Both the position numbers and the translations under genes were made by a program. The notes under the pieces were generated by a model, which did not search any database, was not told the DNA's origin, and saw nothing but the letters and a program-made list of their open reading frames with translations. Shown piece after piece: positions 1-33,137 of a stretch of DNA of 33,137 nt (its first letter is position 1; the number at the start of each line of letters is the position of its first letter). Source of the stretch: a virus; IMG/VR virus record IMGVR_UViG_3300048589_000943, positions 1 to 33,137 of that record; one strand, given 5' to 3'.

Positions 1-424
1 GCCGGATCTCGGTGAGAGTCGATCGATACTCCCGCACCACCGCGAAAAGCGGGTTGTGCTTGGCACGCAAGTCATCGAGGGCCCGACCATAGGCCGCAGC
101 ATCGGCTGCATCGCGCGCCATGCCGCCCGACACGCCGGTCGATCGGTTGATGGTGTTCATGACCGAGCCCGACACCGCCCCCGCCTGGCGCAAGGCGCTG
201 GCCGCCCGGGCTGCCCGATCGGCAAGGTCCTGCATCTGGCGCATGGCTTCCCCGGCCGAGACCCCGGCGGCGTTCAGACCTGCCGCCGCCCGGGGCCCCG
301 CTGCCTCGATCAGGGTCAGGGCGCGAGCACCTTCCTGGCCGATGCCAATCAGCTCGGCCTTCAGCGCCTGGCCGCCGGTCGCGACAAGGCGCACCGAGAC
401 CCGGCGTTCAGATCGACTCGTCAT
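1..424 (-). CDS. Phage tail tape measure protein, N-terminal part (cut by window edge)
   Basis: The reading frame opens with ATG at 424 and stays open to the window edge, giving about 141 residues beginning MTSRSERRVSV. The sequence is rich in Ala, Gly and polar helix-forming residues, as expected for the start of a tail-length tape measure protein, which templates tail tube length and is later ejected. The assignment rests mostly on position: it follows the tail tube gene and the frameshifting tail chaperone, the invariant order in lambda-like siphoviruses. Its start overlaps the end of the -1 frame of the chaperone gene by 17 bases, suggesting translational coupling. The C-terminal bulk is outside the window, so the family cannot be confirmed from domains. 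Confidence 0.75.
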   Translation of the reverse strand, partial: MTSRSERRVSVRLVATGGQALKAELIGIGQEGARALTLIEAAGPRAAAGLNAAGVSAGEAMRQMQDLADRAARAASALRQAGAVSGSVMNTINRSTGVSGGMARDAADAAAYGRALDDLRAKHNPLFAVVREYRSTLTEIR

Positions 425-1084
425 GGTTCTGGGTTCTCACTTGGGCGTTGATGCCGCGCACGGCGAAGGGTTCGATCAGGGGCAGAAGCTCAGCCGCGAT
501 CAGCCGGTTCAGGCCCAGCGCTTCGGCCATGGCCAAGGCGGCGGTCATGTCCCAGCCGACCACCCCGCCGGGGATGGCTCGGAACTGACCGCGTAACCCT
601 TGGGCCAGTTCCCAGACCTGCCAGGCTTCAAAGGTGCGGGGGCGGTGGAGGTCAGCGGGGCAGGCCGGGCAAGGCTTTACGCATCCTGCGCAGTAGCCTT
701 CGCCCCCGCCGAAGTGCCATTCGGCAAGGGCGCGGAGGCGTTTCCCTCATCGGCCAGGATCAGGCCTTTGGCGACATAGTCGGTCTGGAAGCGCTGGAAG
801 AGCGGGAAGAGGTCCAGAAGTGCCTCCACGGCCTCGGGTGTCGGCGGCACGGGATAGCCCTCGGCATTGCCGACGCCCTCCCAGTCGAGGATGGCGAGCG
901 ACCCGATCGCCTTGGCCAGGGCAACGGCGACCTGATCGGCGGGCGCGTCTTCGGGCAGGCTGGCCACCTGCGCGTCGCTGCGGGCCGCGCCGATCAGGGC
1001 GGAGGTGAGGGGCGCAAGTCGCAGACGGACCCCGCCGCCGAGATCGAGCCAGGCGGGTTCGGGCGAGAGGTTCAGGCGGATCAT
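408..1084 (-). CDS. Tail assembly chaperone G-T fusion made by -1 frameshift (DUF1799-like C-terminal part)
   Basis: This is the predicted frameshift product. Codons 1-115 are read from ATG 1084 in the chaperone frame. The ribosome then slips back one base on the heptamer at 740-746 and reads 110 more codons to the TGA at 408-410, giving about 225 residues. The -1 frame is well behaved as protein (CAGCVKPCPACPADLHRPRT, then FEAWQVWELAQGLRG) and resembles the DUF1799 proteins seen at this place in related prophages. It has no ATG, GTG or TTG start between its upstream stop at 747-749 and a GTG deep inside it, so independent initiation looks poor. In lambda the analogous gpGT binds the tape measure and recruits tail tube subunits. 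The shift is inferred from sequence; its efficiency is unknown. Confidence 0.75.
677..1084 (-). CDS. Tail assembly chaperone, zero-frame form (gpG-like)
   Basis: This 135-residue protein starts at ATG 1084 behind a good ribosome site (GGAG, spacing about 7) that lies between the tail tube stop codon and this start. The sequence begins MIRLNLSPEPAWLDLGGGVR and carries a predicted helical core (ALAKAIGSLAILDWEGVGN). It matches the small tail assembly chaperones that bind the tape measure during tail assembly and are absent from the virion. The gene sits between tail tube and tape measure, as in lambda gene G. The last 20 codons downstream of the slippery site are a Ser/Ala/Gly-rich tail unique to the unshifted form. 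Longer upstream starts would overlap the tail tube gene and lack a ribosome site. Confidence 0.8.
   Translation of the reverse strand: MIRLNLSPEPAWLDLGGGVRLRLAPLTSALIGAARSDAQVASLPEDAPADQVAVALAKAIGSLAILDWEGVGNAEGYPVPPTPEAVEALLDLFPLFQRFQTDYVAKGLILADEGNASAPLPNGTSAGAKATAQDA
740..746 (-). promoter_or_regulatory. Programmed -1 frameshift slippery heptamer GGGAAAC
   Basis: The heptamer G GGA AAC is in exact X XXY YYZ phase with the chaperone frame (base 745 is a codon first position counted from ATG 1084). The -1 frame is closed by TGA immediately upstream (747-749) and is then open for 110 codons. Lambda uses GGGAAAG at the same place. The phase, the gene position and the lack of a start codon in the second frame agree. 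Confidence 0.8.
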
Positions 1085-1095
1085 GGGGGCACTCC

Positions 1096-2040
1096 TCAAT
1101 AGCTGGTGGTCGTGTTGACAAGGACGGCGGTGCACATGCGGGCGGGCGAGGTGGCCCGGGCGGCCTGCCATTCGAAGGTGGCCTGCACCCCCTGCGGCCC
1201 GTTGATGGGGATGCGGGGGCGTGGCAGATAGGCGGCATGGACCGTGAAGGTGAGCGACGCATTCGCCCCAAGGCTCCAGGCGAAGACCAGTTCGCAGGGA
1301 TCACCGGCGATTGCCTGGTTCACCAGCGTCAGATCGGCGAACCGCGCCTCGATCGATCCGGTGAGGGCGGCCATCGACGGGTCCAACCCCTCGAGAAGCC
1401 CGTCGTTGCGGATCGTCTCGATCCGGTCGAGGTTGTTGGCATAGGACACCTGCGCCGAGACGATATTGCCCAGCGCCGCCCCGTTCCGCGTGATCGACCC
1501 CTGGAAGTTGCCAAAGCGCTGCAAGGGCAGGGTGGCGTCGGTCAGCACACCGGCGGCCGTCGTGGCCGCCACCGTTTCGCCGCGACCGATCAGGCCGACG
1601 GTTGCCGTCAACAGCCCCGAGCGCTGTGATTGCCACTGGATGCGATCCGCGACGAGACCGGAATACATCGCGAACCGCGGCACATCGGGCATTTGCGTCT
1701 CGATGGCCATGCTGGGCAGCGTGAAGCCGCCCGACTGGAAGGTGTGCGTCCGCGGCGTTGTGCCGGTCGTCACCGGCTGGCCGAAGATCGCCTTCAGCCA
1801 GAAGCCGAGGTTCTCGGCATCCATCGGAATAACGACATCGCCGTCGACATTCACCGCATCGCGGATCGGCGCCTGCGGATCGCGGCCGTAGCCGAGGAGT
1901 TCGGGCGACAAGAGGCCCTGTTCGGAGCCGAGGGTCGTCGTGGCAAAGGGCATCCGGCGATAGCCGCTGGCGGGCGGCGTGCCGTAAACGGATTCGAAGG
2001 CGAACGCGACTTGCGTCCGCGCGCCGGGCTGGCGGGCCAT
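1096..2040 (-). CDS. Phage tail tube (major tail) protein
   Basis: This 314-residue protein begins MARQPGARTQVAFAFESVYG, a typical opening of tail tube proteins of Rhodobacterales siphoviral prophages. It is predicted to polymerise into the non-contractile tail tube around the tape measure. The body is beta-rich, with a central DVVIPMDAENLGFWLKAIFG segment typical of the family and repeated T/G-rich strands. A ribosome site (AAAGGA, spacing 7) precedes ATG 2040. The gene lies directly upstream of the tail chaperone pair and downstream of the tail terminator-like gene, matching standard tail gene order. No signal peptide or membrane segment is visible. Confidence 0.85.
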   Translation of the reverse strand: MARQPGARTQVAFAFESVYGTPPASGYRRMPFATTTLGSEQGLLSPELLGYGRDPQAPIRDAVNVDGDVVIPMDAENLGFWLKAIFGQPVTTGTTPRTHTFQSGGFTLPSMAIETQMPDVPRFAMYSGLVADRIQWQSQRSGLLTATVGLIGRGETVAATTAAGVLTDATLPLQRFGNFQGSITRNGAALGNIVSAQVSYANNLDRIETIRNDGLLEGLDPSMAALTGSIEARFADLTLVNQAIAGDPCELVFAWSLGANASLTFTVHAAYLPRPRIPINGPQGVQATFEWQAARATSPARMCTAVLVNTTTSY

Positions 2041-2068
2041 GGGTCAGTCCTTTCGGGGTGGGGTCAGT

Positions 2069-2509
2069 TCAGAGAAGCGGGTCATTCGTGGCATAGGCGA
2101 GGATCACCGGGATCACCGCCGCCTTCAGTCCCTCATTGCCGTCGATCGCCAGCAGCACCGGTTCAGGCGCCTCGGGCGTAATGTAATCGCAAAGGCCGCC
2201 CAGCGTCCGGTCGGCGGCCAGCGCCGTGCCGATCGCAAGGCGCAAGGCGTCGAAGGCCGCATCCCGGGCGGCGGCGTTCCCATCGACCACCACTTCGATC
2301 TCGGCGCGGTGTTCGTAGTAGTAGCCCGGCGGCGACAGCCACACCTCCGGCGGCCCCGGATCGCCATCGCGCAGGATCACCACCCCGGCTGCAGGCACCT
2401 TCTCGGGCAAGATCGCGTTGCGCAGCACCTTGACCCCCGGCGGCATCGCGCCGGACAATAGGCTATGTAGCGACACGAGCAGGCGCTCGGCCGTGGATTG
2501 GGTGGGCAT
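2069..2509 (-). CDS. Tail terminator / tail completion protein (gpU-like, tentative)
   Basis: This 146-residue protein begins MPTQSTAERLLVSLHSLLSG. The start at 2509 is preferred over 2545 because the first 12 codons of the longer form (MARKFRPLERTS) lie in the junction left by the cargo inserted upstream. The pattern of an N-terminal helix, then strands (GVVILRDGDPG, YYYEHRAEIEVVV) and a helix resembles small tail terminator proteins that cap the tube and join it to the head. Position just upstream of the tail tube gene supports this. In the ancestral order it should follow the gp10-like gene directly, but here the two are separated by the IS and the cargo genes. The function is inferred mainly from synteny. 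Confidence 0.6.
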   Translation of the reverse strand: MPTQSTAERLLVSLHSLLSGAMPPGVKVLRNAILPEKVPAAGVVILRDGDPGPPEVWLSPPGYYYEHRAEIEVVVDGNAAARDAAFDALRLAIGTALAADRTLGGLCDYITPEAPEPVLLAIDGNEGLKAAVIPVILAYATNDPLL

Positions 2510-2577
2510 GCTTGTTCTTTCTAGTGGTCTGAACTTGCGAGCCAATACAAGAGGCTCACGTACGTCGGTTCAAGCGA

Positions 2578-3195
2578 TCATGCAGCCCATGCAAGCTGCT
2601 TCAAGTAAGCATCGCGTTCTAACGCATTATTAAATTCGGGCGGTCCGTTTAACGGGAAGATTGAGAAGTCTGTAATGCGCTTGAAAACATATTCACGCCA
2701 GCTCGACTCGATTGACTTGACGATCGCCTCGCGATGAACGCGAAAAGGCGGCTCTAGGAAGCCACTATTCAGTTCGATCGGTACTCTTCGGCTACTCTTG
2801 GATACTAGTCCCGCAGCTTGTTTGCGCCTTCTGTCATGGAGGATTGGCTCCAAAACCGAACTCTTCCTTGGGGCGTGACTATACAGAAACAAGAAGTCCT
2901 CGCCCATAAGAGGTGCATAACTCCGACAAAGATCAAAGGTCGTTTCATGTCCCAGGTCCTGCAGAACTTCACAATTAGGTATCTGCGATGCTATGTACTT
3001 AGCCGAGTCAACCCACTGGAGGTTATTGCAAAGAACCAATATCCTGTTTGCGCCTGCCAAAATCGCCTGTCTTGCGCCGATCTCAAGAAGCGTTCGGCCC
3101 CCAAACTCAATTGCGCACTTTGGGGTGCCAAGCTTCAATCTGGAGCCGTAGCCACCTGCTGCAATCATACAATCGAAGGAAGAACTACTCTTCAT
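2578..3195 (-). CDS. Nucleotidyltransferase-like protein (sugar-nucleotidyltransferase fold), prophage cargo
   Basis: This 205-residue protein has near its N-terminus AAGGYGSRLKLGTPKCAIEF, which fits the GGxGxRL...TPK nucleotide-binding signature of NTP-transferase enzymes that attach nucleotides to sugar phosphates or cofactors. ATG 3195 is chosen because AGGAG lies about 7 bases upstream inside the end of the preceding gene; the two genes overlap by 11 bases and are probably co-translated. The position where the family usually has a metal-binding Asp after a hydrophobic strand reads FLFLYSHAPRKS, with no Asp. The protein may therefore be a divergent or inactive member. Base composition is lower in GC than the phage genes around it. 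The substrate cannot be told. Confidence 0.6.
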   Translation of the reverse strand: MKSSSSFDCMIAAGGYGSRLKLGTPKCAIEFGGRTLLEIGARQAILAGANRILVLCNNLQWVDSAKYIASQIPNCEVLQDLGHETTFDLCRSYAPLMGEDFLFLYSHAPRKSSVLEPILHDRRRKQAAGLVSKSSRRVPIELNSGFLEPPFRVHREAIVKSIESSWREYVFKRITDFSIFPLNGPPEFNNALERDAYLKQLAWAA

Positions 3196-4834
3196 GATCG
3201 ACTCCTGCTTCAACTCCGTCTGACGACCACAAGGAAACGAAGTCCTCTTCGAGTATTTCGTAGATACCAGCTAAGCGAGCCGTTCTTTTCCCAAATATCA
3301 AGCAAGGTGCTCTGCTTCCAGTTATGCTCCTGCCGTAGATGCTAAAGAAACATAGATCATCAACAAAGAAGTACGACCCCGCAAACGGCTCTCCGACTGT
3401 TCGGACCGAGAATCGCCCTTCAAAACCAGTCCCAGCCAGAGAATCCTTGAATTCCTGACATAGCTTAAGAGTGCCTTCGATTTGGACAGAAAGCGCCTGG
3501 GCAGGCGCTCCCCCTGAAGACCTCGCCCGACTAACCGAGCGTACTAGGGCACTGGAAGGATCAGCAACAATAAGCTTAACCTCCACACCTCGCGATACAG
3601 CGCCCATGAACGCTGTGCGATTCTGTTCTGTGATGAACATTGACTTCTGACTATATCCAACGGACCAGTATCGATGTGCGGCTTGGGAAATTAGTTTTCC
3701 AAAGTCAATTTGATCCTTGTTTACCAGTGCGCCTTCGATCCCAATCAGACCCGCGAGTCCTTCAAAAGAGGGGCCGGTTGAACTTGATTGATTCGATCTC
3801 GGGGACCTTAGAGGAACACGAGCGCTTCCAATCTGCAGATATCGACCACTTTGCGGCTCAATCTTAGCAAGAATGGATTGAGCATCTTCAATCTGTCCTT
3901 CCAGTGTTGCTATTTCCATTCCGCGACGCAGAATAAGATCGGGCGCGTTCGGTGCGCTTGAGTTCTGTGCCTCCGCAAATTCTTGACTTAACCGCTTCTT
4001 TTGCGCGCGACGTCTTTCAATGCATTTCTGAAGGATGTCTTCTTGAGAGGATGTTTCGACAGATCGGGTAGCAATGAATGAGAACCAAGTAGTACCGCTT
4101 CGACCGGTCACTTCCATCTTGGTGACTTGGAAGCCAGAGAATCGGAATAAATCTGCTAGTTCTTCACTTTCCCATCCAATATTCCCTCTTTCCGCGCGTG
4201 GCAGGTTTGTCATGTCCTGAACATAGACTTCGCACCCTTTCTGGATGCAAGAAGTGAGCTGAACGATAAGCCGTGTTGTCTCGAGAATGCTCAGTTCATG
4301 GATGACGTTTCGAACAACATATTTTACTGAGTTGCTCGAGTAATCTGAAATGCGATTCTGGAAGAAGTCGTCGAAATAGAACTTCTTTGAGTTATTGTGA
4401 AGCTGCGGTGGTATTGCGAGCTTGTCGAGGTATCCTGGCAAATCCACCGCCACATAAGTAGGCGGCGTGCTATCAGGCCAAACTTTTTCGATCTCGGCTG
4501 CTAGCACGCCGAGTCCCGATCCCACATCAACAATCGCTGTTGTTTCTCCTCGGGATTTCAATGTTTGCAGATATTGTCGCAGCACTATTCGCTGTGGATC
4601 GTTTTCAGTTCCGATCGGTGACTGAGGCTCCTCGGGTTCAGACAGGCCTGCGATGAAACGGTTGGGCTTGTCGGACTCCATTCTAACCACCTCTGCTGCA
4701 CACGGCTCTAGATAATGAGTTGAGGGCAGGATTGTGCTCGTGTCAACGCAGACGCTAGACTTGTGTTGCAGCATATACAGGTTCAAATAGCTCTCGTGGA
4801 AGGCTGCAAGGGTTGCATTATATTGTTTCAGCAT
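3185..4834 (-). CDS. Fusion of class I SAM methyltransferase and C-terminal PLD-like domain, prophage cargo
   Basis: This 549-residue protein has a Rossmann methyltransferase domain at about residues 80-260: motif I is IVDVGSGLGVLAAE (101-114) and the acidic end of strand 2 is VAVDLPG (D131). A charged helical stretch (about 265-325) is likely coiled-coil. The C-terminal 180 residues (SQKSMFITEQ, VSRGVEVKLIVADPSSALVR, later YFFVDDLCFFS) resemble PLD-like domains found at the C-terminus of assorted sensor or effector proteins. No HxK motif is evident, so nuclease activity is not claimed. The N-terminus is uncertain; ATG 4834 has a weak ribosome site and ATG 4681 is an alternative. GC is clearly lower than in the phage genes. 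It forms a two-gene operon with the nucleotidyltransferase-like gene. A role in defence or surface modification is possible but unproven. Confidence 0.6.
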   Translation of the reverse strand: MLKQYNATLAAFHESYLNLYMLQHKSSVCVDTSTILPSTHYLEPCAAEVVRMESDKPNRFIAGLSEPEEPQSPIGTENDPQRIVLRQYLQTLKSRGETTAIVDVGSGLGVLAAEIEKVWPDSTPPTYVAVDLPGYLDKLAIPPQLHNNSKKFYFDDFFQNRISDYSSNSVKYVVRNVIHELSILETTRLIVQLTSCIQKGCEVYVQDMTNLPRAERGNIGWESEELADLFRFSGFQVTKMEVTGRSGTTWFSFIATRSVETSSQEDILQKCIERRRAQKKRLSQEFAEAQNSSAPNAPDLILRRGMEIATLEGQIEDAQSILAKIEPQSGRYLQIGSARVPLRSPRSNQSSSTGPSFEGLAGLIGIEGALVNKDQIDFGKLISQAAHRYWSVGYSQKSMFITEQNRTAFMGAVSRGVEVKLIVADPSSALVRSVSRARSSGGAPAQALSVQIEGTLKLCQEFKDSLAGTGFEGRFSVRTVGEPFAGSYFFVDDLCFFSIYGRSITGSRAPCLIFGKRTARLAGIYEILEEDFVSLWSSDGVEAGVDHEE

Positions 4835-4944
4835 CGTGTCGCTTTCGCGGCGCTCGATTTAAGATCTGTGGTCATGATCTCTGCGCCGTATAAGTGCCTG
4901 ACTTGATTGCGGAATTTTCACGTTTTCCGGAGGTTCATTCGGGA

Positions 4945-6223
4945 GGGCACCTCTATCAATAGGAACTCGCGGCACAGAACTGGTCGACTGCCGCGGAGTT
5001 CAGGCGACCGGCGAGGCAGTCCGCGAACTTGCTGGTGTTGAGGGTGCCGCACAGGGCGGTCCGGTCGGCAGCCGACCACGGAGCCGGGCGCTCCGTGGAG
5101 CCATGGTCATGCCGGGTTTGGGTGCAACCGCTGCAGCTGGCCGAGACGTCGCATGTTGTAGGCGAGGTTCTTCAAGCCGATCTTCACCTTCGCCCGTGCC
5201 AGGCCGATCGTGCGCACCAGCACGCCACCCATGTCGTTCGCCTGCGCTCCGAAAACATGCTCGACCCGCACCCGGATGCTGGATTTCGTCCGGTTGCCCT
5301 GCTTGCCGCGCTCGCCGAGAGGGCGGTTCCGCTGCCCCTTGCGGTGGATCCGGCTCCGCAGGCCGGCAGTCTGCAGTTTCGTCTCGATCTCGGCCGAGCG
5401 GTAGGCGGCATCGGCCCAGACGTCCCTCGCCGTGTTCGTCCTTGTCAGCAGCGAATCCACCGCCTGACTGTCATGCACGGCGGCGTCGGTGACGTGCCAG
5501 CGCCGCACCAGCTTGTGCTTGCGGTCGACGTTCACGTGGTTCTTGTAGCCGAAGTGGCTCTTGCCATTTTTCTGCGTCCAGCGGGCGTCTACGTCCTTCT
5601 GCGCCATCTTCGCCGGCTTGTCCTTCCAGCCGTCCGGAACCTCGCCAGCCTTGATCGCCTCGTTCTCCTCCCGGTGGTTATGGTTGCGCGGCACCGGCAC
5701 GATCGAGGCGTCGAGGATTTGACCGCCGCGCGCCATATAGCCCTGCCGGACCAGGTAGCCGTCGAACAGGGCAAACACCTCTTCGACCTTGCCCGCCTTC
5801 ACCAACCCCTCGCGGTAGAGCCAGACCGTCTTCGCATCCGGAACCCGATCCTCGAGCCCCAATCCGAGAAAGCGCATGAAGGACAGCCGGTCGCGGATCT
5901 GGAACTCGATCTGGTCGTCCGAGAGGTTGTAGAGCGCGCTCAGCACCAGCGTCTTGAACATGGTCACGACGTCCCAGGGCTTGCGGCCGGCCCGGGACCT
6001 CCGGTCCTCCGGCGGCTTGCGCCAGACCGACGTCAGCAGGGGCCGGAACTCCTCCCACGGCACGAGTGCGTCGATCTCGAGCAGCGGATCCCGTTTCGCA
6101 TCAAGGCTCGCATACCGATCAGACAGATCGAAGAACCCCATCTGCGCCATGACCCACCCCCACCAGAAATCGCGCGACCGGTATGCCATCCGGCAGGGTC
6201 AGTCGCAATTTTTCGAGGTGCCC
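4945..6223 (-). mobile_element. IS5-family insertion sequence, about 1.28 kb
   Basis: The ends are imperfect inverted repeats. The left end at 4945 and the complement of the right end at 6223 both read GGGCACCTC, and 17 of the first 23 positions match. A possible 4-bp target duplication GGGA lies at 4941-4944 and 6224-6227, though it merges with the repeat's G run, so the exact boundary is ambiguous by a few bases. One intact transposase gene lies inside. The right end lies 5 bases downstream of the gp10-like stop codon, so the insertion spared that gene. About 160 bases between the transposase stop and the left end hold no gene. Confidence 0.8.
5107..6150 (-). CDS. IS5-family transposase
   Basis: This DDE transposase of about 347 residues is in the usual IS5 length range. 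It contains the N-terminal dimer/DNA-binding region (SDRYASLDAKRDPLLEIDAL, then GRKPWDVVTMFKTLVLSALY) and the catalytic blocks: ILDASIVPVPRNH (first Asp), VWADAAYRS (second Asp) and IRVRVEHVFG (Glu), in the order and spacing of the family. The start at 6150 is preferred over 6189 because a purine-rich GGGGGTGGG precedes it and conserved homology begins at MGFFDLSDRY. No frameshift or internal stop is seen, so the element may still be active. It catalyses cut-and-paste type transposition of the surrounding IS. Confidence 0.9.
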   Translation of the reverse strand: MAQMGFFDLSDRYASLDAKRDPLLEIDALVPWEEFRPLLTSVWRKPPEDRRSRAGRKPWDVVTMFKTLVLSALYNLSDDQIEFQIRDRLSFMRFLGLGLEDRVPDAKTVWLYREGLVKAGKVEEVFALFDGYLVRQGYMARGGQILDASIVPVPRNHNHREENEAIKAGEVPDGWKDKPAKMAQKDVDARWTQKNGKSHFGYKNHVNVDRKHKLVRRWHVTDAAVHDSQAVDSLLTRTNTARDVWADAAYRSAEIETKLQTAGLRSRIHRKGQRNRPLGERGKQGNRTKSSIRVRVEHVFGAQANDMGGVLVRTIGLARAKVKIGLKNLAYNMRRLGQLQRLHPNPA

Positions 6224-6228
6224 GGGAG

Positions 6229-6873
6229 TCACTCCTCTCCCCACGCCCCCAAGATCGCCCCAGGCAGCCGCGCCGTTGCATTCCGTGCTAGCCCATCAAG
6301 GTCCAGCTTCTTCGACATCTTCACCTGCCGCAATAGGAGGAACACCGGCACCGTCTGCGCACCGGTCAGGATGCCATCCCGCCGACGTTGGCCGCCTTTT
6401 GCCGCGGCCAGCCCCCGGCTGTTCAGCCGCGCATCATCGGCAACCAGCAGGCTCGGCCCGTTCCGGCGATAGACGAAGCGCAGGCGCATGCCGGTGCGCT
6501 GTTCCCAGCGCCAGGGGGTGATGCGCTGGCGACCGAGGCCGGTGATCCCCGCGGCAGGTAGAGGGATGGCAAGCCAGAGGCCGTCTTTGCCGCGGATCAG
6601 CACGCCGCCATCGAAGGCGTGGAGGATGTCGGGCGCTTTGGTCCAGACGAGGCTGGCGGCGCGCAAGGATGTGCCCGATCGAGGGAAGTCGGCCTGCCGG
6701 ACCGAGTTGGCGAGGCGCGATCCTAGCCCAGCGCCCCGAACCTGCCCTCGCCAGTCGTCGCGCAGGCCCCGCCCGGCGGCAAAGACGCCTCGGGTGACTG
6801 CGGCCTCGGCCTCTTGCAGGATCTCGGTCGCGATCGCGTTGAGATCGCCGTCGATGGTGGCGCCGATCTTCAT
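6229..6873 (-). CDS. HK97 gp10-like / DUF6441-like head-tail protein
   Basis: This 214-residue protein starts at ATG 6873, overlapping the preceding stop codon (ATGA). It begins MKIGATIDGDLNAIATEILQ, followed by a helical stretch with Arg-rich segments and TPWRWEQRTGMRLRFVYR. Size, position between the head-tail connector and the tail terminator, and sequence style match the gp10-like/DUF6441 proteins of Rhodobacterales prophages, thought to act in head completion or head-tail joining. Its stop codon is followed within 5 bases by the IS right end. The family name is from recognition, not from a search. Confidence 0.65.
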   Translation of the reverse strand: MKIGATIDGDLNAIATEILQEAEAAVTRGVFAAGRGLRDDWRGQVRGAGLGSRLANSVRQADFPRSGTSLRAASLVWTKAPDILHAFDGGVLIRGKDGLWLAIPLPAAGITGLGRQRITPWRWEQRTGMRLRFVYRRNGPSLLVADDARLNSRGLAAAKGGQRRRDGILTGAQTVPVFLLLRQVKMSKKLDLDGLARNATARLPGAILGAWGEE

Positions 6874-7184
6874 GCCTCCCGCGCCTCGGCCTTCCAGACA
6901 TGGCGCAGGGCATCGCGAAGGGGTTCTCCCCGAACTTCGTAGATCACGCCGCCGATCTCGAACGTGTCGCCAGGGGCAAGGGCGCTCAGCGCGGCGCATT
7001 CGACATCGATCACCACGCTGTCGGTGACAAACCGGCCCTCGCCATAGCCCGTCACTGCATCCGGCCGCCGCAGCATAACGCGAACGGCGACCGGCGCGCC
7101 CGCCCCGCCTGACCGCCACCGCGCATCCTGCGCGAGGTTCGGATCGCGGAAGAGGGCGGCCGTGGCGTTGGCGAAGGCCGACAT
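6870..7184 (-). CDS. Head-tail connector / joining protein
   Basis: This 104-residue protein begins MSAFANATAALFRDPNLAQD and contains a beta-rich body (VAVRVMLRRPDAV, FVTDSVVIDVEC, DTFEIGGVIYEVRGEP). This arrangement is typical of gpFII-like head-tail joining proteins, which bridge the connector and the tail. The start lies one base after the stop of the DUF2190 gene and the stop overlaps the next start (ATGA), so the three genes are tightly coupled. The function is inferred from the fold pattern and gene order. Confidence 0.7.
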   Translation of the reverse strand: MSAFANATAALFRDPNLAQDARWRSGGAGAPVAVRVMLRRPDAVTGYGEGRFVTDSVVIDVECAALSALAPGDTFEIGGVIYEVRGEPLRDALRHVWKAEAREA

Positions 7185-7185
7185 T

Positions 7186-7524
7186 TCAGGTCGCGCCCCC
7201 GTTCAGGCGCACGATGCCGGTCGTGTCGCCCGCACCGCCTGCCACGGCCTGCGTGGCGATGCCGATCCGGGTGTTGCCAGTCAAGACGTTGGTGGTCCGG
7301 CTGTTGGCCGCATCCCAGTAGATCGTCTGACCGATAGTCCAGGCCTGCGAGGGTGCCTTCGGCAGCGAGAACACGCCCACCAGCCGGATCACGACGGTCT
7401 CGCCGATCGCTGCCGCTCCCTCGGCCACGCCAAAAATGCTGCCGAGCAGGACGCCCTGGCCGGAGGCGATCACGGCGGCGGCGGTGATGTTGATGGTTTC
7501 GCCATTGGCGATGAAGTTTTTCAT
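7186..7524 (-). CDS. DUF2190 family capsid decoration/cement protein
   Basis: This 112-residue protein contains the DUF2190 pattern: MKNFIANGETINITAAAVIA at the start, a GVLLGSIFGVA segment, WTIGQTIYWDAANSRTT and a final GIVRLNGGA. Proteins of this family decorate or stabilise capsids and lie next to the major capsid gene, as here. The ribosome site is GGAG with spacing about 7 before ATG 7524. Confidence 0.9.
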   Translation of the reverse strand: MKNFIANGETINITAAAVIASGQGVLLGSIFGVAEGAAAIGETVVIRLVGVFSLPKAPSQAWTIGQTIYWDAANSRTTNVLTGNTRIGIATQAVAGGAGDTTGIVRLNGGAT

Positions 7525-7550
7525 CGAGGTTCTCCGTTAGGGTTGGGGCG

Positions 7551-9560
7551 TCAGACGCCCGCGTTGCGGAAGAGGCCGCGCCAGTCGATGGCTTTGGCGG
7601 CGAAGTCGTGGCGGGCTTTGATCTCGATGCCGTCCACCTCGAAGCCCGAGCGGGTCTCGGTGTAGACACCCTGCTGGCCCTCGAGATAGGCGAACTCGAT
7701 CGTGTCGATCCGCGATGGATCGGCGGCCAGGAACCAAGGGTCGGGCCCCGCGGCGGGGATCAGCCGTGCTTCTTCGATCGGTTCCAGCCGATTGGCGAAG
7801 GCGTTGACCCCGGCGACCGCATTCGGGGTGGTGGCGGTGACGTTCTTGCGCGCTTCGACCGACCGAACGCCCGGCGGCGTGATGATGTAGCGCGGCAGAA
7901 CGCTGATCTGGCGGCCCTCAAGGCCCCGCTGGTTGCCGAAGAGGCGATAGGCTTCGGCCAGGGTGGTTTCCGAGATCGTGCCCGCCGTGCCGAGGTTGGC
8001 GTGGGAGGCGTGGAAGAGCGGGTTGCCGTCGGCCATGTTGGGGTTGGTCGAGAAGATCGAATAGACCAGATCGCTTTCCAGATCGGCTGCCGCGGCGCCG
8101 AAGGCAGACGGGATGCGGGTGAAGGCGTCGAGGTCGTCATTGATCAGGGTCTGGCGGGTGATGCCGACAATCCGGCCATAGGTAACCAGCGCATAGACCT
8201 CGCGGCTTTCCCCGATCGTGCCATAGGTGAACTCGCCCGATTCCGGCACGCGCAGGAGGTCCGGCGCGCCGCCGAGTTGATTGCGGGCGACCGGCTTGAA
8301 GTCGGTGATGACCGCCTGCCGCGCCCAGGCGGTGAAGGTGCGGGGCGTGGTGTCGTAGGCCGCGCGCAGGGTCTTGTTGGCGACATTCGCCAGGATCAAA
8401 GGGAAGTCGCTGGTCGAATGCAGTCCAGAACGGCCGATCAGGGCCTCGGTTGCGAGTTCCATCTTCGACATGCCGCGCGTGGCAATGCCGCGCCGATCGA
8501 GGGCGTGGCGGGCCAGTTCGAGGAGAGTCAGGCCGCGGAACTCGCGCGCCCGGTCGGTCAGCTGGGCCCGGCCGGGATTGTGGCGGTGCAGCAGGGCCTC
8601 GGACATGGCGTCGCGATAGGCGGCGTCGGCCGAGCCAGTGCCGCGGGCGGTGGCGGCCACAGGCTCCGATCCCCGGGCGGCGGGGGCATCGGCTTCGGCC
8701 AGCTTGTCGAGGATCGCGGCCCGAGCAGCGTCGAGCGAGAGGCCGCGACGGATCAGGTCGGCGGCGAAGCCCGCGCCCAGCGCGTGGCGTTCACAAAGCG
8801 CCAGCATTTCAGCCGCGGCGCGGTTCGCTTCCGTGCGGATCGCATCGGGGGTGGGATCGGCGAGCGGCGTGACGGGCGCGGCGCGGGTTTCGACGTTCGC
8901 GTCGGCTTCGGGTGTTTGGGTGTCGGGCATGGTGGTCCTCGTCTGGTTCGGGAAAGGGGCGGGCGCATCGGCCCGGGTGAGGAGGCAGGGGGTGAGGGTT
9001 TCAGCATGGGCGGTGCTGGTTGCACTATCGGTGCTGCGGATATGCGCGCCCGGGTCGGCGGGCATAGCGACGGCGGAGATTTCCATCGGCTCCCAGTCGA
9101 CGGCGCGCCACAACTCGCGCTGCCCTTGGGCTTTGGTGATGTCGTAGCGGTGGACGCGGTAGCCGACCGAAACAGCCGAGACCGTGCCATCCATGATCCG
9201 CTGCACGATCGGGGCGGCATCTGGCGCCGAGGTCAGCCGGACCCGGGCAAAGCCCTGGCCGCCCTCAATCCGGGCCGTGCCGGGCAGAACCGCGCCCACC
9301 ACGGATTCCAGCCCCCAGGACCGATGCGAGTCTAGAAACGGCGCGCCTGCGTTCAGGCGATCCATCCGAACGGCGCCGGGCGTGACGACCAGTTCCTCGT
9401 CATATTCGACGACATCATCCCAGCCCTCATAGCGCCGCCTCTGCACCGTGGCGCCGGTGGTCCAGATCACGTCGATCGTCATTTCGTCGCCCTCGCCACG
9501 GACAAGCCGCAGCGAGGCCTCCCGCGTGATCAGCGGGAGGTTCAGGGTTTCCGTGGGCAT
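7551..9560 (-). CDS. Prohead protease / major capsid protein fusion
   Basis: This 669-residue polyprotein joins an N-terminal prohead protease to a C-terminal Mu gpT-like major capsid protein. Protease signatures are FLDSHRSW (His79), DGTVSAVSVGYRV (candidate Ser131) and WEPMEISAVAMPADPGAH, typical of the S78/U35 proteases. A Pro/Ala-rich linker (about 185-300) leads to a helical scaffold-like segment and then the capsid domain from about residue 370 (LANVANKTLRAAYDTTPRTF, LVTYGRIVGITRQTLINDDL, NPLFHASHANLGT). The protease is expected to cleave the scaffold part and release the mature capsid subunit. The start has GAAAGG 8 bases upstream. A possible internal start at residue 211 is listed separately. 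Fused forms are common in alphaproteobacterial prophages. Confidence 0.9.
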   Translation of the reverse strand: MPTETLNLPLITREASLRLVRGEGDEMTIDVIWTTGATVQRRRYEGWDDVVEYDEELVVTPGAVRMDRLNAGAPFLDSHRSWGLESVVGAVLPGTARIEGGQGFARVRLTSAPDAAPIVQRIMDGTVSAVSVGYRVHRYDITKAQGQRELWRAVDWEPMEISAVAMPADPGAHIRSTDSATSTAHAETLTPCLLTRADAPAPFPNQTRTTMPDTQTPEADANVETRAAPVTPLADPTPDAIRTEANRAAAEMLALCERHALGAGFAADLIRRGLSLDAARAAILDKLAEADAPAARGSEPVAATARGTGSADAAYRDAMSEALLHRHNPGRAQLTDRAREFRGLTLLELARHALDRRGIATRGMSKMELATEALIGRSGLHSTSDFPLILANVANKTLRAAYDTTPRTFTAWARQAVITDFKPVARNQLGGAPDLLRVPESGEFTYGTIGESREVYALVTYGRIVGITRQTLINDDLDAFTRIPSAFGAAAADLESDLVYSIFSTNPNMADGNPLFHASHANLGTAGTISETTLAEAYRLFGNQRGLEGRQISVLPRYIITPPGVRSVEARKNVTATTPNAVAGVNAFANRLEPIEEARLIPAAGPDPWFLAADPSRIDTIEFAYLEGQQGVYTETRSGFEVDGIEIKARHDFAAKAIDWRGLFRNAGV
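8928..8940 (-). promoter_or_regulatory. Candidate internal ribosome site and start within the protease/capsid gene
   Basis: An in-frame ATG (codon 211, complement of 8928-8930) is preceded by GAGGA with a 5-base spacing. It follows the protease domain and would yield a 459-residue scaffold-plus-capsid protein (MPDTQTPEADANVE...). Nested starts of this sort are known in Mu gene I/Z and lambda C/Nu3. The site is visible in the sequence; its use is inferred. Confidence 0.5.
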
Positions 9561-9565
9561 TGGGC

Positions 9566-11089
9566 TTACCTTTCGTCGGGGGGTGGGCTGCTGCCGCCTG
9601 CGTCCACGGCTTGCGCGAGACCGGCGCGGCTGACGCGGCGGGGATCAGCATCGAAGATCAGGCCCAGCTGATCGAAGAGCGCGGCGTATTTCTGCCATTC
9701 TTCGACCACCTCGCGCGGGTCATAGCCGCGCCGCGCGATCTGCTGGGCCGGGGTGGAGAACCCGGCGCGGACCTCCATCAGGTCGGCGGTGACGTCCTGC
9801 AGTGGGTTCACGCTCTCGAACCGGGGCGGGGCCCATTCGACGGCGATCTCGGGCTGGGGCAGGGAACCGGCCGTCCAGGCCGCTTCCATCACCCAATCCC
9901 AGATGCGCTGGCAGAACATCGGGATCACCACCTGCCATTGCACAGCCTCGACTATCCGGCGGAACTCATGCAGGCCGACCCGCGAGGAGGCGAAGTTGAC
10001 CTGAGAAAGATCGCCGGTCATCAGCTCGTAAGGCACCCGGAACCCAGCCGAGATGATGTGCTGCTGCACCCGGTTCCATTCGTAGATGCCGGAGGTCGAG
10101 GCGGGCGTGTTGAACTTGATGTCCTTGCCGTTGCGCACATAGCCGATCAGACCGGGCTCGAACTGTTCAATGCGGTTGCCATCGGCATCCTGCACCACCG
10201 GCGCCATGGATTGCTGATCCTCGTCGGCGCCAAAGACGAAGCCCACCATCGAGGCCTCGATCTTCTTGCGCACCAGTTCGGCGGTCTGCCAATCGCCCAA
10301 CTCCCGCAAGGCGCGCATCGCAGGCACGCCCCAAGGCACGCCGCGGTTCTGCACCCGTTGGCGTTCGAAGAGATGCGCCACCCCTTCCGCGCCGACCCGC
10401 AGGGATTCCAATCGCCGCCCGAAGACCGGCATAGCATCGCCGGGGTGGTCGGGGAACATCCAGTATCCGCGGCGACGGCCCAGCGCGTCGTATTCAATGC
10501 CCTGGACGATCCGGCCACCGTCGGGCCGATTGTCGAACTTGGCGCCGTCAAGGTGATCCGCCTCGTTAAGCTGGATCTGCACTGGGGCTGCCAATCGGTC
10601 ACTGGCCCGGCGGCGACGGCGCAGGGCAAAGACCTCGCCGCCTTCGATCATTTCCCTCACGGCCAGAGCGGTGAGGCCATGGAAATCAGTGTGCCCATCG
10701 GCATCGGCCCGGGGTGCCCAGCGCTTCCAGAGATCATCAGCCAACTTGTTCAGCGCCGGATCGGCCGCGGCCGCCCGGGGACGAATGCCGGTGCCGACGA
10801 TGTTCGAAACGAGAACCTGCACGGCCTTGGCGGCGAGCGGGTCATTGCGGACCAGATCGCGCATCCGGTCGCGCAGGGCGCCACCCGCGACGGCAATTTC
10901 CGTATCTGCCGCGGTGCTGCCCGCGCGCCAGCCATCCGTGCCGCGCCCACGGGCAGCGGCATCATAGCCCCGCCGCAGGTTTGCGATCGCCACCCGGGCG
11001 GCATAGCGCCGTGCGGCCGTGCGGGGCGCGACGGTGGCGACGATCCGATCGATCACGCCCCAGGGCACATCGGGCGAGGTGGGTTTCAT
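9566..11089 (-). CDS. Phage portal protein, lambda family (gpB-like)
   Basis: This 507-residue protein has the hallmarks of lambda-type portals: ALRDRMRDLVRNDPLAAKAV near the N-terminus, VSNIVGTGIRPR, the EVFALRRRRR segment, VQGIEYDALGRRRGYWMFP and FRVPYELMTGDLSQVNFASS (here AGFRVPYELMTGDLS). The portal ring forms the DNA entry vertex and docks the terminase. ATG 11089 overlaps the stop of the gpW-like gene (ATGA); the stop lies 5 bases before the capsid fusion start. Length agrees with the family (about 500-530). It is intact. Confidence 0.93.
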   Translation of the reverse strand: MKPTSPDVPWGVIDRIVATVAPRTAARRYAARVAIANLRRGYDAAARGRGTDGWRAGSTAADTEIAVAGGALRDRMRDLVRNDPLAAKAVQVLVSNIVGTGIRPRAAAADPALNKLADDLWKRWAPRADADGHTDFHGLTALAVREMIEGGEVFALRRRRRASDRLAAPVQIQLNEADHLDGAKFDNRPDGGRIVQGIEYDALGRRRGYWMFPDHPGDAMPVFGRRLESLRVGAEGVAHLFERQRVQNRGVPWGVPAMRALRELGDWQTAELVRKKIEASMVGFVFGADEDQQSMAPVVQDADGNRIEQFEPGLIGYVRNGKDIKFNTPASTSGIYEWNRVQQHIISAGFRVPYELMTGDLSQVNFASSRVGLHEFRRIVEAVQWQVVIPMFCQRIWDWVMEAAWTAGSLPQPEIAVEWAPPRFESVNPLQDVTADLMEVRAGFSTPAQQIARRGYDPREVVEEWQKYAALFDQLGLIFDADPRRVSRAGLAQAVDAGGSSPPPDER

Positions 11090-11304
11090 GTGCGGCCCCG
11101 GCTGAAGCTGGCCTTGCCCGCGACGGGGCGCGACCCACCCGAACTCGCGGCCATCTGCCCTTCAATGAAGCGGATGCGGGCCAGAAGATCGGCCGCATTG
11201 CCATAGGTCAGGCGGCGCCCGTCGTATTCCACCACCAACGCACCGGCAGCATAGGCGCGGCGCAGCGCATCGAGTTCAGCTTGCGAGAAGGACATCAGAG
11301 CCAT
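11086..11304 (-). CDS. gpW-like head-to-tail joining protein
   Basis: This 72-residue protein begins MALMSFSQAELDALRRAYAA and contains VVEYDGRRLTYGNAADLLAR, the characteristic helix-hairpin-helix of lambda gpW, which plugs the portal after packaging. Two starts are possible: ATG 11304 inside the end of the terminase gene, or ATG 11295 overlapping its stop (TGATG). The longer one is given; the second is equally plausible. Gene order terminase-gpW-portal is as in lambda. Confidence 0.8.
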   Translation of the reverse strand: MALMSFSQAELDALRRAYAAGALVVEYDGRRLTYGNAADLLARIRFIEGQMAASSGGSRPVAGKASFSRGRT

Positions 11305-13277
11305 TTTCCACGTCGGGGCCCAAGCCAGCCTGTTGGCCGCTTCGGGGCAGATTGCGGTTGTGGCCGGTCGGGTTGACCGGCCGGGGTGGTTGCCGGGCGA
11401 GCAGGCCCGATCTGTTCTTCCAGCGCTTCCCAGCGCGCATTGTCCCAACGATCGATCCCCATCAGCCAGGCGGCGGCGCGGGCATAGACCCGGCAATCGA
11501 GGGCCTCGTTGCGCTCCCGGGTCTGTTCCCATTCCAGTTTTTGATAGCCGGTGCGGGTTTTGCGGGTGACCAGCTGTTCTGAGGTCAGCTGCTTGACCCA
11601 CTCGGCCGTCGTGCCCTTCGGGATATGGACAAAACCGGCAGGCCAGTCGGCGCCCGCCGCCCGTTCTTCATCTGTCGGCGCAGCGAGCCGCAGGAAGCGA
11701 TAAGTTTCGGCCTTGAACACCGCCCCGGCGACCTTCCAAAGCCGAACGCCGCGCCGCAGCTTCCGCCCGCCTTCGGTGGTTTCGACATAGGTGGGCCCGT
11801 CGACCGGCGTCGACCGATCAAACCCCGCTACGCCCTTGATCGCGATCACCTGCCCATGCCCGGCCTGGCGCACCCAGGCATAAACCGCGTCGGTCGTGGC
11901 CCCGTCGCCGGAGTCGATCGCCACCCGCGCCAGCGCCATCCGGGCGCCGGAAGCGTGTTCCCATGTCATGCCGAGGAATTCGTTCAGATCGGCCCAGACC
12001 TCGGCCCGTGCCGTGTCGCCCTCGAGGACAACGTGATCGACCAGCCAGGAGCGCAAGTTCCGCCCCCAGCCCCAGACATCGATCTCGATCCGGTCGCGCT
12101 GGACGTCGATCCCGGCGGTCAGGATCAGCACACCCGCAGGCGCCCGGCCCAACTGCCTATCCTCGCGCCGCTCATAGAGCCGCTGCCAGTCCGGCGCCTC
12201 GCCCCGCTCGGCCCAGGTTTCGCCGAGGACGGTGTTCTTCACAGTTTTCAGGGCAGAGTCATTGCCCTGCGCCTGATCCCAGCGGCGGGCAATTTCCTCC
12301 CAGGATAGCCACCCGAGCGGGGAATAGAGCCCCGAAATGTGGAACCCGATCACCCCCGCACTTTCAGCCGACGCCTGAACATCCGGGGCCGCCGTCGGCA
12401 GCCAATCCGCCCCGTTTTCCTCATCCATCATCCACGTCTTGTGCCGTTCCGCGATCGGCGCCTCGCAGTGTTCGCAGATGTAAGCCGCCGTCTCCGGTCG
12501 CCCTTTCTCCCAGCGCAGGCGTTCAAACTTCAGCCATTGCAGCCCGCCGCAGTGCGGGCAGGGGACGTGATAGCGGCGCTGGTCGGTCAATTCGAACTCC
12601 CGCTCGATCCGGCTCAGGCCCTTGATCGTGGGCGTTGAAGCCAGGAAGATTTTCTTGCGGTGGCCGAAGCTGTCGGTGCGGGCCTCGGCCAGCGCCACCG
12701 GATCGCCCTCGCCCTCAAGGTCGCCCGGATAGGCATCGACCTCGTCCAGAAAGAGCCAGCGCGCGGGCATCGACCGAAGGCCGACGGCCGAGTTTGCGCC
12801 GGTTAAGACCAGCTGGCCGCCGGGGAAACGCTTGGCCAGCACCGTGTTCCCGGCGTCGCGCGACCGGGCGGGCAGGACGAGGGCCCGCAGATCGGGGCTT
12901 TCCTCGATCAGCGGCTCGATCCGCTGCTGGCTGAGGCGTTTGGCCAGATCGGTCGTCGGTTGCACCGCCAGGATCGGCCCCGGGGCGCGGTGGATGCAGA
13001 AGCCGATCCAGTTATTTCCGGCCTCTGTCGCCCCCACTTGGGCGGATTTCATGAAGACGACCCGTTGTGCCGGGTTGTTCGGCGACAGGGCTTCCATGAT
13101 CGCCTTGAGGTAAGGCGTGCGTGATGTCCGGTAGGGCCCTGCCTCCGAAGCCGCCCGCGACGACAGGATGCGGTGCCGGTCGGCCCATTCGGCCACGGTC
13201 TGGGCAGGATCGGGCGCCAGACCCCGCGCCCATGCGATGGCGATATCCTCTGCCCCCTCGAAGCTAGCGAAGTTCAA
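11295..13277 (-). CDS. terL: Terminase large subunit (gpA family)
   Basis: This 660-residue DNA-packaging motor and nuclease begins at TTG 13277, chosen because CGGAG lies 7 bases upstream in the end of the small-subunit gene and the sequence further upstream is out-of-frame overlap. The ATPase has the deviant Walker A KSAQVGATE with its lysine at residue 77 and Walker B WLFLDEVDAYP with DE at 178-179, almost the lambda gpA positions. Two CxxC pairs (CPHCGG and CEHCEA, about residues 240-275) suggest a zinc-binding insertion. The C-terminal part (LILTAGIDVQRDRIEIDVWG) starts the nuclease domain that cuts the concatemer. The protein is full length. It overlaps the small-subunit gene by 14 bases. 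Confidence 0.92.
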   Translation of the reverse strand: MNFASFEGAEDIAIAWARGLAPDPAQTVAEWADRHRILSSRAASEAGPYRTSRTPYLKAIMEALSPNNPAQRVVFMKSAQVGATEAGNNWIGFCIHRAPGPILAVQPTTDLAKRLSQQRIEPLIEESPDLRALVLPARSRDAGNTVLAKRFPGGQLVLTGANSAVGLRSMPARWLFLDEVDAYPGDLEGEGDPVALAEARTDSFGHRKKIFLASTPTIKGLSRIEREFELTDQRRYHVPCPHCGGLQWLKFERLRWEKGRPETAAYICEHCEAPIAERHKTWMMDEENGADWLPTAAPDVQASAESAGVIGFHISGLYSPLGWLSWEEIARRWDQAQGNDSALKTVKNTVLGETWAERGEAPDWQRLYERREDRQLGRAPAGVLILTAGIDVQRDRIEIDVWGWGRNLRSWLVDHVVLEGDTARAEVWADLNEFLGMTWEHASGARMALARVAIDSGDGATTDAVYAWVRQAGHGQVIAIKGVAGFDRSTPVDGPTYVETTEGGRKLRRGVRLWKVAGAVFKAETYRFLRLAAPTDEERAAGADWPAGFVHIPKGTTAEWVKQLTSEQLVTRKTRTGYQKLEWEQTRERNEALDCRVYARAAAWLMGIDRWDNARWEALEEQIGPARPATTPAGQPDRPQPQSAPKRPTGWLGPRRGKWL

Positions 13278-13872
13278 CTTTGAACTCCGACATTTCCGCG
13301 AGATGGCGGCGCAGGTAGCGCATAAGCACCTGCTCCACGGCATGGGGCTCGGCCCCCAGTTCGGCGGCGATGTCGGCCGCCACGCGGGGCGGCCAGTTGA
13401 GCCAGGCGTCGCGTTCCCGTCGGGCCAGATCGAAGACCATCGCCGTCGCACGGGCGCGATCGACGACCTCGCCCTTCATCTTCTGCAACCGCACCCGGGC
13501 GGTCTGCGCCTTAAGCACCTCATTCGCCATCCGCGCCTTAACGAAGGAGACCTCTCCGCCATCACCCGCGGCCGCCCCCGGGTCTGCCCCGGCTTCGGTC
13601 AAGGTTTCCGCCACGGCCGCGAAGGCCTGCCGCGGCACGGCCTTGGTGCCCGCAACCGCCCGCGTCGCCGCCGCCGTGCCGCGCCCCAGATCCCGGGCAT
13701 GGGCGCCGCGCTGTTTCGCCGGATCGGTGGACGCGTCCCACATCACATCGGCTTTGGCGGCATCAATGGTGCCGTCGGCTTCCGTCGTGATCCGCCCCGA
13801 GGCGATGGCCTTGCGCACAGCACTTTCGTGCACCCCGCGCAAGGCCGCATAGGCGCGCCGCGACAGCCCCAT
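13264..13872 (-). CDS. terS: Terminase small subunit (DNA-recognition subunit)
   Basis: This 202-residue protein starts with MGLSRRAYAALRGVHESAVR, a clear N-terminal helix-turn-helix for recognising the packaging site. Helical, Arg-rich middle and C-terminal parts (MANEVLKAQTARVRLQKMKG) are typical of Nu1-like small subunits. ATG 13872 is chosen over more upstream starts because homology-like sequence begins there and GGAG lies 11 bases upstream. It is the first gene of the late operon and is divergent from the plus-strand gene starting at 13964; the 91 bases between them should hold the late promoter, but I see no convincing -35/-10 pair. Confidence 0.75.
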   Translation of the reverse strand: MGLSRRAYAALRGVHESAVRKAIASGRITTEADGTIDAAKADVMWDASTDPAKQRGAHARDLGRGTAAATRAVAGTKAVPRQAFAAVAETLTEAGADPGAAAGDGGEVSFVKARMANEVLKAQTARVRLQKMKGEVVDRARATAMVFDLARRERDAWLNWPPRVAADIAAELGAEPHAVEQVLMRYLRRHLAEMSEFKVELR

Positions 13873-13963
13873 CTTGCGACATTCTCCAATTAAGTCAGTG
13901 ATTTGGACTTGCTCTTCGGGCGGTCTCGGCAATGTCTGCGACACCTTGAAACGGAGGTTCCCG

Positions 13964-14185
13964 ATGCCCGCCAAGACCAACCCGATGACCGGTTTTGAGG
14001 CCAATTGCCTCGCCGCCGCCGACCATTTCATCGCCTGCCGCGGGTCCAAACCCGCGACCCGTATCCGCGCCCGGTTCGACCGGATCGATCAGGCCGAGGC
14101 CTTCGCCGCCACCTTCGGCGACAGCCGCACGATGATCTACGCGGTCACCCTCGAAGGCCGCTCTGCCCACATCAAGAACGCCTGA
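13964..14185 (+). CDS. Small hypothetical phage protein (73 aa)
   Basis: This 73-residue protein begins MPAKTNPMTGFEANCLAAAD and has a ribosome site GGAGG 6 bases before ATG 13964. The sequence (FDRIDQAEAFAATFGDSRTM, then IYAVTLEGRSAHI) suggests a small alpha/beta domain. I do not recognise a function. It is the first of three tightly packed plus-strand genes set against the direction of the surrounding phage operons. Codon use is GC-rich like the phage. Confidence 0.65.
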   Translation: MPAKTNPMTGFEANCLAAADHFIACRGSKPATRIRARFDRIDQAEAFAATFGDSRTMIYAVTLEGRSAHIKNA

Positions 14186-14196
14186 AGGAGGCCCCG

Positions 14197-14799
14197 ATGT
14201 TCACCAACCTCTCCGCCGTCCAGATCAACCGCCTCGCCCAGCGCTTGAGCGAGGCCCCCTTGGGGCGCAGCGCCAGCGTGGCCGCCGCCGCCGAACGGTT
14301 CGAGCGGCTGCTGGCCGCCAAGATCGGCGCCGATCGCGCGCCGAAAGCGATCAAGACGATCCTGACCGCTCCGGGCTTCGAGACCGCCGCGGGGCGGCTG
14401 GTGGCCGAAATCGAAGCCTGCGAAGTGGCGGCGGCGCCACCGGCCGCACCGGACCAAGCCCACGAACCGGCCACGATTGCTGACCCGCAATATGCCGCCA
14501 CCGCCGAGCCGATCGTCGAAGCCATCCCTGCCGCGCCCAGCGCCACGCGTCGCCGCCGGGATGCCGACATCGAAGCCAAGGCCCGTCAGGGCGAACTGCC
14601 GCCGCCGCCCGATTTCTCCGCCCCGACCCATGCCCGTTTCCGCGCCAAGCTGGCCGCACTGGTGGAACTGGCCGGGAAGGCGGATGCCACCGGCCTGCGC
14701 GCCATCGCGATCAATCCGGTCTCTTCCAGCCCGAAGGCGCTGGCCCGCTACTGCGACCTTGCGGTGCTGGCGATCGAGGCCCGGGAGGGCCGGGCATGA
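14197..14799 (+). CDS. Hypothetical phage protein (200 aa)
   Basis: This 200-residue protein starts at ATG 14197 behind a very strong ribosome site (AAGGAGG). The N-terminus (NLSAVQINRLAQRLSEAPLG, SVAAAAERFERLLAAKIG) is helical. An Ala/Pro-rich middle and a Lys/Arg-rich stretch (RRRRDADIEAKARQGELPPP) link to a C-terminal helical domain (RFRAKLAALVELAGKADATG). No known family is recognised. It lies 11 bases after the previous gene and its stop overlaps the next start, so the three form an operon. Confidence 0.65.
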   Translation: MFTNLSAVQINRLAQRLSEAPLGRSASVAAAAERFERLLAAKIGADRAPKAIKTILTAPGFETAAGRLVAEIEACEVAAAPPAAPDQAHEPATIADPQYAATAEPIVEAIPAAPSATRRRRDADIEAKARQGELPPPPDFSAPTHARFRAKLAALVELAGKADATGLRAIAINPVSSSPKALARYCDLAVLAIEAREGRA

Positions 14800-15131
14800 A
14801 GATCATCCGCAGCTTCGAGCCCGGCGACCGGTATCGCTATGACTTCGACCTTTGCTCCTGCGCCCGGGGATGGGCGCAGGTCGACACCGCGCAGGATGCG
14901 TCATGGTTCGGCACATGGGCCTCACCCGCCGAGCGCACGATCCTCAACTTCGCCGAGGGCGATGTCACCCGCACCGTCTGCGACACCGACGAGGAATTCG
15001 CCGCCGCTCTGCGCGAGGTCGATCGCTGGAACCGGGATCACGGTTACGGCCCTGCCCGGATCGATCCCGGATTTGATCGGGCGCTGAAGGCGGCCTTCGA
15101 GGCGGTCGGGCTTGGGGAGATGTTGCACTAA
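14796..15131 (+). CDS. Hypothetical phage protein (111 aa)
   Basis: This 111-residue acidic protein starts at ATG 14796, overlapping the preceding stop (ATGA). Visible features are DFDLCSCARGWAQVDTAQDA and an aromatic-rich, charged body ending in FEAVGLGEMLH. No function is recognised. It is the last gene of the plus-strand trio and converges on the nuclease gene, whose stop is 36 bases away. No clear terminator hairpin is seen between them. Confidence 0.6.
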   Translation: MKIIRSFEPGDRYRYDFDLCSCARGWAQVDTAQDASWFGTWASPAERTILNFAEGDVTRTVCDTDEEFAAALREVDRWNRDHGYGPARIDPGFDRALKAAFEAVGLGEMLH

Positions 15132-15167
15132 TCGAAAGTGGAAAGCCGAACTTGACTTGTATCGAAC

Positions 15168-15680
15168 TTATCGGACGCCGTGTGCTTGCAACCGGCCCTC
15201 AAGAAATTCCGTAAGTTCGGCACTGCTTGAGCCGTTGGTGAAAACTTCAAGGTCGGCGACTGAGCCGTGCTGCATGTCGATAACGACACGAATGCCAATC
15301 AGGTAGCCATATCCTTTTGCGGCATTGGTCATCGCAATTAGTTTCGCCCTATCTTGAGCATCAAGGCGATTTTCGACGCGTTTGGCTTCAACGACCAAGA
15401 GATTTTCTGGGAGTCCAATCCGATGCACGATGATGTCAGGTCGTATCAATCGCAGCGCTTCGACTTGGTCGTCGAACCCATAAGCCAACATCTTGGCCTC
15501 TGTCTGGCGGCGATTCCACTCTGCGTTCACATTCCATTCTGGAAACAGAGGCGCCATCAATTGGCAAAGCTGGGTAGTTATGGCTTGTTCACCCGGATTT
15601 GCATACCGGAACGCTTCGTCCGTCAGTAAGTCCTGCGTCGCGGCCGCGAACTTGGACAGTGTGTCGTTAACCTCCGTCAA
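15168..15680 (-). CDS. PD-(D/E)xK-fold nuclease-like protein
   Basis: This 170-residue protein shows the PD-(D/E)xK nuclease pattern: an N-terminal helix with Glu31 (NPGEQAITTQLCQLM), then LIRPDIIVHRIG (Asp82), and ENLLVVEAKR (Glu98, Lys100), followed by a helix and strands (YGYLIGIRVVIDM). The predicted start is TTG 15680 with GGAG about 9 bases upstream. Related folds occur in restriction endonucleases, Holliday-junction resolvases and stand-alone defence nucleases. Local GC is lower than the neighbours, suggesting recent acquisition. It is the last gene of the minus-strand early operon, after the ParB, methyltransferase and PLP-fold genes. The substrate is unknown. Confidence 0.65.
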   Translation of the reverse strand: MTEVNDTLSKFAAATQDLLTDEAFRYANPGEQAITTQLCQLMAPLFPEWNVNAEWNRRQTEAKMLAYGFDDQVEALRLIRPDIIVHRIGLPENLLVVEAKRVENRLDAQDRAKLIAMTNAAKGYGYLIGIRVVIDMQHGSVADLEVFTNGSSSAELTEFLEGRLQAHGVR

Positions 15681-15753
15681 TTAGGACTGCTCCTTCTGGC
15701 CACGTGACTGCGAGAAACCTTAGCGGCGATTGTCGCAAGGCAGTAGCCCCCTT

Positions 15754-16458
15754 TCACCCCCTCGCCAGCGGCGCCACGTTCCAGAACAGCACCCGCCCCG
15801 GCCCGCGTTTGGCGAGGCACAGCTCCCAAGCCTTCGCGTCATAGTGCGGATCGGCCGGGAAGGGGGCGGCCAGCGCGGCGCGGTCGCTGAACTTGCGGGG
15901 GTGGACGTGGATGGTGGCCCCTGCCACCTCGCGCGGAGTGAGATCGCGCCCGATCTGGACGACATGGCGGCGGGCTTTCGGCCAGGCGGCGGCGAGGCCG
16001 CGGGCGAGGACGCCGGACCCGGCGGCGCACCAGACCTCTTCGGGATCGAAACCGGCCAGTCGGGCAGCGGCGGAGATCGCTTCTACCGCGCCGGGGATTT
16101 CGGCGCCGAAGGGGATCAGGCTGGCACCGGTGTTCCGGCAGTATTCCCGGGCGCGGGATTGCACGACCGACAGATAGCCCGGGCTGATCGGCACAACCTT
16201 TGCGCCCAGGCGGGCGGCCTCAAGCGTGCGCGGATGCGGCCGGGTGCGGGCTGCGACAAAGATCGTGGCGCGCTTGCCAAGGTGCCGGGCGACGGTGGCG
16301 ATCGCCGTCTGGGCGCCGCCCTCGGGCGGGCTCGCATAGACCGCCTCCTGCACCCCGTCGAAGACCTGCGCGATGAAGCGCGCCTTTGTGCCGCCGGGGA
16401 AGAGGTCGTCGCGGACAACGGCAATGCCGTAGTGCATCTCGAGGATCGGGGCGGTCAT
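15754..16458 (-). CDS. PLP-dependent enzyme-like protein, fold type II (short form)
   Basis: This 234-residue protein resembles a shortened fold-type II PLP enzyme (ACC deaminase / D-cysteine desulfhydrase-like). VVRDDLFPGGTKARFIAQVF aligns with the block that holds the PLP lysine, PPEGGAQTAIATVARHLGK with the substrate-binding block, and VWCAAGSGVLARGLAAAWP with the phosphate-binding glycine loop. Typical enzymes have about 330 residues, so a C-terminal portion is missing or reduced. ATG 16458 overlaps the methyltransferase stop (ATGA), indicating a coupled operon. Its place beside a phage DNA methyltransferase raises the possibility of a role in DNA-base modification or in protecting phage DNA, but this is only inference. 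Confidence 0.6.
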   Translation of the reverse strand: MTAPILEMHYGIAVVRDDLFPGGTKARFIAQVFDGVQEAVYASPPEGGAQTAIATVARHLGKRATIFVAARTRPHPRTLEAARLGAKVVPISPGYLSVVQSRAREYCRNTGASLIPFGAEIPGAVEAISAAARLAGFDPEEVWCAAGSGVLARGLAAAWPKARRHVVQIGRDLTPREVAGATIHVHPRKFSDRAALAAPFPADPHYDAKAWELCLAKRGPGRVLFWNVAPLARG

Positions 16459-17435
16459 TGGTCGTCCTCCGGATCGGCTTCGTCGTCGGTGTCCGGCCCT
16501 TCAATCTCGCCGAACTCGACTGGCCCGCAGGCTTCCGTCGCTTTGCGGGGATCGCCCTTGCAGAACACCAGCACGTTCTGGTGGGTCCGGCCGAGCTTGC
16601 GGGCGGCGGTGAACTGGCGGCCGACGCGGATCGGCAGCGAACCCACGGCCGTGACGAGGATCGCGTCGTTGTAGAAGCGGGCACCGGCGGCCTCGAAGGC
16701 TTCGACCGTCAGGCCCGGCAGATTGACGAAGAACCCGTCGGCATCGCGGACATCGCCGATCACCCAGACGGCGAAGCGGTTCGGCCGAAGGCGGGCGACG
16801 GCTTGGGCGATGATCTCGCCCTGAGCCTTCAGAAAATCGGCCAGGGGCATGGTGGAGAGGTCCGAGGGGTCATCGGAATAGCGTTCAAGGTTCCAGTAAG
16901 GCGGGCAGCTGAACACCAGATCGGCCTCGATGCCAGCGGCCAGCCGGGCCAGATCGCGGGAATCTCCGGCGATCCAGCGTGGGGCCGGGTCGCCCGCCAG
17001 ATCGGCCTGCGCCTGGTTCGCGGCCACCTGTTCAGCGCGGAGTTCGGTCCCGACGTAAGGCCGCCCAAGGCGGGCAGCGACGATGCCGCGGACCGAGCCC
17101 CCGGCGAAGGGGTCAAGGATGGTGCCGCCGGGCGGGCAGAACCAGCGATAGGCGATCTCGCACAGGACGGGGTCGAAGATCGACGTGCCAGAGGCCGTAG
17201 GGGCGTCCGAGGCGGCGTAGTGATCGGCCAGGAATTCCTCGGTGGTCAGTTCCCGGCCAAGCTCTGCCTCCTTGGCGCGCTTCTTGGCGTAGAAGGAGGG
17301 GTCGCCAGAGGTGTGCGAGGGCATCAGGACGCCGCCGTTCTGCGGGGCGGGCTGCTGCGGGGTGGGCCCAGCGCCGACGACATGCTCGCCACGCATCAGG
17401 TCTTGGCCGAAGGTGCGGGCGGGGCCCTTAGCCAT
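16455..17435 (-). CDS. Phage DNA methyltransferase (N4/N6 amino type)
   Basis: This 326-residue enzyme has motif IV SCPPYWNLERYSDD and motif I ILDPFAGGSVRGIVAARLG, in the order of beta-class DNA methyltransferases that methylate the exocyclic amino group of adenine or cytosine. GTSIFDPVLCEIAYRWFCPP precedes motif I. ATG 17435 is chosen because GGAGG lies 7 bases upstream, overlapping the end of the ParB-domain gene by 8 bases. In many related prophages the ParB domain and this methyltransferase form one polypeptide; here they are separate but adjacent. The probable role is to protect phage DNA from host restriction. The recognition sequence cannot be read. Confidence 0.85.
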   Translation of the reverse strand: MAKGPARTFGQDLMRGEHVVGAGPTPQQPAPQNGGVLMPSHTSGDPSFYAKKRAKEAELGRELTTEEFLADHYAASDAPTASGTSIFDPVLCEIAYRWFCPPGGTILDPFAGGSVRGIVAARLGRPYVGTELRAEQVAANQAQADLAGDPAPRWIAGDSRDLARLAAGIEADLVFSCPPYWNLERYSDDPSDLSTMPLADFLKAQGEIIAQAVARLRPNRFAVWVIGDVRDADGFFVNLPGLTVEAFEAAGARFYNDAILVTAVGSLPIRVGRQFTAARKLGRTHQNVLVFCKGDPRKATEACGPVEFGEIEGPDTDDEADPEDDQ

Positions 17436-18204
17436 GGGCTGCCTCCTTCCGGGTGCGCTTGCCCTCCTTGTGGCGATAGTGGTCGATGTCCTTGTGGATC
17501 GGCGCCGGGTCGGCGGTGCCCATCCCGGGGACGGCGGGGAAGGATTTTTCGCCCGACCAGCCACGATCCAGCGGGCGGGGCGCGCCGCCGGGGGCAGCGC
17601 CACGGCCGAGTTCTGAACGGATACCCAGATCCAGCCAGGCGCGCTTGCGATCCTGCCACCAGCCCTTGCGGGCCTCGAACACCGAGAAGGGCGGGATGCC
17701 GAAACGTTCGGCCAGGTTGGCCGAGGGGGCAGGGGCAGCGGCGGCGGCGCCGGTGTTTTCGCCCTGGCCGTCACCTTCGCCGCCGCCTATCCCGAACCCC
17801 TCAAACCCGGCCATGATTTCATCGAGTTCGGTCTCATCGAAGCCGATCAGGTCCAGATCGAAATCTGCCTCGCGCAGGGCCGCCAGTTCCGACCGCAGCA
17901 GGTCATCGTCCCACCCGGCGTTTTCGGCGATGCGGTTGTCTGCGATCACCAGCGCCCGGCGCTGGGCCTCGGTCAGATGGTCCAGCACGATCACTGGCAC
18001 CTCGGTCAGGCCCAGCGCCTTCGCGGCCATCAAGCGGCCGTGGCCTGCGATGATCACCTCGTCCTCGCCGATCAGGATCGGGTTGGTGAAGCCGAATTCG
18101 GCGATCGAGGCCGCGATCTGGGCGATCTGATCCTCGCTGTGGGTCCGGGCGTTGCGGATGTAGGGAACCAGCCGGTCAACCGGGAGCATGTCGATCTGAA
18201 GCAT
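17428..18204 (-). CDS. ParB/sulfiredoxin-domain protein, companion of the DNA methyltransferase
   Basis: This 258-residue protein has an N-terminal ParB-like domain (MLPVDRLVPYIRNARTHSED, then FGFTNPILIGEDEVIIAGHG, followed by RLMAAKALGLTEVPVIVLDH) with the GHGR motif. A Gly/Glu linker leads to a C-terminal stretch (RFGIPPFSVFEARKGWWQDR, KRAWLDLGIRSELGRG) usually found between the ParB and catalytic parts of fused phage DNA methyltransferases. ATG 18204 is favoured over upstream starts because those would translate the GC-rich repeat leader. It probably works with the downstream methyltransferase, perhaps for DNA targeting. Confidence 0.8.
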   Translation of the reverse strand: MLQIDMLPVDRLVPYIRNARTHSEDQIAQIAASIAEFGFTNPILIGEDEVIIAGHGRLMAAKALGLTEVPVIVLDHLTEAQRRALVIADNRIAENAGWDDDLLRSELAALREADFDLDLIGFDETELDEIMAGFEGFGIGGGEGDGQGENTGAAAAAPAPSANLAERFGIPPFSVFEARKGWWQDRKRAWLDLGIRSELGRGAAPGGAPRPLDRGWSGEKSFPAVPGMGTADPAPIHKDIDHYRHKEGKRTRKEAAHG

Positions 18205-18251
18205 GGGGCGGGGCCTTTCGGAGGGGGACGGCCGAGGGCTGCGGCCTCCGG

Positions 18252-18294
18252 TGCGCACCCGCGCACCCAAAGCGCGCACCCAAGGCGCGGACCC
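18252..18294 (-). repeat. GC-rich tandem repeats of about 13 bp upstream of the ParB-domain gene
   Basis: Read on the minus strand, the block contains GGGTCCGCGCCTT, then GGGTGCGCGCTTT, then two shortened units GGGTGCGCG and GGTGCGCAC. They lie about 50 bases before the ParB-domain start. They could be protein-binding sites or part of a structured leader. Confidence 0.45.
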
Positions 18295-18331
18295 AGATTT
18301 TTGTTCTGTCACTAGCGGTTAGACGCGCCTA

Positions 18332-18379
18332 GGCCCCCCGCATACGTCTCCCTTCCGGGAGAACCTAACGCGGGGGGCC
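18332..18379. other. Nested perfect hairpin in intergenic space
   Basis: A 10-bp perfect outer stem (GGCCCCCCGC at 18332-18341 pairing with 18370-18379) encloses a 6-bp inner stem (TCTCCC at 18347-18352 with GGGAGA at 18357-18362, TTCC loop). It lies in the 257-base gap between the DUF6362-like and ParB-domain genes. No T-tract follows on either strand, so an ordinary rho-independent terminator is unlikely. Confidence 0.5.
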
Positions 18380-18461
18380 AGCCGGGAGCGGCGGCGGGAG
18401 CAGGGGTGAGGGCTTGGAGTGAAGCGATCCATCGCCTGCACCCTTCGCCATCTTGCCTCTT

Positions 18462-18983
18462 TTATGCGTCAAAACCCGGGAAAGTGTCGCGCCCGAAGTT
18501 CGACGGATCGGGCGGGTTGGCCTGCGCTTTGGCCTCGGGTTCACGCGGGGTTGTGCGGGTGATTGCGGTAAGGGGTTTTGCGCCCTTGCCTTTGCCCTTT
18601 GATTTGTCGAGCTTTTCCAGCTTCTTTGATATGGTTAGAAGGGCGGCCACCCAGCGGCGCCAGGCGGTCGATCGAACCACCCCAGCCCTGATGCAGACCT
18701 GCCGCCAGCGGGCACCCTCTGCCCGAAGCCAGACGATCCGGGCATCCTCGGGGTTCAGCATCAGGAGCCAGTCGAAGCATTCCTCCATCCGGCTGATGGC
18801 GGCGGCGCTGGGGATGACCCGCATCGGGCGCTCGGGCGTGTAGCCGTAGGCGTGCTTGGCATCGTGCACCACCGGTGGCCATGAATTGCCATAGCCGCGG
18901 GGACGGTCCTTCTCGGGCAGGTTCCTGAGGGTGTAGGCGGCTTCCTCGAGGCGATCCTCGATCTCGCGGGGCGTCAGGCGCAA
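18462..18983 (-). CDS. DUF6362-like DNA-binding phage protein
   Basis: This 173-residue protein begins at TTG 18983 with AAAGGAG upstream. The N-terminal part (LTPREIEDRLEEAAYTLRNL) and a middle helix-turn-helix (ARIVWLRAEGARWRQVCIRA, then GVVRSTAWRRWVAALLTIS) resemble the DUF6362 proteins of Rhodobacterales prophages. Its HTH and place between the replication-like and methylase genes suggest a middle or late gene regulator. The C-terminus is Lys/Pro-rich and probably disordered. Identification is by recollection of the family pattern. Confidence 0.6.
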   Translation of the reverse strand: MRLTPREIEDRLEEAAYTLRNLPEKDRPRGYGNSWPPVVHDAKHAYGYTPERPMRVIPSAAAISRMEECFDWLLMLNPEDARIVWLRAEGARWRQVCIRAGVVRSTAWRRWVAALLTISKKLEKLDKSKGKGKGAKPLTAITRTTPREPEAKAQANPPDPSNFGRDTFPGFDA

Positions 18984-19013
18984 TGGGGGGGCTCCTTTGA
19001 GGCAGGGGGCGGA

Positions 19014-19943
19014 TCAGTAGATTTGGTGGGCGCGCAGGGTGGCCTCGGTGACGAGGCCCGCCCGCAAGAGCGCATCGCGCTGGATGTTCGTGACGGCGCT
19101 GGGCGGAACGTAGGCGCCCGAGTTCAGCCAGGCGGCCAGGCGCGCCAGCCGGTCCTCGGGGGGTGCGGTCTGGCTGCCGGGTGCGACGGCAGGGCCAGCG
19201 CCAGCTTCCCCAGCCCCTTGCGACCTTGCCGCCTGGGCGATCCGCTTGGTATGGCGTGCCGCGATCGCCTGGCTGAAGTAATCCCACGTCCGGATCGGAC
19301 TGCCCCGGGGCTTGGACGTCCGTTCGGTGATCACCGGCAGGACGTCCAACTCGAGGTCGTAGCCCGCCTTCAGCCAAGCGCTGATCGTCGCCGTCGTTCC
19401 AGTGATCGCCGCCTTTGCCGCAGGTGCCATCCCCTCGCCGCAGGCGGCAAGGCAGGCGGATTCGGCCGCGTCCAGATCGGGGCCGTAATCGTCAGCGCAG
19501 ACCTCAGCCCGCCCCTCGCGCGTCGCGCCCGCGTCACGCGCGGTAGTAATTACTGGTTCTTTACTTACAGGGTTAGTGTCCAGATTCTGGACACGGCTTT
19601 TCGCGAAATCTGGACACGGCTCTGGGGTCGACCCATGTCCAGAATCTGGACATGGCTTGAGGGCAAATCCCTCCTCGAAGCCGAGGAAGTACCGGGTGGT
19701 CCGCTGACGTTTCGTGTCGTCGTCGAGGCGCCGTTCGCGGCGGATCAGCCCGGCCTGTTCCAGCTTGTCGAGGTGCACGTTCAGGCTGGCGCGGGAGATT
19801 TCGGCATCGGCCGCCAACTGGTCCTGCGAGGGGAAGCACCCGTAATCCGGGTTGTGCCGGTCGCAGAGATGCCAGAGGACGAGCTTGGTCGCAGGCGCCA
19901 GCCCGCGCTGCTGGATCGCCCAGTTGGTGGCTCGATGGCTCAT
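19014..19943 (-). CDS. Winged-helix replication-like protein with candidate origin inside the gene
   Basis: This 309-residue protein has an N-terminal winged helix (residues about 15-75: LAPATKLVLWHLCDRHNPDY, then CFPSQDQLAADAEISRASLN, then VHLDKLEQAGLIRRERRLDD) of the type found in phage replication initiators. The middle is a low-complexity repeat-coding zone (CPDSGHG, EPCPDFAKSRVQNLD), and the C-terminal half (YDLELDVLPVITERTSKPRG, IRTWDYFSQAIAARHT) resembles the C-terminal domain of replication proteins in alphaproteobacterial prophages. No separate helicase loader is visible. The internal DNA repeats and AT-rich stretch suggest that the gene carries its own origin, as lambda O does. Confidence 0.7.
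   Translation of the reverse strand: MSHRATNWAIQQRGLAPATKLVLWHLCDRHNPDYGCFPSQDQLAADAEISRASLNVHLDKLEQAGLIRRERRLDDDTKRQRTTRYFLGFEEGFALKPCPDSGHGSTPEPCPDFAKSRVQNLDTNPVSKEPVITTARDAGATREGRAEVCADDYGPDLDAAESACLAACGEGMAPAAKAAITGTTATISAWLKAGYDLELDVLPVITERTSKPRGSPIRTWDYFSQAIAARHTKRIAQAARSQGAGEAGAGPAVAPGSQTAPPEDRLARLAAWLNSGAYVPPSAVTNIQRDALLRAGLVTEATLRAHQIY
19547..19657. other. Candidate phage replication origin: iteron-like repeats plus AT-rich stretch
   Basis: Three copies of TCTGGACA(C/T)GGCT start at 19586, 19609 and 19645. Two are the right halves of perfect palindromes with one central base: GTGTCCAGA/TCTGGACAC (19576-19594) and CATGTCCAGA/TCTGGACATG (19634-19654). Directly beside them is an AT-rich stretch (19547-19575) unusual for this GC-rich gene. 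Repeats plus an AT-rich unwinding-like zone inside a replication-like gene is the lambda-ori arrangement. Confidence 0.6.
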
Positions 19944-20134
19944 CGCGCGGCCGTCACCGTCAGCCGCTTCACGATCGCCTCCATCAGCGCGATCCGCAGA
20001 TGCGCGTCGTCCTGGCGCATTTTCCCGGCCCGCACCCTGGCCCAGTAGAACTGGCGCCGCAGGTCAAGTTCGCGCTGGGCCTCGGCGATCAAGGCAGAGA
20101 CGGGAAACCGGCCTTCAGGGGTGAGCTTGGTCAT
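19940..20134 (-). CDS. Small hypothetical phage protein (64 aa)
   Basis: This 64-residue basic helical protein begins MTKLTPEGRFPVSALIAEAQ and is rich in Arg and Glu. ATG 20134 is chosen for the G-rich ribosome site GGGGG ahead; ATG 20146 is an alternative. Its stop overlaps the start of the replication-like gene (ATGA-type). No function is recognised. Confidence 0.6.
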   Translation of the reverse strand: MTKLTPEGRFPVSALIAEAQRELDLRRQFYWARVRAGKMRQDDAHLRIALMEAIVKRLTVTAAR

Positions 20135-20147
20135 CGGCGCCCCCATG

Positions 20148-20402
20148 TCAGCGCCGCCCGGCCACGGCCTTGTGCTGGCCGGTCTTGCGGGCTTCCTGCT
20201 CCTTCAGCCAGTCGCGGACGGCCTCCTTCCGGTAGAGCACTTTGCGGCCGACGCGGACGCAGGGCGGCCCGACCCGCCGGGTCTCCCAGCGCTGCAACGT
20301 GTCGACCGAGAGGGCCAGTTGCCGGGCCAATTCCGCCCGATCGAGCCAGCCATCCAGCAGCGCCGGATCGGCGCCTGCGTCCTTCAAGGGGTTGGTATCC
20401 AT
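20148..20402 (-). CDS. Excisionase / AlpA-like helix-turn-helix protein
   Basis: This 84-residue protein contains WLDRAELARQLALSVDTLQR followed by WETRRVGPPCVRVGRKVLYR, the MerR-like winged helix of AlpA and excisionase proteins, and ends in a basic tail (KTGQHKAVAGRR). ATG 20402 has GAGGAG 6 bases upstream. It is the first gene of the minus-strand early operon and is divergent from the integrase side. TCAAC direct repeats upstream of it, also found at the att site, would fit Xis-like binding. It may direct excision and repress its own operon. Confidence 0.7.
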   Translation of the reverse strand: MDTNPLKDAGADPALLDGWLDRAELARQLALSVDTLQRWETRRVGPPCVRVGRKVLYRKEAVRDWLKEQEARKTGQHKAVAGRR

Positions 20403-20475
20403 GGATTTCTCCTCGCGCCGCCGCCCCGGGGATCGGGGCCGGTCATCGGCCAGGAGAGGCAAGCACGGGGCAGGG

Positions 20476-20526
20476 ACCGGCGAAGAGGCGGAAACCGGCG
20501 GAAAGGAAAAGGGAATTACGCCGCTC
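20476..20526 (-). promoter_or_regulatory. Copy A of a duplicated ~50-bp element upstream of the xis-like gene
   Basis: The core 20485-20526, read on the minus strand, starts GAGCGGCGTAATTCCC and ends CTTTCCGCCGGTTTCCGCCTC-like sequence. It matches copy B (21334-21375) at 38 of 42 positions, with all mismatches in one 4-base block. Each copy points the same way toward its downstream gene (A to xis-like, B to int). The 312-base gap 20403-20714 holds only this element and the TCAAC repeats. Confidence 0.7.
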
Positions 20527-20528
20527 CC

Positions 20529-20548
20529 GTTCAACCGTAGTTCAACCG
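20529..20548 (+). repeat. Direct repeat GTTCAACCG x2, 11-bp spacing
   Basis: GTTCAACCG occurs at 20529-20537 and 20540-20548. The TCAAC-N6-TCAAC pattern with one-helical-turn spacing recurs on both sides of the right att site. Confidence 0.5.
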
Positions 20549-20714
20549 CCTAAACGGGCCCTCCAACCGGCTTGATCGGCGATGGTTTTATGACAATCTG
20601 AGGGGGAGCAGTTCACGACAGATTCGCCGAAACGTCACCGCGTCCAGAAGGGCGGGGTGCGCCCCCTCTGTGTTTGGGGCGTCCAAGAAGAAAGGCGGTG
20701 ACCGGAGGCAGGTG

Positions 20715-21308
20715 ATGGGGTTTCCGCCCAGGGATTTCTATTCGGTTGGCGATTTGTCGGTGCGGTGGGAGGTCGCGCCGCTCCAGATCATCGAATGGGC
20801 CATGAACGGCCGAATCGAGCTGATCGTCGCGCTTCCACATGCTGAATTTGAAGGCGGAGAGGAGGCCGACTACGCGGCCATTCGCGCTGGGCACGCCCGT
20901 CCGCTGTTCCGCTCCTATGGCGATGCTGAACGGCATGTGTTCATCCGGCGCGCTCGCCCTCCCAGTTGCAGCAAGATGCTGGCGATCGTCTCCCCGCCAG
21001 ACGGCGTGAAGATCATGGCGGCCGATGTGCTTGTCGCGACCGCGGAGGTGGAGCGGTTTGAAGACGAGAATGGTCTCGTGCGGCGCGTTGTGTCCGGCCC
21101 GGGGGCACAAACCCGCTACGACTGGGACGGGTTTTATTGCGAGATCATCTGCCGGGTCCATGACAACGGCCTACCGGAGAAACAGAAGGACTTGATCGAC
21201 GACATGGTCGAATGGTTCCTGGGCCGGTCGGTCAACGGGGATGCACCTGATCCTTCAACAATCCGCAAGAAGATCAGAGGCTTCTGGGGTAGGCTCCGCC
21301 CCGAATAG
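20715..21308 (+). CDS. Hypothetical protein with AlpA-like N-terminus (197 aa)
   Basis: This 197-residue protein begins MGFPPRDFYSVGDLSVRWEV; the start at 20715 has GGAGG 8 bases upstream. The first 50 residues (SVGDLSVRWEVAPLQIIEWA) resemble the DNA-binding start of AlpA/MerR-like proteins. The C-terminus (EKQKDLIDDMVEWFLGRSVN, then DPSTIRKKIRGFWGRLRPE) resembles tails of regulators found next to integrases in proteobacterial islands. It lies between the two copies of the duplicated element and ahead of int, so it may regulate both. No exact function is known. Confidence 0.6.
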   Translation: MGFPPRDFYSVGDLSVRWEVAPLQIIEWAMNGRIELIVALPHAEFEGGEEADYAAIRAGHARPLFRSYGDAERHVFIRRARPPSCSKMLAIVSPPDGVKIMAADVLVATAEVERFEDENGLVRRVVSGPGAQTRYDWDGFYCEIICRVHDNGLPEKQKDLIDDMVEWFLGRSVNGDAPDPSTIRKKIRGFWGRLRPE

Positions 21309-21333
21309 CCTCCACCACGCCCAGCGCCGCCCT

Positions 21334-21384
21334 GAGCGGCGTAATTCCCCGGACCTTTCCGCCGGTTTCCGCCTCTGCGCCGGT
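21334..21384 (+). promoter_or_regulatory. Copy B of the duplicated ~50-bp element upstream of the integrase
   Basis: The core 21334-21375 starts GAGCGGCGTAATTCCC on the plus strand and matches the complement of copy A with one 4-base mismatch block. Its end lies about 67-76 bases before the integrase ATG, against about 74-83 bases for copy A and the xis-like ATG. This suggests a shared promoter or operator that couples int and xis expression. Confidence 0.7.
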
Positions 21385-21450
21385 TTGGCCCGAATGAGAC
21401 ATTGCTCCGCGCCGCGGGTCGTCGCTGACTGCGGGTGAAAGGAGCGTCGC

Positions 21451-22680
21451 ATGAAGGCAAAACTCTCTGAACGCGTTGTAAAGGCTGCCGAAATCGGTAG
21501 CCGCAAATACGTCCTCTTCGATGAGGATACCCCCGGCTTCGGGCTCTGCGTCTACACCACCGGGCGCAAAGGGTTCGTGCTGATCTACCGCATCGCGGGC
21601 CAGCAGAAGCGCTTCACGATCGGGGTCTGGCCGACATGGTCGGTCACGGCCGCCCGGGATGAAGCGAAGCGCTTGATCCGCGAAATCGACCGGGGCGACG
21701 ATCCCCTCGACACCCGAAAAGCAGCCCGTGGGGCGCCGACGGTTAAGGAACTGGCCGAGCGTTTCATCGAGGAACACCTGCCAAAGCTGGCCCCGACCAA
21801 CGCCTCGGATCAGAAGAGCATGCTGGAAAAGCTGGTCCTGCCGGAATGGAAGAACCGCAAGGTGGCCGACATCACGCCCACCGACGTCGATCGCCTGCTG
21901 ACCAAGATCGCCGCCGGGCGGGCCCGACCGTCGAAGAAGAAGCCTACCCAGAAGCGGCGCAAGAAACTGGCCCCGCCGAAGCCCACGCCGGTGCGGGCCA
22001 ACCGGGCGGGGGAAATGCTGCGCAAGATGTTCAACCTCGCCATGCTCTGGAAAATGCGCCCCGACAACCCGACCTTCGGCTTCCGCCGTCGGCCCGAGGT
22101 TGCCCGCGATCGGTTCCTGTCTTTCGAGGAGATCGAACGCCTGGCCAACGCCCTGGCCGTCGACGAGGATCAGCGCGCCGCCAGCATCATCCGCCTTTGC
22201 ATGCTGACCGGCGCCCGGCTGGGCGAGGTGCGCACCGCGACCTTCGACCAGTTCAACCTCGATCTGGCCATCTGGACCAAGCAGGCCGCCTACACCAAGC
22301 AGCGCCGCATCCACCGCGTGCCGATCTCGCACGAGGCTGTGGCCCTGATCCGCCTGCGGAGGGAAATCGTGCCGAAAGGCTGCCCCTTCCTCTTCCCTGG
22401 CGACGTGCCCGACCAGCCTGTCGGCGATCCCAAGCGCTTCTGGCCGAAGATGCAGAAGGTCGCCCAGATCCCCGACGTCCGCATCCACGACCTTCGGCAC
22501 ACCTTCGCTTCGCTGCTCGTTTCCGGCGGCGCCTCTCTGGAAATGATCGGCCGCCTCCTCGGTCACACCCAGATCGGCACCACCCAGCGCTACGCCCATC
22601 TCATCGATGCGCCCCTGCGAGCCGGGGTGAACGCTGTCGGCGAGATGCTGAAGCCGCGGTTGCGGGTGGTGGGAGAATAG
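21451..22680 (+). CDS. int: Tyrosine integrase (P4-type, DUF4102-like N-terminus)
   Basis: This 409-residue site-specific recombinase has an N-terminal DUF4102-like arm-binding domain (RKYVLFDEDTPGFGLCVYTT, then RFTIGVWPTWSVTAARDEAK), a central core-binding domain with a Lys-rich insertion (RPSKKKPTQKRRKKLAPPKP) and a complete catalytic set: Arg256 (TGARLGEV), His346 and Arg349 (HDLRHTF), His372 (LGHTQIGTT) and Tyr381 (QRYAHL). ATG 21451 follows AAAGGAG with 7-base spacing. It presumably integrates the element at the initiator-tRNA gene, whose 3' half lies 10 kb to the right. The gene faces the cargo cassette. It is intact. Confidence 0.93.
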   Translation: MKAKLSERVVKAAEIGSRKYVLFDEDTPGFGLCVYTTGRKGFVLIYRIAGQQKRFTIGVWPTWSVTAARDEAKRLIREIDRGDDPLDTRKAARGAPTVKELAERFIEEHLPKLAPTNASDQKSMLEKLVLPEWKNRKVADITPTDVDRLLTKIAAGRARPSKKKPTQKRRKKLAPPKPTPVRANRAGEMLRKMFNLAMLWKMRPDNPTFGFRRRPEVARDRFLSFEEIERLANALAVDEDQRAASIIRLCMLTGARLGEVRTATFDQFNLDLAIWTKQAAYTKQRRIHRVPISHEAVALIRLRREIVPKGCPFLFPGDVPDQPVGDPKRFWPKMQKVAQIPDVRIHDLRHTFASLLVSGGASLEMIGRLLGHTQIGTTQRYAHLIDAPLRAGVNAVGEMLKPRLRVVGE

Positions 22681-22734
22681 AAGCGAACTGAAGGGGGTGT
22701 GCCGAACTCCTCTGAAATTGGGGGCTCTAAGGCG

Positions 22735-22763
22735 TTGTAGTAACGAACATTTCAGGCTAGCAT
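22735..22763 (+). promoter_or_regulatory. Candidate promoter of the defence cassette
   Basis: TTGTAG at 22735-22740 and TAGCAT at 22758-22763 are separated by 17 bases and lie just upstream of the RHH gene. The match to the sigma-70 consensus is only partial, so this is a candidate. Confidence 0.4.
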
Positions 22764-22765
22764 TG

Positions 22766-22781
22766 TGATAGGTTGCTATCA
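22766..22781 (+). promoter_or_regulatory. Candidate operator: TGATAG-N4-CTATCA inverted repeat
   Basis: A perfect 6-bp inverted repeat overlaps the expected transcription start of the candidate promoter and lies 15 bases before the RHH start. RHH regulators commonly bind such sites in their own promoters. Confidence 0.45.
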
Positions 22782-22796
22782 GGGGGCAGTCAGCCG

Positions 22797-22988
22797 ATGG
22801 CGGATCAGTCGAGCTCAAGGCCACAAAAGGCGTCAGACGGAGAAAAGAGGCAAATGCTTCTTCATCTGGAAGCCAATGTAATCAAGAGCTTGAAGAAGGC
22901 TGCGGTTGACCGCGAGTCATCTGCTTCGGCTATTGCGAACGAGGCAATATCTGAGTGGCTGAAAAAGAATGAGTTTCGGCAGGCATAG
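22797..22988 (+). CDS. Ribbon-helix-helix regulator, first gene of the defence cassette
   Basis: This 63-residue protein has the short beta strand and two helices of the ribbon-helix-helix fold (QMLLHLEANVIKSLKKAAVD, then RESSASAIANEAISEWLKK), as in CopG/Arc-type repressors. ATG 22797 is used; TTG 22773 would add eight residues. It lies 38 bases before the DUF499 gene and behind the candidate promoter and operator, so it is likely the autoregulator of the cassette. The GC content is lower than that of the integrase. Confidence 0.7.
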   Translation: MADQSSSRPQKASDGEKRQMLLHLEANVIKSLKKAAVDRESSASAIANEAISEWLKKNEFRQA

Positions 22989-23026
22989 TGCCGCTGCGAG
23001 TGAAAAAGAATAGGATAGGCTAGGGA

Positions 23027-26000
23027 ATGTCGCTTCCAACCATATTCGATGTTTGCGTTCCTCGCGATGACGTGGCCAATGGGTCCGTCACAGAAAGTGA
23101 CTATGCAGCGAACCTTGCCAATGTCTTGAACCGAACAGCACCGCCGGATTACGCGGACGCCCCGACCTTCTTTACGAATACCTTTCCAACTGAGGGACTG
23201 CGTGAGCTTCTGGCTAATGTTTGCGGAAGGCTTTCGGGGCGCGGCGACAGCGTCTCGTCCGTTTTCCGTCTCGATACATCTTATGGTGGCGGTAAAACAC
23301 ATGGCCTGATCGCCTTAATTCATGCCGCAAACGGCATGCAGGGTGTGACCAATACGGCCGAGTTCCTTGATCCGACGCTAGTTCCTTTCGGAAAGGTTAG
23401 AATTGCGGCTTTCGATGGTGAGAATGCAGACCCGTCGAATGGGCGGCCAATGGGCGATGGGGTTCGCGCGCACACCCCTTGGGGCGAGATCGCCTATCAA
23501 CTTGCAGGCCTCGATGGTTACCGGGTTGTGCAGAGATCGGATGAGGATCGTGTCGCGCCTGGTGCCGACACCCTGAAAGAGCTGTTTGGCGGCGAGCCTG
23601 TTCTGATCGTTCTGGATGAACTCGGCGAATACCTTCGACGCGTCCAAGGGATGGGTGGCCGTGATCAGTTGACAGCCTTCTTAAAGGCTTTGCTTACGGC
23701 GATCGAGAGCTCGCCGAGAGCCGCAATCGTCTATACCTTGGCTGTCCGTTCAGATGGCAAGGGGATCGACGCATTCGCTGACGAAAACGAGTTCCTTTCG
23801 CGGTCCATGGCCGAGCTTGAGAGCGTGTCTGGACGAAAGGCAACAAACCTCAACCCGACCAAGGACGATGAAACCGCCAAGGTTATTCGTCGTCGTCTGT
23901 TCGCCAAGATCGACCAAGCGAAGGCCGCCGAGCTGATCGATGCCTATCGTGTTCTGTGGGCCAATAATCGCGACAACCTCTCAGAAGATGCGCGGCGGTC
24001 AACGACGGCGGCAGAGTTTGCAGACACCTTCCCGTTCCACCCGGACGTCCTCGACACATTGACCGGCAAGACCGCGACGCTTGGCGGCTTCCAGCGTGTT
24101 AGGGGCATGTTGCGGATTCTCGCAAAGACCGTGGCGTCTGTTTGGGCAACTCGCCCCGCAGATGCCTTTGCCATTCATCTTCATCACGTCGATCTGGGTT
24201 CAGAAGCGATAAGACGAGAGTTCACCACCCGTTTGCAGCAGGTCGCCTACGTTCCAGCAATCCTGAACGATATTGCAGGCACCACTGAAAAGCCTGCATT
24301 GGCACAGGAACTCGATGCCAAGCATTACAAGGGGCTGCTGCCTTACGGCACGTACACCGCGCGGACAATCTTCATTCACACTCTTGCGTTCAACAACGAT
24401 CTCAAGGGTTTGGCACCGGATCATTTGAGATATTCGATCCTGAACCCAGCTTCCGATCTGTCGTTCATCGATGACGCTCGCGCGAAGTTCAGGGCAGACT
24501 CTGCCTATCTGGACGACCGTCCCTCAGCTCCGTTGCGCTTCAACGCTGAGGCCAATCTCACGCAGGTAATCGGCCGCGAAGAGAAGAACATCGATCCCGG
24601 GGAAGCCCGGTCGCAGCTCGCAGATCGGATAAGATCGATCTTCGGCGGCCAATCCTTTGACCTTGTGCCCTTCCCGGGCGGTCCCTGGGACGTTCCGGAC
24701 GATGTTTCCGACGGGAAGCCTCGCTTGGTTCTACTGTCCCACGATGCTCTCGAAATTGGCCCAGACCTTCGCGAAGTGCCCGAGATCATCGGTAGGATGT
24801 TTGAGCGGAAGGGAGCCGACGGCAACGGTTTGAGGTCGCTTCGGAACAATCTGGTCTTTGCGGTTGCCGATGAGACCAAGGTGAACGAGATGAAGCGCGC
24901 CATTGTGCGCCGCCTCGCGCTTCAAGAACTGAAGCGGCCCGATCGGCTGCGTGAGCTAGCCGAGCATCAGCAGGCCAAGGTTCTGGAACTAGAGAAGAAG
25001 TCTGAAACCGAAGCTGCCATTGCCATCCAGCAATGCTATCGGCATGTTCTTTATCCGTCGCGTACGTCTCTTGGCGGAGCGGGAACCATCCAGCTCGCCC
25101 ATGCCGTGATCGACATCCAGAACGCGTCCGAGCGGCCGGGTTCTGGCCAGCTTCAGATTGTTCGGCAGCTGCAAAGCCACAACAAAGTTCGCGATGCGTC
25201 CGATGCGCCAGACTCTCCGTCCTACATTCGTGACCGGACGCCGCTGAAAAAGGGGCAGATCAGCTCCCGCGACCTTCGCGATGAGTTCCGACGTGACCCG
25301 TCCCTGTCGATCCTCTTGTCCGATGATGTGTTCATCAAGGCGGTCCGCAAAGGGATCGAGGAGGGCGTTTACGTCTACAAGCGCGGCGATCTTTTGGCTG
25401 GGCCGGGTGATCCGATCCCAACGATCAAGATTGACGAAGAAACCATGATCTTCACGATGGAATTCGCGAAGAACAAAGGTATCTGGCCGCGCCCAGCACC
25501 GGCACCGGCGGCGCAGCCTGCGGCGGTCGGGGGTGGTGGTGCGGCAGTTGTGACGGGGCCCACGCCGACAGGAGGTGGTGACTTTCCGCCGGTCGGGCCT
25601 TCCCCTGAGGCAGTGGCTGGAGAACGACCGCAGCCCCACCTTGCCGGTGCGAAAGTATTCACGGCCGAGGGCGTCCTGAAAGAAGCCCTACGCCGCGTGA
25701 TCGAACAGGCCAAGACCGCCAAGCTGGACAAGGTCGATCGCATCGTGATCCGGCTGTTCGAATATGGCGATGCCTTCAAGCTGGTGCCGATCGCGAACAC
25801 GGTCGCCGGGGCAAAGCGGGGCGTGCGGCTTGAGGGCAGCTTCATGACTGCCCAGGACAGCGAGTTTGAGTTCGAATTCAATGGCACGGCGCAGGATGCG
25901 TCGACCATGAAGGACTATCTCGAACCCCAATTCCGCGCCGCGAAAGAGACCGATCTGAAGGCCAGTATTTCGTTTGATTTCGACGCCGGGCTCGCGCTGG

Positions 26001-26089
26001 ATGGCGACGCGGCGGACAAGTTCGTCGAAAAGCTGACGCGTTTTGCCAGCGCGGCGGCCTATGTCGAAGCAACGGCTGAGGTGAAGTGA
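23027..26089 (+). CDS. DUF499 family AAA+ ATPase, defence cassette
   Basis: This 1020-residue protein has Walker A SYGGGKTHGLIALIHA (residues about 86-100) and Walker B VLIVLDELGEYLRR (Asp197, Glu198), typical of DUF499 ATPases. After the ATPase core comes a long helical region, then a Pro/Ala/Gly-rich linker (about residues 825-870) and a C-terminal domain (LKEALRRVIEQAKTAKLDKV, FEFEFNGTAQDASTMKDYLE). DUF499 proteins are found beside DUF1156 methyltransferases and helicases in predicted anti-phage clusters, and resemble BREX-type ATPases in overall role. The purine-rich GGATAGGCTAGGGA precedes ATG 23027. The stop overlaps the next gene's upstream start (TGATG). Confidence 0.88.
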   Translation: MSLPTIFDVCVPRDDVANGSVTESDYAANLANVLNRTAPPDYADAPTFFTNTFPTEGLRELLANVCGRLSGRGDSVSSVFRLDTSYGGGKTHGLIALIHAANGMQGVTNTAEFLDPTLVPFGKVRIAAFDGENADPSNGRPMGDGVRAHTPWGEIAYQLAGLDGYRVVQRSDEDRVAPGADTLKELFGGEPVLIVLDELGEYLRRVQGMGGRDQLTAFLKALLTAIESSPRAAIVYTLAVRSDGKGIDAFADENEFLSRSMAELESVSGRKATNLNPTKDDETAKVIRRRLFAKIDQAKAAELIDAYRVLWANNRDNLSEDARRSTTAAEFADTFPFHPDVLDTLTGKTATLGGFQRVRGMLRILAKTVASVWATRPADAFAIHLHHVDLGSEAIRREFTTRLQQVAYVPAILNDIAGTTEKPALAQELDAKHYKGLLPYGTYTARTIFIHTLAFNNDLKGLAPDHLRYSILNPASDLSFIDDARAKFRADSAYLDDRPSAPLRFNAEANLTQVIGREEKNIDPGEARSQLADRIRSIFGGQSFDLVPFPGGPWDVPDDVSDGKPRLVLLSHDALEIGPDLREVPEIIGRMFERKGADGNGLRSLRNNLVFAVADETKVNEMKRAIVRRLALQELKRPDRLRELAEHQQAKVLELEKKSETEAAIAIQQCYRHVLYPSRTSLGGAGTIQLAHAVIDIQNASERPGSGQLQIVRQLQSHNKVRDASDAPDSPSYIRDRTPLKKGQISSRDLRDEFRRDPSLSILLSDDVFIKAVRKGIEEGVYVYKRGDLLAGPGDPIPTIKIDEETMIFTMEFAKNKGIWPRPAPAPAAQPAAVGGGGAAVVTGPTPTGGGDFPPVGPSPEAVAGERPQPHLAGAKVFTAEGVLKEALRRVIEQAKTAKLDKVDRIVIRLFEYGDAFKLVPIANTVAGAKRGVRLEGSFMTAQDSEFEFEFNGTAQDASTMKDYLEPQFRAAKETDLKASISFDFDAGLALDGDAADKFVEKLTRFASAAAYVEATAEVK

Positions 26090-26121
26090 TGCGCGTGCCA
26101 AGCCGGAAGGAAGACCTCTCC

Positions 26122-26568
26122 ATGATTTCGCGAACCCAACCGCAGTATGAATTGCGCGCACGGCGCCACGGCCCCGGGGATACCGAGATCGAGATCTGGC
26201 AGCTTCCCTCCCTTGCCACGCCGCAGATCGTCATTCCGCTCCGGCTGGCCGGGTTGCGTGGGCGCAATCTGGAACTGACCGAACACCGCGTTCTGCGGCG
26301 ATTGAAGGAAAGCGGGATCAGGCTGGACCTGTTGCCGATCGAGGGGATGGGATCGGCGCTGAACGAGGAAACGGCACTGCGCCTCGCGCTGTTGTTCCGC
26401 ACCCTCGCGCCAATGCGCAACCGTGACAACATGCGCCTGGTCGCCGATGGGATCGAAGCGATGGGCAAGGAAGAGGCGGGATACTGGCTGGGCATGTCTG
26501 TCCATCGCAAGAACCCGCGCCGGGTGCTGACCGCCCTGCGCATCCTGCTGACCGATCCGGCGAAATAA
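26122..26568 (+). CDS. Unknown 148-aa defence-cassette protein
   Basis: This 148-residue basic protein begins MISRTQPQYELRARRHGPGD and continues with WQLPSLATPQIVIPLRLAGL, RGRNLELTEHRVLRRLKESG and ALNEETALRLALLFRTLAPM. The ATG at 26122 has AGGAAG 8 bases upstream; ATG 26089, coupled to the DUF499 stop by TGATG, adds 11 residues and is an alternative. I do not recognise a catalytic motif. Its conserved place between the DUF499 ATPase and the DUF1156 methyltransferase, with immediate overlap at both ends, indicates a core part of the system, perhaps an adaptor. GC content is higher than in most of the flanking cassette genes. Confidence 0.65.
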   Translation: MISRTQPQYELRARRHGPGDTEIEIWQLPSLATPQIVIPLRLAGLRGRNLELTEHRVLRRLKESGIRLDLLPIEGMGSALNEETALRLALLFRTLAPMRNRDNMRLVADGIEAMGKEEAGYWLGMSVHRKNPRRVLTALRILLTDPAK

Positions 26569-29495
26569 TGAAAGAAGAGAAGCCTATGTCCGATGTTCGC
26601 CTGATTGAGCGCTGGTTGCCGATTGCTGAGCTTGGCATTGAAAGCGTGCGCGAGCGTGGAATGTCCACTGCACTTCCGCCGATTAACTTTCTTCATGTGT
26701 GGTGGGCACGGCGGCCGCTTCTTGCAGCCCGCGCCGCAATTGTTGCAAGCGTATTGCCTGCTGATGTGGATCACAGCTTATTTCTTCTGGCGCTTGGTGT
26801 TGGGGGCAACCCAAAGCAAGCAAAGCAACGCTTGGAAAAAGAGAAACGCAACGGAAAACGTGGGGAAGTTCCTGCGTTTGATTACCCACGTGCTTTCACT
26901 GTTCACGCAGGAGAAGCGTTCCGGCGTATTGATCCAACGAAGAAATTCCTGAAAGGAGTAACAATTCTTGATCCAACTGCTGGCGGTGGGTCAATTCCCT
27001 TCGAGTCAATGCGGCTAGGTGCAACAACTGTAGCCAATGATTTGAACCCTGTGGCAGCAACAATCTTGAAGGCAACGGTTGAGCTTCCGGGTCAGTTTGG
27101 AAGCCTTGTGTTGGATGATTTTCAGGAGATATTTGCGGAGTTTCGACGTAGGGCAGAACCAAAATTTGAAGGCCTCTATGCGGATGAGCCCAATGACGTA
27201 CGTGTTGAGGGCTATCTTTGGGCGCGATCGGTGCGCTGTCCCTACTGTTCTGGGGAAATACCTCTGTCTCCAAATTGGGTGCTAACGCCGGATGGTGTTG
27301 GAATTAAGCTTAAACCGAGGATCGAGGTAAGCCGTGGAGATGCAGGTAGGGTCTGCGACTTCGAGATTGTGCGTTCATCAAGTGAGCACTCTGTTGGGAC
27401 AGTGAGTGGAGGAGACGCCGTTTGTCCATTCTCTGACTGCAACCGGATCGTCGATGGTGACGCTATTAAAGCGCAGGCGCAAGCTGGTGATATGGGTGAT
27501 CGACTTTTCGGCGTTGTTTTCAAGAAGAGAGTGAAGAAGCAAACAAAGACAGGTAAATTGCGCGAGGCTTGGGAGAGAGATTACCGTGCTCCGAACTTGG
27601 GTGACGATAATTCTGCAAAGCTTGCCGCAATGATTGAGGAAAAGCAGGACGAATGGTTGGCGCTAGATATTCTTCCTACTGAGAAAATTGGTGATCCATC
27701 AAATTATGATCGCGGGCATCGGCTCTATGGGATGAACCACTGGCGAGATATGTTCTCTAATCGCCAGCTGCTGGGTCATTGTTTCGCAGTAGAAGCCTTC
27801 TGTGAAATGATTGCGCAGGACAAAGAAAAGGGCGATCTCACGGATCGGAGAAAAGCAGCCTATTTGTATTTGTCATTTGCGTTCTCCAAGCTTTTGAACT
27901 GGAATGCTCGGTCGTCTAGCTGGAATGTCCAAGCGAGCACGATGCGCTCGGTGTTCGATCGGCACGACTTCGCCTTCAAGTGGTCCTATGCAGAGATGCC
28001 GTTCTTTAAAACAGGTGGCGGATTTGACTGGGCAGGTGGACAGATTTTCGACAGTCTGAAGGGAATTCTTAAGCTGCTGCCTGTCGGAGATGACTTGTTG
28101 AAGGACGACAAGCTTGGGTCTGTTTCTGTGATCTGTGGAGACGGTAGTAACTTAGCAACGATCTTGGATGGTTCGGTTGATGCCGTGGTAATGGACCCGC
28201 CTTACGGCGCCAATGTGATGTATGCCGAGCTTTCGGATTTCTTCTATGTCTGGCTAAAGAGAACTGCGGGGCTTGTATATCCGGAGTTGTTCACACGACG
28301 GCTGACTGACAAGTCTTCGGAGGCCGTTGCCAACAAGGCAATGTTTAAGGGACAAAAAGGCGCGGATGCCCTCGCTAACCGAGACTATCAGGAGAAGATG
28401 GCCGCGATTTTCGCTGAGTGCCGTCGCGTCCTGAAGCCGAATGGCATTATGACCGTGATGTTCACGCACAAGGAAACCAGCGCCTGGGACGCGCTGACCA
28501 CCGGCCTAATCGAGGCCGGGTTCATCATCACTGCTTCTTGGCCCGTGAATACTGAGGCCGAGGGCTCGCTCCACATCAAAGACAAGGCCGCCGCAAACTC
28601 CACGATCTTCCTCGTCTGCCGCCCGCGCCCGGCCGAGCAGAGCGACGAGACGACCTATTGGGAAGACGTCGAGCCCTTGGTGGCGCAGGCCGTCCGCACC
28701 AGGGTGGAAGAGTTCCAGAAGGCCGGGATCGGCGGCGTTGACCTCTACCTCGCCTCCTTCGGCCCGGCGCTGGAAGAGTTTTCGCGCCACTGGCCACTGA
28801 AGCGCGGCACCCCGCGGCCCGAGCCGCTGGCCAAAAAGCGCAGGAAACAGGCGGAACTATTCGAGGAAGAGTTCGATCCCTACGCCGTGACGCCGGAAGA
28901 CGCCCTCGACGCAGCCCGGCGCGAGGTGAAGACATGGCGTCTGAACCAGCTGACCCACACCAAGGGCCGCGCCGATCTCGACCCGACGACCTCGTGGTTC
29001 GTGCTGGCTTGGGATGCCTTCAAGGCGCCGGTCTTTAGCTATGACGAAGGCCTGCGTCTGGCGCGTGCCGTCGGCGCCGATTTGGAGGGCCAGTTGATCG
29101 GCCGTCTGTGCGAGAAGAAGGGATCGGACATCAAGCTGTGGGACAGCGCCACACGCGCTGCGAAAAGCGGCCTCGGCCCGGCTGACGGGTCACGTGCGAT
29201 GATCGACGCGATCCACCACGCCGCCCACCGAGGCCGGACGCGCACGCTGGAAGGCGCGCTGGATCTGCTGAAGGACGCGGGGCTGGAAAACGATCCGCAG
29301 TTCCTGGCGGCGCTGGAGGCCGTTCTGGAAGTGTTGCCGCCATCGCCGGGCTTTGTCGGGTTCGACGTGGCGACCGGCGATGCCAAATCCGCCGCGGATG
29401 ACTTCGACGCGCTTGAGAAGCTTCGGCGCCTGGCGTTCTCGGACAAGGTGGATGAACCCCAACAGCTGTCCCTGTTTGCGGAGGAGGCCGTTTGA
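26568..29495 (+). CDS. DUF1156 DNA methyltransferase, defence cassette
   Basis: This 975-residue protein begins with the DUF1156 module (LIERWLPIAELGIESVRERG, then LPPINFLHVWWARRPLLAAR). Methyltransferase motif I ILDPTAGGGSIPFES lies near residue 132, a zinc-ribbon-like insertion (RCPYCSGEIPL, CPFSDCNRIV) follows, and motif IV is DPPYGANVMYAEL (Asp543-Tyr546). It is expected to methylate an amino group of adenine or cytosine in host DNA. The start is coupled to the previous stop (TAATG); ATG 26586 is an alternative. Codon use changes within the gene: the first about 1.85 kb is of moderate GC and the rest is strongly GC-rich. The stop overlaps the helicase TTG start. Confidence 0.9.
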   Translation: MKEEKPMSDVRLIERWLPIAELGIESVRERGMSTALPPINFLHVWWARRPLLAARAAIVASVLPADVDHSLFLLALGVGGNPKQAKQRLEKEKRNGKRGEVPAFDYPRAFTVHAGEAFRRIDPTKKFLKGVTILDPTAGGGSIPFESMRLGATTVANDLNPVAATILKATVELPGQFGSLVLDDFQEIFAEFRRRAEPKFEGLYADEPNDVRVEGYLWARSVRCPYCSGEIPLSPNWVLTPDGVGIKLKPRIEVSRGDAGRVCDFEIVRSSSEHSVGTVSGGDAVCPFSDCNRIVDGDAIKAQAQAGDMGDRLFGVVFKKRVKKQTKTGKLREAWERDYRAPNLGDDNSAKLAAMIEEKQDEWLALDILPTEKIGDPSNYDRGHRLYGMNHWRDMFSNRQLLGHCFAVEAFCEMIAQDKEKGDLTDRRKAAYLYLSFAFSKLLNWNARSSSWNVQASTMRSVFDRHDFAFKWSYAEMPFFKTGGGFDWAGGQIFDSLKGILKLLPVGDDLLKDDKLGSVSVICGDGSNLATILDGSVDAVVMDPPYGANVMYAELSDFFYVWLKRTAGLVYPELFTRRLTDKSSEAVANKAMFKGQKGADALANRDYQEKMAAIFAECRRVLKPNGIMTVMFTHKETSAWDALTTGLIEAGFIITASWPVNTEAEGSLHIKDKAAANSTIFLVCRPRPAEQSDETTYWEDVEPLVAQAVRTRVEEFQKAGIGGVDLYLASFGPALEEFSRHWPLKRGTPRPEPLAKKRRKQAELFEEEFDPYAVTPEDALDAARREVKTWRLNQLTHTKGRADLDPTTSWFVLAWDAFKAPVFSYDEGLRLARAVGADLEGQLIGRLCEKKGSDIKLWDSATRAAKSGLGPADGSRAMIDAIHHAAHRGRTRTLEGALDLLKDAGLENDPQFLAALEAVLEVLPPSPGFVGFDVATGDAKSAADDFDALEKLRRLAFSDKVDEPQQLSLFAEEAV

Positions 29496-32400
29496 GCCTG
29501 CTGCGCGACACCGCTTGGCGCCTGAAATACACGCCGGACGATGGCGACCTCATCCGGCTATTCTACGTGCCAGCTCTAAGATCGGCGACGCGCTATGACC
29601 GGCTGACGGGCTATTTCTCGTCTCGCGCGCTTGCATTGGCGGCGCGGGGCATTGAAGGGCTTGTCCTCAACAACGGCAAGATGCGGCTGATCGTGGGCTG
29701 CACGCTGGGCGAGGAGGACGTCGAGGCGATCGAACGTGGCGAGGCCCTTCGGGATGCTGTCGAGCGGACGATCCAGAGGATGCCGCCTCTAACGGGCGAT
29801 CCCCGCACCGTCGATGCCTTGGAACTTGTCGCGTGGATGGTGGCCCAAGGCTATCTTGACGTGAAGCTTGCGGTTCCTTGTGACGCGAACCGCCGCCCGA
29901 TCCGCGATGACAGCATCTTCCACGAGAAGACTGGCATCATCGAGGACAAGACCGGAGATCGGCTCGCATTCAATGGCAGCATCAACGAAACCGAGTACGG
30001 CTGGACGCGAAACTGGGAAAGCTTCAACGCTTTCACGTCGTGGAACGATGGGCCCCGTGTGGACGACGAAGAGGCTAGTTTCGCCAAGCTCTGGGCGAAC
30101 CAAGCCAAGCGGGCAATCACACTGGACGTGCCGACTGCGCTACGCGAGCAGCTGCTCACCTTCCTGCCTGATCCCGAGCAACTGCCCAAGCGAATGCAGG
30201 AGCATGATGACGAGGGCAAGGAGGATATAGGGGCTCGCAGCGCTGTGCGGCGCACTGGCCAGGGTGATCCAACAGCGCCCAGCGCCGCGCCAGTTCTTTC
30301 GATCGACGAAGAACGCCAGGCAGTTTGGGAGCGTATCGCAAATGCCGCGAACGATCCAAATGGCGGCGACCGAGTAGGAGAGGCCACCTCCGCGGTCGTC
30401 CCTTGGCCCCATCAGGTGCGGGCCTTCCATCGTTTGTACGATCAATGGCCGCCGAAGCTTCTGATTGCTGATGAGGTCGGTCTGGGGAAAACGGTTCAGG
30501 CCGGTCTCCTGCTTCGGCAGTCATGGCTGTCCGGGCGCGTGAAGCGCGCCCTTGTTCTTGCGCCGAAGAACGTCTGTAGGCAGTGGCAGATCGAACTTCG
30601 TGAGAAGTTCAATCTCAACTGGCCAATATATGATGGGCACCGGCTGGTTTGGTATCGATCGCCAGCCCGCGATCACAGTGCCGAGAAAGCGGTATCGCGC
30701 GACGAGTGGCATCGTGAGCCGTTCGTGATCATGTCGAGCCATCTTGCGCGTCGGCGAGAACGGCAAACAGAGATTTTGGACTCTGCCGATCCGTGGGATT
30801 TGGTTGTGCTGGACGAAGCCCACCATGCTCGGACCAAGGGTGCAGGAACAGCGCAGGCTAAGGGCAGCAATCGGCTGCTTCAGTTGATGCGCTTGCTGAA
30901 GAGAAGGACCGAGGGCTTGGTATTGCTTACGGCAACGCCCCTCCAGGTCCACGCTACCGAACTTTGGGACCTGCTTGATCTGCTCGGAGTGCCTCCGGAG
31001 TGGTCCTCGGATGCCTTTGTTCGCTTCTTCTCAGAGGTTGCGAAGGAACCTGTCAGCAACGACGGACTTGATTGGCTTGCTGCGCTTTTCCGTGCGCATG
31101 AGGCGCACTTTGGGGAAATCCCTTGGGAGTCGGCGCAAGGCAAGACTGGTCTAAGCGGCCTGAAGACCAAGAAGGTCCTGCGAGCCCTGCGAGACAACGC
31201 GGCAACCCCCAGGCGCCAACTTTCCCAAGAAGAGAGGCGCGCCGCTCTCACGATCCTGAAGAAAGCAACCCCGGTAAGTGCCTTGGTTTCGCGCCACACG
31301 CGCGAACTGCTGCGCAAATACTTCAAGGCCGGGAAGCTTTCGACGCCAGTTGCAACCCGCCAAGTCGAAGACCGGTTTATCCCCTTGTCCCAAGAGGAGA
31401 GGGATCTCTACCGGCAAGTCGAGACCTACATTTCTCAAACCTACAATGCCTCGGCGGCCGATGCGCGAAATGCGGTTGGCTTTGTGATGACGATTTATCG
31501 CCGCCGGTTGGCCTCCAGCTTCCATGCCTTGCGTATGACTATGGAAAAAAGAAGGGGCGGCGTGGGCGACGTGCTTTCTGCTGCCGACGAGGCGCGGATT
31601 GATGAGAACGTCGCTGACCAAGTCGAAGCGGGTGAAGAAATCGATGCGGAAAGCGTGTCTGAAGACGAGCGGCGAGCGCTTGCGTTTGAAGAGGTCGAGA
31701 CGATCGACGAGATAGTTGAAGAGATTGGGCGGCTGCCGACGGATACCAAGGCCGTTCATCTTTCCAACGTCTTGGGCGAACTGAAGGCATCGGGCTATTC
31801 GCAGGTGATGGTCTTCACGCAGTTTACGGACACCATGGACTATCTGCGCGATCAAGTCGTTGCTGCGGGGTATTCGGTGATGTGCTTCTCTGGACGCGGC
31901 GGAGAAGTGCAAGGGTCCGATCGCGCCTGGAGCCTCATTTCAAGGGACGAGGTCAAGCGCAGGTTCAAGGAAGGTCGTGCTGAAATCCTTGTTTGCACTG
32001 ACGCTGCGGCTGAGGGGCTGAACTTCCAGTTTTGTGGTGCGCTGATAAATTACGACATGCCTTGGAACCCGATGCGAGTGGAGCAGCGGATCGGCCGCAT
32101 CGATCGACTTGGGCAGCGGTTCTCCGATATTCGTATCGTCAATCTGCACTACGAAGACACGGTCGAGGCTGACGTCTATCGCGCCTTGCGCAGCAGGATT
32201 TCCGTGTTTGAGAGTGTCGTTGGTGGTCTGCAGCCGATCTTGACCAGGTTGCCAAAACTAATCGAAGAAACCGTTCTTTCGAAGGCAACGACTGATGATG
32301 CTCGTCGCGACGAGGCGCTGGGCCGTCTGGAGGCTGAACTTTCGTTGGGAGAAGGAACATCGATCGACCTTGATGACTTCTCCGACGAAGAACTAACCTT

Positions 32401-32656
32401 CCCGCCTCGCTCTGAGCCAGCCCTGAACTTGTCAGACCTGAAGGCTGTTCTCGATCGACCCGCCTTGTTGCCTCGTGGCACAGAAGCAGTAAAGCTTGAC
32501 GCGAAGGACTATAGGTTCACCGATGGTTTCTTGCCTCAAGCGGTGCGCGTGACAACCGATCGGGAATTCTATGAGCTTCACTCGGAAAGTGTCGAGCTTT
32601 GGACTCCTGGCAGCCCAACGTTTCCCGATCTTGCTATGTATCGGAGGACGACTTGA
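29492..32656 (+). CDS. PLD-domain SNF2-family helicase, defence cassette
   Basis: This 1054-residue protein joins an N-terminal phospholipase-D-like domain to an SNF2/DEAH helicase. The PLD motif IFHEKTGIIEDKTGDRLAFN has His144 and Lys146, followed by Gly162-Ser163-Ile164-Asn165. Helicase motifs are Walker A EVGLGKTVQAG (Lys333), DEAH at 441-444, motif III LLTATPLQVH and the late block TDAAAEGLNFQFCGALINYD plus QRIGRIDRLGQ near residue 865. The PLD domain is a candidate nuclease and the motor may translocate on or remodel DNA. TTG 29492 overlaps the methyltransferase stop and has GGAGGAGG upstream. It is the last gene of the cassette. In DISARM related activities are on separate PLD and helicase proteins. 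Confidence 0.9.
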   Translation: MSLLRDTAWRLKYTPDDGDLIRLFYVPALRSATRYDRLTGYFSSRALALAARGIEGLVLNNGKMRLIVGCTLGEEDVEAIERGEALRDAVERTIQRMPPLTGDPRTVDALELVAWMVAQGYLDVKLAVPCDANRRPIRDDSIFHEKTGIIEDKTGDRLAFNGSINETEYGWTRNWESFNAFTSWNDGPRVDDEEASFAKLWANQAKRAITLDVPTALREQLLTFLPDPEQLPKRMQEHDDEGKEDIGARSAVRRTGQGDPTAPSAAPVLSIDEERQAVWERIANAANDPNGGDRVGEATSAVVPWPHQVRAFHRLYDQWPPKLLIADEVGLGKTVQAGLLLRQSWLSGRVKRALVLAPKNVCRQWQIELREKFNLNWPIYDGHRLVWYRSPARDHSAEKAVSRDEWHREPFVIMSSHLARRRERQTEILDSADPWDLVVLDEAHHARTKGAGTAQAKGSNRLLQLMRLLKRRTEGLVLLTATPLQVHATELWDLLDLLGVPPEWSSDAFVRFFSEVAKEPVSNDGLDWLAALFRAHEAHFGEIPWESAQGKTGLSGLKTKKVLRALRDNAATPRRQLSQEERRAALTILKKATPVSALVSRHTRELLRKYFKAGKLSTPVATRQVEDRFIPLSQEERDLYRQVETYISQTYNASAADARNAVGFVMTIYRRRLASSFHALRMTMEKRRGGVGDVLSAADEARIDENVADQVEAGEEIDAESVSEDERRALAFEEVETIDEIVEEIGRLPTDTKAVHLSNVLGELKASGYSQVMVFTQFTDTMDYLRDQVVAAGYSVMCFSGRGGEVQGSDRAWSLISRDEVKRRFKEGRAEILVCTDAAAEGLNFQFCGALINYDMPWNPMRVEQRIGRIDRLGQRFSDIRIVNLHYEDTVEADVYRALRSRISVFESVVGGLQPILTRLPKLIEETVLSKATTDDARRDEALGRLEAELSLGEGTSIDLDDFSDEELTFPPRSEPALNLSDLKAVLDRPALLPRGTEAVKLDAKDYRFTDGFLPQAVRVTTDREFYELHSESVELWTPGSPTFPDLAMYRRTT

Positions 32657-32712
32657 CCGTCTTGCTCTCAGTTGTGGATCGCAAGAACCAGCGGCTGAGG
32701 CGGGGTTTCCGG

Positions 32713-32729
32713 GTCAACAATAGGTCAAC
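32713..32729 (+). repeat. GTCAAC-N5-GTCAAC direct repeat left of the att site
   Basis: GTCAAC at 32713-32718 and 32724-32729, spaced by 11 bases, lies in the 216-base gap between the helicase stop and the tRNA remnant. That gap holds no gene that I can support. The site may be an integrase or excisionase arm site. Confidence 0.5.
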
Positions 32730-32872
32730 CTGCCGACCTACCTCGTTCACGGTTTGAGCTACAGCGGCTTCCGTCGGCTGCGGTTGAGAGCGGTGAGGTA
32801 ATCAAGCGAGATCAACGGGTTGGCGCGTAAGTGGTTGAAATCTAAGGGTCCGATGTTCTCCTTTTGGTCCGC

Positions 32873-32917
32873 CTCATAACCTGAAGGCCGCAGGTTCAAA
32901 TCCTGCCCCCGCAACCA
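32873..32917 (+). pseudogene. 3' half of initiator tRNA-Met (CAU), likely right attachment site of the element
   Basis: From 32873 the sequence matches the anticodon loop (CTCATAA), the 3' anticodon stem, an intact T arm (GCAGG TTCAAAT CCTGC) and the acceptor 3' strand ending in CCA. The 5' half does not fit: the bases before the loop cannot pair with the 3' anticodon stem. This is the mark left by a tyrosine integrase recombining within the anticodon region. The intact gene should lie at the other end of the element, beyond position 1. Confidence 0.8.
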
Positions 32918-32946
32918 AAAATCTCAAATATATCAGTTACTTCAAA

Positions 32947-32970
32947 GCCGAGCACAACGCTCGGCTTTTG
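32947..32970 (+). terminator. Rho-independent terminator after the tRNA remnant
   Basis: GCCGAGC at 32947-32953 pairs perfectly with GCTCGGC at 32959-32965 around ACAAC, followed by TTTTGT. This would be the original tRNA gene's terminator, now serving the cassette side. Confidence 0.8.
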
Positions 32971-32985
32971 TCGTTCCAAATTCTT

Positions 32986-33002
32986 GTCAACACCTGGTCA
33001 AC
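32986..33002 (+). repeat. GTCAAC-N5-GTCAAC direct repeat right of the att site
   Basis: GTCAAC at 32986-32991 and 32997-33002 repeats the architecture and 11-base spacing of 32713-32729 on the other side of the tRNA remnant. It may be part of the attachment-site complex. Confidence 0.45.
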
Positions 33003-33054
33003 GTTTTTCGAGGCCCCCTGCGACGGGGCGGATAATCGTCGCTAGAGGCATCCG

Positions 33055-33137
33055 TCACTTCGGAAGATCCTCCCGAAACCGGTCCATCTGGTGCATCCGC
33101 TCATGCAGGATCGTCACGATGCCGACGTCCCCGTTCG
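33055..33137 (-). CDS. ParE-like toxin, C-terminal end (cut by window edge)
   Basis: The last 26 codons of a minus-strand gene end at TGA 33055-33057 and read NGDVGIVTILHERMHQMDRF, then REDLPK. The ILHERMHQMDRF block is typical of the C-terminus of RelE/ParE-superfamily toxins of type II toxin-antitoxin pairs. The rest, and its antitoxin, are outside the window. It lies beyond the att remnant, so it likely belongs to the flanking chromosome or to another element in the same tRNA hotspot. Confidence 0.55.
   Translation of the reverse strand, partial: NGDVGIVTILHERMHQMDRFREDLPK

What the first reader, a model, noticed from the sequence alone, without database searches (positions are those of the whole stretch)
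22735..32656. Complete DUF499-DUF1156-PLD/SNF2 anti-phage cassette carried between integrase and att site
Five genes in one direction with overlapping ends (RHH, DUF499 ATPase, 148-aa unknown, DUF1156 methyltransferase, PLD-SNF2 helicase) form a modification-based predicted defence system. It sits between int and the tRNA-derived att site, so it appears to be phage or island cargo. DUF499/DUF1156 clusters are known as predicted or anti-phage-associated, but the mechanism is not settled. This version fuses the PLD and helicase activities and has no separate endonuclease, so the PLD domain is the likely effector.
Basis: partly seen in the sequence, partly recalled or inferred. Interest (0 to 1): 0.75.

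Follow-up and report, generated by a model that had tools for sequence, protein, structure and literature searches.

The report
Prophage-borne BREX-related defence operon, new subtype
A bacterial virus integrated in a Rhodobacterales-type host carries a four-gene DNA-modifying immune operon of a broadly distributed but so far unnamed subtype, in which one half of the DNA-marking enzyme is swapped between otherwise near-identical copies, apparently to change which DNA sequence is protected and attacked.

Summary
The cassette is real and intact: RHH regulator, DUF499 AAA+ ATPase, a small protein, DUF1156 N6-adenine methyltransferase and a PLD(HKD)-SNF2 fusion, on one strand, between a tyrosine integrase and the displaced 3' half of a tRNA-fMet gene. 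It belongs to the DUF499-centred "BREX-related" (BR) systems. It most resembles Type-2 BR (same gene order, HKD-helicase fusion), but fails two Type-2 tests: no DUF3780 by Pfam, and DUF499 outside the DUF3780 clade. (1) The "unknown" protein is DUF7680; in 70 of 73 loci it lies directly after DUF499, and the order recurs in bacteria and haloarchaea. Weak profile hits and matching predicted secondary structure suggest a remote DUF3780. No held paper mentions DUF7680. (2) The methyltransferase N-half (motif I plus target-recognition insert) is an exchanged module: 45-46% identical where the rest of the operon is 96-99%, and nearly uncorrelated with other components over 38 operons. That implies the methyltransferase sets specificity for both marking and restriction. 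(3) Two related prophages (phage genes about 44-68% identical) carry the cassette at 79-99% identity, so it is mobile cargo. Defence and methylation remain untested. New variant of a known kind.

The parts
21451..22680 (+). tyrosine integrase of the carrying prophage
   Evidence: PF00589 2e-20, Arm-DNA-bind_3 1e-16; phrog_1 integrase 7e-66; the C-terminal 145 aa are 79% identical beside the cassette in L006
22797..22988 (+). Arc-like ribbon-helix-helix protein, likely operon regulator
   Evidence: phrog_2639 2e-5; conserved just upstream of DUF499 in 6 close relatives, 97% in R. amnigenus
23027..26089 (+). DUF499 AAA+ ATPase (BrxC-like/HmaC-like), Walker A K90, Walker B D197-E198
   Evidence: PF04465 3e-36; PADLOC HmaC 3e-91; motifs conserved
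26122..26568 (+). DUF7680 protein (148 aa; possible upstream GTG start at 26086), probable remote DUF3780
   Evidence: PF24728 2e-44; directly after DUF499 in 70 of 73 loci; predicted fold
26568..29495 (+). DUF1156 N6-adenine methyltransferase: motif I LDPTAGGGS (aa 134-142), Zn ribbon C224/C227/C286/C291, DPPY (aa 543-546)
   Evidence: PF06634 1e-13; HmaB 8e-69; motif counts over 38 homologues
26650..28160 (+). exchanged N-half module of the methyltransferase (motif I plus target-recognition insert, ending just before DPPY)
   Evidence: about 95% DNA identity to L005/L006 before 26600, about 50% from 26660 to 28160, rising again after 28160; uncoupled from the other parts
29492..32656 (+). 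PLD(HKD) nuclease fused to SNF2 helicase; HKD H144 K146 D152 S163 N165 E166; helicase motifs DEVGLGKT, DEAHH, QRIGRIDRLGQ
   Evidence: PF00176/PF00271; NF042964 347 bits; residues invariant in 38/38
32873..32917 (+). att: displaced 3' half of the host tRNA-fMet gene
32918..33137 (.). probable host DNA downstream of the att site
   Evidence: 32867-33027 is 86% identical to the tRNA-fMet end plus downstream sequence in a genome of the same family

Best explanation
It is an intact BREX-related (DUF499-centred) restriction-modification-like immune operon carried as cargo at the att end of a tailed prophage, and it belongs to a distinct DUF7680 subtype close to Type-2 BR. Most likely working: the DUF1156 methyltransferase reads an asymmetric DNA motif with its insert TRD and marks host DNA with N6-methyladenine. 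The DUF499 ATPase, with the small DUF7680 protein as a sequence-independent adaptor, assembles on unmethylated copies of the motif recognised through the same methyltransferase. The PLD-SNF2 protein then translocates on and cuts the DNA with its HKD nuclease, which has one motif per chain and so probably acts as a dimer. The RHH protein probably represses the operon. Shown here: gene content and order, intact catalytic residues, constant synteny, exchange of the methyltransferase N-half, and cargo behaviour. Inferred: methylation, restriction, the motif-reading role, the dimer, the adaptor role, and repression.
For: Family and motif assignments. Conserved order DUF499-DUF7680-MTase-PLD/SNF2 in bacteria and haloarchaea. 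HKD, SNF2, DPPY and Walker residues invariant or nearly so. MTase N-half exchanged while DUF499, DUF7680, helicase and MTase C-half stay 96-99% identical to L005/L006; the AU test rejects the window+L005+L006 clade for the N-half (p 0.00025) but not for the C-half (p 0.175). If another subunit read the target sequence it should co-vary with the N-half; it does not, or only weakly. In BREX, PglX engineering changes both the phages targeted and the motifs methylated (PMC11341690). Related prophages carry the cassette.
Against: No experiment on this cassette. PLDc_2 is below Pfam's cut-off. The DUF7680-DUF3780 link is not supported by hhalign (probability 0.6%, within shuffles); it rests on weak Pfam cross-hits, secondary-structure order and synteny. 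The SNF2 part keeps a weak correlation with the N-half (rho 0.31, 1 of 300 permutations as high), so some co-adaptation is possible. The TRD assignment of the N-half is by analogy with published models; the methyltransferase was not modelled here.
Confidence: 0.72

Rival explanations
1. Canonical Type-2 BR system whose DUF3780 has merely diverged past recognition; nothing is distinct about it except sequence drift.
For: Same gene order, same HKD-SNF2 fusion, small protein in the same slot with the same predicted order of strands and helices; 7 of 35 DUF3780 proteins hit the DUF7680 Pfam model, best E 0.006.
Against: In the DUF499 tree all DUF3780 systems form one clade (support 100) and the DUF7680 systems lie outside it together with Type-1 (unrooted, DUF7680 group support 74). 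DUF7680 systems themselves span Actinomycetota, cyanobacteria and haloarchaea, so this is an old separate branch rather than local drift.
Confidence: 0.3
2. The methyltransferase N-half diverges by unusually fast point evolution under phage pressure, not by exchange of a module.
For: Target-recognition domains are known to evolve fast (stated with references in PMC12839542).
Against: Abrupt DNA boundaries in operons otherwise about 91-93% identical; average N-half identity over all pairs (53%) is like that of DUF499 (56%) and the helicase (57%), so it is not faster overall; tree conflict; L002 and L003 share a 99% N-half although their DUF499 proteins are 88% identical.
Confidence: 0.1
3. The PLD-SNF2 protein acts by abortive infection (indiscriminate nucleic-acid cleavage after sensing) rather than by motif-directed restriction of incoming DNA.
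For: A paper titled as reporting a predicted helicase/nuclease that confers phage resistance by abortive infection is cited in PMC12839542 (reference 106; seen only as a citation).
Against: The operon regularly brings a methyltransferase with an exchanged specificity half, which points to self/non-self marking; no published test on this subtype was found.
Confidence: 0.2
4. The operon is an anti-superinfection device for the prophage rather than a host island riding along.
For: Three related prophages carry it (window, R. amnigenus, Maliponia), in the window and Maliponia next to a recombinase.
Against: The same operon also sits on Sinorhizobium, Aminobacter and Nostoc plasmids and in chromosomes. 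Both uses can be true.
Confidence: 0.45

Closest known systems
Type-2 BREX-related (BR) system (Rakesh and Krishnan 2026, PMC12839542; NCBIfam NF042962-NF042964)
   Same: DUF499 ATPase, DUF1156 N6-MTase with insert TRD, N-terminal HKD fused to SNF2 helicase, a small gene between DUF499 and MTase, same gene order
   Different: Small gene is DUF7680, not DUF3780; DUF499 falls outside the DUF3780 clade; all NCBIfam equivalogs far below their cut-offs (208/1200, 215/1000, 347/1100 bits)
Type-1 BR / Hma system (PADLOC HmaABC, PMC8565338)
   Same: The DUF499 protein scores best against HmaC (305 bits) and the MTase against HmaB (231 bits) in PADLOC
   Different: Type-1 loci examined have the opposite order helicase-MTase-DUF499 and no small gene in the window's slot; published Type-1 helicases carry a C-terminal PD-(D/E)XK nuclease rather than an N-terminal HKD (PMC12839542)
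BREX Type 3 / Type-3 BR
   Same: Homologous ATPase, N6-MTase and SNF2 helicase (PMC12839542)
   Different: No PglZ and no iSTAND/BrxB gene in this operon
Type I BREX PglX (PMC11341690)
   Same: Methyltransferase acting as specificity factor for both methylation and defence (by inference here)
   Different: PglX carries motif recognition at its C-terminus; here the candidate TRD is inside the N-half and is exchanged together with motif I

Membership tests
DUF499-centred BREX-related (BR) systems | tripartite core: DUF499 AAA+ ATPase, DUF1156 N6-MTase, SNF2-family helicase in one operon | tested here: met
Type-2 BR system | HKD nuclease at the N-terminus of the SNF2 helicase | tested here: met
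   HxK..D..GSxNE invariant 38/38; PLDc_2 sub-threshold
Type-2 BR system | standalone DUF3780 gene in the core locus | tested here: not met
   Pfam finds DUF7680, not DUF3780; homology of the two is likely but unproven
Type-2 BR system | DUF499 within the Type-2 clade | tested here: not met
   DUF3780 loci form a clade (support 100) that excludes the window (unrooted, quick tree)
[quoted passage not shown]
   no dedicated TUDOR search was made; Pfam lists none
Type-1 BR / Hma | operon order helicase-MTase-DUF499 without a small core gene between DUF499 and MTase | tested here: not met
   order here is DUF499-DUF7680-MTase-helicase; Type-1 examples
Type-1 BR / Hma | C-terminal active PD-(D/E)XK nuclease on the helicase | tested here: inconclusive
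   no Pfam nuclease hit at the C-terminus; no structure was made
Type-3 BR / BREX | PglZ in the core locus | tested here: not met
   no PglZ among the five ORFs
DUF7680 (PF24728) | score over Pfam's gathering cut-off | tested here: met
   151.8 bits against 24
DUF3780 (remote homology of the small protein) | profile-profile similarity and same fold | tested here: inconclusive
   7/35 DUF3780 proteins hit PF24728 (best E 0.006) and strand/helix order is the same, but hhalign is not above shuffles

The most novel reading that the evidence does not exclude
DUF7680 systems are a separate, ancient subtype of BREX-related immunity found in bacteria and archaea, in which one half of the methyltransferase is an interchangeable specificity cartridge that retargets both self-marking and restriction, while DUF499, the DUF7680/DUF3780-fold adaptor and the HKD-SNF2 effector stay fixed.
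Probability: 0.55. Interest if true: 0.65.

Novelty: new variant of a known kind. Interest (0 to 1): 0.52.

Why it matters
It names a core component (DUF7680) of a broadly distributed immune operon whose large proteins NCBIfam scores far below its cut-offs and whose small gene has no PADLOC hit. It offers a candidate homologue for DUF3780, for which PMC12839542 reported no definitive homologues. The natural module exchange gives matched pairs (window and R. amnigenus, 97-99% identical outside the N-half) that make the open question of which subunit supplies target specificity in DUF499 systems directly testable.

Tried and rejected
Relatives of DUF7680 among IMG/VR contigs: none, whereas DUF3780 occurs in 25, 17 of them with the full operon. 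Phage GenBank records: none for DUF7680, one weak helicase hit. E. coli genomes: no near match. Fold search of the DUF7680 model against PDB and BFVD: nothing significant. PDB sequence search: nothing convincing for DUF7680 or DUF3780. hhalign DUF7680 vs DUF3780: not above shuffles, so homology is stated only as likely. Rfam (22600-33137) and ARAGORN (whole window) found no complete RNA gene; promoter and terminator scans were at chance. Considered and rejected: DISARM and Dpd (hits are to the shared SNF2 core), full BREX (no PglZ), and a broken remnant (all frames open).

Full report
What is there. The cassette lies at 22797-32656 on the + strand: RHH, DUF499, a 148-aa protein, DUF1156 methyltransferase and PLD-SNF2, with short or overlapping junctions. 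Pfam, PADLOC and NCBIfam agree on the three large proteins. NCBIfam's curated equivalogs of the DUF3780 type are hit far below their cut-offs (208 of 1200, 215 of 1000, 347 of 1100 bits), so this is not simply a copy of the catalogued system. The small protein is Pfam DUF7680 (152 bits, cut-off 24). Catalytic positions are intact: in 38 complete homologous operons H144, K146, D152, S163, N165 and E166 of the HKD domain, the SNF2 motifs, DPPY of the methyltransferase and the Walker motifs of DUF499 are invariant or nearly so.

Where it sits. The record is a 33-kb IMG/VR virus record. Its left half encodes terminase, portal, major head/protease and tail proteins. The cassette lies between a tyrosine integrase and a 45-base copy of the 3' half of tRNA-fMet at 32873-32917. 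The end of the window matches DNA in 51 of 61 genomes of the R. amnigenus family, mostly at this tRNA half, and seven of eight fetched matches scanned contain an intact tRNA-Met(cat); the sequence after it resembles host DNA downstream of that tRNA. The other att copy is outside the record. Two related prophages carry the cassette too. In R. amnigenus the phage proteins are about 44-68% identical to the window's, but the cassette is 97-99% identical outside the methyltransferase N-half. In Maliponia aquimaris phage proteins are about 44-66% identical and the cassette (outside that half) 82-97%; there it lies between a large serine recombinase and host hydantoinase genes. The cassette therefore moves between prophages, and in two of them lies beside the recombinase. 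It is also on Sinorhizobium, Aminobacter and Nostoc plasmids.

What the small gene is. A search brought in 70 genome loci; with three plasmid loci, 70 of 73 have DUF7680 within 1 kb after DUF499 on the same strand; two exceptions begin near contig ends and the third (L029) has a partial second copy in between. The order DUF499-DUF7680-MTase-PLD/SNF2 also occurs in Rhodococcus, cyanobacteria and haloarchaea. In a sample of 299 Pseudomonadota genomes DUF7680 occurs in 3 besides the query genome and DUF3780 in 1; in 146 cyanobacteria, 9 besides the query genome. No held paper mentions DUF7680. Three lines suggest it is a remote DUF3780. First, 7 of 35 DUF3780 proteins hit the DUF7680 Pfam model (best E 0.006), the only other family hit by more than one of them. 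Second, AlphaFold models have the same order of elements: DUF7680 E-E-E-H-E-H-H-H-H (pLDDT 90), DUF3780 E-E-E-H-E-H-H-H-H (pLDDT 84). Third, both fill the same slot. Against it, hhalign is not above shuffled controls, and the two models were not superposed.

Classification. DUF499-centred systems were grouped into BR Types 1-3 in PMC12839542. The window shares gene order and the HKD-SNF2 fusion with Type-2. Type-1 examples have the reverse order and no small gene in that slot. In an unrooted DUF499 tree DUF3780 and Type-1 systems are each a clade (100) and DUF7680 systems a group between them (74); in the helicase tree DUF3780 and Type-1 are again clades and DUF7680 is not resolved as one. I therefore file it as a BR system of a separate DUF7680 subtype next to Type-2, not as a Type-2 member.

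The exchanged half. Against R. amnigenus (L005) and a Rhodobacteraceae MAG (L006), DUF499, DUF7680, helicase and MTase C-half are 96-99% identical, but the MTase N-half is 45-46% identical. DNA identity falls from about 95% to about 50% near 26600-26660 and rises again after 28160. Over 38 operons (703 pairs) the N-half shows rho -0.09 to 0.25 with the other parts, which show 0.62-0.85 among themselves. In 31 pairs with DUF499 above 85%, N-half identity averages 62% against 89-95% for DUF7680, MTase C-half, HKD and SNF2, and 83% for the DUF499 C-terminus. Overall N-half identity (53%) is like DUF499 (56%), so it is exchanged rather than faster. The AU test rejects window+L005+L006 as a clade for the N-half (p 0.00025) and not for the C-half (p 0.175). 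Close pairs of DUF3780 systems show a similar drop.

Mechanism. In PMC12839542 the recognition domain of these enzymes is an insert after core strand 2, which would place it in this half. Because no other component follows the N-half, with only weak residual coupling to SNF2 (rho 0.31), the methyltransferase is the best candidate for the sequence reader in both modification and restriction, as shown for BREX PglX (PMC11341690). DUF7680 does not co-vary with the N-half (rho -0.02), which argues against a motif-specific reader and for an adaptor or sequence-independent reader. These are inferences; no activity was tested.

Noticed in passing
window 16455-18312 (-): A ParB-like ORF (17428-18312) and an N6/N4 methylase ORF (16455-17774) match successive parts of one PHROG family (phrog_498, DNA methyltransferase), so the phage appears to carry its own ParB-methyltransferase in two overlapping frames, split or frameshifted.
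   Followed up: partly
window 2578-6189: A G+C dip (0.49-0.50 at 3001-5000, against about 0.67) holds a 549-aa ORF with only a weak O-methyltransferase hit and a MobA-like nucleotidyltransferase ORF (2578-3213), next to a DDE transposase at 5107-6189: likely inserted cargo.
   Followed up: partly
L013, L015, L026, L033, L047, L052-L054, L056, L058, L061, L066, L068, L070, L071: More than half of the complete DUF7680 operons have extra DNA, up to about 4 kb, between DUF7680 and MTase or between MTase and helicase (17 of 39 are compact); VapBC toxin-antitoxin genes sit there in the Nostoc plasmid L004 and, in DUF3780 systems, in L082, L084 and L090.
   Followed up: partly
L091-L115: DUF3780 occurs in 25 IMG/VR viral contigs, 17 with a full DUF499-DUF3780-MTase-HKD/SNF2 set in the fetched DNA: Type-2 BR systems are recurrent cargo of records classed as viral.
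   Followed up: partly
L029 7156-7401 and 9848-10456: A DUF7680 locus with a partial second DUF7680 copy directly after DUF499 and the full copy further downstream, a possible duplication around an insertion.
   Followed up: no
L144 8363-16775: Roseomonas mucosa plasmid with a divergent DUF7680 gene (27.5 bits), MTase and HKD-SNF2 protein, but no annotated DUF499 gene in the stretch, and an MBL-fold hydrolase gene between MTase and helicase.
   Followed up: no
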